DNA from: a virus | Reading direction: 5' to 3' (one strand) | IMG/VR virus record: IMGVR_UViG_3300025636_000716 | Location: 1 to 49,334 of that record | Length of the DNA: 49,334 bases | In this document: in pieces, positions 1-49,334 of the stretch | Layout: the number at the start of each line of letters is the position of its first letter | Position numbering within the stretch: position 1 is the first letter of the stretch | Translations under genes and position numbers: made by a program | Notes under the pieces: model-generated | The model's database searches: none | Seen by the model: the letters and a program-made list of their open reading frames with translations, nothing else | What the model was told of the DNA's origin: nothing

Positions 1-46
1 CGTCATATCAATTCTGCGGTGAGGTTCGAGTCCTCAATTGATACCA
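1..46 (+). tRNA. 3' part of a tRNA, cut by the window edge
   Basis: A T-arm is visible: a perfect five-pair stem TGAGG/CCTCA at 20-24 and 32-36 closes the canonical loop TTCGAGT. An acceptor 3' strand and an ACCA end follow. Upstream, T-CAT-A at 3-7 could be an anticodon loop with anticodon CAT (Met or lysidine-Ile), but the 5' half lies outside the window, so identity is unproven. It sits six bases before tRNA-Gly, as in a phage tRNA cluster. Confidence 0.6.
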
Positions 47-52
47 AGATAA

Positions 53-127
53 GCGGGCGTAGCTCAGTGGTAGAGCCTTTCGTTGCCAACGAAACTGTCG
101 AGAGTTCGAATCTCTTCGCCCGCTCCA
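53..127 (+). tRNA. tRNA-Gly (anticodon GCC)
   Basis: A full cloverleaf can be folded by eye. The acceptor is GCGGGCG (53-59) with CGCCCGC (117-123). The anticodon stem is TTTCG/CGAAA with loop TTGCCAA, giving anticodon GCC. The T-stem GAGAG/CTCTT closes loop TTCGAAT. The discriminator is T124 and CCA is encoded at 125-127. An encoded CCA and clustering with a second tRNA are common in large phages. Confidence 0.95.
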
Positions 128-159
128 AGTAAAAAATACGAGAATTAGGAAATAGAATT

Positions 160-330
160 ATGACAACTGAAGTAAAAATAATTGCAGATGCAATACCACA
201 AACTGCCGGCATCGCGTTTGTCTTCATCATAGGGTTGACATTATTATTTGCATCCGGTTACGCTCAAGCGACATCCTTACATGACGCAGCACATGACCAA
301 CGCCACGCAATGGCTTTTCCCTGCCACTAA
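160..330 (+). CDS. cbtB: CbtB-like cobalt-transport small membrane protein (56 aa)
   Basis: This small ORF has one hydrophobic helix (about residues 17-36). Its His-rich C-terminus has the pattern HDAAHDQRHAMAFPCH and ends exactly at the Cys-His. That tail matches the signature of CbtB, a predicted cobalt transporter subunit normally found beside cobalamin genes (established family knowledge). An AGGA ribosome site lies nine bases before the ATG. It sits between phage tRNAs and an operon of radical SAM proteins of the type often linked to cobalamin. No CbtA partner is present. The family call rests on the tail motif plus one membrane helix; cobalt transport by the phage protein is inference. 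Confidence 0.8.
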   Translation: MTTEVKIIADAIPQTAGIAFVFIIGLTLLFASGYAQATSLHDAAHDQRHAMAFPCH

Positions 331-372
331 GGTAGAGAATTTCACTTCATCCGCACCATGATATTTTCCAAA

Positions 373-380
373 GATAAATA
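373..380 (+). promoter_or_regulatory. GATAAATA late-type promoter box
   Basis: GATAAATA lies 33 bases before the ATG at 414. It differs by one base from the T4 late promoter TATAAATA and recurs before other genes in this window. No TTGACA lies upstream. It probably drives the 414-6589 operon. Confidence 0.6.
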
Positions 381-413
381 TATTGTAGTATTTTGTATTG
401 GAGCAATTGAATT

Positions 414-989
414 ATGGATGTTTATGAAATAACCGATAAAAATTTACCAATTGTAGAATTGTATGATGAATTTGTACAAATAAAAAATTCTGGCAAATTT
501 GATAATTGGGTTGTTGACTCTAAATCAAACATATGTATCAATACAACTGTAGATTCTGATCCAAATGATGTTGGATTGGGAAGTCAGAGTTTGGATTATG
601 ATTGGGCAAATTCATCAACTGATGATCAAGGAAATTTGCATTTACCTAAAAGAACACCACCATTACTAGAAAAAGACTTTACTGTATTATGTAATCAATT
701 TCGCAATACAAACTTTGAAAACGTATACAATTGTTTGAGAGATGAATATAGTATTGGCAGAGTACGTATAATGCAGTCTTCTCCGAAAACATGTTTGAGT
801 TGGCACTACGATACTTCGCATAGAATACACTATCCAATGAAAACACAGACTGGGTGTTTTATGGTATTCGAAAATAACCATTATCATTTAGAAAAAAATA
901 CATGGTATTATACGAATACTGATAAACATCATACTGCTATTAACTCTAGTTTTGAGATTCGCTATCACTTAGTAGTAAGTGTATTATAA
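414..989 (+). CDS. 2OG-Fe(II) oxygenase-like protein (Asp/Asn beta-hydroxylase type)
   Basis: This 191-residue protein has the features of a double-stranded beta-helix oxygenase in its C-terminal half. These are an HxD pair (H131, D133) in SWHYDTSHR, a distal His (H172 or H173) in DKHHTA, and an Arg (R183) in EIRYHLVVS. This arrangement resembles aspartyl/asparaginyl beta-hydroxylases. The N-terminal 110 residues are not recognised. It is the first gene of a compact operon with radical SAM genes, four bases before the next start. The substrate is unknown. The family assignment is by motif pattern only. Confidence 0.65.
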   Translation: MDVYEITDKNLPIVELYDEFVQIKNSGKFDNWVVDSKSNICINTTVDSDPNDVGLGSQSLDYDWANSSTDDQGNLHLPKRTPPLLEKDFTVLCNQFRNTNFENVYNCLRDEYSIGRVRIMQSSPKTCLSWHYDTSHRIHYPMKTQTGCFMVFENNHYHLEKNTWYYTNTDKHHTAINSSFEIRYHLVVSVL

Positions 990-992
990 AAC

Positions 993-2444
993 ATGCATGA
1001 TATTTTACTAATAGCAGTTCCAAAACTAAGACCAACTAGTCCATTACTAGCATTGGGACAACTAAAAGCGGCAATACAACAGCACGATTTTAGTTGCAAA
1101 ACAATGGATTTCAATCGTTGGTTGTATGATAAAACACATGATACAGATTTGAATAATATTTGGGATCCGTTAGATAATTCACTAATGGATGAAAAATTAC
1201 TTGAGCCCATTAGAGAACATATTAAAAATTATATTGACCAATTCATAATTGAATGTATATTACCGCATAACCCTCGAATTATTGGCATGACAGCATTTAG
1301 TTTTTTTACATTCCCAATGCTAAAATTATTTGGCGAACGTCTACGCAAAAAGTTTAGCGGTTCTATAGTCTTGGGTGGACCTGCACTAACATCATCACAA
1401 AGCCAAAATATTGATTTAGTTGCTGAGTTGAAACAACTTAATGTAATAGATGATTTTATATCAGGGGATGCTGATTTAAGCATAATTGAATATATTCGTG
1501 GAAATCACGATTATCCAGGAATAAATAATTACGAGTTTGATAATAACTTTGATAGGAATCTACTACCGTTCCCTGATTATAGTGATTTTGATTTAAAAAA
1601 GTATGATGAAATTCATTTATCTGGTTCACGTGGATGTGTTCGCAAATGTACATTTTGTAACGTTCCGTTACTTTGGCCAAAATTTACTAGTAAAACTGGC
1701 GAACGTATTGCACAAGAGTTAATTTATTATTACGAAACGTTTGATGTAAAACGCTTTGTAATGGTAGATAGTTTAGTTAATGGCAATCATAAAGTTTTCG
1801 TTAACTTTATTACTATATTGGCAGAATATAATCAAAATAATAATGCGAATATAGAATGGGCTGGACAATTTATTATACGGCCAAAACACCAGATAAATGA
1901 AAATGTATTTGATTTAATAAAAAATAGTGGAAACTTTTCGTTACAGGTAGGTGTTGAAAGTGGAAGTGAAAAGGTTCGGTTTGAAATTAAAAAGCCTTTC
2001 ACTAATCTAGATTTAACCTATCATATGGAACATTTTGATAGAGTAGGTCTTAATTGCGTAGCACTTATGTTTGTAGGATTTCCTACTGAAACTGATAAAG
2101 ATTTTGAAGACACTCTGGATATGTTAAATACATTTAGTAAATATAAAAGTATGCAAGATATTGGCTGTGAACATCCAATGTTGGTAATACCTGGAACCCC
2201 AGTTCACACATCAATGGAAAATTTTGGAATAACTAATTATGAAGATTACTTTAAATGGACAAGCCAAAGTAATGATTATAAAACAAGAATTGAAAGATGG
2301 CTAAGATTCACTGAGCGGTGCATTGACTTAAAGTTGAAACACAATTTTTCTACAGGAATAGCTAATATATTTGTAGATTATTATATGAATGAAATAGAAG
2401 ACAAAGATAAAGAAATATTAAAAATTATTGAAAGATTTTTCTAA
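993..2444 (+). CDS. Radical SAM protein with N-terminal B12-binding-like domain (paralogue 1)
   Basis: This 483-residue protein has a CxxxCxxC cluster (C215, C219, C222) in SRGCVRKCTFC that would bind the 4Fe-4S/SAM centre. The N-terminal ~200 residues look like a Rossmann/B12-binding domain (ILLIAVP start, IVLGGP at about 125-130), but I see no DxHxxG cobalamin-ligand motif. Later motifs such as VGVESGSE and FVGFPTETDKDF are typical of B12-binding radical SAM enzymes. It ends on the ATG base of the next gene (TAATG overlap), which is its paralogue. Substrate unknown. Confidence 0.85.
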   Translation: MHDILLIAVPKLRPTSPLLALGQLKAAIQQHDFSCKTMDFNRWLYDKTHDTDLNNIWDPLDNSLMDEKLLEPIREHIKNYIDQFIIECILPHNPRIIGMTAFSFFTFPMLKLFGERLRKKFSGSIVLGGPALTSSQSQNIDLVAELKQLNVIDDFISGDADLSIIEYIRGNHDYPGINNYEFDNNFDRNLLPFPDYSDFDLKKYDEIHLSGSRGCVRKCTFCNVPLLWPKFTSKTGERIAQELIYYYETFDVKRFVMVDSLVNGNHKVFVNFITILAEYNQNNNANIEWAGQFIIRPKHQINENVFDLIKNSGNFSLQVGVESGSEKVRFEIKKPFTNLDLTYHMEHFDRVGLNCVALMFVGFPTETDKDFEDTLDMLNTFSKYKSMQDIGCEHPMLVIPGTPVHTSMENFGITNYEDYFKWTSQSNDYKTRIERWLRFTERCIDLKLKHNFSTGIANIFVDYYMNEIEDKDKEILKIIERFF

Positions 2445-3988
2445 TGGACACAAAGAAAGATATAGTATTAATGTCGGTCCCATTATTGCAATTAGATTCT
2501 GCAATCACTGGTCCATATGCACTAAAATCAGTATTACAGAGTGAGGGATTTTCTTGTAAAGTTTATGACTTTAATACATATCTTTGGTATGAAATTGGAG
2601 ATAGAGCGCCTGAGTTATGGGATCCTAATGGCACAGTGTTTGGTATACAAGAGGAACTAGACACATACCTACATATTATACATCCAGTCATTGAACAATA
2701 TGTCAGAGAAATTATGGAAAATGATAACCCAGACTGGATCGGAATAACACAATTTGCATGGACAAGCGGTAACATATCAAAATTGATTATTGCTGAATTT
2801 AAAAATCAAGGATTCATTGGGAAAACAGTTCTAGGTGGTCCAAATTGTATGGAGTATAATCCAGACCATCACATGTGGAACGTCGGTGACCATATAATAT
2901 ATGGAGAAGCAGAAATAAGTTTAGTAGAGTTACTAAAAGGGAATACTACCTATCCTGGAATTGACAATAAAAACTTTTTACAATTACAAAAATTAGACGA
3001 TTTTCCATATCCAGATTACAGTGATGTACAGTGGGACCATTATAATACTACTGGTAGTAATTATGGCGAAGATGCATGGAGAAATCCTAATAGACTATTA
3101 AACAATTTATATGTTACGTTTAGTAGAGGATGTGTAAGACAATGCACATTTTGTGATATTCATGCTATGGCTCCAAAGTTTAAGTTTAGAGCAGGCCAAA
3201 GAGTTGCAGATGAAATCGTTCATCACCATAAAACTTACCCTCATATTAAAAAAATTAACTTCACAGATAGTTTAATTAATGGATCAGTGAGCCAATTCGA
3301 AAAATTCCTAGATACAATAATTGAATATAAAGAAAATGGTTCACTGCCAAATGATTTGATATTTTGGGGGCAAGCAATTGCTCGTCCTGCAAATCAACAT
3401 CCTGAATCTCATTTTGAAAAAATGAAAAAAGCAGGAATTAGATCATTGTCTGTTGGTATCGAAAGTGGTAGTGAAGCGGTAAGAGACCATATGAAAAAGA
3501 AATTCAGCAATGCAGATTTAGATTATACTATTGAAATGTTTGAAAAATATAACTTATCTCTAAGTGCGTTAATGATTGTTGGTTATCCTACTGAAACTGA
3601 AAAAGACTTCCAAGATACATTAGATTTATTTACACGACATAAAGATAAATCGTGTATAGGAAATGTTGCAATTGGACCAACAATGGTAATTTTACCAAAT
3701 GCTCATATCGCACCAATGGTACCAGAATTGGGAATACACGGAGATGTTAATGGAGATTGGGTATTAGATGAAAATACGCTTGAAGTAAGAATTGAACGTT
3801 GGTTACGTCTGAGAGAACATTTGCTTGAACTAAACTATAGAGTATCACCAGATAGACATAGTAAACAAATACAAGAATATAGAGATAAATTGATAGAAAT
3901 ACGGCAAGGCAAACGAGATCCAAATCAACGTTCTTACATTGAAGAATGGGGCTATGATAATATATTATCCAAGAAAGATGAACAATGA
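2444..3988 (+). CDS. Radical SAM protein with N-terminal B12-binding-like domain (paralogue 2)
   Basis: This 514-residue protein is clearly paralogous to the gene before it. Shared landmarks are VLGGP, TYPGI/DYPGI, PYPDYSD, SRGCVRQCTFC, VGIESGSE and VGYPTETEKDF. The cluster Cys are C230, C234 and C237. Paralogue 2 carries an insertion of about 20 residues just before the cluster and a longer C-terminal tail. It starts inside the stop of the upstream gene and overlaps the next gene by four bases, so all are translationally coupled. No DxHxxG motif is visible. Substrate unknown. Confidence 0.85.
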   Translation: MDTKKDIVLMSVPLLQLDSAITGPYALKSVLQSEGFSCKVYDFNTYLWYEIGDRAPELWDPNGTVFGIQEELDTYLHIIHPVIEQYVREIMENDNPDWIGITQFAWTSGNISKLIIAEFKNQGFIGKTVLGGPNCMEYNPDHHMWNVGDHIIYGEAEISLVELLKGNTTYPGIDNKNFLQLQKLDDFPYPDYSDVQWDHYNTTGSNYGEDAWRNPNRLLNNLYVTFSRGCVRQCTFCDIHAMAPKFKFRAGQRVADEIVHHHKTYPHIKKINFTDSLINGSVSQFEKFLDTIIEYKENGSLPNDLIFWGQAIARPANQHPESHFEKMKKAGIRSLSVGIESGSEAVRDHMKKKFSNADLDYTIEMFEKYNLSLSALMIVGYPTETEKDFQDTLDLFTRHKDKSCIGNVAIGPTMVILPNAHIAPMVPELGIHGDVNGDWVLDENTLEVRIERWLRLREHLLELNYRVSPDRHSKQIQEYRDKLIEIRQGKRDPNQRSYIEEWGYDNILSKKDEQ

Positions 3989-4704
3989 TCGGATTGAGAT
4001 ATAATATCCCATATATTGATATGGAGCCATACATCGATATGCAACAATTTTTGGACTTAAAGCAAGAGATATGCTTGGGAATTGCACGTAGCACAGTGCA
4101 CTATAGTAACCCAGGCAATCGTACATTTGCTAATGATAGATATCCGGAACAATTATTACCATATGAAAGTGAAATTCGTTGGGAAGAATTAACTAATGAC
4201 TTGTCTGTAACTGAAAAAAGAAAGTTTTTGAAATGGTATAAAAAGGTATATTACAGTACTAATGGAATTTTTATAAAAAAACATGAGGGATATTTAAACA
4301 AACATTTAGAAGAATATAGTAAATGGACAGAAAATGCAGTGCACTTTCCTAAATTCATTGAATATATAGAAAATAATTTGCCATTTGAGCAAACAGGGAG
4401 AATATTCATTTTTTGTCAAGATAATTTTGCACATTTAACCGAACACCGTGATAGCATGAATGATGATTATGATAATCAACTAACAGATTTTCTTTGGTTT
4501 ACGATTGATAAAAATGCAATGAGGTTTTACATCAGAGATGAAAAGAATAATAAAAAGCATTATATAGAATCTAATTGTGCTTGGTTTGATGAAAATGATA
4601 GACACGGATCAGATGGGGTGCAGGATCCCACATTTTGCATAAGAATAGATGGAGTATTTAACGCTTCATTTAAGCAAAAAATAATTAATGATATAAAACA
4701 ATGA
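3985..4704 (+). CDS. 2OG-Fe(II) oxygenase-like protein
   Basis: The C-terminal half of this 239-residue protein has a possible double-stranded beta-helix metal site: H154 and D156 in TEHRDS, a distal His (H207) in DRHGSDG and an Arg (R220) in FCIRIDG. The spacing fits a small 2-oxoglutarate oxygenase. The N-terminal 130 residues are not recognised. The gene lies between two radical SAM genes with ATGA overlaps on both sides, so it probably acts in the same pathway. The assignment rests on motif geometry and position. Confidence 0.5.
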   Translation: MIGLRYNIPYIDMEPYIDMQQFLDLKQEICLGIARSTVHYSNPGNRTFANDRYPEQLLPYESEIRWEELTNDLSVTEKRKFLKWYKKVYYSTNGIFIKKHEGYLNKHLEEYSKWTENAVHFPKFIEYIENNLPFEQTGRIFIFCQDNFAHLTEHRDSMNDDYDNQLTDFLWFTIDKNAMRFYIRDEKNNKKHYIESNCAWFDENDRHGSDGVQDPTFCIRIDGVFNASFKQKIINDIKQ

Positions 4705-6038
4705 AAAACATTATTATTTTCACAGACGTAAATGGTAGCATTGGTATCGGTAGATATGCAGGACCATATCGCATTGCAACTGAAATGCGCAAAAATGGAT
4801 GGCAAGTAAAAGTAATTGATTTTATGATGAGCTTTAGCAACGAAGAAATTTTAGAGATTGCTAACAGATATAAAAGTGATACACTCGAAAATTGGGTGGG
4901 GTTTAGTAGTACATTTTTAATGCCTCGCAAATTTGACGCATTTAACGCTAGAACAAGTATACGAGAAGCAACTGAATCAGGCAGTAGTTTAGGAATACCT
5001 GTGGCAGAAGCACAACAATTAGTTGATAATATTAGAAAATCAGGCTTTGAAGTTTTTATTGGCGGTGCAAAAACAAAGAACGATATAGACAATGTGCACT
5101 GGATAAATGGTCAAGGAGAACTGAAATTATTCAAAGGATTTGATTTTACAACTAGTTCAATAAAATATGACGATAATGATCATATTTTTGATGATGAACA
5201 TTTACCTATTGAAATAGCAAGAGGATGTATATTTAAATGCAGCTTCTGTAGTTATCAACTTAATGGAAAAAAATTGTGGGAGTTTTGCAAATCACCTGAC
5301 ATCATTAAGAATGAATTATTAGAAAATTATACAAGATTTGGCACAACTGGATATATGTTTAGTGATGATACATACAATGACAGTCCCGAAAAGGTTAAAA
5401 GTCTACTACAAATATATAAGGATTTGCCTTTTGATATTGAGTTTAGCACATATGCGAGATTAGATTTAATACTAAGCCATCCAGAGACTCTAACACAGTT
5501 GATAGATAGTGGAATGAATAGTGTATTTTTTGGAGTAGAGTCATTCAATCATGCCAGTGGAAAAATTATAGGTAAAGGGATGCACCCAGACCGCATAAAA
5601 CAAGGACTGCTGGATATTAAAAAACAATACCCAGAATTGTTAGTAAGCACAGGGTTTATTGCAGGGTTACCGTATGAAACGCCTGAAAGTTTATATGAAA
5701 CTATTGAGTGGCTTAATAATTCACCTGTAGATAGTTATAGTTTCCAAGTACTCAGTTTGGGGAAAAATAGTTTATTCGGTAAAAATATGGAAAAGTATGG
5801 ATACAATTTAGACAAGAATGGCAAATGGTATAACGAACATATGAATTATGATACAGCACTAGAAATTGCTAATTCTGCAGAATATAAATCATTGAGTAGT
5901 TTTACATTTTATAATCGTTTACGTAATCTAGGATATAGTGTATCAGAAATTAAAAACTTGACAATTGATTATAAAGATGATATCATCAATCGTACAAATG
6001 ATAAGATACAAATATACAAAAATAAGATATTACAATGA
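4701..6038 (+). CDS. B12-binding-type radical SAM protein
   Basis: This 445-residue protein carries the SAM-cluster motif ARGCIFKCSFC (C176, C180, C183) after a ~165-residue N-terminal domain with a Rossmann-like start and an IGGAK loop. Downstream are FFGVESFNH and IAGLPYETPESL, as in the B12-binding radical SAM group. It is a different subfamily from the two tandem paralogues upstream, with a shorter N-terminal domain and different post-cluster sequence. ATGA overlaps join it to both neighbours. No cobalamin-ligand His motif is obvious. Substrate unknown. Confidence 0.82.
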   Translation: MKNIIIFTDVNGSIGIGRYAGPYRIATEMRKNGWQVKVIDFMMSFSNEEILEIANRYKSDTLENWVGFSSTFLMPRKFDAFNARTSIREATESGSSLGIPVAEAQQLVDNIRKSGFEVFIGGAKTKNDIDNVHWINGQGELKLFKGFDFTTSSIKYDDNDHIFDDEHLPIEIARGCIFKCSFCSYQLNGKKLWEFCKSPDIIKNELLENYTRFGTTGYMFSDDTYNDSPEKVKSLLQIYKDLPFDIEFSTYARLDLILSHPETLTQLIDSGMNSVFFGVESFNHASGKIIGKGMHPDRIKQGLLDIKKQYPELLVSTGFIAGLPYETPESLYETIEWLNNSPVDSYSFQVLSLGKNSLFGKNMEKYGYNLDKNGKWYNEHMNYDTALEIANSAEYKSLSSFTFYNRLRNLGYSVSEIKNLTIDYKDDIINRTNDKIQIYKNKILQ

Positions 6039-6589
6039 ACTACACAATTGAATTATATGATGAATCTAAACATTATGCTGATTTATTACGGTTCACAGAA
6101 CAAGCAGCAATAGATGGTATAGACAACAACTCATCAATAAAAAAATTATCACTCAAAGAAGAAAGTGGAATGTTTTTAACATACTACAATGATATTATAG
6201 TATCATTATGCCACACACATGATTTCAGCAATTATTATCCAGGCGCTTGGAGAGTATATGCTAGAACTGCAACACTTACTGAGTTTAGAGGATTTGGATT
6301 TCCCAGACGGATAGGACAAGTATGCTGCGCAGGTTTAAATTCTCATACAGTCCCATTCCAGGTTGATTATGCCAAAAAACACGGCGCTGAATTACTACTG
6401 TGGACCACAAATATATCTGGAGAGGGACTTGGATTTTTAGGAAGTGCAAAGTTAGATAGACATTTAAAAAAGTATGAATGCAAAGATCCAACATATGAAT
6501 ACTATGACGAAAAAGAAATCTATGGTGTGAAACAAACTGTTTGGAAACTTAATTACAGAGATATCATTAATATAGAAGGAAAAATTTAA
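6035..6589 (+). CDS. GNAT-like acyltransferase (tentative)
   Basis: This 184-residue protein has a strand/turn segment WRVYARTATL followed by FRGFGFPRRIGQ (about 72-95). That resembles the acetyl-CoA-binding motif A of GNAT enzymes, where an R/Q-x-x-G-x-G/A loop precedes a helix. A second conserved-looking stretch, AELLLWTTN, lies at about 118-126. It is the last gene of the plus-strand operon, and its stop overlaps the stop of the convergent minus-strand gene by four bases. The fold call is modest; the substrate may be the product of the upstream enzymes (inference). Confidence 0.5.
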   Translation: MNYTIELYDESKHYADLLRFTEQAAIDGIDNNSSIKKLSLKEESGMFLTYYNDIIVSLCHTHDFSNYYPGAWRVYARTATLTEFRGFGFPRRIGQVCCAGLNSHTVPFQVDYAKKHGAELLLWTTNISGEGLGFLGSAKLDRHLKKYECKDPTYEYYDEKEIYGVKQTVWKLNYRDIINIEGKI

Positions 6590-7077
6590 AAATAGCCTTC
6601 TATTATCTGAAGTGTATTTTTATATTTTGTACTTGAATTACTACTAAAATGCCATACAAGATAATCCCATGTAATAATATCACCGGATTTCCAATGGGTA
6701 TATGTATCAAGTTCTGTCCCAAATATTTGACCAGGAGTCCAATCTTCTAAAAAGCAAAGATATGTCCGAGCACCGCTATAGTTATTTGCTGCTATAAATT
6801 CTTTGAATTCATCAATATGCCAAGGTAACATTCTACCAGGTTTTTGTAATATAAGTGAATAAAATGCAGTATCCATGTTTATATCTAATATTGGAAAACA
6901 GTCAATACTAGTCTTATAGAAAGAAACCTGTGAACTAAGATAATCATGATATAGTGCACTATCAGGTTGAGCGACTGGTGAATATTCGTCATTATTAAGT
7001 TGATCAAGACATTTACTAAGAACACTCTTATCGAATTTAAAGTTTCCATAGTAATCGTATGTTACGGAAGAAGACAT
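6586..7077 (-). CDS. 2OG-Fe(II) oxygenase-like protein
   Basis: This 163-residue protein has an HxD pair (H87, D89) in LPWHIDEF, a WKSGDIITWD turn at about 129-138, and a distal His (H143) in LVWHFSSN. This is the usual order in phage 2-oxoglutarate oxygenases. It is the second gene of a minus-strand pair and starts inside the end of the SDR gene. Its stop overlaps the stop of the convergent acyltransferase gene. Substrate unknown. Confidence 0.6.
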   Translation of the reverse strand: MSSSVTYDYYGNFKFDKSVLSKCLDQLNNDEYSPVAQPDSALYHDYLSSQVSFYKTSIDCFPILDINMDTAFYSLILQKPGRMLPWHIDEFKEFIAANNYSGARTYLCFLEDWTPGQIFGTELDTYTHWKSGDIITWDYLVWHFSSNSSTKYKNTLQIIEGYF

Positions 7078-7634
7078 ATTTCTTTTACCTTTATAGCCTG
7101 GGAGAAACTATCTATTATATAGTTTATACTAGTATTTACACATTCAATTGGTAGCATAGGAGAATCGCCTGCTGTATTTTTAACTCTTTCAGTTGCAACA
7201 TAACCAAACGTTAATAGACTGACAAAACAGTTACTATTATGATAGCAAAGTTGTTCACTGCCTTTTTCTAAACTCTGTTTTGCAGCACTATAAGGCCATA
7301 TATGTGATTTTATACCGTGCGTAGTATTGGAACCTAGATTTATAATAAGTTTGGGAGTATCTGAATCTTTATAAACATCATATACTTTATATAATAATTC
7401 AGTTTGGGAAAACATTGTTTCTGGGTTAGTAAGATTGTTAATATCTTTGACATTGAACGCATTATTAATAAAGATATCATATTCTTTTGCAAGTGACACA
7501 ATACTGTTTGCTTGTTCTGTATTTGAAATATCATATCCCTCACTTCTGGATACCCCACGAATATTTTCAAATCCATTATATATAATTTCTCCGATACCAC
7601 TGGTGTGGCCCGTTACTAATATTTTATGACTCAT
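7062..7634 (-). CDS. Short-chain dehydrogenase/reductase (SDR)
   Basis: All classical SDR landmarks are present in this 190-residue protein. They are TGHTSGIG (residues 8-15) for dinucleotide binding, NNAF (57-60) in place of NNAG, a Ser (S102) in NLGSN, and YSAAK with Y115 and K119. It is shorter than typical SDRs (about 250), mainly at the C-terminal substrate region. A GATAAATA box lies 38 bases upstream on the minus strand. It overlaps the downstream oxygenase-like gene by 16 bases, so the two are probably expressed together. Substrate unknown. Confidence 0.88.
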   Translation of the reverse strand: MSHKILVTGHTSGIGEIIYNGFENIRGVSRSEGYDISNTEQANSIVSLAKEYDIFINNAFNVKDINNLTNPETMFSQTELLYKVYDVYKDSDTPKLIINLGSNTTHGIKSHIWPYSAAKQSLEKGSEQLCYHNSNCFVSLLTFGYVATERVKNTAGDSPMLPIECVNTSINYIIDSFSQAIKVKEICLLP

Positions 7635-7672
7635 TGTTAACCCCTTTAATACTATAATAAAGTCGTATATAA

Positions 7673-7680
7673 TATTTATC
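7673..7680 (-). promoter_or_regulatory. GATAAATA late-type promoter box (minus strand)
   Basis: Read on the minus strand, GATAAATA ends 38 bases before the SDR start at 7634. The spacing is close to that of the plus-strand box at 373-380. Confidence 0.55.
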
Positions 7681-7715
7681 CGATAAATGAGTATTTAATA
7701 TGTTACAACAAATTT

Positions 7716-7723
7716 AATAAATA
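7716..7723 (+). promoter_or_regulatory. Weak late-type box AATAAATA
   Basis: AATAAATA lies 28 bases before the ATG at 7752. It differs from the recurrent GATAAATA only at the first base. It could drive the 81-residue gene, but in such AT-rich sequence a chance match is possible. Confidence 0.35.
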
Positions 7724-7751
7724 CAGTATAATAACAACAAGGAGACATACT

Positions 7752-7997
7752 ATGAAATTTTTATATGTGGATGTCAAAAAAGGTAAATTAGTTGGAGTAT
7801 TCAACAATGTTGCGGGCAATATAAAGTATTTGTCTGCAGACGATATTGAAATACAGAAAGATAAGCATCAGGCACTAAATCGTATTAACACTGTGAAAGA
7901 ATTCAATGATGCACTAGTTGCAATGCAAAATCATGGTAAACCAAAAAAATTGTTTAAGATGTCTAATCCTTTAAAAGGCATATTCAAAAAGAAATAA
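7752..7997 (+). CDS. Small basic protein of unknown function (81 aa)
   Basis: I do not recognise this protein. It begins MKFLYVDVKKGKLVG and ends in a Lys-rich tail (PLKGIFKKK). It has no Cys and no membrane helix. An AAGGAG ribosome site lies eight bases before the ATG, so translation should be strong. It stands alone between a weak AATAAATA box and a hairpin terminator. The basic tail could suggest nucleic-acid or capsid association, but nothing shows it. Confidence 0.75.
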   Translation: MKFLYVDVKKGKLVGVFNNVAGNIKYLSADDIEIQKDKHQALNRINTVKEFNDALVAMQNHGKPKKLFKMSNPLKGIFKKK

Positions 7998-8025
7998 TAA
8001 TCACTGCCAATAAGCCAATAAAATT

Positions 8026-8056
8026 AAAACTCTAGTAGTAACTACTAGAGTTTTTT
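8026..8056 (+). terminator. Rho-independent terminator
   Basis: A nine-pair perfect stem CTCTAGTAG/CTACTAGAG (8030-8038 with 8042-8050) has a three-base loop TAA. It is flanked by A-rich sequence and followed by TTTTTT. It lies just after the 81-residue gene and before the late-type box at 8073. Confidence 0.85.
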
Positions 8057-8072
8057 ATTATATAACATAAAA

Positions 8073-8080
8073 GATAAATA
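8073..8080 (+). promoter_or_regulatory. GATAAATA late-type promoter box
   Basis: GATAAATA lies 34 bases before the ATG at 8115, directly downstream of a terminator. It probably starts the transcript of the tagged virion-cargo genes. Confidence 0.6.
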
Positions 8081-8114
8081 CACTTAGTATATTTAATATG
8101 GGAACTATAATGCA

Positions 8115-8867
8115 ATGAGACTATTTGATTTAATAGAAAATGAAAATACAAGGGTTGTCGTGATATATCCTGGAAGATTTCATCCTTTTCATATAGGACA
8201 TGGCAAGGTATTTAAATATTTAAAGCAAAAATATAAAGGCGCACAAGTTTTTATAGCAAGTTCAGGCAAAACTGATGCACATAAATCACCTTTTTCGTTT
8301 GATGAAAAAAAGAAAATGATGATGTTGGCAAGCGTTGATCCAAATTCAATAGTACAAGCGAAGATCCCATATGTTGCAAGTGAAATAACTGATAGATTTG
8401 ATCCAGATAATACAATCGTAATTTATGCAGTATCAGAAAAAGATATGGCGGAAGATCCAAGATTTGACTTTCCTACGTCAGGGCCAAAGATGAAAAAGAA
8501 TGGAGACCCTGCACATATCCAAATGTGGAGAGGAATAGACGGTGCTAAACCACTTCGCCAACATAGTTATATAACTACAGTTCCTACATTTACGTTCAAG
8601 ATACGCGGCGAAGCAGTTAATAGTGCTACACAAATTCGTAATATGATTTCAAACGCTGATGATACAGAGTTAAATCAAATATTACAAGATTTATACGGTC
8701 GTACTGATATCCCAGATAACGTTATTGAAATATTTAAACAAAAATTAGGCGGTGAATCCCTCAATGAAAACTGGGAGGAAGATTCATTATATGAAAGTCT
8801 ATTAGAAGTAGATATTATATGGGATCTAAAAAGTATGATAACAGAGAATATGAGAAAAGAGACATAA
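8115..8867 (+). CDS. NMN/cytidylyl-transferase-like nucleotidyltransferase with capsid-targeting-like N-terminus
   Basis: This 250-residue protein has the nucleotidyltransferase signature GRFHPFHIGH (20-29, HIGH-type). Its C-terminal SATQIR (170-175) corresponds to the SSTxIR-type ATP-binding motif of NMN adenylyltransferases. Substrate is not certain from sequence: NMN adenylylation (NAD synthesis) or another nucleotidyl transfer. The first residues, MRLFDLIE, resemble the tag on the four following genes and the T4 internal-protein capsid-targeting peptide. The acidic tail (LYESLLEVD) has Glu sites of the kind cut by prohead protease. It may therefore be a packaged enzyme. Confidence 0.8.
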   Translation: MRLFDLIENENTRVVVIYPGRFHPFHIGHGKVFKYLKQKYKGAQVFIASSGKTDAHKSPFSFDEKKKMMMLASVDPNSIVQAKIPYVASEITDRFDPDNTIVIYAVSEKDMAEDPRFDFPTSGPKMKKNGDPAHIQMWRGIDGAKPLRQHSYITTVPTFTFKIRGEAVNSATQIRNMISNADDTELNQILQDLYGRTDIPDNVIEIFKQKLGGESLNENWEEDSLYESLLEVDIIWDLKSMITENMRKET

Positions 8868-8868
8868 T

Positions 8869-10395
8869 ATGAAAATTAATGAACTAGATAAAAATGCTGG
8901 CGTAACACAAAGCCAGCTTGACACACTAGAAAGTGTACTAGATAAGGTATTTTCAAAAGTAGGCATTGATGTTGAGTTCACTCGTCATTTTCTTGACCGT
9001 GTGAATGATGTGCGAAATGTAAAGCCAATTTCAATTAAAGAACTTGGTATGCTATTCAAAAAAGAATTTGTAAAATATGGCAAACCAATTGCGCAACTTG
9101 GACCAGATGCAGAAGCAGTGATGAAAGACCTGTCAAGCGATATCAATATTCCATTTGCTCTCAACTGGAATGGCGAAGAATTAGAACTAGTTGCAAAAAC
9201 TGTAATGCGTAAGAAAAATTTCAAATCATCAAATAAAGAATTTGCAGTTGAAAGTGATAACCAATCTGGTGTGTATTCCGATGAAAAGAATAACGTTGAA
9301 ATTCATTGGAAACGCTCAAATCATCCCAGCGTAGCAAAAGATCATCTAGACATAGAAGCATATCAAAATGGCAAGCGCGTGGATATTAATAATCAACAAG
9401 CAGATCATTATAGATATTTAATTAATCAGGAAATGAATGAAACATCAACATTGGGATCAAAAATTAACTTTCCTGGAATGAGTAATACAACTGTGGCGCC
9501 AAAGACGGTACCGAAACCAAGCCCACAAGTAACTAAACCCGCTAAAAACAGATTTGATAAAATAGTTAATTGGAGTAAATCGTTATTTGATGATGAAGAC
9601 TTTGTAGAGTCTAATGCATTTACAAATGCACGTATGAACGCAATTAAAGCAGGCAAAGACACATTTGAAGTTAACGGTAAAACATATAAAGTTACTGGTA
9701 ATACAAGTGATGAAAAGAATGCTATTACCGAAGACTTGGGTTCAGTGCCACCACTAGCAGATTTAATTGTTCTTGCAGTAGTCGCACAAACCACTGTTGC
9801 CGGATTAAAAACAATGCTTAGAACCGCAGTTAAAACTGGCAAAGGTTTAAGAAAAATTAAAAAGATGGCAGATGCAGCAGGTGTTAAGATAAATGATACA
9901 CTTAATCCAGATATGTATGAAAGTAATATATTAACTGATTCTGCAAGAGAACTAATTTTAAATAAGATTTCAAGCAACCAAGAGAAAAAATACTATGCAG
10001 CAGCCTTAGCAGCATTGGACAGACTAGTTAAGTCGAAAGGTGCGAACCAAAGCGTCAGCGGATATGCATTTGACATTGCACGGTCATTTAACGGTATGAA
10101 TGCTAAAGATTTAGTAGCGATGTATGATGCACAAAATGAAACTCTTGATGAGGCACAAGTTAAACAATCTAATCCATTAGTTGTATTGGATAAAGTTGCA
10201 GATAGATCAGACAACAATGCATTCCCTGTCAAGTTTTATGATGATACAGTTATAAAAATAACACCGAAAAAAGCAAAGAAATTTATGGATGCATACTATA
10301 AAATGGCAGATGAACAGCGTGATATTATCAACAAATATATAAAAACGAAAAAAGGATTTATGCAGGCTATTAACGATTTTAATATTCCTATATAA
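8869..10395 (+). CDS. Probable virion-internal protein with toxin-like N-terminal domain
   Basis: This 508-residue protein starts MKINELDK, like its neighbours. Residues ~33-125 form a compact domain beginning FTRHFLDRV and ending ELVAKTVMRKK. That pattern recalls small RelE/DUF4258-like nuclease folds (weak, by eye). A hydrophobic stretch at about residues 299-320 could cross or insert into a membrane. Several E-rich linkers separate blocks, as in proteins cut by a prohead protease. The start is one base after the previous stop. Function unknown; packaging is inferred from the tag and the neighbours. Confidence 0.7.
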   Translation: MKINELDKNAGVTQSQLDTLESVLDKVFSKVGIDVEFTRHFLDRVNDVRNVKPISIKELGMLFKKEFVKYGKPIAQLGPDAEAVMKDLSSDINIPFALNWNGEELELVAKTVMRKKNFKSSNKEFAVESDNQSGVYSDEKNNVEIHWKRSNHPSVAKDHLDIEAYQNGKRVDINNQQADHYRYLINQEMNETSTLGSKINFPGMSNTTVAPKTVPKPSPQVTKPAKNRFDKIVNWSKSLFDDEDFVESNAFTNARMNAIKAGKDTFEVNGKTYKVTGNTSDEKNAITEDLGSVPPLADLIVLAVVAQTTVAGLKTMLRTAVKTGKGLRKIKKMADAAGVKINDTLNPDMYESNILTDSARELILNKISSNQEKKYYAAALAALDRLVKSKGANQSVSGYAFDIARSFNGMNAKDLVAMYDAQNETLDEAQVKQSNPLVVLDKVADRSDNNAFPVKFYDDTVIKITPKKAKKFMDAYYKMADEQRDIINKYIKTKKGFMQAINDFNIPI

Positions 10396-10405
10396 TAACT
10401 ATACC

Positions 10406-12127
10406 ATGAACATAAATGAAATACAATCACCAAAGATAAAAATTACAGACAATACACTAACGGAATCTGTAAATAAAGTAGTGGCGATTAATGAAGGTTA
10501 CAAGTTACAACTAGAGCGTGACACTGATATGATGGTGTTACATATTACTGATACGGCAACTGGCAAGCGCACAGAAGTTCGTGGTAAGAGTGGCTATGAA
10601 ACAGGCGGATATGATTCAACAGATAGCTTGCATATTCTACTAGACAAGATAGGCAAAAGTGCTAATATCAGTGACCTAATGAATGGCGAAGTTGTTGGTA
10701 TTAATCCTAAACATACTAAAGGCGCAAGTGCAAACGCCGCAGCAACTACAGCGTTTAATGAATCCTTAGACAGCCCATATCCATTTAACCTTACTGGACC
10801 AAGTGAGTCACAAGAATTTTCAGCAATTGCAAAAACACCAAATGGTGTGTTAAGAATGGACTTTGAAACAACTGACTATGATAACTTTGGTATTGACTTT
10901 TCAGTTGGTAAGAGCATGGGCAAAACAGATGCAGGTGACGAGTTTAGAGTATTCTCAACTGTAGTTGCAATGATGACAAAGTGGATCAAAACAGTTGGTA
11001 TTGAACACGTAGAAAGTTTTGATTTTGGTGCTAACAAAGGTGAACATGCTAGTGACGGCAGAGCAAAACTGTATACTAGATTTGCTAAACAACTTGCTAG
11101 TAAACTAGGTTGGAAGTTAGAGCAAAGTACCACAAGAGATAATAACACAGCATTCTTTAGACTAGTTAATCCTAAACCAATTCCACGTGAACAAGAGTAT
11201 TGGGATGCACTAGATGAAGGAGTTGAAGTATCGTTACACGGTGATGCTAAAAAAGGTTATGTATTATCTAAGATTGAAGTATCAGGCGATGAGCGTAATG
11301 CTGGCCAAGGTACAAAAGCAATGCAAGACATTGTTGACAGAATGGATAGAGAAGGTGCTATTATCGCACTAACACCAGACGATGCGTTTGGTGGAAACAA
11401 GAATAGATTAATCAAATTCTATAAGCGTTTTGGTTTTGTACCAAACAAAGGTCGCAACAAAGACTTTCGTTTTAGAGAAACAATGATACGTTATCCACAA
11501 AGTAACGAAAGTGTTAATGAAGTATCAAAAGAAGAGTTTGATGCTATTCAGAATGGATACGTTGATATTGAGTTTGATAAGAAATGGTGGCCACTAAACG
11601 ATGATTATCCACTGGTCAAACATATCGGTAAAGCAATTGGCGCAACTAGTTGGACCAGTTGGGGCAAAGTCGGAGTTCCATGGTCAGAAACAGAAATGAT
11701 CGGTGGTGGTGGTACATATATGCTTAAAGGAGACTTTGGACATATACTGTTAGATACTGCAAAGAGTTATCGCCCAGATAAAATCGTAATGTCGCAAATA
11801 TCAACGTCCAAACGAGGCGGTGGCATTGGTGCTAAAGTTATGAATGCAATAAAATCATATTCAGATCAAAACAAATTGCCATTAACAATATATAAAGTAA
11901 CTAATCAGAAGTTTTTTGACAAGTTTGAATGGTTAGAAAAGACAGGCGTTGATACATACGAATATAGTTCCAATGAAGTTAAAGAATCTGCTGGCGTTGG
12001 TCGTGTCGTAAAAGGCGTAAATACAACTGTTGATGTAGGTGTAGATGAAATCATCAACCAAGTCAAAAAGTTTGGCAATGATGTTGATAGAGATGGAAAA
12101 CCAAAAAAGAATTTAAGAAATAAATGA
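10406..12127 (+). CDS. Multi-domain GNAT-like acetyltransferase, probable virion-internal protein
   Basis: This 573-residue protein starts MNINEIQ. At least two GNAT-type acetyl-CoA motifs are visible. One is ERNAGQGTKAM (about residue 296), followed by a helix and KFYKRFGF. The second is KRGGGIGAKVM (about residue 470), followed by FFDKFEWL. A third segment (about 140-255) with a similar overall layout may be a divergent copy. The linkers contain NESVNE and VKESAG, possible prohead-protease sites. It may be a packaged multi-enzyme that acetylates a host target on infection (inference). No promoter precedes it, so it is cotranscribed from 8073. Confidence 0.7.
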   Translation: MNINEIQSPKIKITDNTLTESVNKVVAINEGYKLQLERDTDMMVLHITDTATGKRTEVRGKSGYETGGYDSTDSLHILLDKIGKSANISDLMNGEVVGINPKHTKGASANAAATTAFNESLDSPYPFNLTGPSESQEFSAIAKTPNGVLRMDFETTDYDNFGIDFSVGKSMGKTDAGDEFRVFSTVVAMMTKWIKTVGIEHVESFDFGANKGEHASDGRAKLYTRFAKQLASKLGWKLEQSTTRDNNTAFFRLVNPKPIPREQEYWDALDEGVEVSLHGDAKKGYVLSKIEVSGDERNAGQGTKAMQDIVDRMDREGAIIALTPDDAFGGNKNRLIKFYKRFGFVPNKGRNKDFRFRETMIRYPQSNESVNEVSKEEFDAIQNGYVDIEFDKKWWPLNDDYPLVKHIGKAIGATSWTSWGKVGVPWSETEMIGGGGTYMLKGDFGHILLDTAKSYRPDKIVMSQISTSKRGGGIGAKVMNAIKSYSDQNKLPLTIYKVTNQKFFDKFEWLEKTGVDTYEYSSNEVKESAGVGRVVKGVNTTVDVGVDEIINQVKKFGNDVDRDGKPKKNLRNK

Positions 12128-12161
12128 TGTATAAAATCAACGAACACAAAGGAGCAATGAA

Positions 12162-12266
12162 ATGCCAATAATGTTACCAACTCGTCCAAGGGATGGAAAA
12201 GAAATAAAAGTAGGCAATAGAACATTGCGATGGAATCAAAGTAAAAACAGATGGGAAATGGTATAA
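12162..12266 (+). CDS. Mini-protein of unknown function (34 aa)
   Basis: A 34-codon ORF has a good ribosome site (AAAGGAG, eight bases before the ATG) and encodes a basic, Trp-containing peptide ending LRWNQSKNRWEMV. A W-N-x-x-x-x-x-W pattern of this kind is common at the ends of phage virion proteins. It fills the gap between the multi-GNAT gene and the next tagged gene. A shorter overlapping frame starts MYKINE at 12127, reminiscent of the neighbours' tag, but stops after 14 residues. Confidence 0.5.
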   Translation: MPIMLPTRPRDGKEIKVGNRTLRWNQSKNRWEMV

Positions 12267-12277
12267 TTGTCATAAAT

Positions 12278-12285
12278 GATAAATA
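12278..12285 (+). promoter_or_regulatory. GATAAATA late-type promoter box, unusually close to the start codon
   Basis: GATAAATACTATT ends only five bases before the ATG at 12291. The -10-like element would place transcription start at or very near the start codon, implying a leaderless message. The downstream ACTATT is also like T4 late promoters. Confidence 0.55.
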
Positions 12286-12290
12286 CTATT

Positions 12291-12497
12291 ATGAAAATAA
12301 ATGAGATCATATCTGAAAACTTTGCTGGAGCATTTGCTAGTGTTCCTATGGGATTGGGTGCGGGTGATCCAAATGCAAGTGTGTATGCAAAAAAGCCTGC
12401 CACTAAAAAGAAAAAGAAATCAAAGATGGGCTATAGTGCAGATGTAGGCAACCTTGCTTACACAACTCCAGTAAAAAGCCCAATGATTAAACGATAA
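12291..12497 (+). CDS. Small Lys-rich, capsid-targeting-like tagged protein (68 aa)
   Basis: The protein begins MKINEIISENFAG, with the tag shared by its neighbours and an I-x-E site after eight residues. The middle has a run of Lys (KKKKKSK). Small size, basic core and N-terminal tag resemble T4 internal proteins that are packaged with DNA. An in-frame ATG five codons upstream (12276) lies on the promoter box and is a less likely start. Function unknown; packaging is inferred. Confidence 0.75.
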   Translation: MKINEIISENFAGAFASVPMGLGAGDPNASVYAKKPATKKKKKSKMGYSADVGNLAYTTPVKSPMIKR

Positions 12498-12508
12498 GGT
12501 AGATTAAA

Positions 12509-13651
12509 ATGAAACTGTCACAACTAACTGAATCTTTTGTAATCTCTAATGATGAATTTGAAGATTATTTAAATAGAGCAACTGAACAACTAGTATCAGA
12601 ATTATCATCAGGCAAAAATCCACGTGATGCAGTTCATGATTTAGCATTAACTTTTGCAGATCAACACAATAAATCTTATGATGCATACCAACGTATGGCA
12701 GACTCACTTGAGGCGCGGATGTACACTTTAGAAATGAATAGTCCTACCGATATGATGAACGGACCAGAAGATGATATGGGAATGGGCAGTGTTGATGATC
12801 CAGAAATGATGAGTGATCCAATGGGCAACATGGAAATGAATACACCAGCAAGTTCTGAAATGCCAAGTGATAGTGACATGGAAGATTATTCAGCAGTAAT
12901 GGACAACAAATCAGAAGTTGAAGAATCTATTAACGAAGATTCAGATGAAGAAAAAGCGCGCCAACGTGCACTTGCTAAAGCAGATGAACCAGAGCGTGGC
13001 GAAGAGAGAAAGAAAGTATCTCTAAAGAAAGCACCATGGGAAGAATCAATAAAAGAAGAAGAAGAAGAATGCAAATATTGCGGCGGTGATTGCCCTAATG
13101 ATGAAGAACACGCTTGCGACGGCTACTTGGGCGACATTGACGGACTATATGAAGCGAAAGCATCAGTGATAGACCAACTACAAAGTATTGTAGATGACAG
13201 GCAAGCAAAATCAATTAAGTTTGATGACGGTTCTTCAAAAGTAGACATGTTCACAGCATCGGCTATCACACAGGTATATGCTAACGTAAACGATGCTAAC
13301 AAAGCAAAGATTGAAAAAATGCTTAACAGTCGCGCAGGATTAATTAAGGTTGCTAAATTTGCAATGGGTGCGTTAAAAGAAGGCAAACTAAATGAATTCG
13401 TTCCATTCCTTGGAATGCTAGGTAGAGCTGTTGGAGGTGCTGTATCAAAAGCAGGTAGCGTTGCTAACGTAGCAAAAAAAGTAATTCCTACTGCACGTGC
13501 TATTGCCGTTGGGTCAGAACTTTCTAAGGGTGTAAAAGATGCATTTAAAGACCCATCTTACAAACGTGCAACTGGAAGACACCTCGAATCAATCGAAGAA
13601 AAAGCAGATAATATAATGAAATCTGCAATTGATAAAGTAAATAAAAAATAA
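12509..13651 (+). CDS. Acidic/Met-rich probable virion-internal protein with Cys cluster
   Basis: This 380-residue protein starts MKLSQLTESF (tag-like). Residues ~80-130 are Met/Asp-rich low complexity. Residues ~185-205 hold a CxxC..C..C cluster (CKYCGGDCP, then C203) that could bind a metal. Residues ~220-290 form a helical domain (VDMFTASAITQVYANV) of a type common in marine myophages. The C-terminal region is Ala/Val-rich and basic. Numerous E-containing linkers (VEESINE, LYEAK, HLESIEE) look like prohead-protease sites. It is last in the late block, followed by a terminator. Confidence 0.7.
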   Translation: MKLSQLTESFVISNDEFEDYLNRATEQLVSELSSGKNPRDAVHDLALTFADQHNKSYDAYQRMADSLEARMYTLEMNSPTDMMNGPEDDMGMGSVDDPEMMSDPMGNMEMNTPASSEMPSDSDMEDYSAVMDNKSEVEESINEDSDEEKARQRALAKADEPERGEERKKVSLKKAPWEESIKEEEEECKYCGGDCPNDEEHACDGYLGDIDGLYEAKASVIDQLQSIVDDRQAKSIKFDDGSSKVDMFTASAITQVYANVNDANKAKIEKMLNSRAGLIKVAKFAMGALKEGKLNEFVPFLGMLGRAVGGAVSKAGSVANVAKKVIPTARAIAVGSELSKGVKDAFKDPSYKRATGRHLESIEEKADNIMKSAIDKVNKK

Positions 13652-13660
13652 AATAGTCTA

Positions 13661-13689
13661 TTGACAGTCTAACAATACTATGCTATATT
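13661..13689 (+). promoter_or_regulatory. Sigma70-type promoter for the dsbA-polymerase operon
   Basis: TTGACA (13661-13666), a 17-base spacer and TATATT (13684-13689). It lies immediately upstream of, and partly merges with, a terminator hairpin. Confidence 0.8.
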
Positions 13690-13691
13690 AA

Positions 13692-13719
13692 ATGGAGTTC
13701 TCATAGAACTCCATTTTTT
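13692..13719 (+). terminator. Rho-independent terminator overlapping the start of a new transcript
   Basis: A nine-pair stem ATGGAGTTC/GAACTCCAT (13692-13700 with 13706-13714) has loop TCATA and a T-run. It should end the upstream late transcript. The promoter at 13661-13689 would start RNA inside the left arm at about 13696, which would shorten the hairpin for its own transcript. Confidence 0.8.
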
Positions 13720-13742
13720 ATATCTAATTAGGAGATTATTAT

Positions 13743-14003
13743 ATGTCACTAGGTTCAATCACAAGCGAAGAAAAAGCAAAACTAAAGCAATTGGTAGACG
13801 AAGGATGCTCTGTTCTTCAGGAAGTAGACGACCTTAAAGGTGGGTTACGTGATACAGTTAAGGCGATTGCGGAAGAACTGGATATCAAACCTGCAGTACT
13901 TAATAAGGCTATTTCACTCGCTCACAAAGCAAATCTACAGGGCGCAAAGCAAGACTTTGAAGATGTAGAAACCGTACTTGAAACTGTGGGACGCACACTA
14001 TAA
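13743..14003 (+). CDS. dsbA: DsbA-like double-stranded DNA-binding protein (86 aa)
   Basis: A small, mostly helical, acidic/basic protein. Its size, the central RDTVKAIAEELDI...LNKAISLAHK pattern and its C-terminal acidic helix resemble T4 DsbA, a dsDNA-binding protein that acts at late promoters (family knowledge; match by eye). A GGAG site precedes the ATG. It ends one base before the polymerase start, so the two are coupled. Alternative: an unrelated small helical protein. Confidence 0.6.
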   Translation: MSLGSITSEEKAKLKQLVDEGCSVLQEVDDLKGGLRDTVKAIAEELDIKPAVLNKAISLAHKANLQGAKQDFEDVETVLETVGRTL

Positions 14004-16802
14004 ATGAGTTATGTAGATGCATACTACAACAAAGACAAAGATATTGTAAATGTTGTTGAACGCAAAGACGGCAAGCGTATCTACCAAGATTTTCCGGCGT
14101 GGCGTACATTCTATGTGCGCGACGATAGAGGGTCACATACTAGTATTCATGGAGAGAAAGTTCGCCAGGTGAAGGTTAAGAGACTCAAAGATATGCATAA
14201 GGAATTGCGACTTTGCAGTGATAAAAAAATATATGAAAGTGATATTAAGCCAGAAGTTAGATGTCTTGCTGAAAATTATTTAAACTTAGATTCGCCAAAA
14301 TTGAATGTAGCGTTTTTCGATATTGAGGTTGATTTTGATGCTACTAAAGGATTTGCCCCGCCTGAAGATCCGTTTATGCCAATCACTGCAATTACCGTAC
14401 ATCTACAATGGACAGACCAACTTGTGACGTTTGTTATGCCACCAGAGCATATGAGAGATGGTGAAGGTCTAATAGAAGCACAGCGTCTATGCGATAAATT
14501 CCCAGATACATTTCTATATCTAAGCGAAGCAGACTTATTAAACGATTTCTTAACATTAATAGAAGATGCAGATGTTCTTAGCGGATGGAATAGCGAAGGC
14601 TTTGATATTCCGTACACCGTAAATCGTATTGTTCGAGTTTTAAGCAAATCACATACTCGTAAATTATGCCTCTGGGACCTTCTTCCAAAAGCAAAGACTA
14701 TCGTTAAGTATGGCAAAGAACAAATTAGTTATGTTTTAAGTGGACGTATTCATCTAGATTATCTAGAATTATATCGCAAATATACATACCATGAAATGCA
14801 TTCATACTCACTTGATGCAATTGGCGAATATGAATTAAGTGAACGAAAAGTTGCATATGAAGGTACATTGGATCAACTATATAATCAAGATTTTTATAAG
14901 TTTATAGAATATAATAGACAAGATGTTGCATTACTTGATAACCTAGATAAAAAACTAAGATTCATTGATCTAGCGAATGAAATTGCACACGATAATACTG
15001 TTAATATTCAGACTACAATGGGTGCCGTTGCTGTTACTGAACAAGCAATTATTAATGAAGCGCACAGACGAGGCATGGTTGTCCCTGACAGAAAGAAACG
15101 TAGTTGGGATGTCGAAGATGAAGATTACGAACCAACACTAGAGGAAGAAGCGGCAGCAGAAGCACAAAAAGCAGCAGGTGCATTTGTTGCGAATCCACAA
15201 ACTGGTATACAAAAATGGGTTGCAGGTATTGATATTAATTCACTATATCCCAGTATTATTCGTGCATTGAATATGTCGCCCGAAACTATTACCGCACAAC
15301 TCAGACAAGATTACACAGAAGAAATGATACAAAATCGTATCAGGTCTGGGCGCGGCAGTAAGAACAAAGGCTTTGGTGCAGCACAGGCTTGGGAGGATAC
15401 ATTTTCAACCGAAGAGTTTCGCTTTCTTAATGAAAAAGATAAAGCAAATATTATGAACTTAGATATGGAAAATGGCGAAGTACACGAAGTATCAGGTGCG
15501 GAAGCATTCGATTTAGTGTATAACTCAGGTCTTCCATGGGCTATAAGCGCGAATGGCACAGTTTTTAAACAAGATGTTCAAGGTATTATTCCCAGTCTAT
15601 TAGAACGTTGGTATGCTGAACGTAAAGTTCTTCAAAAAAATATGCGTGAAGTTAGAGAAAACGGTGGTACAGACGAAGAGATTGCGTTCTGGGACAAACG
15701 ACAATTAGTTAAAAAAATTAACTTGAATAGTTTGTATGGTGCGATTCTAAATCAAGGGTGTCGATTTTATGACAAACGTATCGGACAATCAACTACACTA
15801 TCTGGTCGTTGTATCACACGACATATGGGCGCAAAAACTAATGAAGTTATTGACGGCACATATGATTACAAAGGCAAATCTGTAATTTATGGCGATACTG
15901 ACTCTATCTACTATTCAATGTATCCATCATATCAAAAAGAGATTGATAATGGAGATATCAAATGGGATAAAGAAATTGCTCTTATGATGTATGATGAAAT
16001 CGCTAATCAAGTTAATGCTAGTTTTCCAGATTTCATGAAAGAGTTCTTTAATTGTCCTCGCAACCAAGGTGAAATCATTGCTGCTGGCCGTGAAAACTTG
16101 GCAACTATGGCTATCTTTATTAAGAAGAAAAGATATGCCATGCTTATCTATGACGATGATGGCGTTCGGCGTGATATCGATGGTAAGCCTGGTAAAGTTA
16201 AAGCGATGGGGCTTGACTTGAAGCGAAGTGATACTCCTGATTATATGCAAAGATTTCTTAGTGAATGTCTTATTAAAGTTCTTACTGGTGGTGACCAAAA
16301 TGATATTGTTAATATGGTTAAAGAATTTAAAAAAGAGTTTCGTGATAAACCTGGTTGGGAAAAAGGTACTCCCAAGCGTGTCAATAACTTGACTAAGTTT
16401 AAGGATGAAGTTGCTAGATACAAACGTGCACAAAATGCAGATTTTAAATTACGAAGTTCAGAAGACAAACTACAAAAGCCTAGACTTCCCGGACACGTAA
16501 GTGCTGCATTAAATTGGAATACATTACGTGAAATGCATAGTGATAGATATTCTGTTGAGATTACAGATGGTATGAAAACTATTGTATGCAAACTCAGAGA
16601 CAATCCTATGAAAATGACAAGTATTGCATATCCTATCGATGAACCTCGTATCCCACAATGGTTTCAAGAACTTCCATTCGATCATGATTTAATGGAGACA
16701 ACTATTATCGATAAGAAGATTGATAACTTGATTGGTGTTCTAAAATGGGACTTACGTAATGCAAACGCATCAGAAACTTTTGAAGAATTGTTTTCATTCT
16801 AA
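14004..16802 (+). CDS. 43: Family-B DNA polymerase (T4 gp43-like)
   Basis: This 932-residue replicative polymerase has all diagnostic motifs. Exonuclease I is FFDIEVD (D106, E108), exonuclease II is GWNSEGFDIPY, and exonuclease III is YNRQDVALLD. Polymerase motif A is DINSLYPS, motif B is KKINLNSLYGA, and motif C is YGDTDSIYY. A KKKRYAM stretch follows. Length matches T4 gp43 (about 900), and the proofreading residues are intact. It directly follows the DsbA-like gene under a sigma70-type promoter. This is the strongest marker that the window is a T4-like phage. Confidence 0.98.
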   Translation: MSYVDAYYNKDKDIVNVVERKDGKRIYQDFPAWRTFYVRDDRGSHTSIHGEKVRQVKVKRLKDMHKELRLCSDKKIYESDIKPEVRCLAENYLNLDSPKLNVAFFDIEVDFDATKGFAPPEDPFMPITAITVHLQWTDQLVTFVMPPEHMRDGEGLIEAQRLCDKFPDTFLYLSEADLLNDFLTLIEDADVLSGWNSEGFDIPYTVNRIVRVLSKSHTRKLCLWDLLPKAKTIVKYGKEQISYVLSGRIHLDYLELYRKYTYHEMHSYSLDAIGEYELSERKVAYEGTLDQLYNQDFYKFIEYNRQDVALLDNLDKKLRFIDLANEIAHDNTVNIQTTMGAVAVTEQAIINEAHRRGMVVPDRKKRSWDVEDEDYEPTLEEEAAAEAQKAAGAFVANPQTGIQKWVAGIDINSLYPSIIRALNMSPETITAQLRQDYTEEMIQNRIRSGRGSKNKGFGAAQAWEDTFSTEEFRFLNEKDKANIMNLDMENGEVHEVSGAEAFDLVYNSGLPWAISANGTVFKQDVQGIIPSLLERWYAERKVLQKNMREVRENGGTDEEIAFWDKRQLVKKINLNSLYGAILNQGCRFYDKRIGQSTTLSGRCITRHMGAKTNEVIDGTYDYKGKSVIYGDTDSIYYSMYPSYQKEIDNGDIKWDKEIALMMYDEIANQVNASFPDFMKEFFNCPRNQGEIIAAGRENLATMAIFIKKKRYAMLIYDDDGVRRDIDGKPGKVKAMGLDLKRSDTPDYMQRFLSECLIKVLTGGDQNDIVNMVKEFKKEFRDKPGWEKGTPKRVNNLTKFKDEVARYKRAQNADFKLRSSEDKLQKPRLPGHVSAALNWNTLREMHSDRYSVEITDGMKTIVCKLRDNPMKMTSIAYPIDEPRIPQWFQELPFDHDLMETTIIDKKIDNLIGVLKWDLRNANASETFEELFSF

Positions 16803-16814
16803 CGGAGAATTATA

Positions 16815-17390
16815 ATGGCTAAAAAGACTTACGCAGAACTAGTATCCAGTTTAGGCAGAAACGCTGCATCAGATGAATGTTATACTCCGCCTGATAGTGT
16901 AGAACCATTATTGAGATACTTAGACAAAGATGCGACTTACTATGAGGCAACAAGCGGAAAGTCAGGTCTTATCGTAGAAGGATTTACCAAGTTTGGTTAT
17001 AACATTAAGCCAAGTAACGGCAGAGATTTCTTTGATTGTGCTACAAGCGATGTTTATGACGGAGTAATCACAAATCCTCCCTACTCCATAAAAGATAAGT
17101 TTATTAGACATTGTTATGATTTGGGTAAACCATTTGCATTATTCTTGCCTGTTGCAAGTTTTCAAGGAGCGGGAAGAGGTAAAATGTTTATGGAGTATGG
17201 CATGTCAGCACTAGTATATAATAATCGTGTTGACTTTACGGGAGGCGGTTCCCCACCATTTGGAAACGCTTGGTTTATGCATGGATTTTTACCACCGAAT
17301 ACAATCTATTGGGTTGATAATCCATCTACAGCAAATACAAGAAAAACAAAAGAACAACAATCATCTCAATTCAATATTTTATTTGAATAA
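16815..17390 (+). CDS. DNA N6-adenine methyltransferase-like protein
   Basis: This 191-residue protein has NPPY (87-90) in GVITNPPYSIKD, the catalytic motif of N6-adenine and N4-cytosine methylases. An N-terminal ECYTPP matches the start of many phage adenine methylases. The SAM-binding motif, expected as xxGxG, is degenerate (YYEATSGKSG, 42-51). It is either a divergent methylase or an enzyme with reduced activity. A GGAG site precedes the ATG. It follows the polymerase in the same operon. Confidence 0.7.
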   Translation: MAKKTYAELVSSLGRNAASDECYTPPDSVEPLLRYLDKDATYYEATSGKSGLIVEGFTKFGYNIKPSNGRDFFDCATSDVYDGVITNPPYSIKDKFIRHCYDLGKPFALFLPVASFQGAGRGKMFMEYGMSALVYNNRVDFTGGGSPPFGNAWFMHGFLPPNTIYWVDNPSTANTRKTKEQQSSQFNILFE

Positions 17391-17395
17391 AACAC

Positions 17396-17424
17396 TTGAC
17401 ATTATATAATCAACCTGCTATAAA
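17396..17424 (+). promoter_or_regulatory. Sigma70-type promoter
   Basis: TTGACA (17396-17401), a 17-base spacer and TATAAA (17419-17424), 43 bases before the ATG of the secreted outer-membrane protein. Confidence 0.85.
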
Positions 17425-17467
17425 CGAATCATAAGTTATATTCGTAACTAGTATAGGAAAAATATAA

Positions 17468-20134
17468 ATGTCAATGTCTATAAGTAATCAACTTAAAGTA
17501 ACATTACCCAGTGCAACATTATCACTTTTGTTAGGCACAACTGCAATTGCAGATACAAGCTTTATGCAACTGGATAATGATGGAATATTACAGAATGAAT
17601 CTGTGAAGGTTGGTATCAATCGGCAAACAGGCTCATTTGGTAGTGGCAAGAGTAATTCACCAGGTATATTGTTCGATCCAGATGGCGGCGGTTCATTTAA
17701 TACATCATATGATTTTTTAACTCCAGGTGTTGCATTTGATGGGCAATCTATCAAAATTGATGGTACAAATTATAGAAATAATAATTCATCTTCTAGAATC
17801 GGTATCACGGCAAGTAGTGATTTAGTAAATGAACTTAATACGCTTACATGGAATGGAAGTCTAGTAAACGACTCATCTACTTGGTTACTAAAAAATACGT
17901 TTAAATTAGATTCCGGAAATACATTCGTTGATGTAACTACAACTATCACAGCAGGTGCTGATGCAGATACAGTCTATTATAGTAAGCATACTGATCCTGA
18001 CTCACAAGGAGATCCAGGAGATAGTAATTTAACTGATAATGTTATTGGCTATTCAGGTATACCAGATACTAATATTGCAATCGGGGAAGCAACTGTTTCA
18101 GGTTACGCTATCGGTGTATCTACAACTGATACTAACACAACAGCAGGTATTCAAAATTGGTCTACCCAAGCAGATGCATATGACGGTACAATTTATACTG
18201 ACGATGATGGAAATTCTTTGAACTATGGAAATGGAGATAATACGATTGGTCTCAGTTGGTTATGGACTGATGTAAAGGAGGGCGATACTCTTACCGCCAA
18301 TTACGCATATATTTTAGGTGAATCTATCTTTGATGCTATTGAAGATTCAGAAGGTTCCGGCGGCGGCGCTGATAATGATTGGACAGTAGAAGATATTGGT
18401 TCCGCAACAGAGGCGGCAATCGCAGCACCAGAACGTGAGGCGGCAGAAGCAGCGGCAGAGGCAGAGGCAGAAGCAGCCCGTATAGCAGCGGCAGAAGCAG
18501 AGGCAGAAGCAGCCCGTATAGCAGCGGCAGAAGCAGAGGCAGCACGTGTAGCAGCGGCAGAGGCAGAAGCAGCGCGTGTAGCAGCGGCAGAGGCGGAAGC
18601 AGCACGTGTAGCAGCGGCAGAGGCAGAGGCAGCGCGTGTAGCAGCGGAAGAAGCGGAAGCAGCACGTGTAGCAGCCGTAGAAGCAGCAGAGGCGGCAGAG
18701 GCAGCGCGTGTAGCGGCAGAAGCGGCAGAAGCGGCAGAGGCAGCAGAAGCGGCAGAGGTGGCACGTGTTGCTGCAGAAGAGGCAGAAGCGGCAGAAGCGG
18801 CACGTATTGCAGCAGTAGAGGCAGAAGCAGCGCGTGTAGCGGCAGCGGAAGAGGCGGCACGGGTAGCGGCAGCGGAAGAAGCGGCACGTGTAGCGGCAGC
18901 GGAAGAGGCGGCACGTGTAGCGGCAGCGGAAGAAGCGGCACGGGTAGCGGCAGCGGAAGAAGCGGCAGCGGAAGAAGCAGCGCGAGTAGTAGCCGCAAAG
19001 GTTGCAGAAGTTGCTGAAGATACGGCTATAATTTCTGAACCAATGGTAATGGGATTTAGTTTTCAACGTGCGGTTTTGATTGCGCCTTCGGTAATGGATA
19101 CATCTAATGAAACTATTACATCAACAACTGAAACACAAAGTACAACTTTACCAGTATTAACATCAAATGTTGTAAAATATGATTCTACAGTTGATAACAA
19201 CTTACAAACTATCTCTACCGAAAACTTCACTCTAGTAACAACACCAATGGACATTATAACAGAGACATTTGTTCGTACTACAGAAACATATGATGATGGT
19301 TCAGAGGTAGTAACAGATGGAGATACAACTACAACAACAATCGTGCGAAATGATATTGTCAAAACATCTAGTAATATTGAATCAGTTGTTGGTAGAGTTG
19401 ATCAGGTAGAACAATTGTTAGGCATTGACATTCATAGAAATATGGATATTAATAATGGCATCACTGTTACAAAAACAGATCATAAGATGAATGATGGCTA
19501 TAATGCAGAAACAAATGTGTATAGCGTTGGCATCGAAGACATTGGAAGTAATGATAATATATTGTTTGGTGTAGAGTATAATGAAGTTAATACAACTATG
19601 ACAGGAAGTGATAGTAATGGTAGTATGAAAACCCACGCATATAAAATTGATATTGGTAAATCATTTGATAACAATGATGCAAAATTAACCACATCATTTA
19701 ATCATACAACATCTGATATTTCATATTTTAGAACAGTTGGCGACTATGCAGCGGGCGGCGAGACTACCTCAACCGATAATTATGCAAGTTTTATGTTAGA
19801 AAAAGAAACTGGCAATGTTCGTCCGTTCTTTGGTTACACACTCGGACACAGGAAAACACAAGGTTATACCGAAACTGGTAATGCACTCGCAGTTCTAGAT
19901 TATAAAACTAAGAGTGATGTATATAATTATGCAACACTTGGTTTTAACATTGACTATGACGAAATCAAAGTAAGTGTACGTAAAGACTTTGATGAATATG
20001 ATACTACCAGGATTGACTTGGATATTAATAAATCTATCAACGATAAATTAAATTTAATGGTAGGATTTAATCGAAGTATATCAAACTATGATACAAGTAA
20101 TTCGGTAACTGCTGGTGTATCATGGACTTTCTAA
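17468..20134 (+). CDS. Secreted outer-membrane beta-barrel protein with long Ala-rich helical stalk
   Basis: The 888-residue protein begins with a plausible Sec signal peptide (hydrophobic LSLLLGTTAIA, cleavage after A28). Residues ~30-295 are a Thr/Asn/Gly-rich beta domain. Residues ~315-515 are an extreme Ala/Glu/Arg repeat (units of AAAEAEAARV), predicted as a rigid helical stalk. Residues ~640-888 look like an outer-membrane beta barrel and end in SWTF with a terminal Phe, as in autotransporters. It has its own sigma70-type promoter. It would be placed on the host surface, so superinfection exclusion or surface remodelling is a reasonable inference. Not a typical virion protein. Confidence 0.8.
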   Translation: MSMSISNQLKVTLPSATLSLLLGTTAIADTSFMQLDNDGILQNESVKVGINRQTGSFGSGKSNSPGILFDPDGGGSFNTSYDFLTPGVAFDGQSIKIDGTNYRNNNSSSRIGITASSDLVNELNTLTWNGSLVNDSSTWLLKNTFKLDSGNTFVDVTTTITAGADADTVYYSKHTDPDSQGDPGDSNLTDNVIGYSGIPDTNIAIGEATVSGYAIGVSTTDTNTTAGIQNWSTQADAYDGTIYTDDDGNSLNYGNGDNTIGLSWLWTDVKEGDTLTANYAYILGESIFDAIEDSEGSGGGADNDWTVEDIGSATEAAIAAPEREAAEAAAEAEAEAARIAAAEAEAEAARIAAAEAEAARVAAAEAEAARVAAAEAEAARVAAAEAEAARVAAEEAEAARVAAVEAAEAAEAARVAAEAAEAAEAAEAAEVARVAAEEAEAAEAARIAAVEAEAARVAAAEEAARVAAAEEAARVAAAEEAARVAAAEEAARVAAAEEAAAEEAARVVAAKVAEVAEDTAIISEPMVMGFSFQRAVLIAPSVMDTSNETITSTTETQSTTLPVLTSNVVKYDSTVDNNLQTISTENFTLVTTPMDIITETFVRTTETYDDGSEVVTDGDTTTTTIVRNDIVKTSSNIESVVGRVDQVEQLLGIDIHRNMDINNGITVTKTDHKMNDGYNAETNVYSVGIEDIGSNDNILFGVEYNEVNTTMTGSDSNGSMKTHAYKIDIGKSFDNNDAKLTTSFNHTTSDISYFRTVGDYAAGGETTSTDNYASFMLEKETGNVRPFFGYTLGHRKTQGYTETGNALAVLDYKTKSDVYNYATLGFNIDYDEIKVSVRKDFDEYDTTRIDLDINKSINDKLNLMVGFNRSISNYDTSNSVTAGVSWTF
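18417..19015 (+). repeat. Degenerate tandem repeat coding the Ala/Glu/Arg stalk
   Basis: Units built on GCAGCGGCAGAGGCAGAAGC and GCACGTGTAGC recur dozens of times and vary in length. The later third uses a shorter unit coding EEAARVAAA. The repeat is GC-rich compared with its surroundings. It creates long false ORFs on the opposite strand. Such tracts often change length by recombination or slippage. Confidence 0.9.
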
Positions 20135-20162
20135 GAACAGTAGGTGAACAACAATTCAACTC

Positions 20163-20192
20163 TTGACGAAACACTAGCAAATATGATATATT
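20163..20192 (+). promoter_or_regulatory. Sigma70-type promoter
   Basis: TTGACG (20163-20168), an 18-base spacer and TATATT (20187-20192). A 13-codon leader ORF and the gene at 20267 follow. Confidence 0.65.
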
Positions 20193-20220
20193 CAAATCAC
20201 TGAACATAGAAAGGCACAAA

Positions 20221-20262
20221 ATGACACTACGATTAATACAAAAAAATTCAATAGGAGGATAA
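20221..20262 (+). CDS. Possible 13-residue leader peptide
   Basis: The reading frame MTLRLIQKNSIGG is preceded by AGAAAGG with good spacing. Its last codons contain the ribosome site (AGGAGG) of the gene at 20267, and its stop is four bases before that ATG. This layout suggests translational coupling. It is too short to call on coding signal alone. Confidence 0.4.
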   Translation: MTLRLIQKNSIGG

Positions 20263-20266
20263 TACT

Positions 20267-20875
20267 ATGGCTCGGATGCCAACGAATAAAGAACTTGATC
20301 TTTATGATTACATTGATGTACTTACTGGTAAAGAACAAGTAGAAACAAATGACAGTGATATTGTAGGTAGACACCTTGAAGAAGTGTTAGCAGACAAACT
20401 AGATGCTACACTAGATAAGTTTGAAGAGCCAGACTTACCAGAACTAGGTGTTAATATTAAAAGTGGCGGATTAAAAGCGGCACAAAATACCATTGGTTCA
20501 ATTTCATACAAAAAGTTTAAAAATATGAATGATATGCTTCGGTATGAATGGTTTAAATCTCATACAGAACATTGGCATTACATTCCTAGATGTGACGAAA
20601 TTGGTATGACAGGTGGTTCATATAATATTAATATGTCAGAAGGAACGCATGGCGGTCTATTGCTTCAGAAGCAATTTGAAGAAATCTGCAATAAGATAGA
20701 TAATTTTGTACTTGCACACGAGGATAAGAATTGGCCATCATGTAAATCAGACGATAAGGGTATGTGGGCAGAATACAATCGTGAAACAAATTCTTGGAAG
20801 TTCCGCATAAGTAAGAAAAATAGAAGAAAAATCGAATCACGTGATAATATGTTTGACAACATGTTTGAATTGTGA
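20267..20875 (+). CDS. Unknown early protein (202 aa); speculative nuclease
   Basis: I do not recognise this protein with confidence. It has an acidic N-terminal helix region, then PDLPELGVNIKSGG (about 55-68). That is reminiscent of the D-x(n)-E-x-K active site of PD-(D/E)XK nucleases, but with N-I-K in place of E-x-K. The C-terminus is basic (KKNRRKIESR). AGGAGG lies eight bases before the ATG. Its 3' end contains the -35 box for the clamp gene. Confidence 0.75.
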   Translation: MARMPTNKELDLYDYIDVLTGKEQVETNDSDIVGRHLEEVLADKLDATLDKFEEPDLPELGVNIKSGGLKAAQNTIGSISYKKFKNMNDMLRYEWFKSHTEHWHYIPRCDEIGMTGGSYNINMSEGTHGGLLLQKQFEEICNKIDNFVLAHEDKNWPSCKSDDKGMWAEYNRETNSWKFRISKKNRRKIESRDNMFDNMFEL

Positions 20876-20881
20876 TATAGT
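20853..20881 (+). promoter_or_regulatory. Sigma70-type promoter for the clamp gene, embedded in the upstream gene
   Basis: TTGACA (20853-20858), a 17-base spacer and TATAGT (20876-20881). The -35 lies within the last codons of the preceding gene, 30 bases before the clamp ATG. Confidence 0.75.
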
Positions 20882-20911
20882 AAGAGTAATAAAATAATAC
20901 AGGAGAACGCA

Positions 20912-21667
20912 ATGCGCGACATTTTAAAAGATATTGTAAAACACACACACTCACTTGGTATCATCCAGGCAGTAAAAGTAACAACAGATGATACAAGCAC
21001 AGTACTAGATGCTATGGACGACGACCGAACAGTTGTTCTCCGTGCCAAAATGCATAAACGTGTAGACGAATTTAATGGTAAGTTTGGTATGGGGCGTTTG
21101 GGTGTTCTTAATGGTTATCTATCGTATGAGAACCAAAATGAAAATGGTGATCGTATTGGCGCTGATATTACAGTAGGAACTGCAGAACGCAATGGAGAAG
21201 TTGTACCATCGGAACTTGCTTTTTCAATGAAAGGGGTATTTGATTCAACTTACCGTGTTATTGTAAGTGAAATGGTTGATGCCCAAATCAAAACAGCAAA
21301 TTTTAAAGGTGCGAAATGGGATGTTGAGGTAATGCCATCATCCAAAGCAGTTAAAGATTTGCAAACATTTGCAGGTATTCTAGGTTCATATGACCCACTG
21401 TTTACTGTTAAAACTGAAGGTAATGACTTGATGTTTCATATCGGTGATGCATCAACAGATAAATTAAGTTTGAAATTTGCCTCAAATGTAGATGGAACAC
21501 TCAGCACAGGCTGGAGTTTTCCACTCTCAACAGTTCTAACAATTTTAAAATTAGGCGATACTTCGTCTATGAGTATTAAAATTTCAGATCAAGGCGCGAT
21601 GGCAATTCACGTAGATTCCGGTATGGGACTATACGAATATATCTTACCAGCAAAATCAGGCAATTAA
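20912..21667 (+). CDS. 45: Sliding clamp (T4 gp45-like)
   Basis: This 251-residue protein matches gp45 clamps in length and in several features. These are the start MRDILKDIVKHT, a central beta-rich stretch (FSMKGVFDSTYRVIVS, DAQIKTANFKGAKWDVEV) and the end GLYEYILPA. The clamp tethers the polymerase to DNA. In T4 it also activates late transcription, which fits the GATAAATA late-type boxes here. AGGAGA precedes the ATG. No clamp loader (gp44/62) is in the window. Confidence 0.85.
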   Translation: MRDILKDIVKHTHSLGIIQAVKVTTDDTSTVLDAMDDDRTVVLRAKMHKRVDEFNGKFGMGRLGVLNGYLSYENQNENGDRIGADITVGTAERNGEVVPSELAFSMKGVFDSTYRVIVSEMVDAQIKTANFKGAKWDVEVMPSSKAVKDLQTFAGILGSYDPLFTVKTEGNDLMFHIGDASTDKLSLKFASNVDGTLSTGWSFPLSTVLTILKLGDTSSMSIKISDQGAMAIHVDSGMGLYEYILPAKSGN

Positions 21668-21672
21668 TAAAA

Positions 21673-23235
21673 ATGGTCAAAGATTTAGGAAAAAACAATA
21701 TTAGTAGTGGGTATGCCGTTTTCTTACCTGCTATTTCTAACTTTTATGTTCGCAAAATTTCACAACATTATTGTGAAACGACAGACATGTTTCCGCCTGA
21801 ACGCATTCCACAAGGATTCGAGAATGGACTAGAAGGATTAAATATTTTTGATAAAGATAAAGGCTATGTGTATTACTCACATGGTCTTTATTCTGCTGGC
21901 CATGCTGAATTAGATTTGGAGAAATCTAAAATTGAAGATGGTATGGTTGTTAATAGAGACCGTGAGACAACAGTTCTGGTAGGGGATTCTGGTGGGTATC
22001 AGATTGGTACTGGTGCTTGGAAACTAGACTGGTCTTCATTCTATGATAAAGAAGGTGATTGGGCAAAGACACGTCATGGTATTATGGCGTGGCTTGAAGA
22101 ATATTGTGATTATTCTATGACACTTGATATTCCAGGATGGGCATGTTTGCCACAGTATCGTGATAAAAACGGTATCAAAAACTGGGATGAATGTGTAGAT
22201 AAAACAATATTCAATCACGAATACTTTATCAACAACCGCACACCAGGCAAGACTAAATTCTTAAACACTCTACATGGTTCCAATTGGGATACTAGTGAAA
22301 AGTGGTATGAGAAGGTCAAGCACTTCAATGACAAGTCAGTATATGGCGATAGAGCATTTGAAGGTTATGCGATGGCAGGAGATCACGCAGGTGATGCGGA
22401 ACTACTACTACGTAGACTTATTCGTTTACGTGATGATGGTCTGCTTGGACAAGCAGATCAATCAGATGTTTGGATTCACACTCTTGGCATAAGCGTTCTC
22501 CCATGGGGCGCTATGTTGACAGCAATCCAACGACAACTAAGAAAATACGTTAATAAAAATATAACCATATCATTTGATGCTGCATCTCCTTATATAACAG
22601 CAGCAAAAGGATTAGCATATGACTACCCTGACTTGAATTCTAATGCGTGGAGTTATAAAACTAAAAAGTTAAACTGGCGACAGGATATCACTGATGATAA
22701 TCAACCGTGGTTATATGAAGGAGAAATTGGTTCTAGATTGAATATGAGAGATATCAATTACATGCAACCTAGAATGCTGAATCGTAATAAAAAAGAAGCA
22801 AAATCAAGTTGGGATAGCCTTTCATATATTCTTATTCAAGCACATAATGCTGAATATCATATACGTGGGATGCAAGATGCAATACGTAGGTTCGATCATG
22901 AGTATGAGATGCTAAGAGACAAGATTGACATTAATACAATGAATTTGGGGAAAACAAATACACTATCAGACGTAGTTCCAGATAGAGTTTTATATTTTGC
23001 AAAGTTTGTTGAAGTATTGTTTGATCCTAATACAAAAGATCCAATGAATATGCTTACTAATTATAAAGCATTCCTTCGTAAGTGTGAAGGATCACGTGTT
23101 CAAAATATTGCAACTACTCCAGACTTTATGAATTTTGAAGAAGCAGGGGTTAAAACAGAAGAATACGTAGAAGCAGTAAAAGGAAAGAAAAAAGAGTACG
23201 AACATCCAGAAAGTGTTGATGCTTTATTTGGATAA
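21673..23235 (+). CDS. dpdA: tRNA-guanine-transglycosylase-like DNA transglycosylase (DpdA-type)
   Basis: This 520-residue protein has a TGT-type barrel signature. DSGGYQ (105-110) matches the catalytic Asp of TGT. ISFDAASP holds D302, the likely nucleophile counterpart. Between them are LHGSNW (200-205) and IHTLGISVLPWGA. The Cys zinc site of bacterial tRNA enzymes is not seen. In phages, DpdA homologues insert 7-deazaguanine derivatives into DNA. FolE, QueD-like and QueE genes nearby supply the precursor pathway, which strongly supports that role (inference). It starts five bases after the clamp stop. Confidence 0.8.
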   Translation: MVKDLGKNNISSGYAVFLPAISNFYVRKISQHYCETTDMFPPERIPQGFENGLEGLNIFDKDKGYVYYSHGLYSAGHAELDLEKSKIEDGMVVNRDRETTVLVGDSGGYQIGTGAWKLDWSSFYDKEGDWAKTRHGIMAWLEEYCDYSMTLDIPGWACLPQYRDKNGIKNWDECVDKTIFNHEYFINNRTPGKTKFLNTLHGSNWDTSEKWYEKVKHFNDKSVYGDRAFEGYAMAGDHAGDAELLLRRLIRLRDDGLLGQADQSDVWIHTLGISVLPWGAMLTAIQRQLRKYVNKNITISFDAASPYITAAKGLAYDYPDLNSNAWSYKTKKLNWRQDITDDNQPWLYEGEIGSRLNMRDINYMQPRMLNRNKKEAKSSWDSLSYILIQAHNAEYHIRGMQDAIRRFDHEYEMLRDKIDINTMNLGKTNTLSDVVPDRVLYFAKFVEVLFDPNTKDPMNMLTNYKAFLRKCEGSRVQNIATTPDFMNFEEAGVKTEEYVEAVKGKKKEYEHPESVDALFG

Positions 23236-23250
23236 TAAAAAGGATGAAAA

Positions 23251-23439
23251 ATGAAAATTGATAAAAAAATGGCAAGACTAGAACAACTAAAAACTGAGCA
23301 TAGGGAGCTTGACATTAGGATACAAAAAGATTATAATCTTAGACTAGATGTTGGTGAACTTAAAATGCAAAAATTAAAATTGAAACAATCAATTTTAGAA
23401 ATGGAAAGAGAACTCGAAACTAATGGGCAGTTACTATAA
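23251..23439 (+). CDS. DUF465 (YdcH-like) small coiled-coil protein (62 aa)
   Basis: The sequence is one long helical pattern with LEQLKTEHRELDIRI and LKMQKLKLKQSI. This matches the H-x-x-L-D and L-K-x-x-K-L-x-L-K pattern of DUF465, a family common in Proteobacteria. Function of the family is unknown. It sits between the DpdA-like and QueD-like genes. A GGATG stretch before the ATG may serve as the ribosome site. Confidence 0.65.
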   Translation: MKIDKKMARLEQLKTEHRELDIRIQKDYNLRLDVGELKMQKLKLKQSILEMERELETNGQLL

Positions 23440-23470
23440 TTATATGTTAACGGAAACAAGGGATGCAAAC

Positions 23471-23875
23471 ATGACAGAACAGCGAGAAAATCAGAAAGCA
23501 AACGCAGATCGTTGGATTTGGGTAACCTTTCAAAAAGAAGGTATTCATTGCTATCCAGCAGCAGCAGACGATCCAGAACTTGCGACTGGTGATTGGGATG
23601 ATGTATCATTCTTAGGTGTGCCACATCGTCATATCTTTCATTTCCGAGTAGCAATAAAAGTAACACATAACGATAGAGATATTGAATTTATCCAATTTAA
23701 ACGTTGGCTAGAACGACTATATAGCCTAGAAGTACTTTCACTAGATTACAAATCTTGTGAAATGATGTCGGATGATTTATTTGACAATATCTCCGAAAAA
23801 TACCCAGGTAGAAATATCAAAATTGAAATCTCTGAAGATGGGGAAAACGGAGCGTTGATTGAATATAATATCTAA
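23471..23875 (+). CDS. queD: QueD-like 6-carboxytetrahydropterin synthase
   Basis: This ~134-residue protein has the order of QueD/PTPS motifs. An N-terminal His occurs in KEGIHCY, followed by PHRHIFHF (the HxH zinc site) and an IEFIQFKRWLE segment like the family's DF-x-x-L-K. Then come SCEMMSDDLFDNI (catalytic Glu region) and VKIEISED-type EISEDGENGAL before the terminal Tyr. The sequence is divergent and the zinc triad is H-x(25)-H-x-H. I chose the ATG at 23471 for its AAGGGA site; the frame is open from 23423. It fits preQ0 synthesis with FolE and QueE nearby. Confidence 0.65.
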   Translation: MTEQRENQKANADRWIWVTFQKEGIHCYPAAADDPELATGDWDDVSFLGVPHRHIFHFRVAIKVTHNDRDIEFIQFKRWLERLYSLEVLSLDYKSCEMMSDDLFDNISEKYPGRNIKIEISEDGENGALIEYNI

Positions 23876-23884
23876 AAGAATTTC

Positions 23885-23919
23885 ATTACCAGATATGGTA
23901 ATGGATAGTGGTATCTGGT
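23885..23919 (+). promoter_or_regulatory. Pair of mutually exclusive hairpins before the glycosyltransferase gene
   Basis: ATTACC (23885-23890) can pair with GGTAAT (23897-23902). Alternatively ACCAGATA (23888-23895) can pair with TATCTGGT (23912-23919). The two stems share bases, so only one can form. No U-run follows, so this is not an ordinary terminator. Confidence 0.35.
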
Positions 23920-23976
23920 TTGGATGCTAAAAACTAGTAATAGAATATCTATACATTCATTAAAAGGGCAAAACGA

Positions 23977-25047
23977 ATGTTATATCTTATAGACTTGGAG
24001 AGTGTTGAATCTCGCTATACTAAGCAGTGGAAAACGCATCTCCCCACATTGTTACGAAGCAACGGCATTGATGTTACTGTGATTGAAGGTCCAACTGATA
24101 TCCCAGCAGCCACTACACCGGGCGCATTTCTTAACTTTGGAGGTACAAATATCTATAAGAGCGCACAGTTAGAACAAATAGCGAAAATGTTCTGTGATGG
24201 TAAAATCAATGATGGTGATTACTTTCTCTATACTGATGCGTGGAATCCCACTGTCATCCAGTTGAAATATATGGCAGAATTGCTTGGGATAAAAATCCGT
24301 ATAGGTGGATTATGGCATGCTGGTAGCTATGATCCCCAAGATTTTCTAGGTCGCTTAATTGGTGATGCCTCATGGGTTCGAAAAGCAGAGATGTCAATGT
24401 ATGATTGTTACAATGATAACTTCTTTGCTACTCGCTTTCATATTGATCTCTTTACAAATACGTTTTGGGATAATGATCGTGACATCGACAGGCAACTCCT
24501 TCACTCAATTAGACAAGTGGGTTGGCCGATGGAGTATATCGAAACTGATCTTGGTGCATATAAAAATAATAAAGCGAAAGAGGACATAATACTATTTCCA
24601 CATCGTATCGCACCTGAGAAACAGCCAGAAGTTTTTGATTATATTGCTGAACAAATGCCCGAATATAAGTTCATCAAATGTCAAGAACTTGATTTGTCCA
24701 AACCAGATTACCACGATTTATTAAGTAAATCAAAAATGGTATTCAGTGCTAACTTACAAGAAACATTAGGTATATCAATGTATGAAGGAATTGTAGTTGG
24801 AAGTGTACCAATGGTTCCTGATAGATTATCATACAGCGAAATGTGGAGTGAACAATTCAAGTATCCAAGTGAATGGACTACTTCGTTAGATTCAACAAAA
24901 AAGAACATAGAAAATATTAAAGCATATATCCATACTCAAATGAATAAGAATGCTGATATTCAACCTATGCTGCAAGAAGAAATTAGTAGAGTTAAAAGTT
25001 TTTATTCAGGCAATGATATAATAGATTACCTAAATAATAATACTTGA
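23977..25047 (+). CDS. GT-B-type glycosyltransferase
   Basis: This 356-residue protein has a C-terminal Rossmann half typical of GT-B enzymes. A strand start ILFPHRIAPEKQ leads to MVFSANLQETLGISMYEG, an E-x7-E style sugar-nucleotide site, and then SVPMVPDR. The N-terminal half is the acceptor domain. It lies inside the DpdA/QueD/FolE/QueE cluster, so it could glycosylate a modified base in DNA, as T4 does with hydroxymethylcytosine. Tailoring of a surface glycan is the alternative. An AAAGGG site precedes the ATG. Confidence 0.75.
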   Translation: MLYLIDLESVESRYTKQWKTHLPTLLRSNGIDVTVIEGPTDIPAATTPGAFLNFGGTNIYKSAQLEQIAKMFCDGKINDGDYFLYTDAWNPTVIQLKYMAELLGIKIRIGGLWHAGSYDPQDFLGRLIGDASWVRKAEMSMYDCYNDNFFATRFHIDLFTNTFWDNDRDIDRQLLHSIRQVGWPMEYIETDLGAYKNNKAKEDIILFPHRIAPEKQPEVFDYIAEQMPEYKFIKCQELDLSKPDYHDLLSKSKMVFSANLQETLGISMYEGIVVGSVPMVPDRLSYSEMWSEQFKYPSEWTTSLDSTKKNIENIKAYIHTQMNKNADIQPMLQEEISRVKSFYSGNDIIDYLNNNT

Positions 25048-25072
25048 CACTATGACGTATATGTAGTAATAT
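25044..25072 (+). promoter_or_regulatory. Sigma70-type promoter for folE-queE
   Basis: TTGACA (25044-25049), a 17-base spacer and TAATAT (25067-25072). The -35 overlaps the stop of the glycosyltransferase gene; the folE ATG is 43 bases on, behind AAAGGAA. Confidence 0.8.
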
Positions 25073-25115
25073 AAAATATACAAATAATTTAATTACATAG
25101 AAAGGAACATAGTAT

Positions 25116-25814
25116 ATGGCAAAGACTTCCGAAATTATCAAAGCACGATTAGAAGAGGCGGGCATTCGTTACTGGGCTGGGGATAACATCGCATCAGTAC
25201 TAGAAGAAAATGATAAATCTGATCTAATAGATGAACTCACTGATAAGTTTGAGGGCGTATTAGATACACTACTCATAGATAGAAAAACAGATCCTAACTC
25301 AATGGATACTGGCAGACGTTTGGCAAAGATGTATGTAAATGAACTTATGGCTGGACGTTATAATCCGCCTCCACCTGCTACTGCATTCCCAAATGAACCA
25401 GATAATGTTACAGGTGACAAATATGAAGGCATGCTAGTTGTCCGTTCAGAACTAACTAGTGTATGTTCACATCATCATCAGCCAGTTAAAGGCATTGCAT
25501 ACATTGGTATTATTGCAGCGGACACGTTAATTGGACTCAGTAAATACACACGCATTGCACAATGGTGCGCACGAAGAGGTACATTACAAGAGGAACTTGC
25601 AATGGACATAAATCGTGAAATTCGTAATGCGACAGGATCTACAGACGTAGGTGTGTACATCCAAGCAACACACGGCTGCTGTGAAAATCGTGGCATCATG
25701 GCACATAGTTCTCTTACACAAACTACAGTACTTAAAGGATCATTCTTTAATAATCCACACGTTAAACAAGAATTTATGGATAACATCAAACTACAACAGG
25801 AGTTTAGCTGCTAA
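25116..25814 (+). CDS. folE: GTP cyclohydrolase I
   Basis: This 232-residue protein carries the FolE signatures. SVCSHHHQPVKG holds zinc ligands C117 and H120. GLSKYTRI and RRGTLQEEL follow. HGCCENRG (H186, C188, R192) is the HxCxxxRG active-site motif. It converts GTP to dihydroneopterin triphosphate, the first step toward preQ0 (and folate). Its stop overlaps the queE start, so the two are coupled. In this context it most likely feeds 7-deazaguanine synthesis rather than folate. Confidence 0.95.
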   Translation: MAKTSEIIKARLEEAGIRYWAGDNIASVLEENDKSDLIDELTDKFEGVLDTLLIDRKTDPNSMDTGRRLAKMYVNELMAGRYNPPPPATAFPNEPDNVTGDKYEGMLVVRSELTSVCSHHHQPVKGIAYIGIIAADTLIGLSKYTRIAQWCARRGTLQEELAMDINREIRNATGSTDVGVYIQATHGCCENRGIMAHSSLTQTTVLKGSFFNNPHVKQEFMDNIKLQQEFSC

Positions 25815-26749
25815 TGGAAGCGCCAGTATTTGAAAAAGGATATCCGTCATATGAAGCAGTTAATAGGAAGCCTGAAATGAAACTTAGATATTCAGAAGCG
25901 TTTTATAGCGTACAAGGAGAAGGCAAGTATGTAGGAGTACCTAGTGTATTTCTACGTACTTTTGGTTGTAACTTTCGCTGCCAAAACTTTGGACTAAATA
26001 AAGACAGAGAAAAAACTCGATATAACCCAGAAGTTGAACAACTTATCAAAGATGGTGTACATAAAAAGGTAGAAAAGTTTGAAGACTTGCCTATCATACA
26101 TACTGGATGTGATACGTATGCAAGCATCTATCCAGAATTCAAACACCTTGTATTTGATAGAACGATTGATGAAGTAGTAGAACATCTATTGTCTCTAACG
26201 CCAGAAGGAAAATGGACACAAGATAATGGCCAAGATATTCATCTAATTCTAACAGGCGGTGAACCGTTACTTGCTTGGCAAAAATTATATGTTGAATTAT
26301 TTCAACACCCACGTATGCAGGATCTAAAAAATGTCACATTCGAAACCAACACTACGCAGCATCTTTATGATGAACTCTTCGATTATTTCAACAACAATGA
26401 CAACCTTAAAGTCACTTTTAGTTGCTCACCAAAACTATCCGTTTCGGGCGAGTCTTGGGATGATGCTATTAAGCCTAATATTGCTTATGAGTATAATATT
26501 TTGGATGCTAGTGACGTTTACCTTAAGTTCGTTGTTTCTGATAGAAACGATGTTGATGAAGTTACTAGGGCTGTTCAGCAATACAGGGATGCCGGGTTGG
26601 AATGTCCAGTATATCTTATGCCGATGGGGGGACGCAGTGAAGAATATTCCCTTAACGTACAAGAAGTGGCGGAACTCTGTATGGCACAAGGATGGAGATT
26701 TACACCAAGACTCCACATATCTTTATTCGGAAATGCCTGGGGGACTTGA
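25814..26749 (+). CDS. queE: 7-carboxy-7-deazaguanine synthase, radical SAM (QueE)
   Basis: This 311-residue QueE-like enzyme has YSVQGEGKYVG near the start, LILTGGEPLL, SPKLS and a C-terminal LFGNAWGT. The usual CxxxCxxC is altered. C52 and C56 are in FGCNFRCQNFG, but the third position is F59. The expected C-D-T-Y-A block appears about 40 residues later as TGCDTYAS with C99. The segment between is an insertion. QueE makes CDG, the precursor of preQ0. It is the last recognised Que step here; QueC is not seen in the window. Confidence 0.88.
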   Translation: MEAPVFEKGYPSYEAVNRKPEMKLRYSEAFYSVQGEGKYVGVPSVFLRTFGCNFRCQNFGLNKDREKTRYNPEVEQLIKDGVHKKVEKFEDLPIIHTGCDTYASIYPEFKHLVFDRTIDEVVEHLLSLTPEGKWTQDNGQDIHLILTGGEPLLAWQKLYVELFQHPRMQDLKNVTFETNTTQHLYDELFDYFNNNDNLKVTFSCSPKLSVSGESWDDAIKPNIAYEYNILDASDVYLKFVVSDRNDVDEVTRAVQQYRDAGLECPVYLMPMGGRSEEYSLNVQEVAELCMAQGWRFTPRLHISLFGNAWGT

Positions 26750-26815
26750 AGAAGTTGCAAAATATAATAGTGGTATTGTGTCAGAAGAACAACTTGAGAA
26801 TATTAGGAAAAAATT

Positions 26816-26998
26816 ATGAAAGATCCAAAAGTAGAAGAAATGATTAAGGAACTAAACACGTTGGTAAACAATATGAATAAACTAAATGTCAAATTGTATA
26901 AGCAAGGTGTGTCATACAGACTAAACGATGGATTTAATGATGACCGAAGTGCAAAATTAGTTGAAATACAGTATCTACAACAAACAGTGGAGTATTAA
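26816..26998 (+). CDS. Small protein of unknown function (60 aa)
   Basis: I do not recognise it. It is a charged, mainly helical sequence with a Leu/Asn-rich N-terminal helix (ELNTLVNNMNKLNVKL). It lies about 66 bases after queE and just before the next small gene. The stop is at 26996-26998. Confidence 0.55.
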   Translation: MKDPKVEEMIKELNTLVNNMNKLNVKLYKQGVSYRLNDGFNDDRSAKLVEIQYLQQTVEY

Positions 26999-27002
26999 TA
27001 TT

Positions 27003-27473
27003 ATGAGTAAAGTTAAAGACTGGTTCATAACAATGCTTATGGATTCAAAAAGTAAAGAAAAATATATCATTGAAAAAGTTTCAGATAGTGATACAAAAGC
27101 AAGAAAACTATTAGATTATAAACTAAAGCATAAAGAAATTTCATCGGATGAATTTGATAAGTCTACTGCAACATTAAATGAAGAGCCATATATACGTGTT
27201 GTAAGTTTAGAAATGGATCCAACATCGCCAAGCGCGGGATACTTTGAACTAGATTTCAATGAACACTTTGTTGAATATCTTGCTAACAGCGGATATGAGG
27301 GTGTAGAACCAGATGAAATCGTAGATAATTGGTTTAATGATTTATGTCAAAATATTGTAATGGAAGGACTTGAAGATAGTGAAGGCATCACAAAAAGTGT
27401 CGATTCTTCTAGCAAAGAAGGCTTAATCATTCAAAAATTAAAAACTGATGATGGTAATGCAGAATACTCTTGA
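27003..27473 (+). CDS. Unknown acidic phage protein (156 aa)
   Basis: I do not recognise a family. The central part (YIRVVSLEMDPTSP, then ELDFNEHFVEYLANSGYEG and WFNDLC) looks like a conserved phage protein that begins after a short helical N-terminus. I chose the ATG at 27003 because a GGAG lies 10 bases before it and the longer in-frame start at 26961 overlaps the previous gene. The gene ends at the -35 box of the RNase H promoter. Confidence 0.7.
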   Translation: MSKVKDWFITMLMDSKSKEKYIIEKVSDSDTKARKLLDYKLKHKEISSDEFDKSTATLNEEPYIRVVSLEMDPTSPSAGYFELDFNEHFVEYLANSGYEGVEPDEIVDNWFNDLCQNIVMEGLEDSEGITKSVDSSSKEGLIIQKLKTDDGNAEYS

Positions 27474-27498
27474 CATTAGTATTTAAATCATATATTAT
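27470..27498 (+). promoter_or_regulatory. Sigma70-type promoter for the RNase H gene
   Basis: TTGACA (27470-27475), a 17-base spacer and TATTAT (27493-27498). The -35 overlaps the stop codon of the preceding gene. Confidence 0.8.
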
Positions 27499-27527
27499 AG
27501 AATCATAATTTAAAAACAGAGGTAATA

Positions 27528-28529
27528 ATGGCTACTTTCATTCTCGTTGACAGTCTTAATATGTATCATCGTGCAAAACATGTAACACATCGTGGTGCAG
27601 ATATCGATACTAAAATTGGTATGTCATTTCACATTATGATGTCAAGTGTAAAGATGTGTTATAATATGTTTAACGCAGACCATGCAGTATTTTGTTTAGA
27701 AGGGCGTAGTTGGCGTAAAGACTTTTATACACCGTATAAGGCACAGCGTAGGATTGCACAACAAGCAAAGAGTGAGCGTGAGCAAGAAGAAGACGCTATT
27801 ATGTTTGGTGCATATGATAGCATGATTAAGTTCCTAGATGAACGTACTAATTGCACATTGTTGCAGAACCCAGAAGCAGAAGCAGATGACATGATTGCTC
27901 TGTTCATTGAATCACATCCCAATGATCATCACGTTATTATCAGTAGCGATAGTGATTATCAACAGTTAATATGTGACAATGTAACTATATACGATGGTGT
28001 ACAAAATCGTATCATCACACCAGATGGCTTTTTTAAAGATGATAAGAAACGCACTCCCATCAAAGATAAGAAGACTAAAGAGGTACTACCAGCACCTGAT
28101 CCCGAATGGTTACTGTTTGAGAAATGTATTCGCGGTGATACAAGTGATAATATCTTTAGTGCGTATCCTGGTTGTCGTAAGAAAGGCACTAAGAATAAAA
28201 TTGGTATGATTGAAGCATATGAAGATCGTAATACAGGCGGTTTTAATTGGAATAACTTTATGTTACAGCGTTGGACAGATCATAATGGTGAAGAACATAC
28301 CGTTCGTGATATGTATGAGCGTAATAAAAAGTTAATTGATCTTACTGCACAGCCACACGATCTTAAAGTAAAGTTTATTGAAACTATTGCCGAACGTAGT
28401 ATACCAAAGACAAAAGCAGGCGTGGGTATTAATTTCTTACGCTGGTGTGGCGAATGGGACTTACAAAATCTAGCAAAAGCGCCTGACGAGATGGCTGCAA
28501 TTCTTAATAAAGCATACCCACATGATTAA
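27528..28529 (+). CDS. rnh: RNase H / 5'-3' exonuclease (T4 rnh-like, FEN family)
   Basis: This 333-residue protein shows the acidic metal residues of the FEN/PIN nuclease fold. They are LVDSLN (D8), EAEADDMIALF (116-126), ISSDSDYQQL (D141, D143) and IRGDTSDNIF (D204, D207). T4 RNase H is about 305 residues and removes RNA primers at the lagging strand. The sigma70-type promoter and place among replication genes agree. It overlaps the next gene by eight bases. Confidence 0.92.
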   Translation: MATFILVDSLNMYHRAKHVTHRGADIDTKIGMSFHIMMSSVKMCYNMFNADHAVFCLEGRSWRKDFYTPYKAQRRIAQQAKSEREQEEDAIMFGAYDSMIKFLDERTNCTLLQNPEAEADDMIALFIESHPNDHHVIISSDSDYQQLICDNVTIYDGVQNRIITPDGFFKDDKKRTPIKDKKTKEVLPAPDPEWLLFEKCIRGDTSDNIFSAYPGCRKKGTKNKIGMIEAYEDRNTGGFNWNNFMLQRWTDHNGEEHTVRDMYERNKKLIDLTAQPHDLKVKFIETIAERSIPKTKAGVGINFLRWCGEWDLQNLAKAPDEMAAILNKAYPHD

Positions 28530-29238
28530 ATATATTTTTGATGTAGATGGTACACTGACTCCAAGTAGAGACAGAATTAATCCTTCTTTTCTAAAATTTA
28601 TGTTGAAGTTTTCAAAGTCTAATTCAGTATACTTGGCAACAGGCAGTGATGCACCAAAGACTATTGAACAAGTTGGTGATATGCTATTCAACAGTGTAGC
28701 ACGTTCTTATAACTGTAATGGCAACTCTGTATGGGAGAAAGGGGTTAACGTACATAACAACCCTTGGAAGATACAAGTTCCAGCACACCAAACATTGAGA
28801 TACTGGTTAGAGAATACACAATTTCCACATCTTACTGGTACTCATATTGAAGAACGTCCAGGTATGGTTAATTTCTCAATTGTAGGGCGAGGCGCCAATG
28901 CTGAACAACGTGCAGAATATGTAAAATGGGATAAGCAATATAATGAACGTGATAACATGGCATTATATATTAATTATAATGATGATGAATTTGAAGGCAT
29001 AACTGCTACCGTAGGAGGTGAAACTGGAATCGATATTGCTCCTACTGGTTCAGATAAAAGCCAAATACTCAAAGATTTTACAAAGACTGACACACTGATA
29101 TTCTTCGGTGATGCTATTTTTGATGGTGGTAATGATTACACAATAGCACAAGCAATTAAGAAAAAAGGTGTAGGTAGAACCCATAAAGTATCTGGATGGG
29201 AAGAAACATACAAAATATTAACAGATGTATACAGTTGA
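28522..29238 (+). CDS. Eukaryotic-type phosphomannomutase-like HAD phosphatase
   Basis: This 238-residue HAD protein begins with the nucleophile motif FDVDGTLTPSR (D7, D9), then ATGSD. RPGMVNFSIVGRGAN, with R-x(6)-W-D-K spacing, DKSQIL and FFGDAIFDGGNDYTIA follow. These match the layout of eukaryotic-type PMM2 phosphomannomutases (RxGMxNxSxxGR, FFGDxxxxGGND). It is shorter than the PMM2 type at the cap. It probably acts on a sugar phosphate, possibly mannose-6-P/mannose-1-P, and could supply sugar nucleotides to the glycosyltransferase (inference). Confidence 0.85.
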   Translation: MIKYIFDVDGTLTPSRDRINPSFLKFMLKFSKSNSVYLATGSDAPKTIEQVGDMLFNSVARSYNCNGNSVWEKGVNVHNNPWKIQVPAHQTLRYWLENTQFPHLTGTHIEERPGMVNFSIVGRGANAEQRAEYVKWDKQYNERDNMALYINYNDDEFEGITATVGGETGIDIAPTGSDKSQILKDFTKTDTLIFFGDAIFDGGNDYTIAQAIKKKGVGRTHKVSGWEETYKILTDVYS

Positions 29239-29704
29239 AATTGTAAAAGATAAATTCTGGATTGTTGAAGATGCAGGAATAAAACTTGGTCTTATTCGCA
29301 AGACAGAGTATTCCCACTTTGAAGTGATCATGCGAGATAGTCTTGATATAGAAACTCTACCATTCGATGCTCTAACTTCAAAGTACGGAAGCAAAATTCT
29401 AAAATCTAAACAGGTAAAAAAGATTGAAAGTGTAGATTACGGTAAAGATTTAGACAGTGTTAACGACTACCCTACCAAGCATCATGCATATAATAAATCT
29501 ACAGATGATAAAGGGATACCAGTTTATACTAAAACAGAAAAATCAAAAGTGATATATGCAGCAGGATATTATGGATTACATTTCACTGGCGTGTGGAGAA
29601 ATGCATATTGTGTAAAACGTGAAACCTTAGATACATATGAATATATCGGACCATTTAAAACAAAGACACAACTGGAAGCAGAAATTGCTAGAATTAACAA
29701 ATGA
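29225..29704 (+). CDS. Unknown phage protein (159 aa)
   Basis: I do not recognise it. Beta-rich N-terminus (VEIVKDKFWIVEDAG) and a C-terminal Tyr/Trp-rich section (VIYAAGYYGLHFTGVWRNAY), no membrane helix. It overlaps the previous gene by 14 bases and touches the next (ATGA). It is part of a run of small coupled genes after the PMM-like gene. Confidence 0.7.
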   Translation: MYTVEIVKDKFWIVEDAGIKLGLIRKTEYSHFEVIMRDSLDIETLPFDALTSKYGSKILKSKQVKKIESVDYGKDLDSVNDYPTKHHAYNKSTDDKGIPVYTKTEKSKVIYAAGYYGLHFTGVWRNAYCVKRETLDTYEYIGPFKTKTQLEAEIARINK

Positions 29705-29904
29705 ATGATTATAACCAAATAAAAAGTTTTCTAATGTCTGTTAATAAAGCAGCAGTTAGAAAAGATGCACAAATTCGTATGAGTATGGAAGATGCTATTA
29801 AACTACAAACAGAATTATCTTTACTTTTATTAGAGTTGAAAGATACAAATAAAACACCAGAAACAGTCATATTTGACGGAGGAAAATTTAATGCCCGAAT
29901 TTAG
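29701..29904 (+). CDS. Small protein of unknown function (67 aa)
   Basis: A helical, moderately acidic sequence with MSMEDAIKLQTELSLLLLELKD, ending IFDGGKFNARI. The end overlaps the next gene, and its GACGGAGGA bases provide that gene's ribosome site. No function can be assigned. Confidence 0.65.
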   Translation: MNDYNQIKSFLMSVNKAAVRKDAQIRMSMEDAIKLQTELSLLLLELKDTNKTPETVIFDGGKFNARI

Positions 29905-30178
29905 CGCAGTAATGATTATTGGACACTTTGTTGTGTCGTTATTTCAAGTCCCATTGGGACAACCATTGTACCAATTTGTACCATATCCTAGTATGGAGAG
30001 ATGCCAAGAGTACTCACAATATTTGCAAACACCAAGTGGTGGTCACACAATGAGTCTAGAATACAAAATGTACAAAACTATAGAGTGCATATCTAAAGAA
30101 GAATTTGAACGCGAAATGAAAAAAATGCAACAACAAAACAACAACAGCGGCGATACCGAAACAGATAATTGGAATTGA
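29891..30178 (+). CDS. Small possibly membrane-associated protein (95 aa)
   Basis: The N-terminus is hydrophobic (VMIIGHFVVSLFQVPL, about 7-22) and could be a signal or membrane helix. Two Cys (in MERCQEY and TIECISK) suggest a periplasmic disulfide. The C-terminus is Gln/Asn-rich and polar. I chose ATG 29891 because GGAGG lies eight bases upstream; a TTG start at 29873 is also possible. Function unknown. Confidence 0.65.
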   Translation: MPEFSAVMIIGHFVVSLFQVPLGQPLYQFVPYPSMERCQEYSQYLQTPSGGHTMSLEYKMYKTIECISKEEFEREMKKMQQQNNNSGDTETDNWN

Positions 30179-30187
30179 TATTATTTA

Positions 30188-30195
30188 GATAAATA
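30188..30195 (+). promoter_or_regulatory. GATAAATA late-type promoter box
   Basis: GATAAATA lies 25 bases before the ATG of the ClpP-fold membrane protein. The SbmA/BacA-like gene may be on the same transcript, since no terminator separates them. Confidence 0.6.
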
Positions 30196-30220
30196 TACTA
30201 TAGAATTAAGGATATAGTGT

Positions 30221-31090
30221 ATGAAATATTTAAATAAGGTACGTGGAATAATAATAACAGTTATAAAATCAACATGGATTTATAAAGTAATAAAAAATAC
30301 TATATCTAACCCGGTATATTTAATCTTAACATTGGCAGTTTTGTTCTTAGGTGGCATACAAGTAAAACAATATGTTGAAGATTATATGGTAGAATTTAAA
30401 AGACTTAATGATATAGCAACTAAAGCGGCAGAATTAAGTAAAGAAGAAGAACATCTATCTTTCACTAAGATAGATGATTTTCTGTATACATTGACAGGGA
30501 GTGTCGGGTCAGGCGACTGTGATCGTATTGTTCCTGATATGCCAATGGACTTCACTGTTATATTAGAAAGTCCCGGTGGCAATCTTGCAGAAGGTTCATG
30601 TATCGCTGCACATTTTAAATTGCGTAATGTTGTTACAGTTGTACGTGATACACAGGTAATGAACGCAGATGGAAAAGTAATATATTTACCTGGAAAAATA
30701 GGTGACGAATTAGAAATAGATCATTTAAAAAATAAAACAGTATGTGCAAGTGCCTGTGGTCTTATATTTTTAGGTGGTGATAGAAGATATTTAATTGGTG
30801 ATGTTTGGTTCGGTATCCATGGGCCAGGCACACCAGAACAGTTTATCAATATGATGCACCCAAAACAAGCAGAATCTGGCGCATATCGTACTGCTAGTAA
30901 TCTATTAGGCTTGTTAGAAGAATTGGGGGTAGACGACCCAGAAGTAAGAAAACTGTTCATACAAATCCCAAATCAAACAATGTATTGGTTGAAACCAAAT
31001 GACTTTCAAGTAAAGCCAGGATTAATTAAACTAGCAACAAACTACGTTAACTTTTGGGGTTTATCAACAGCATCACTCGATCCACTATAA
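30221..31090 (+). CDS. Membrane-anchored ClpP-fold (COG3904-like) protein
   Basis: This 289-residue protein has one N-terminal membrane helix (about 31-47, ISNPVYLILTLAVLFLGG). It then has a ClpP/crotonase-like domain with SPGGN (117-121) and a candidate nucleophile Ser (S177) in VCASACGLIFLGG, followed by GIH (H200). This matches predicted periplasmic ClpP-like proteins of COG3904. Cys flanking S177 (C175, C179) are typical of that family. It may cut or process a membrane or periplasmic target. It precedes the SbmA/BacA-like transporter by 30 bases. Confidence 0.75.
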   Translation: MKYLNKVRGIIITVIKSTWIYKVIKNTISNPVYLILTLAVLFLGGIQVKQYVEDYMVEFKRLNDIATKAAELSKEEEHLSFTKIDDFLYTLTGSVGSGDCDRIVPDMPMDFTVILESPGGNLAEGSCIAAHFKLRNVVTVVRDTQVMNADGKVIYLPGKIGDELEIDHLKNKTVCASACGLIFLGGDRRYLIGDVWFGIHGPGTPEQFINMMHPKQAESGAYRTASNLLGLLEELGVDDPEVRKLFIQIPNQTMYWLKPNDFQVKPGLIKLATNYVNFWGLSTASLDPL

Positions 31091-31120
31091 GGATAGGATG
31101 CTATATAGGAGGACTACCAA

Positions 31121-32158
31121 ATGCTAAAGAGTTTCTTTTGGACTCCAGCAGAATTTTTATATGCTTGGCTAATGCTTGCTTGGCTTTTATTTGTTGGCTG
31201 GTACAATGTTCAGATACTAGTTTATTATAATGCGTGGAACAGAGAGTTCTACGATGCAATACAAACACTACAGGAAGCAAGATTTTGGGAATTATTCTGG
31301 AGTTTTAATCCAGTTAGATTATGGGAATTTATTTCATTTCGTATGGATGAAACGACTAACGTTCCAAGTTTCTTAGAAATATTACTTATATATGTTCCAA
31401 TGGCAACATATGCTACATGGCAAACGCAACGCTTCACTTTTCGATGGAGAGAAGCAAATACAAAATATTACTTAACCCGTTGGGAAAGTTCTACAGCAAA
31501 AATTGAAGGTGGTTCACAGCGTATCCAAGAAGATTTAATGATCTTTGGTAAAACATTACAGTCACTATTTACTGGTTTCGTCAACAAGATTTTCATTCTT
31601 GCTGCTTTCTTACCAGTACTGTGGACACTCAGTGAAGGTCTTCCTGTATGGAATGGACAAATAATTCCTGGGTTCCTAGTATGGGCAGCATTAATAATGA
31701 GTATTGGCGGAACGCTACTATCATTCTTGCTGGGTATTAAATTACCTGGTTTGGAATATAAAAATCAAGTTGTTGAGGCAAAGTTTCGTAAAAAACTTGT
31801 ACACAGTGAAGATGATTTCAATGAGCGTTTAACTGCCGATCTGTTTCCAATGTTTGCATCAATTAAACGCAATTACTATCGTCTGTTTAATTACTATATG
31901 GGATTTGGTATTTGGCAAACAGGTTTCTCACTACTAGCAGGAAATGTTGCTATTGTAGTATTAGCGCCAAGTTACTTTGCACAATTAATTACATTCGGTG
32001 TTCTAATTCAAGTACTTAATGCGTTTGGTAGAGTAGAAGGTGCATTAACATTCTTTATCGATAGATGGACAACAATTGTTGACTTCCAATCTGTTATTAA
32101 ACGACTTCGTGAATTCAATAAAGTATTAGATGAAGCAGAAAATAACGCTACGTCATAA
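31121..32158 (+). CDS. SbmA/BacA-family peptide transporter
   Basis: This 345-residue membrane protein matches SbmA/BacA at many points. They are NAWNREFYDAIQ, the ANTKYYLTRW segment, IEGGSQRIQEDLMIF, GLEYKNQVVEAKFRKKLV and FGRVEGALTFFIDRWTTIVD. At least four to five membrane helices are visible (about 10-28, 83-100, 152-172, 184-206, 262-285). It lacks about 60 residues compared with SbmA (about 406), mostly at the N-terminus. Such proteins import peptides; a mycobacterial BacA also imports vitamin B12. AGGAGG precedes the ATG and a terminator follows. Confidence 0.88.
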   Translation: MLKSFFWTPAEFLYAWLMLAWLLFVGWYNVQILVYYNAWNREFYDAIQTLQEARFWELFWSFNPVRLWEFISFRMDETTNVPSFLEILLIYVPMATYATWQTQRFTFRWREANTKYYLTRWESSTAKIEGGSQRIQEDLMIFGKTLQSLFTGFVNKIFILAAFLPVLWTLSEGLPVWNGQIIPGFLVWAALIMSIGGTLLSFLLGIKLPGLEYKNQVVEAKFRKKLVHSEDDFNERLTADLFPMFASIKRNYYRLFNYYMGFGIWQTGFSLLAGNVAIVVLAPSYFAQLITFGVLIQVLNAFGRVEGALTFFIDRWTTIVDFQSVIKRLREFNKVLDEAENNATS

Positions 32159-32179
32159 TAACAGTGTTAATATAACATA

Positions 32180-32209
32180 TAAAAAAGCGTCCACTAGTGG
32201 GCGCTTTTT
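32180..32209 (+). terminator. Rho-independent terminator
   Basis: AAAAGCGTCC pairs with GGGCGCTTTT around loop ACTAGT, with T-run. It follows the SbmA/BacA-like gene and precedes the GATAAATA box at 32240. Confidence 0.85.
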
Positions 32210-32239
32210 GCATTATATATAGACATAATTACGTTTTTA

Positions 32240-32247
32240 GATAAATA
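32240..32247 (+). promoter_or_regulatory. GATAAATA late-type promoter box
   Basis: GATAAATA lies 40 bases before the ATG at 32288, right after a terminator. Confidence 0.55.
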
Positions 32248-32287
32248 TATGTAACAACTAAAAAAATAATAGGGGCATATCAATACA

Positions 32288-32578
32288 ATGGCTAGACCTA
32301 AACCTACGATAATATTAGAATATACTGATTCTAAAACATATAGAAGTGAACAAGTACTTAAGGCATCGGCAATATATGCTGTTTTCTATAAAGGCGAGGC
32401 AATAAACCTGCGTTCATTAAATAGTCTGATTAATTTTCCAGGACCTAAATATAAAAAGTGTTCATTCTCAAATCCGGGGCATGCTTATAATTTAGCAGAA
32501 AAATTAAATGATTTATTTAAGTGTGATGATTTTGAAGTTTACATGCTAGATAAAGGACAAAAGTTATCCCCGAAATAA
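32288..32578 (+). CDS. Unknown small phage protein (96 aa)
   Basis: I do not recognise a function. The sequence runs LKASAIYAVFYKGEAINLRSL then GPKYKKCSFSNPGHAYNLAEKLN, a pattern I associate with short T4-like phage proteins. It lies behind a late-type box. No promoter separates it from the next small gene. Confidence 0.65.
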   Translation: MARPKPTIILEYTDSKTYRSEQVLKASAIYAVFYKGEAINLRSLNSLINFPGPKYKKCSFSNPGHAYNLAEKLNDLFKCDDFEVYMLDKGQKLSPK

Positions 32579-32590
32579 CATAATATTACA

Positions 32591-32953
32591 ATGACTAAAA
32601 CTGAATTAATGACATACCTAAACTCAAATACAAAAGGTAAATGTGCTGGTAGAAAAGAATATAAAACTAATGATATTTTTATTAGTTCAACAAAAGAAAA
32701 TCATAATTTCAGATTGACCACAATGGGCAAGGATATAATGTCTAGGCAATTTGATACCTATACTATTAAATTACAAACCGCTTATAAGATAGAAACCGGA
32801 ACACAAATAATACAATTGGACAGATATATGGCTACCCCATATTATTTGCGTAATGGTAAACTTATAATTTTTGAAGAATCATTAGCGGCAGAGTTTTTAT
32901 TACTTGATAGCGATTTCGATTTATGGATCGAAAATAAAAAATACACACAATAA
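32591..32953 (+). CDS. Unknown small phage protein (120 aa)
   Basis: I do not recognise a function. It has the segment FRLTTMGKDIMSRQFDTYTIKLQ and a beta-rich C-terminal half. No strong ribosome site is visible, so it may be coupled to the gene before it. The -35 box of the next promoter starts 13 bases after its stop. Confidence 0.65.
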   Translation: MTKTELMTYLNSNTKGKCAGRKEYKTNDIFISSTKENHNFRLTTMGKDIMSRQFDTYTIKLQTAYKIETGTQIIQLDRYMATPYYLRNGKLIIFEESLAAEFLLLDSDFDLWIENKKYTQ

Positions 32954-32965
32954 CAAATATTCCTC

Positions 32966-32994
32966 TTGACATTCTAAACGAATCACTATATAAA
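32966..32994 (+). promoter_or_regulatory. Sigma70-type promoter
   Basis: TTGACA (32966-32971), a 17-base spacer and TATAAA (32989-32994), 31 bases before the ATG at 33026. Confidence 0.8.
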
Positions 32995-33025
32995 GAGTAT
33001 ATAGAAAGTAATAGAGGGATATGAT

Positions 33026-33334
33026 ATGTTTGTTGTTAAAACACAAATTCTGGAAAATTATGGTGCACATTCAGCCGATGGCAAATTTTCGAATGGCAAT
33101 GCTTACTGGAAAATGAAGGGCGGCAATGAATATATTGTGAACGATGTAGAACGTCCACAAGATGCTATGGCATTTATTGCTGCAAAATATATGGTAAATG
33201 ATCTGTATTGCAAAGAGTTTCCGTTAGAAGCAGTTACATGGAAAGAATGGCAAAACGAGTTAATGGATTTGGACGAAGGTTATCGTGCTTTTCTAGTAGA
33301 AAATGCAATTCCAGTATCACCTCTCCAGACTTAA
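33026..33334 (+). CDS. Unknown early phage protein (102 aa)
   Basis: I do not recognise a function. The opening FVVKTQILENYGAH and WKMKGGNEYIVNDVERPQDA resemble a short conserved phage protein seen next to replication genes. GAGGGATATG gives the ribosome site. It has its own sigma70-type promoter, and another lies between it and the next gene. Confidence 0.7.
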   Translation: MFVVKTQILENYGAHSADGKFSNGNAYWKMKGGNEYIVNDVERPQDAMAFIAAKYMVNDLYCKEFPLEAVTWKEWQNELMDLDEGYRAFLVENAIPVSPLQT

Positions 33335-33341
33335 AAAGTTC

Positions 33342-33370
33342 TTGACAGCACAATCCAACTACGCTATACT
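33342..33370 (+). promoter_or_regulatory. Sigma70-type promoter for the MoxR-like gene
   Basis: TTGACA (33342-33347), a 17-base spacer and TATACT (33365-33370), 32 bases before the ATG at 33403. Confidence 0.85.
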
Positions 33371-33402
33371 ATAGTAGTAATCAATATAGAAAGAGAATCA
33401 TA

Positions 33403-34530
33403 ATGGCACAAGTTTCAACCGCAGATTTAGATGTACGTTTAGTTCGCCCAAGTGATATACGCTACGAAATTAATTACGCTATGAATCGTAAGCGTCCGGT
33501 CTTTATTTGGGGTCCTCCGGGTATTGGTAAATCTGAGATTGTTGACTCAATCACACAAGATCGTTCAGGCTATATGATTGATATGCGTCTTGCTCTTATG
33601 GAACCCACTGACTTGCGTGGTATCCCAGTACCGAATATAGAAACAGGATTGATGGAATGGCTTCCGCCTGCTGATCTTCCTACTCAAGAACTTGCTGACC
33701 AATTCGAATGTATCACGTTATTTCTTGATGAAATGAATCAAGCACCTCAGTCTGTACAGGCTGCAGCGTATCAGTTGATTCTTAACCGCCGCTTGGGCAA
33801 ATATCGTCTCCCAGATAATGTTAACATTGTGGCAGCCGGTAACCGCGAAAGTGATCGTGGTGTCGCATATCGTATGCCCACTGCACTTGCTAACCGATTT
33901 GTTCATCTTGAAATGACTACGGATTTCGAAGATTGGCAGACATGGGCTTTGCAAAACAATATAGATGCTGAGGTTGTAGGCTATGTTACTGCAAACAAGA
34001 TGGATCTAATGAACTTTGATCCTCGCACTGCATCACGTGCATTTGCTACTCCTCGTTCATGGACGTTTGTATCACAAATGCTTCCAATGGAAGGTGAGCA
34101 AATTTCAGATAGTCGCTTGCACGATTTGATTGCAGGTACAATTGGTGATGGCCTTGCTACTAAATTTATGGCTCACCGTGCAGTAGCAGGAAAACTTCCT
34201 AATCCAACAGATATCTTAAATGGTACAGTCACTACATTAACACCAGAGGCACGTGAAATCTCTGCTATGTTCTCACTTACTGCTTCACTTTGTTACGAAC
34301 TAAAAGATTTCTTGGATCGCCATGGTAAGGAAAAAATGGATGAGTTATACAAAATGGCAGATAACTTTTTTAACTTTATGATGGATAATTTCGAAACAGA
34401 AATGACCGTACTTGGTGGGCGTACTGCATTAAAAGTTTATAAATTACCACTTGAACCTCGTAAAGTTCCTTGCATTGAAAAGTTTTTCAAAAAATATGGT
34501 AAACTAATCATTGATGCTCATAATAATTAA
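33403..34530 (+). CDS. MoxR-like AAA+ ATPase
   Basis: This 375-residue protein has Walker A GPPGIGKS (37-44), Walker B LFLDE (106-110) followed by MNQAP, and the sensor region AAGNRESD (N147). The C-terminal half is helical. MoxR proteins usually act with a VWA-domain partner. The next gene has exactly that domain, preceded by its own promoter. The family is also annotated CobS-like in phages, but the sequence fits MoxR better. Role in the phage unknown. Confidence 0.9.
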   Translation: MAQVSTADLDVRLVRPSDIRYEINYAMNRKRPVFIWGPPGIGKSEIVDSITQDRSGYMIDMRLALMEPTDLRGIPVPNIETGLMEWLPPADLPTQELADQFECITLFLDEMNQAPQSVQAAAYQLILNRRLGKYRLPDNVNIVAAGNRESDRGVAYRMPTALANRFVHLEMTTDFEDWQTWALQNNIDAEVVGYVTANKMDLMNFDPRTASRAFATPRSWTFVSQMLPMEGEQISDSRLHDLIAGTIGDGLATKFMAHRAVAGKLPNPTDILNGTVTTLTPEAREISAMFSLTASLCYELKDFLDRHGKEKMDELYKMADNFFNFMMDNFETEMTVLGGRTALKVYKLPLEPRKVPCIEKFFKKYGKLIIDAHNN

Positions 34531-34534
34531 TTAA

Positions 34535-34563
34535 TAAAAAAGGGCGCTTAGGCGCCTTTTTTC
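34535..34563 (+). terminator. Rho-independent terminator abutting a promoter
   Basis: GGCGC (34543-34547) pairs with GCGCC (34552-34556) around TTAG, with a G-T pair and A/T arms, then a T-run. The -35 TTGACA of the next promoter begins directly after it at 34564. Confidence 0.85.
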
Positions 34564-34592
34564 TTGACAATCTATATAGTAGATGTTATATT
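34564..34592 (+). promoter_or_regulatory. Sigma70-type promoter for the VWA/metallopeptidase gene
   Basis: TTGACA (34564-34569), a 17-base spacer and TATATT (34587-34592), 30 bases before the ATG at 34623. Confidence 0.85.
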
Positions 34593-34622
34593 AATGTTGA
34601 AATAGATGAAAAGGTGTATCTT

Positions 34623-35957
34623 ATGCGAATCGAACCAGAAAAAATTACTACTGAAGACGATTTCAATTCAGTATTTGATGATCTATTAAAAGAAAATGGC
34701 ATTGAAGTTGATGAAAATTCAGACGAACCGGTAGTATTCGAATACACCGATAAAGAAGTCAAAGAAATGATTGTCTCTGGCCGTGTTCGCTTGTTGATTA
34801 AACATCCCTTCTTTGGCACACTTGCTACACGTTTAAAACTAGTGGAAGCAGAATGGTGCCCAACTGCTGCGGTAGATGGCAAGCACTTCTATTATAACTC
34901 AGATTTCTTCCGCACTATGACACCAGAAGAGATTGACTTTATTGTTGGGCACGAGGTATTTCATTGCGTATATGATCATTGTGGTATCGGCAGTCGGTTG
35001 ATGGACTTTGCCGATAATGAACGTGATGCAAAGTTGTGGAATATTGCTGCTGATTATAAAGTTAATCAAGCAACTGTAGAAGCAAAGATTGGCACAATGC
35101 CAAAGCAAGCACTATATGATCGTAAGTATTATAAATCATATACCGAAGAAATTTATCGTGACCTATTGCAACAACAGGAAGACGGTAAAGATTTTAGCGA
35201 TACTGATACACTTGATGAACATATGTTTGGTGATGGTGAAGGTAGTGGCAATGGTGAAAATGATCCTACAGGTCGTAAGGCTCCTATCAAAATCACAAAA
35301 GAAGAAGCAAAAGAAATTAAAGACCAGATGAAACAGGCTGTATTGCAGGCTGCTCAAGCATCTGGTGCTGGCAATCTTCCCGGCGATATCAAGCGCATGA
35401 TTAAAGATATGACAGAACCTAAAATGGATTGGCGTGAATATATTAATCTAAGTATTCAAAGTTCACAAAAAGCAGATTTCACATGGATGCGGCAATCTCG
35501 CAAATCACGTAGTATGGGTATCTATCTACCAGGTATGGATAATGAAGTTATGGTAGATGCTGCAATAGGAATTGATGTATCTGGTTCTATATCTAAAGAT
35601 ATGATCCGTGACTTCTTGGGAGAAATTTATGGAATTATGCAACAATTCCAAGACTTTCGTTTGAAAATATGGACTTTCGATACACAAGTGTATGCTGAAT
35701 CATTTAAAGAATTTACGCCTATGAATTCAGAAGAATTAAAAGAGTATGAAATTATTGGCTGCGGTGGCACTGACTTTGCATGTAACTGGGACTTTATGGA
35801 AGAAAATCAAATTGAACCAGATAAGTTTATCATGTTTACTGATGGTATTCCATTTGGTAGTTGGGGTAATTCAGCATATTGCGATACTCTATTTGTTATT
35901 CATGGGTCAAAGCATATTGTCCCGCCATTCGGCGAATACACATATTACGAATCATAA
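34623..35957 (+). CDS. DUF2201/VWA-like metallopeptidase (partner of MoxR)
   Basis: This ~444-residue protein has an HExxH zinc motif (HEVFH, about 110-114) in its N-terminal half. A Gly/Asp/Glu-rich linker (~195-225) follows, then a VWA-like domain with DVSGS (318-322), the MIDAS metal site. This is the layout of predicted metal-dependent peptidases of COG3864/DUF2201. I chose ATG 34623 for its AAAAGG site rather than GTG 34614. It follows the MoxR-like gene and probably works with it. Confidence 0.88.
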   Translation: MRIEPEKITTEDDFNSVFDDLLKENGIEVDENSDEPVVFEYTDKEVKEMIVSGRVRLLIKHPFFGTLATRLKLVEAEWCPTAAVDGKHFYYNSDFFRTMTPEEIDFIVGHEVFHCVYDHCGIGSRLMDFADNERDAKLWNIAADYKVNQATVEAKIGTMPKQALYDRKYYKSYTEEIYRDLLQQQEDGKDFSDTDTLDEHMFGDGEGSGNGENDPTGRKAPIKITKEEAKEIKDQMKQAVLQAAQASGAGNLPGDIKRMIKDMTEPKMDWREYINLSIQSSQKADFTWMRQSRKSRSMGIYLPGMDNEVMVDAAIGIDVSGSISKDMIRDFLGEIYGIMQQFQDFRLKIWTFDTQVYAESFKEFTPMNSEELKEYEIIGCGGTDFACNWDFMEENQIEPDKFIMFTDGIPFGSWGNSAYCDTLFVIHGSKHIVPPFGEYTYYES

Positions 35958-35968
35958 TAAAATACAAG

Positions 35969-35976
35969 TATAAATA
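35969..35976 (+). promoter_or_regulatory. TATAAATA late-type promoter box, five bases before a start codon
   Basis: This is the exact T4 late consensus, ending five bases before the HNH gene's ATG at 35982. As at 12278-12285, it implies a leaderless or nearly leaderless message. Confidence 0.55.
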
Positions 35977-35981
35977 TAATT

Positions 35982-36521
35982 ATGAGTAATGATACACTAT
36001 TATTAAATGCTAATGGCGCGCCATTAAGTGTGACGCCATTATCCACTTTATCTTGGCAAGAAAGCATAAAACTTATCTGGTTAGATAAGATAAATGTTCT
36101 TGAATGGCATGATTGGACTGTGCATTCTGTTAATCACAGTATGCGCGTACCAAGTGTTATTTGTGTGAGAGAATACATGCCACAAGCAGGCACAATTAAT
36201 TTCTGTCGGGCAAATGTCTTTATACGTGATAGATATACTTGCCAGTATTGTTACAATACATTCAACAAGGCAGATTTAACACTCGATCATATCTTACCAA
36301 GAAGTAAGGGCGGTAGGACTAATTGGCATAATATTGTAAGTGCGTGTAAAAAATGCAATCACGGTAAAGGAAATAATACAAATATTGTTCCCAAAGTTAT
36401 GCCAGATAAACCAAATTTCTATCAAATGTATGGAAGTAAAAATTTTACATTAAACATAAAGCATGAAATTTGGTTAAAATACTTAAATTGGCCAGATGAA
36501 TATGTTAATATGGTTGCATAA
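35982..36521 (+). CDS. HNH endonuclease
   Basis: This 179-residue protein has a clear HNH site. A C87-x2-C90 pair (RYTCQYC) is followed by LDHILPRSKGG (D102, H103), then NIVSACKKCNHGKG (N117, C122-x2-C125, H127). The N-terminal 60 residues are not recognised. Such genes are often stand-alone homing or packaging nucleases. The late-type box argues for late expression. No intron boundaries are visible nearby. Confidence 0.9.
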   Translation: MSNDTLLLNANGAPLSVTPLSTLSWQESIKLIWLDKINVLEWHDWTVHSVNHSMRVPSVICVREYMPQAGTINFCRANVFIRDRYTCQYCYNTFNKADLTLDHILPRSKGGRTNWHNIVSACKKCNHGKGNNTNIVPKVMPDKPNFYQMYGSKNFTLNIKHEIWLKYLNWPDEYVNMVA

Positions 36522-36527
36522 AAACAC

Positions 36528-36556
36528 TTGACAACAATCACTTAATATAGTATAAT
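36528..36556 (+). promoter_or_regulatory. Perfect-consensus sigma70 promoter
   Basis: TTGACA (36528-36533), 17 bases, TATAAT (36551-36556). A 64-base leader precedes the ATG at 36621 behind AGGAGA. Confidence 0.9.
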
Positions 36557-36620
36557 CGTAGTATGAATAAGAGTTTATTCATATTATATATAATAAATTG
36601 ACAAATAGGAGAAACTTAAT

Positions 36621-36878
36621 ATGTCAGAAGAAACTCAAGCACCTGAAGTTGCTACAGAATCACAAGCAGAAGTACCAGCAGTTACAGTTAACGATCTTGT
36701 TAATGTATATGCTATTATTGATCTAGCATCAAAACGCGGCGCATTTCAAGCAGGTGAACTATCCGCAGTAGGCAATACTGCAAATCGTGTTAAAGCATTC
36801 GTAGACCATGTACAAGCACAAAGTGCTGCGGCGGCGGATGAAACAGGTGAAACTGAAACGCCTGAGGCGGCAGGTTAA
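36621..36878 (+). CDS. Unknown acidic early phage protein (85 aa)
   Basis: I do not recognise a function. The acidic, disordered-looking ends (PEVATESQAEV, ADETGETETPEAAG) flank a helical core with AIIDLASKRGAFQAGELSAVG. That core looks like a conserved small T4-like phage gene. The consensus promoter and good ribosome site predict high expression. Confidence 0.75.
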   Translation: MSEETQAPEVATESQAEVPAVTVNDLVNVYAIIDLASKRGAFQAGELSAVGNTANRVKAFVDHVQAQSAAAADETGETETPEAAG

Positions 36879-36883
36879 CAATC

Positions 36884-37531
36884 ATGGCAACTGCACCCTT
36901 TATAAAACACGTTGGTAGACATGCAGGAACAGGACAGCGTTTAAGTGTTGTTTTTATGTCTCTCCCAGATGAACCAGATAGTGCGTTGGCAGTGTATAGT
37001 GATACATTGCCTGACCGCTATCATGATTCGTATATGGAAGCAATTGAGTCAAATGAAGGCCAATCAACTAATAATCTATATGAAGTTCTTTCACGTAAAG
37101 TATTTTGGCACGGCAAAGTAATGCTAGACACACTTCATTCTGAAGGACATCTTTCAAAGATTCCAACAAATCAGATTATTATGACTCCAAATACACAAAC
37201 AAATGTACCATTGAACGAGATCAATGACGCAATGAATTCTACAGAAGACACAACAGTAGAAACTGTAGAACCACAAGAATCAAGAATTGATTCAAATGTT
37301 AAATTATCCAAAGATGATGAAAATAAACAAATTGCGTGGAATCTTTTGGTACAAGCAAACTTGTTGGCTGCAGAAGCAGAAGCAAAGAGACAAGAGGCAT
37401 ATAAGTATGATGCTAGCTTAATTCCGAAAACAAAAAAAGCAGCCAAACCTAAGGCGAAAGCAGCAGTAGATACATCTGCAATTCCAGATGTTCCTAAAAA
37501 GCGCGGACGTCCAAGGAAGTCTGTAACATAA
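36884..37531 (+). CDS. Unknown phage protein with AT-hook-like C-terminus (215 aa)
   Basis: I do not recognise a family. The N-terminal half (HVGRHAGTGQRLSVVFMSLPDEPD, ESNEGQS) looks conserved in phages. The C-terminal half is Ala/Lys-rich and ends PKKRGRPRKS, an AT-hook-type minor-groove DNA-binding motif (R-G-R-P core). A DNA-binding role is likely. The last base overlaps the next start. Confidence 0.75.
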   Translation: MATAPFIKHVGRHAGTGQRLSVVFMSLPDEPDSALAVYSDTLPDRYHDSYMEAIESNEGQSTNNLYEVLSRKVFWHGKVMLDTLHSEGHLSKIPTNQIIMTPNTQTNVPLNEINDAMNSTEDTTVETVEPQESRIDSNVKLSKDDENKQIAWNLLVQANLLAAEAEAKRQEAYKYDASLIPKTKKAAKPKAKAAVDTSAIPDVPKKRGRPRKSVT

Positions 37532-37809
37532 TGTCTGTTAATAGTAAGCGTAGTAGCATTCTAAGTAGAATTGAGCAAGAACGTGTTCGCCAATATGATT
37601 TGGCAGGCAGTGAATATGATGCGAAAAACTCTCCAAATGATTGGATTGCAATAACATCATATTATTTGGCACAGGAAACCAAACGTGCAACTATGCTTAC
37701 TCCCCCAAATTCTAAAGATTTCGAAAGAGAATTAGTAAAAGCGGCTGCAGTTATTTTGGCATCGCTTGAACATATAGAAGTAATGAAGGAACGTGGATAC
37801 CTAAGTTAA
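37531..37809 (+). CDS. Small helical phage protein, possibly MazG/HisE-like (92 aa)
   Basis: I do not recognise it firmly. The motif IEQERVRQYDLAGSEYD, then NDWIAITSYYLAQET and ELVKAAAVILASLEHIEVMK, has the helical character of small nucleotide pyrophosphohydrolase-like phage proteins. The catalytic E-x-x-E-E/E-x-x-D pattern is not clear. The function is open. It is coupled to both neighbours by one-base overlaps. Confidence 0.6.
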   Translation: MSVNSKRSSILSRIEQERVRQYDLAGSEYDAKNSPNDWIAITSYYLAQETKRATMLTPPNSKDFERELVKAAAVILASLEHIEVMKERGYLS

Positions 37810-38396
37810 TGGAACAACTTGACAATTTTATAGAAACTTCTATAAAACAAAACAAAATTTTATGTATAGTACACGCTCCAAGAGCTGGATCTCATGCGTT
37901 CAGTGAATCTATTGCTAAGAAATATAATCTTAAGGAATATATGGAAATATTTCATCCAAAATTTTTAATTGATAAAGAAAAAATGCTGAGACCAAGTATT
38001 GCAAAGATATGTATGATATGGAACGGTATTGGGTCGGGACAAGAAGAATTCATTGACGATGATTGTGCAACAATTAAACTTTTGAGAAGAGATACTGATG
38101 CTCAACTGATAAGTTATCTTAGAGCGGTATATACTAATAAATGGCACTCCAATCATAGCAACACTAAAATTAATCATTCGGCAGATATTGATAATATCAT
38201 ACAGATGGGAGAAAGATATATCAGTATGTGCAATCAATACTCAACTGACATAACAGTATATTACGAAGATTTAGTTACCAGTAAATATTTACAGAATAAT
38301 AGCAAATATAAAAAAATTAGTGTTGATATTGAAATAGAAATGTATCTTCAAAAGTTATACAGAAATTATATTAATAATAAAAGTAGTATGGAATAG
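37809..38396 (+). CDS. Sulfotransferase-like protein
   Basis: This 195-residue protein has an N-terminal P-loop-like segment VHAPRAGSHAFSESI (21-35), corresponding to the PAPS 5'-phosphosulfate loop. Later it has LLRRDTDAQLISYLRAVYT (91-109), like the 3'-phosphate binding helix, and VYYEDL (149-154). It is short for a sulfotransferase and may be a minimal form. A sulfate donor would let it modify a glycan or other small molecule. It is coupled to the gene before it. Confidence 0.6.
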   Translation: MEQLDNFIETSIKQNKILCIVHAPRAGSHAFSESIAKKYNLKEYMEIFHPKFLIDKEKMLRPSIAKICMIWNGIGSGQEEFIDDDCATIKLLRRDTDAQLISYLRAVYTNKWHSNHSNTKINHSADIDNIIQMGERYISMCNQYSTDITVYYEDLVTSKYLQNNSKYKKISVDIEIEMYLQKLYRNYINNKSSME

Positions 38397-38403
38397 AAAT
38401 ACG

Positions 38404-39018
38404 ATGAACAACTATAATCTACTTAACGGTGTGGTAGACTTTGATATAGGTCTGCAGTTAGGATCCGAAATATTAGATTTAATTAAAACTCACACTGGAG
38501 AATTATTTTTCAATGATGGTGTAAATGTACACCTAAACAAAGAACCACAAGACTTTACTGAAAACTATGCTCATATCTCTGATGCTCAATTGTGTCATAT
38601 TCCAATTGTCGAAAATGAATTGATAAAAATATACAAGTATCAATTGATATTTACTGACATGATATACAAAGTACCAGTGCCATTGATTTTGTACAAAGTC
38701 TTTACAACCCACAAATTAGAGGTACAAAAAACAATTATTTCACAATTAGAAAATAATTATAATAAAGATTTAAGTGTATTGTATACCATGGGTTCTAAAT
38801 TTGGAACTCATTTACCCTATCATACAGATCGTTTTGGATGGAGATATCATCAGAATTTACAGTTTTCAGGCGAAACCGCACTTGAATTTATCGATGGAGA
38901 AAAAGTAAAATTAAAAACAAATCAAGCGTACTGCATTACAAGTCCAAATATGCCACACCGTTTGATTGTTGAAAAAAGCAACAGTGAAAGAATATTTCTT
39001 TCTGCAAGCCCGAGGTGA
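38404..39018 (+). CDS. 2OG-Fe(II) oxygenase-like protein
   Basis: This 204-residue protein has H140 and D142 in PYHTDRFGW, H185 in PNMPHRLIV and R196 in SERIFLS. The order and spacing fit a double-stranded beta-helix oxygenase. An intervening QFSGETALEF strand supports the fold. It follows the sulfotransferase-like gene by seven bases. Substrate unknown. Confidence 0.6.
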   Translation: MNNYNLLNGVVDFDIGLQLGSEILDLIKTHTGELFFNDGVNVHLNKEPQDFTENYAHISDAQLCHIPIVENELIKIYKYQLIFTDMIYKVPVPLILYKVFTTHKLEVQKTIISQLENNYNKDLSVLYTMGSKFGTHLPYHTDRFGWRYHQNLQFSGETALEFIDGEKVKLKTNQAYCITSPNMPHRLIVEKSNSERIFLSASPR

Positions 39019-39021
39019 TAT

Positions 39022-39336
39022 ATGGAATTTGATAGAGAAAGTGAATTTGATAGAATAATGGAAGAAGTGATTCCGATTAGTATTCCATCTTCATTTATTA
39101 AAGGTATTAAAGTTATCATGCGAAATGGACATGAGGTTATACTTAGTGGGGAGGATCTATTATCGCCGCTTCCACTTAGTGGTGACTTTAGTTGGACAGA
39201 TATGGCAAAGAACTTCGAAGCAATTGATGATGTCGAAATATTACTTGATATCCCAAATTTGCGTGAAAGCGTAGTAAAAAGTGTAAAAGAAATTTTAAAA
39301 CAACATTTTCAAAGCTATAAGGATGAAGACAAGTAA
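39022..39336 (+). CDS. Unknown small phage protein (104 aa)
   Basis: I do not recognise it. It has an acidic N-terminus, a central IKGIKVIMRNGHEVILSGEDLL and an acidic helical end. It starts three bases after the previous stop and its stop abuts the thyA start. Confidence 0.7.
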   Translation: MEFDRESEFDRIMEEVIPISIPSSFIKGIKVIMRNGHEVILSGEDLLSPLPLSGDFSWTDMAKNFEAIDDVEILLDIPNLRESVVKSVKEILKQHFQSYKDEDK

Positions 39337-40206
39337 ATGGCAAACTATGAAGAAGATGAATACCTTGATTTACTATATACAGTATTGAAAAATGGCGAAC
39401 CGAAAAACAATGAGCGTACTGGAGTAGGAACACTATCTACATTCCTGAATACAAGTCGCTACAATCTCAGTAACGGTTTCCCATTACTAACTACAAAACG
39501 TGTACCATTTAAATCAGTATTAAGTGAATTACTTTGGTTTCTTGAAGGATCACAAAATGAACGGAGACTTGCAGAAATTCATTATGGCAAGCCTAGAACA
39601 GAACTAATAGGCAAAACTACTATATGGACTGCTAATGCTGACAATCAAGGTGTTGCATTGGGACATTATAATAGTGATACTAATAAAGATTTAGGACCAG
39701 TATATGGAGTACAATGGAGAAACTTCAATGGTATCGATCAAATCCAACAGTTAGTACAAGGATTAAAAAATAACCCACAATCACGTAGGCATATTTTAAA
39801 TTCTTGGAATGTTGGAGCATTGAGCAAAATGGCATTACCGCCCTGTCATGTTATGTCGCAGTTCTATGTAAGTAATGATGGGAAGTTAAGTTGTAGTTTA
39901 TATCAACGTAGTGCAGACTTATTCTTGGGAGTTCCATTTAATATTGCAAGTTATTCATTATTAACATATATGCTTGCACACGTTTGTAAATACGATGTAG
40001 GCGAATTTATTCACGTTATAGGTGATGGTCATATATATAATAATCATATAGAGGCTGTTGAGGAGCAACTACAGCGCCCTACAAGAGCCTTTCCTAAGTT
40101 AGTAATAAAACGTGACGTAAATTCAATATTTGATTTTAAAATGAATGATTTTGAAGTAGTAGGCTATGATCCAGGTGAAACTATTCGAGCACCAATGGCA
40201 GTTTAA
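39337..40206 (+). CDS. thyA: Thymidylate synthase
   Basis: This 289-residue ThyA has NERTGVGTLSTF, LLTTKRVPFKSV, ELLWFLEGS, the catalytic Cys C170 in LPPCHVMSQ, SRRHILNSWN, QRSADLFLGVPFN and GDGHIYNNH. It methylates dUMP to dTMP with methylene-tetrahydrofolate. It is slightly longer than E. coli ThyA (264). The start abuts the preceding stop, and a terminator follows. It is a standard phage nucleotide gene. Confidence 0.97.
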   Translation: MANYEEDEYLDLLYTVLKNGEPKNNERTGVGTLSTFLNTSRYNLSNGFPLLTTKRVPFKSVLSELLWFLEGSQNERRLAEIHYGKPRTELIGKTTIWTANADNQGVALGHYNSDTNKDLGPVYGVQWRNFNGIDQIQQLVQGLKNNPQSRRHILNSWNVGALSKMALPPCHVMSQFYVSNDGKLSCSLYQRSADLFLGVPFNIASYSLLTYMLAHVCKYDVGEFIHVIGDGHIYNNHIEAVEEQLQRPTRAFPKLVIKRDVNSIFDFKMNDFEVVGYDPGETIRAPMAV

Positions 40207-40210
40207 AAAG

Positions 40211-40236
40211 AAAAGCACCTTACGGTGCTTTTTTTA
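40211..40236. terminator. Bidirectional terminator between thyA and a minus-strand gene
   Basis: AAAAGCACC pairs with GGTGCTTTT around TTAC, with T-runs on both sides. It separates the converging thyA and radical SAM transcripts. The stop of the minus-strand gene lies on its right arm. Confidence 0.85.
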
Positions 40237-41346
40237 TATCTTACGTTTTGGTATTTTTGAATCTGCACTACTAACACAACTCTTACTTATACATGGCATT
40301 GGTTTGTCAAATAGTTTAAATCCACTTTCGATATATCCCAATGGCTGGTCTGCACAACTATAACTACGTTTTATACTACCGTCTGGTTCACGTATTATTA
40401 TACCTTGATACCCACTGTTACAACTCCAGCCTTCAAAGTTATTAAAGTTAAATGCATTAAAACGCTCAGCCTGATCCATATACCATTTCTTACCTTTTGA
40501 GTCTGTAAACTCTACTTGCATATGCCAAGGTACACTTTTATCATTTTGACCAATCGCATACTCTGGAACTTGAAAGTTGGGTTTTGGTCTATCATTCCAT
40601 TTACGTTTCACCTCGGTATATGCAAGTTGTGGCATGCCATTCCATAATCTTTCCATCTGTTCTTCTGTATATCCATCAACTACACGGCTTGCTGTGGGAT
40701 CAGATTGTGGTTTCAATGTTACATTAATACCTTGTTCATGAAAAAATAATGCGTTGTCCCAATCACGTTCAAACCAGTCTGGGACCATAACCATATTCAC
40801 TGTAATTTGTACGTCATTTTCTTGACACAATATAAGTTTATCTGCAAACTCTTGCATCTTATCTCTTGTATTAAGATGCTCAGTATGTAAACTAGCAGTG
40901 ATACTTGCACGATGAAATGGTTTAACTCGCTCTACATAATCCTCATGCCATTTAACATTACGTGACATATTAGTTGTCATATGGACACTTGTGTAGTTAG
41001 TATTTGATACATCATCTGCAAGATGACTCAAAATGTCCAAGTAGCCAGGGTGGAAAGTGGGTTCGCCACCAGATAACGAGAAGTGAAAACTATTAAATCC
41101 GTTTTCACGTGCTTGTCTCTTTATCTCATCTATGGTGTGTAGACATAGTTCCGTAGGACGGTGGTCTTTACGGTCACTGCGGGCATAAGGCCAACAGTAG
41201 GAGCATTTGTAATTACAGAATCTTCCGAGGAGCCAACTAACAGTGAATAGGTCACGATACAGCAAAGTACGCTGTCCAACACTAACAATATCGTCAAAGG
41301 GTATTTTTGTAAAGTCATAATTAGACCATTTTAAATCTTCATTCAT
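40234..41346 (-). CDS. Radical SAM protein with C-terminal Cys cluster
   Basis: This 370-residue protein has CNYKCSYC (C44, C48, C51) and LSGGEPTFHPG. A C-terminal region with several Cys (WSCNSG, SYSCADQ, MPCISKSC) could bind an auxiliary cluster. The start lies about five to seven bases beyond a perfect TTGACA-17-TATAAT on the minus strand, so the message may be leaderless. It differs from the four twitch proteins upstream, which have their Cys cluster at the N-terminus. Substrate unknown. Confidence 0.82.
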   Translation of the reverse strand: MNEDLKWSNYDFTKIPFDDIVSVGQRTLLYRDLFTVSWLLGRFCNYKCSYCWPYARSDRKDHRPTELCLHTIDEIKRQARENGFNSFHFSLSGGEPTFHPGYLDILSHLADDVSNTNYTSVHMTTNMSRNVKWHEDYVERVKPFHRASITASLHTEHLNTRDKMQEFADKLILCQENDVQITVNMVMVPDWFERDWDNALFFHEQGINVTLKPQSDPTASRVVDGYTEEQMERLWNGMPQLAYTEVKRKWNDRPKPNFQVPEYAIGQNDKSVPWHMQVEFTDSKGKKWYMDQAERFNAFNFNNFEGWSCNSGYQGIIIREPDGSIKRSYSCADQPLGYIESGFKLFDKPMPCISKSCVSSADSKIPKRKI

Positions 41347-41351
41347 AATGT

Positions 41352-41380
41352 ATTATAGCATCCGTTGTGTATATTGTCAA
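41352..41380 (-). promoter_or_regulatory. Perfect-consensus sigma70 promoter (minus strand)
   Basis: On the minus strand, TTGACA (41380-41375), 17 bases, TATAAT (41357-41352). The ATG at 41346 is only five bases beyond the -10. Confidence 0.85.
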
Positions 41381-41394
41381 GTTAATAGTAACTT

Positions 41395-42033
41395 TTATAC
41401 TTTAAATTCTGTTATATCTAAACTAAACTGATTTGTTTGAATCCAATTTATAATCTTATATGCAAATAATCTACAGTTTTTGTCGCTAAAATGATTGGCA
41501 CGAGGATCTTGTTGAGTACTCATCAAGTCGCCATCTAAATTAGAAATCTCATTCAGTGGTATGTAATTAGAAATTTGTTTTGGGAATTGAAAGCCAGAGA
41601 GATATAATCCATCAGGTAGTGTGCGCATCATATCTGCAATTTGAAGGGACCAATTATCTGTTTGTTCTTCTTCATTAACAATATATTTGTAATATGACTT
41701 TAATGCCTTTTTCATAATTGATCTAGTACCAATAGGAATTGATGTTCTATATTTTATTACGTCTAAGTCATGAACATGCTCTAGATTCCAGTCTTCTGGT
41801 AAATGCGGCATCCAAAGTCTATTGGGAGTAGTCATACAAACAATAACCTTGTCATATTTTCGGTAATTATCTTGAAACTGTTTCCATGTATAATACATAC
41901 TAGACCCAGCTTGCCCGTAGTTGTCTATGCTTATATCAGGACATTCTTGTTGAACATACTGCCACCATTGCAAATGGTTAGGGTCATCTGCCTTATGTTT
42001 TGCATAACTATCGCCAAATACCCCTATTTTCAT
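41395..42033 (-). CDS. SGNH/GDSL hydrolase-like protein
   Basis: This 212-residue protein starts MKIGVFGDSYAKH (S9 in the GDS block). It then has GQAGSS (about 40-45), TTPNRLW (N71) and a C-terminal DPRANHF with D176 and H181. These are the blocks of SGNH hydrolases, which often deacylate sugars or lipids. It overlaps the end of the upstream radical SAM gene by four bases. Such a hydrolase fits a glycan-tailoring cluster. Confidence 0.7.
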   Translation of the reverse strand: MKIGVFGDSYAKHKADDPNHLQWWQYVQQECPDISIDNYGQAGSSMYYTWKQFQDNYRKYDKVIVCMTTPNRLWMPHLPEDWNLEHVHDLDVIKYRTSIPIGTRSIMKKALKSYYKYIVNEEEQTDNWSLQIADMMRTLPDGLYLSGFQFPKQISNYIPLNEISNLDGDLMSTQQDPRANHFSDKNCRLFAYKIINWIQTNQFSLDITEFKV

Positions 42034-43184
42034 TTTTTAAACTCCGGTATTAACTCAAACAAGTTTTCATCTCTACTAGCATCTAATGTAGTAGTATAGG
42101 ACAAGAACTTACTGTATTTATCGTGCCAATCTTCTGCATACATATAGTCAATAATACCTTGCACTTTATCCAAATGCAAATATGGTTGCAACTGTTTTGC
42201 TGCCTGGTCTTTTAAATGTTCGGGCAACACTCTAATGTTTAGTTCTTCTGGATGATTGAGAATGTTGAAGTATATTCTATGTCCATACGGCTTAGCCCAT
42301 TCTATTAGTTCATGCAGTCTAAGTATATTGTACATTTGTACTGTGCAGTGTATTTCAATACCCGCGTTAGGCAGTTGTCTAATCTTTTCAAAGTTCTTTA
42401 CAATCGTATCCCATTTACTAGGATGTCTAATATAACGATCTAATGCACCTGTTGCATCTATTGAACAATTAAGTTGTACTCTCTTAAAGTGATGCCAGCG
42501 TTCTAGTAACCATGGAGGCAACTTAACTAAATTAGTATTGTACTTTAACCGAATGTTCTGTGCAGTGCCGTTGACAATAAAGTAATCTAATAATTTCTTC
42601 TGTTCTTTAATAACAGTAGGCTCACCACCAGTTAAGTATATTTCGTCAACAGTGTGCGCAATACTAAACAAGTTCTCCCAAGTCTTTTCGTGCTCAGGCC
42701 AGTCCATACTACTAAGACGTTTGTACTCACTTTCGCTCAGTGCGTCTTCAACTAAGTTCCATTCCTTAACCCACATATTACTTGCATAAGGATTGCACAT
42801 ACGACATTTTAAATTACATAAGTTTCCTAATCGTAAATCAACATACTTTATGTCAAACGGTGCTTCTTCTGTGTATTCTTTATCTTCTGTCCATTTGTTG
42901 TTCCAGCTTTGTCTAGCACTTTTGATGCCAACGTCTTCTTCTCTAAAACAACGCTGACAAATTTTAGGACGTTCGCCTTCTAGCATCTGCTTGCGTATAT
43001 TAGTATATACTTCACTATTCCAGGCTTCTTCTAAATTATCTCGATTTAATTTATAAGGAGTGCCGTCTTCTTTAGTAATAAAGTTTTTTCCTGGAGTGCT
43101 ATTACAGCATACCCGCAAGTTTCCGCTTGCATTAGTTGCAAGGTGCATCCATGGTAAGATACAAAATGTTTTAGACTGAGTCAT
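42030..43184 (-). CDS. Twitch-domain radical SAM protein (a)
   Basis: This 384-residue protein starts FCILPWMHLATNASG with CC at 26-27 and ICQRCF (C76, C79), the N-terminal 'twitch'/SPASM-like cluster domain. The radical SAM site is LGNLCNLKCRMC (C123, C127, C130), followed by YLTGGEPTVIKEQ. It belongs to the same family as the three genes upstream and shares their layout. It overlaps its neighbours. Substrate unknown. Confidence 0.88.
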   Translation of the reverse strand: MTQSKTFCILPWMHLATNASGNLRVCCNSTPGKNFITKEDGTPYKLNRDNLEEAWNSEVYTNIRKQMLEGERPKICQRCFREEDVGIKSARQSWNNKWTEDKEYTEEAPFDIKYVDLRLGNLCNLKCRMCNPYASNMWVKEWNLVEDALSESEYKRLSSMDWPEHEKTWENLFSIAHTVDEIYLTGGEPTVIKEQKKLLDYFIVNGTAQNIRLKYNTNLVKLPPWLLERWHHFKRVQLNCSIDATGALDRYIRHPSKWDTIVKNFEKIRQLPNAGIEIHCTVQMYNILRLHELIEWAKPYGHRIYFNILNHPEELNIRVLPEHLKDQAAKQLQPYLHLDKVQGIIDYMYAEDWHDKYSKFLSYTTTLDASRDENLFELIPEFKK

Positions 43185-44262
43185 ATATCTTAATTCCTAT
43201 ATCATCTAATAAATGCGGAAGCACTATTTTTAAATTTTGGTTTCTTAGTTTATCTAACTTAGCACTATAAGTTATGAACTGTTTATATAATACAAGATCA
43301 ACTGGTGTCTTCATTAATTCAATAACGCTTTTAATTTTAGCATCATCTAGTGTACTTAACTGAGCAAGTATATCATGCTTACTAGATTCGGGAATAACGT
43401 TAACTGCCATATAACCTGGATTGTTAAGTACTATCCAGTTTATTCTTTCACTGAATAATTTTGTAAATTCTGCTACATGATGCACTGTGGTATTTTGAAT
43501 AACATAATTATAAGATAATTTTATGTTTGGCAATGATCTAAATTGTTCTACTTTTTCTAAACATTCATTCCAAGACTGTGTACTATCTCCTCGAACATAT
43601 TCATATACATCATACAAACCGTCGATGCTTACTTGTAAATCAACTTCAATATTAGTAATGGCTGCTGCAAACCAATCTGGAAATAATGTGCCGTTTGTAA
43701 TACAATTAATTTTAATTGTTTTTGTTTTTGATAATTCTTTTAGTTGTTCAAAGAAATACCTCGAGTGTGTGTGCATTAAAGGTTCGCCGCCTTTAAGTTC
43801 AATTGTAATGCGCTTATCAAGTGTTGAGAGAAATGCAATTAATGAATCAATCTGCTTCTCATCTAGCTGAAAACTAGTTAACTCATGTTTAGGAATACCT
43901 AAAGCAATACTGTCACTAAACCAACTTGTGCTGCTATGATGATTACACATTCTACATTTTAAGTTACAATAGTTTCCTAAACTTAAATCTAATAAAAAAT
44001 CATCATCAGTAAATATAGTTTCGTATCGCTGACGACGGCTACTTACGTTATTACTTTCGTCAAAACTACATGACTTACATTCTGCCGTCCATCCCTGTGC
44101 TAAACTATCAGTTAACTTGTCAAAATTTATATCATTGAAATTTTCATAAGTGTCTAATCTACCAAAGTCTCCTCGGTATTTGCAGCACGGACTAACAGTG
44201 CCCACGGCATCAATAGTAATACTATTAGTTGTCGCAAAACATTTAATCATAATATCTAGCAA
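43171..44262 (-). CDS. Twitch-domain radical SAM protein (b)
   Basis: This 363-residue paralogue has the cluster LGNYCNLKCRMC (C99, C103, C106), the N-terminal Cys set (C8, C26-C27, C62, C65) and ELKGGEPLMH. It is the shortest of the four. A second in-frame Met (MIKCFATT) four residues later is an alternative start. It overlaps both neighbours. Substrate unknown. Confidence 0.85.
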   Translation of the reverse strand: MLDIMIKCFATTNSITIDAVGTVSPCCKYRGDFGRLDTYENFNDINFDKLTDSLAQGWTAECKSCSFDESNNVSSRRQRYETIFTDDDFLLDLSLGNYCNLKCRMCNHHSSTSWFSDSIALGIPKHELTSFQLDEKQIDSLIAFLSTLDKRITIELKGGEPLMHTHSRYFFEQLKELSKTKTIKINCITNGTLFPDWFAAAITNIEVDLQVSIDGLYDVYEYVRGDSTQSWNECLEKVEQFRSLPNIKLSYNYVIQNTTVHHVAEFTKLFSERINWIVLNNPGYMAVNVIPESSKHDILAQLSTLDDAKIKSVIELMKTPVDLVLYKQFITYSAKLDKLRNQNLKIVLPHLLDDIGIKIYDSV

Positions 44263-45523
44263 TCTCTAGTGTGTCAAAACTTTGGTTTTTATATGTGTCT
44301 TTTAACCTAGTTACCTTTAAAAATTCATCAGTTATGTCTGCTTGCTGTGGTTGATTAATTTTATTTTTAATATTAGTAAGAAACTTACTAAACATGTTAG
44401 AATTTACAATTGGACAATTGCTTACACAAGGAACATCTTTAGGTTTTAAATCATGAAGACATAAACAATTATTTTCAGTCCACGGAGTTGTTTTTGGATC
44501 AAACTGTTTTTCTAAAGTATCAATCATGTCTAATGCTGCATCTTTAAGATTCTTCGGAACATTTCTTACATCTAAATACGCAGGTGTATCTAACGCAATA
44601 ACATTTATATTAAAATTATATTTTTTAGATAGTTCTACCATATTCTTAATTTCAAGAATGTTGTATGCTTGAAGCGTAAATGTAATTGCAGTAACTATTT
44701 GAGTTGTTTGTAATTCCGATAACTTCTGTAGTTTAGTGTTAACATCATTCCAATTAGCAGGATGTCTTATGTATTCAAACGTATTACCTACACCATCTAT
44801 GCTGCAAATAATATTTACAAATTTAAATTCTTTAAATAATTCAATCCATTCGTCATCTATTAAGGTTACATTTGTTATTATAATTAGATCAATTTTGTTA
44901 GCATAATTATTTTTAACACAATAATCAATGAGTTTTTTTACACTAGGGACCATTAAAGGCTCGCCGCCTGTAAATTTTAAATGGCGTAATCCATTTATAA
45001 TCATATCTTTTATCGTGTCTACAAACTCATCTTGAAGATACCATTTGTTTTGTACAAAGTTTTTTTCGTGTTCATCTAATCCTAAATCAATACCCGTATC
45101 ATTAAGTATCTTTTTAAATTCATTTGCTACACCACTACTACTATAACTACTACACATTCTGCAACTTAAATTACAGTAATTTCCTAGTTTAAGATCAAGT
45201 TCAACTGGGTACAGTTTTGTTGTTTCGATACTGTTTACGAACTTATCCCACATCTTTTGATTTTTATATCTATCAACAAACTGATTCCGTAAACTCGATA
45301 TACCCGCATCTTCTTTTTTCCAACAACTTTTACAAATCTCTGGCCTGCCACCTGATAGCATATCTTTCTTGACACGATCTCTTAAATCATTCCAATGTTC
45401 ACTTAGTCCACCTATAAACTTATCTTTGTCTTGAGTCACCGCGTTACAACATAACCTATTTTTGCCCATTGTGTTTACACATAGGTGATCCCAGACTGCA
45501 GGACAAATTGTATCTAACTTCAT
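44243..45523 (-). CDS. Twitch-domain radical SAM protein (c)
   Basis: This 426-residue paralogue has LGNYCNLSCRMC (C117, C121, C124), the N-terminal Cys set (CPAVWDHLC, LCC, ICKSCW) and KFTGGEPLMVPS. Unlike the others, it has an extra Cys-rich tail (NNCLCLHD, VPCVSNCP, about 365-388) that may bind a further cluster. It is separated from the oxygenase-like gene by an ATG/stop overlap. Confidence 0.87.
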   Translation of the reverse strand: MKLDTICPAVWDHLCVNTMGKNRLCCNAVTQDKDKFIGGLSEHWNDLRDRVKKDMLSGGRPEICKSCWKKEDAGISSLRNQFVDRYKNQKMWDKFVNSIETTKLYPVELDLKLGNYCNLSCRMCSSYSSSGVANEFKKILNDTGIDLGLDEHEKNFVQNKWYLQDEFVDTIKDMIINGLRHLKFTGGEPLMVPSVKKLIDYCVKNNYANKIDLIIITNVTLIDDEWIELFKEFKFVNIICSIDGVGNTFEYIRHPANWNDVNTKLQKLSELQTTQIVTAITFTLQAYNILEIKNMVELSKKYNFNINVIALDTPAYLDVRNVPKNLKDAALDMIDTLEKQFDPKTTPWTENNCLCLHDLKPKDVPCVSNCPIVNSNMFSKFLTNIKNKINQPQQADITDEFLKVTRLKDTYKNQSFDTLEIARYYD

Positions 45524-46395
45524 TTTACTTCTCTAAGAAATGTTAATAATAGTCCCATCTTGGTTGTCCAGTGCTTTTCTTTATAACCTTTATTAGTTGC
45601 ATGTAATTGAACAGCATCAAATACAATAGGTGCACGTGGTTTCCATTCGCATGTTAACTCGGGTGTAAGTCCAGTTAAACGTCTATATGGTGTGTAGTAT
45701 AAATATTTCTCATAATGTTCTTCATCATACTTTTTTGTATTGTCTGTTTGCTTGGAACCGTCTAGTAGATGAAAGTCAATTGTATTGTGATCTGTAACGA
45801 TTGGGTATGTTGTAGCAGTTTCATGGCCTGGTTTCATTCCGTGGTTATAAACGTGTGCAAAGTCTACGTGCCTCTGGTCAAATGCAACCATATGACTTTC
45901 AACATTGTTAGGAGCAGTAAATAATGGAATAATAATGTTGCGCCAAGGTACATATTTTCTACCTTCTTGTTCTATTGGTGTTTTTTCTAAACTTGTTATC
46001 CAATCACTTTCTCTAGTACTATCATTGTGCAACCCATACTGGCTAGGGGTAATAAAGAAGTTTCCGCCAACTACAGGAGAATTTTCTGCACCAGGAACCA
46101 TTTGATTTATTCTGTCTGCAAACTTTTCGTACACACCTTGTAAATTGCCACTAACAAACATTGTACCGTTAGCGTTGTGTCTTACTTTACCGCAACGGCT
46201 AAATGCATAACCATAGATCCATTCTATCTCCTTTTCAGTAAATGCTTCGTCAAATTTTTCAGCATGTTGAAAGTTGTCTGCAATATTTTGCTGCACAGTT
46301 GGATCTTTTAAATTTGCAAGCCAATGTTCATATTCTAATCTATAATTTTTATGATTGTCAATGTCTTCTTGACTGTTAATATTAGATATCATCAA
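45520..46395 (-). CDS. 2OG-Fe(II) oxygenase-like protein
   Basis: This 291-residue protein has GLHNDSTRES (H123, D125), QLHATNKG (H265) and a basic residue near the end (K279, TTKMGLLL). The strand PWRNIIIPLFTAPN is typical of the core. It sits between twitch radical SAM genes and overlaps both. It is longer than the other oxygenase-like genes here. Substrate unknown. Confidence 0.6.
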   Translation of the reverse strand: MMISNINSQEDIDNHKNYRLEYEHWLANLKDPTVQQNIADNFQHAEKFDEAFTEKEIEWIYGYAFSRCGKVRHNANGTMFVSGNLQGVYEKFADRINQMVPGAENSPVVGGNFFITPSQYGLHNDSTRESDWITSLEKTPIEQEGRKYVPWRNIIIPLFTAPNNVESHMVAFDQRHVDFAHVYNHGMKPGHETATTYPIVTDHNTIDFHLLDGSKQTDNTKKYDEEHYEKYLYYTPYRRLTGLTPELTCEWKPRAPIVFDAVQLHATNKGYKEKHWTTKMGLLLTFLREVK

Positions 46396-47794
46396 ATATT
46401 CCTTTCATTTCTGGAAATACACTGCTAAAACTATTATTACGTTGTCTATCACATAATCCTAAAAATTCTTTCATCTCAGGCAACCGTTGGCTCCAGTCTT
46501 CACTTTCCATAAAGCTAAGTATACCATCTAAACGTTTAATACCATACTCAGCACTTCGCCAATCTTCATATGTAACTTTACCTTTGTGCCAACTAGGTAT
46601 TCCAAGTTCCCAGTTTTCTTCCCACCATGGATACCATGCTTCATACTTTGCTCTACACTTTTCTTTAAAATCTTTAGGTAAACTCTTTACATTCAAATAT
46701 GCTGGCCAGTATACAAAGTGTTGACTAATACCGCCTGCGCCGAACGGCCACATGTTAATTTTCTTAAACTTTTGTTCTAGTTTCCATTGAATAAAATCCG
46801 GTAAGTAATACACATTAAGTGCTTGGACTGCACACGCTATAGTAACTTCTACATTATTACTCGTTTGTGTATCAAGTAAATGGAAAACTTCTTCTTGCCT
46901 ACTCCACTCGCTTGGGTAACGAATGTAGTCATTCATCTCATTGATACTATCAATACTATAGTGGAATCGTACTAGTTTAAATTCTTTCCATAGGTCAAAC
47001 AAATCATCACGCCATTCAACTCCATTTGAGTTATAACGCAGTTCTAAGTCTTTTGCATAGCCCATCTTAATAGCATGTTCAAGTATCTCATAATGTTCTT
47101 CGATGATAAGACTTTCACCGCCTGCAAAATATATTTGTTGCATGCTAGGCATTTGTTCATAAAACTGTTTCCAAAACGTAGGGTTTTGTTTATGCCAGTT
47201 GTAGCTACTGCCATTAGTGCTACCTTTATCTTGCCATTGCATAATCTCTTTGAGAGATTCATTCTTTACTTCTGGAAATATCTTTTTATAATCTTTTATC
47301 CAACCACTACTATCATGTGGGCTACACATAACACACGCTAGTTGACACTTAGTACCAAAACGTAAATCAATGTATGCCAAGTTGGGTGGCACTTCCCCGT
47401 CCGGTTGTGTATCAGCAAGGATTTTATCCAAATCAACTCGCTTGCTCCAATAGTGCGTTTCCCATTGTCGTTTACTGCGATGCCCAGCTGCTTCTTCTTT
47501 AAAGCACTTTAAGCAACTGGGAGGTTTCTCACCATTGAGCATCTGTACTCTGACATTTTTCATGTATGTGCTGTTCCATGCTGTCTGGAAATCACTTACA
47601 TTTAAGTTGTTGGGCTTACCGTCATCTGTTTTAAGTATGCCTACTTGGCCGCCGTGTTCTTTGTCATTAGTAGATCCAACGCTACTAGCATTTGCAGTAC
47701 AACATACACGCATACTACCATCAGGTCTTGTACTAAGATGTACCCAGGGCAATAAGCAAAATGTTTCTGATGGATATTTTGATTCATTTGTCAT
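46382..47794 (-). CDS. Twitch-domain radical SAM protein (d)
   Basis: This 470-residue protein is the largest of the four. It has TFCLLPWVHLSTRPDGS, CC (31-32), SCLKCF (C94, C97) and the cluster RFGTKCQLACVMC (C150, C154, C157), then FAGGESLIIEEH. A GATAAATA box on the minus strand lies eight bases before its ATG. It overlaps the oxygenase-like gene downstream. Substrate unknown. Confidence 0.87.
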   Translation of the reverse strand: MTNESKYPSETFCLLPWVHLSTRPDGSMRVCCTANASSVGSTNDKEHGGQVGILKTDDGKPNNLNVSDFQTAWNSTYMKNVRVQMLNGEKPPSCLKCFKEEAAGHRSKRQWETHYWSKRVDLDKILADTQPDGEVPPNLAYIDLRFGTKCQLACVMCSPHDSSGWIKDYKKIFPEVKNESLKEIMQWQDKGSTNGSSYNWHKQNPTFWKQFYEQMPSMQQIYFAGGESLIIEEHYEILEHAIKMGYAKDLELRYNSNGVEWRDDLFDLWKEFKLVRFHYSIDSINEMNDYIRYPSEWSRQEEVFHLLDTQTSNNVEVTIACAVQALNVYYLPDFIQWKLEQKFKKINMWPFGAGGISQHFVYWPAYLNVKSLPKDFKEKCRAKYEAWYPWWEENWELGIPSWHKGKVTYEDWRSAEYGIKRLDGILSFMESEDWSQRLPEMKEFLGLCDRQRNNSFSSVFPEMKGIFDDI

Positions 47795-47802
47795 TATATA
47801 TG

Positions 47803-47810
47803 TATTTATC
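47803..47810 (-). promoter_or_regulatory. GATAAATA late-type promoter box (minus strand)
   Basis: Read on the minus strand it ends eight bases before the ATG at 47794. It may start the downstream twitch radical SAM/oxygenase/SGNH operon. It overlaps the last codons of the preceding gene. Confidence 0.5.
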
Positions 47811-48732
47811 TCTCTGCTAGTTTAAAGTTTAAATCTTTGGTTTGCTCAGTTAGTAAAAATGCTATAAAATTATTTACTAACAGCGTTTCATTACCAAAGT
47901 CGTTATAGACAGTTGCATACTGTGTTATTGTTCTTGTAAAGTTGCTAGAATTTATTACTTCATCAATAATGCTTATATAGCTAGCGGATTCTAAGTAATC
48001 ATAAAAGTCACGGGCATCTTCCCAGGGCCAATCAGTGTTTCCATTTTTATCATAACCTGACCAAACAGGTCGAGGTACAGATGGGTACAACGAAGGAACT
48101 AACTGGTCGCCAAACTGTTGTATACTAGCAGCTATAGTAGATGTTCCTAGTATCTCAATAATATCATTATCAGTCTTAATATGTTTTATTATACGAGCGT
48201 TTGATTTAATGAAATCAAGAGAATATGTGTCAATATTTAATGCACTAATAAATCCCCTTAGGGGCAATCCTAGATACCTTCTAACAAAATTTAAATGATT
48301 GCCTGGATGTGATGCTATACTAAGATCCTTTTCAACTCTCCAACACGGATAATTAAAGGCACCGTGTTGATATAATTCTTTTATTAGTATACAAAATTGA
48401 CCAAATTCTTTAGCTTTAAATACAGGATTATGTCTAGTTTTAAAAAAGTTAAAGTTAAATTCAGTAAGAACACTATCTATTTTTCGACACGACTTTTTAA
48501 ATTTAGAAAAGCTGCCATTATATTTAAAGTTGCGTTGATACGTTAAATAATTACTTTTATCTGGTACTCGAAAATATCCCATCGGGATCATTGCCGGCTT
48601 TATTGGTTCATTTAACTCTACAAAGTAATATTGATGGGTTTTTATAAACTTGCGCCAGGCTTTTTTACCATATAACTTGTTAGACTCATTGTTATTGACA
48701 CCAAGTAAAGCGCCTTGTTTCCAAATATTCAT
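47806..48732 (-). CDS. Unknown phage protein (308 aa)
   Basis: I do not recognise a family. It is a soluble, Phe/Tyr/Lys-rich protein with WRKFIKTHQYYFVELNEP near the start and WSGYDKNGNTDWPWEDARDF in the middle. No membrane helix or obvious catalytic motif is seen. It overlaps the upstream sialate-synthetase-like gene by one base. A role in the same sugar pathway is possible only by position. Confidence 0.75.
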   Translation of the reverse strand: MNIWKQGALLGVNNNESNKLYGKKAWRKFIKTHQYYFVELNEPIKPAMIPMGYFRVPDKSNYLTYQRNFKYNGSFSKFKKSCRKIDSVLTEFNFNFFKTRHNPVFKAKEFGQFCILIKELYQHGAFNYPCWRVEKDLSIASHPGNHLNFVRRYLGLPLRGFISALNIDTYSLDFIKSNARIIKHIKTDNDIIEILGTSTIAASIQQFGDQLVPSLYPSVPRPVWSGYDKNGNTDWPWEDARDFYDYLESASYISIIDEVINSSNFTRTITQYATVYNDFGNETLLVNNFIAFLLTEQTKDLNFKLAER

Positions 48733-49334
48733 TACTTTATTCGACCTTTAAAAGTGTTAATACTTTGTTCTACATAATCAAGTTGCCATGGTGCATCCAA
48801 CTCTTGAAAAACATTTTGTATATAAGGAACTATCTTTTTTCCTAGCCATTCAAACGGTAAGTTATTATCATTATCAAACAATACATTTCTACGCATTACC
48901 CAAAAATTACCGTTACAATAATATATATTACCTGCACTGTTCTTATCGTTAACTTTTGTATCGCTGCGAATTAAGTCTTGATCTATCCAAGTATCTAACA
49001 ATCCATCAATGATTTTATGTGCTCTAAATGGATTAAACATATTCATTTCGCTTACACTTACTACACTATCATTATCGCCTAACATGTCAATTGCTTCATC
49101 TAATGCAGCAGAATCAATTCCAGTAACATTTCCTAATAATAAAACTACAATATCTTGCTTGCCCAAATCTTTTTCAATTTCATTTACGCCGTGACGAATA
49201 GCTTCTAAATGACTACAGTTATCTAAACACAGTTCAGGTGGTCGATTAATAACATTGAAGTTATAATGTTTACTAAGATCCATTATAACAGTGTCATCTG
49301 TGCTACAATACACATGCTGTATTATATTACTACC
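48732..49334 (-). CDS. Acylneuraminate cytidylyltransferase-like protein (CMP-sialate synthetase), 5' end off the window
   Basis: The frame stays open to the window edge (IQHVYCSTDDTVIM), so the N-terminus is cut and internal GTG 49313 is unlikely to be the real start. Recognisable parts are VSTDD-like YCSTDD, NRPPELCLD, VVLLLGNVTG, DSVVSVSEMNMFNPFRA and YYCNGNFWVMRR. These match CMP-sialic acid synthetases, which activate sialic-acid-like sugars with CTP. Which sugar is unknown. It suggests that the cluster decorates a glycan. Confidence 0.7.
   Translation of the reverse strand, partial: GSNIIQHVYCSTDDTVIMDLSKHYNFNVINRPPELCLDNCSHLEAIRHGVNEIEKDLGKQDIVVLLLGNVTGIDSAALDEAIDMLGDNDSVVSVSEMNMFNPFRAHKIIDGLLDTWIDQDLIRSDTKVNDKNSAGNIYYCNGNFWVMRRNVLFDNDNNLPFEWLGKKIVPYIQNVFQELDAPWQLDYVEQSINTFKGRIK

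Follow-up and report, generated by a model that had tools for sequence, protein, structure and literature searches.

The stretch of viral DNA analysed here, referred to as the window, comprises positions 1 to 49,334 of IMG/VR record IMGVR_UViG_3300025636_000716, in which nine PF04055 matches are found. It contains an operon that harbors five radical-SAM genes, rA to rE (Table 1). A NeuA-like gene and u308 precede rA, an oxygenase gene (OG291) lies between rA and rB, an SGNH-like gene follows rD, and rE closes the operon. As the window ends inside the NeuA-like gene, the part of the operon upstream of that gene is outside view. Intergenic spacing ranges from -20 to +48 bp, and successive genes from rA to the SGNH-like gene overlap by -14, -4, -20, -14 and -4 bp, in agreement with the predicted overlap of each gene with the next. 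The original prediction of four twitch radical-SAM genes in a row is correct for the number of NF033640 members, but given the order rA, oxygenase, rB, rC, rD just three are strictly adjacent, and rE is a fifth radical-SAM gene in the unit. All operon genes show purifying selection (dN/dS 0.03-0.5 where dS is unsaturated); they are therefore real genes, and chance ORFs are ruled out by this and by their orthologues.

Table 1. Features of the radical-SAM operon at the end of the window.
Feature	Coordinates	Strand	Remarks
NeuA/PseF-like acylneuraminate cytidylyltransferase	48732..49334	-	5' end cut by window end; PseF E 2.3e-8
u308, no family assigned	47806..48732	-	seen solely beside NeuA-like gene
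rSAM-A (rA), upstream bookend, N-terminal twitch radical SAM	46382..47794	-	NF033640 420.5 bits
OG291, predicted 2OG/Fe(II)-dependent oxygenase	45520..46395	-	H123-x-D125...H265
rSAM-B (rB), N-terminal twitch radical SAM, optional Cys tail	44243..45523	-	NF033640 285.7 bits
rSAM-C (rC), N-terminal twitch radical SAM	43171..44262	-	NF033640 184.7 bits
rSAM-D (rD), N-terminal twitch radical SAM	42030..43184	-	NF033640 407.7 bits
SGNH-like protein	41395..42033	-	GDS motif, DxRxxH near C-terminus
rSAM-E (rE), downstream bookend, C-terminal Cys set	40234..41346	-	PF04055 3.6e-15
Exchangeable cassette between bookends rA and rE	41381..46389		L063/L064 comparison

All five radical-SAM proteins score above the PF04055 cut-off and harbor a CX3CX2C motif that is invariant in their orthologues. 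In profile searches rA, rB, rC and rD exceed the curated NF033640 cut-off of 170 bits, whereas rE remains below it (46.2 bits, partial model coverage) and has its Cys set at the C-terminus. Together with CX3CX2C, residues C8, C26, C76 and C79 (rD numbering) are invariant across rA to rD, and C13, C31, C32, C94, C97, C150, C154 and C157 of rA are kept in 81/81 orthologues, which at the level of sequence upholds the proposed N-terminal auxiliary Cys set; PF13186 (SPASM) matches the N-terminus, with its conserved Cys, of rA, rC and rD. In rE, C44/C48/C51 and C309 are conserved in 43/43 sequences and C331/C352/C357 in 41/41, and the conserved C-terminal Cys rule out a radical-SAM protein without auxiliary cysteines. 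The extra Cys tail noticed on one copy is real and belongs to rB (C353, C355, C366, C370), but it is found in just 2/7 orthologues and is therefore not essential. Orthologues of rC occur in three related viral loci (L011, L012 and L024), with a weaker one in L087.

The earlier description of these genes as tandem paralogues does not hold in the sense of a local duplication. rA to rD are mutually 20-32% identical (BLAST) and fall in different clades of the tree with bacterial proteins, which rules out a recent tandem duplication; they represent old, separate lineages. rD is 51% identical to a chromosomal homologue of Bdellovibrionia, while rA and rE are 61% and 62% identical, respectively, to Halobacteriovoraceae homologues that lie side by side.

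Among the partner genes, the NeuA-like gene in the window falls below the PseF cut-off, and its full-length orthologue in L011 matches the CMP-Neu5Ac synthetase 6ifd (5.4e-16). By homology, the protein is a putative CMP-sialate/nonulosonate synthetase. NeuA is optional, being missing from L016 and L062, which keep rB/rD/OG291. It is found together with u308 in L011, L012, L024 and L087; u308, considered as a candidate sialyltransferase, has no family match in profile searches and a poor fold model (pLDDT 45). The oxygenase-like gene has been confirmed as such: the HxD...H triad of OG291 is invariant across all aligned homologues, and among the PDB matches listed by Foldseek for its model (pLDDT 87) the top ones are nearly all 2OG oxygenases, so that triad and modelled fold identify it as a predicted 2OG/Fe(II) oxygenase. 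The SGNH-like protein is a candidate SGNH hydrolase. GDS is present at residues 7-9 and is conserved with DxRxxH in most of 10 homologues, but the latter motif replaces the DxxH of canonical SGNH block V, and the protein has no Pfam match.

The original prediction hinged on the clustering being conserved elsewhere, and the cluster is kept in related viral loci. rA and rE are conserved bookends across 80 of them (rA identity 81-93%), with 0-9 genes in between and 30 different contents over 43 loci. The window is 94-95% identical in DNA to L063/L064 at 33042-37808 and 39018-41380; from 41380, 34 bp before rE, there is no match until rA at 46390-47771 (77%), and the near-identical relative has a different cassette beyond that point. 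dS across the locus is mosaic. A third radical-SAM gene, v1, usually accompanies rA and rE, as do v3/v9 (GT-like) and v2 (methyltransferase-like) upstream, and together these form the core of the island. Since the GT-like viral genes match GT2 only below its threshold and v2 has no family match, both labels rest mainly on motif reading. The genes that are swapped, between the bookends and upstream, code for twitch radical-SAM, oxygenase, SGNH, PP-loop, amidinotransferase, carbamoyltransferase and NeuA proteins. The related islands carry a StrB1-like amidinotransferase (1e-25; in L031, L033 and L037, not in the operon of the window) and a NodU-like carbamoyltransferase. The PP-loop protein (cluster 10) and v95 have no match in the PDB, and the GT-like v44 has none in the phage collection. 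More than 100 divergent radical-SAM clusters occur across 81 loci, and marine virus contigs harbor as many as 22 radical-SAM genes within 72 kb.

In the relatives G007 and G031 the island adjoins baseplate genes, a side that the window itself does not contain. In three contigs, TATAAATA precedes v54, the gene at the head of the island, by 23-35 bp; it is absent in G031, and the evidence for it as a promoter motif is weak. As a late promoter in the window it has been ruled out, with 2 sites vs 9.6 expected, neither of them a plausible operon start.

Bacterial relatives were sought by a genome scan with a 3-sequence alignment as query. The NF033640 family occurs in Bdellovibrionota islands and in polysaccharide loci. 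In the Zetaproteobacteria locus L143, RmlC, RmlD, an ABC2 permease, TylF and WbsX are neighbors of three additional twitch genes and of one ORF that combines ABC_tran, Wzt_C, SPASM and Radical_SAM, i.e., Wzt fused to a twitch radical-SAM protein. Two further loci encode fusions of SPASM and radical SAM with a methyltransferase, in one case together with Sulfotransfer_3 (L162 and L157, respectively). In Methylocystis rosea (L158), a twitch radical-SAM gene is a neighbor of TylF. Within 15 kb of NF033640 genes in 28 genomes, enrichment was found for carbamoyltransferase (8/37 vs 0.76 expected, P 1.5e-6), Wzt_C (4/11 vs 0.08, P 1.6e-6) and TylF (3/7 vs 0.05, P 2.4e-5). In a Halobacteriovoraceae island (G059 contig 9, 70-106 kb), v1, rA and rE are adjacent and 46/62/64% identical to the viral families; like the viral loci it has v9- and v2-like genes and further twitch radical-SAM genes, along with four GT2 genes, but unlike them it is chromosomal and has no cassette between rA and rE. 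The Bdellovibrionota copies mostly form radical-SAM-only groups among housekeeping genes, and a literature search on radical SAM in Bdellovibrio polysaccharide returned nothing relevant.

Given that the same enzyme family occurs in bacterial sugar-coat clusters, the virus probably builds and varies an unusual surface sugar. On balance, we lean towards a glycan-tailoring locus with exchangeable decoration genes, set in a large, exchangeable island of radical-SAM genes in a marine virus of T4-like type. The exchange on near-identical backbones, the mosaic dS and the variety of contents count for an exchangeable cassette. Glycan tailoring is favored by the NeuA-like gene, which belongs to the same compact operon, the Wzt and sulfotransferase/methyltransferase fusions with the co-localization statistics, the Halobacteriovoraceae core genes among GT2 genes, the amidinotransferase and carbamoyltransferase of related islands, and the baseplate-adjacent position with TATAAATA upstream of v54. 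Against it count the sub-threshold GT2 matches, the unmatched v2, the absence of an exporter or polymerase (by Pfam, no flippase, polymerase or ABC exporter gene was recognised among the operon genes, whereas the bacterial relatives have Wzm/Wzt), the radical-SAM-only groups of Bdellovibrionota, the absence of NeuA from several relatives, and the weakness of TATAAATA and its absence in G031. The glycan modification predicted originally is supported by more than the neighboring NeuA gene, namely by the bacterial loci, fusions, co-localization and GT2 island; that the product is a glycan is inferred.

A further point against glycan tailoring is that, among solved structures, the radical-SAM proteins come closest in sequence to the peptide maturase SkfB. 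The enzymes and the oxygenase might instead modify residues in a virion protein, such as one of the tail fibre or baseplate, or in a RiPP-like peptide, which we regard as unlikely. SPASM/twitch enzymes are classic peptide maturases, many NCBIfam cross-matches are to RiPP maturases, C-/P-methyltransferase models are matched by B12-binding radical-SAM genes located at the opposite window end, and baseplate genes adjoin the island. However, the spacing in the operon leaves no room for a RiPP precursor gene, and the bacterial relatives, which include a fusion to Wzt, co-localize with genes for polysaccharides. Lower still is the probability that the clusters make a diffusible, aminoglycoside- or orthosomycin-like natural product during infection. 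The amidinotransferase, found also in the module of phage CP220, the NodU-type carbamoyltransferase and the OG291 fold matches to EvdO2, HygX and SnoN represent antibiotic-tailoring chemistry, but the fold matches are of a general 2OG kind and their TM-scores are low, the Wzt_C fusion and ABC-exporter neighbors indicate a polysaccharide, and no resistance or export gene was seen in the operon of the window. Hypermodification of viral DNA is improbable: FolE-, QueE- and TGT-like genes in the window (by motif reading) indicate 7-deazaguanine DNA, and phage DNA can be hypermodified by glycosyltransferases (work cited in PMC12619734), but the island sits with late structural genes rather than DNA metabolism, and its bacterial relatives are chromosomal, near surface-polysaccharide genes. 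Auxiliary metabolism aiding the host at low oxygen, as put forward for CP220/CPt10 (Timms et al., 2010; PMC2853527), is the least credible, as related loci span many marine virus records and their divergent radical-SAM clusters are in keeping with diversification rather than with one fixed step of metabolism.

Under the glycan-tailoring reading, the core enzymes would make a sugar scaffold. The CX3CX2C cluster with SAM would generate a 5'-deoxyadenosyl radical that abstracts hydrogen from a sugar carbon, and the Cys-rich domain of each radical-SAM enzyme would hold an auxiliary Fe-S cluster. The outcome would be sugars that are epimerised, oxidised, deoxygenated or rearranged. OG291 may hydroxylate, the SGNH protein may transfer or remove acyl groups, and NeuA would activate a nonulosonic acid. 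The product might be displayed on the tail of the virion or on the surface of the host, and its structure would change when cassettes are exchanged, as in serotype switching.

Interchangeable radical-SAM modules or cassettes in T4-like phages are already known (PMC2853527, PMC7029224), and the operon described here is a variant of them. The T4-like Campylobacter phages CP220/CPt10 (FN667788, L194) have, like the present islands, a compact five-gene radical-SAM run after baseplate genes, with sugar-transferase-like genes, and its content is replaced between close relatives, as at 41380 here; the CP220 amidinotransferase is 29% identical to the viral family v66. In contrast, the radical-SAM genes of CP220 are not of the N-twitch type (best 31 bits for NF033640), and the 2010 report describes no conserved bookends (PMC2853527). 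In the pelagimyophages, also T4-like and marine, radical-SAM cassettes are inserted in the host-recognition cluster; this region is hypervariable, adjoins tail genes and includes glycosyltransferases (2020; PMC7029224). Phage HTVC008M has no NF033640 match, and the window differs in its backbone, that of a separate uncultured group, and in having its cassette site set by rA and rE. The 183 kb T4-like environmental genome TARA_ERS488813_N000010, likened here by description alone, has 12 radical-SAM genes read as Fe-S metabolism, and its description includes neither cassette exchange nor a glycan link (PMC5332604). Vibrio phage K566 (OZ196521) has a run of four NF033640-like genes at 161-168 kb, of which two exceed the cut-off, plus one more at 178 kb, with GT-like genes interleaved; their identity to rD is 25%. 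In the phage collection, no rE orthologue was found.

More tentatively, the islands may perform combinatorial virus-encoded sugar tailoring and be drawn from a pool in common with predatory Bdellovibrionota; a fixed radical-SAM core would make a scaffold, and swappable radical-SAM, oxygenase, acyl and nonulosonate cassettes between the bookends would endow the virion or the infected host with a lineage-specific glycan serotype based on radical chemistry. In bacteria, the idea can be tested with the help of the Wzt-radical SAM fusion and the Halobacteriovoraceae island, and in cultured phages with Vibrio phage K566 and Campylobacter phage CP220. Uncharacterised radical enzymes are stored very densely in marine virus contigs. 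If these act on sugars, they would reveal a viral diversification of surface chemistry and give NF033640 its first substrate class.

The window, a linear virus record of 49,334 bp, harbors a T4-like replication gene set; the DNA polymerases nearest to its own (45-49%) come from Sinorhizobium phage Phosso and Agrobacterium phage Atu_ph07. Among its nine PF04055 matches are those of a minus-strand operon that begins with a NeuA-like gene, whose 5' part is cut off by the window end, and finishes with the radical SAM gene rE. As intergenic distances are only -20 to +48 bp, the whole reads as a single translationally coupled operon.

Features of the window; operon genes come first, in transcription order
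Feature	Position	Strand	Distance to next gene (bp)
NeuA-like	48732-49334	-	-1
u308	47806-48732	-	+11
rA, twitch radical SAM	46382-47794	-	-14
OG291, predicted 2OG/Fe(II) oxygenase	45520-46395	-	-4
rB, twitch radical SAM	44243-45523	-	-20
rC, twitch radical SAM	43171-44262	-	-14
rD, twitch radical SAM	42030-43184	-	-4
SGNH-like	41395-42033	-	+48
rE, radical SAM	40234-41346	-	
u195 and hydroxylase-like gene	37809-39017	+	
SbmA/BacA-type transporter	31121-32158	+	
TGT/DpdA-, GTP cyclohydrolase- and QueE-like genes	21673-26749	+	
Ala/Glu-repeat protein	17468-20134	+	
Second radical SAM island	993-6038	+	

The curated cut-off of the twitch family NF033640 (170 bits) is passed by rA, rB, rC and rD and failed by rE, and a SPASM match (PF13186) is N-terminal in rA, rC and rD. 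C8, C76 and C79, together with C123/C127/C130 (rD numbering), are invariant in 16 diverse family members, and C26 is also invariant among the four copies of the window. The cysteine set of rE is C-terminal (C309 kept in 43/43; C331, C352 and C357 in 41/41). Searches of Pfam, NCBIfam and PHROG with OG291 gave zero matches; its H123-x-D125...H265 triad is unchanged across 16 homologues, and the PDB matches listed for its predicted model (pLDDT 87.2) are nearly all 2OG/Fe(II) oxygenases, with modest TM-scores. The NeuA-like assignment is supported by a full-length orthologue, and the SGNH-like assignment is tentative.

Scanning viral contigs with rA yielded 234 relatives, of which 80 loci were retained. 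Neighbourhood clustering placed rA and rE on one strand in 43/43 loci having both, as bookends of an exchangeable cassette of 0-9 genes (median 5, including a median of 3 radical SAM genes) with 30 distinct contents. The family v1 (radical SAM) is upstream in 68 of the 72 loci with enough sequence, and v2 or v9 in 65; motif reading underlies the methyltransferase (v2) and PP-loop assignments and, with sub-threshold GT2 matches, the 'GT-like' label of v3 and v9. With the window counted, 81 loci contain 655 genes bearing a radical SAM motif in 110 clusters at 38% identity, the CX3CX2C motif used for counting possibly giving a slight excess, and forty-seven records have 4-22 PF04055 matches apiece. 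The gene order of the window was found again in L011/L012 and L087, and partially in L016, L024 and L062. L063/L064 share 94-95% DNA identity with it at 33042-37808 and 39018-41380, and diverge beyond 41380 until rA, which matches at 77%. Synonymous divergence from L012 is low for u308 and NeuA (0.25-0.41) and high for rA to rD (0.95-1.7), indicating that operon parts move separately.

Both u195 and the adjacent hydroxylase-like gene (204 aa) are exactly missing in the 94% identical L063/L064. At the opposite window end, three further radical SAM genes form a second island; their matches to B12-dependent methyltransferase models (PhpK, RiPP C-methyltransferase) stay under the cut-offs, and they adjoin an Asp/Asn hydroxylase-like gene. 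In a viral ORF of 830 aa (L048:12568-15060), motif reading places a region resembling a PP-loop ATPase, with QueC-like cysteines, after a radical SAM domain. The window also encodes a 345 aa peptide transporter of the SbmA/BacA type, unusual for a phage, which matches the solved SbmA at 1e-59. A protein of 888 aa combines an extended Ala/Glu repeat tract with a barrel-like C-terminal end and is autotransporter-like by eye. TGT/DpdA-, GTP cyclohydrolase- and QueE-like proteins, assigned by motif reading, probably serve 7-deazaguanine DNA modification.

In two long relatives, G007 (about 58-118 kb) and G031 (about 35-58 kb), the island adjoins baseplate genes, identified from HTVC008M homologues, and is transcribed mostly the same way. 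The T4-type late promoter string TATAAATA lies 23-35 bp upstream of v54, at the island head, in G007, G001 and G016, and is absent there in G031; a late promoter function at this place is suggestive only. Over the whole window the string is depleted (2 sites vs 9.6 expected), as if reserved for late promoters.

One scan of bacterial genomes returned 56 loci, mainly from Bdellovibrionota MAGs, a few of which (L111, L123, L133) resemble phage contigs. Across 28 genomes, copy numbers of the family range from 1 to 20, and 77/119 copies have another within 3 kb. At 745-775 kb of a 917-kb contig from a Bdellovibrionia chromosome (G048 contig 1; L173, L174), at least 13 twitch radical SAM genes occupy ~30 kb, with an amidinotransferase-like gene, a v66 homologue. 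A Halobacteriovoraceae contig (328 kb) has v1, rA and rE side by side; genes resembling v9 and v2 are also there, as are four GT2 genes. The family is found within polysaccharide loci in Zetaproteobacteria, Polaromonas and Verrucomicrobiota, and one ORF of a zetaproteobacterial MAG (L143:5419-7983) combines ABC ATPase, Wzt_C, SPASM and radical SAM. Carbamoyltransferase, Wzt_C and TylF occur near family members more often than by chance, with P values that are approximate because the genomes are not fully independent, and with Wzt_C and TylF signals from three genomes each.

Phages CP220 and CPt10 differ most in a cluster of five radical SAM genes plus an amidinotransferase, which is unrelated yet functionally alike in the two and was described as an interchangeable module (Timms et al., 2010; PMC2853527). 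Pelagimyophages are reported to have acquired radical SAM cassettes in their host-recognition cluster (PMC7029224), and a TARA T4-like genome has 12 radical SAM genes (PMC5332604). The CP220 module follows baseplate genes and contains two sugar-transferase-like genes, and its amidinotransferase is 29% identical to the viral family v66, which matches StrB1 at 1e-25. New here are the arrangement of the two bookend genes, the connection to the N-twitch family, the counterpart islands in bacteria and the evidence of a polysaccharide role.

Radical SAM superfamily membership, the conserved auxiliary cysteines and the Fe(II)-oxygenase triad are shown, as are the CMP-sugar synthetase within the operon, cassette exchange and the glycan context in bacteria. 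Substrates cannot be read from homology. Both sugars and peptides are targets of the 5'-deoxyadenosyl radical of SPASM/twitch enzymes. In the mechanism that we propose, the substrate would be a sugar attacked by the radical at a C-H bond, the choice of bond and the order of enzyme action being conjectural, and the product would be joined to an acceptor. The phage might thereby gain serotype-like variation, protection from co-infection, or an altered host receptor.
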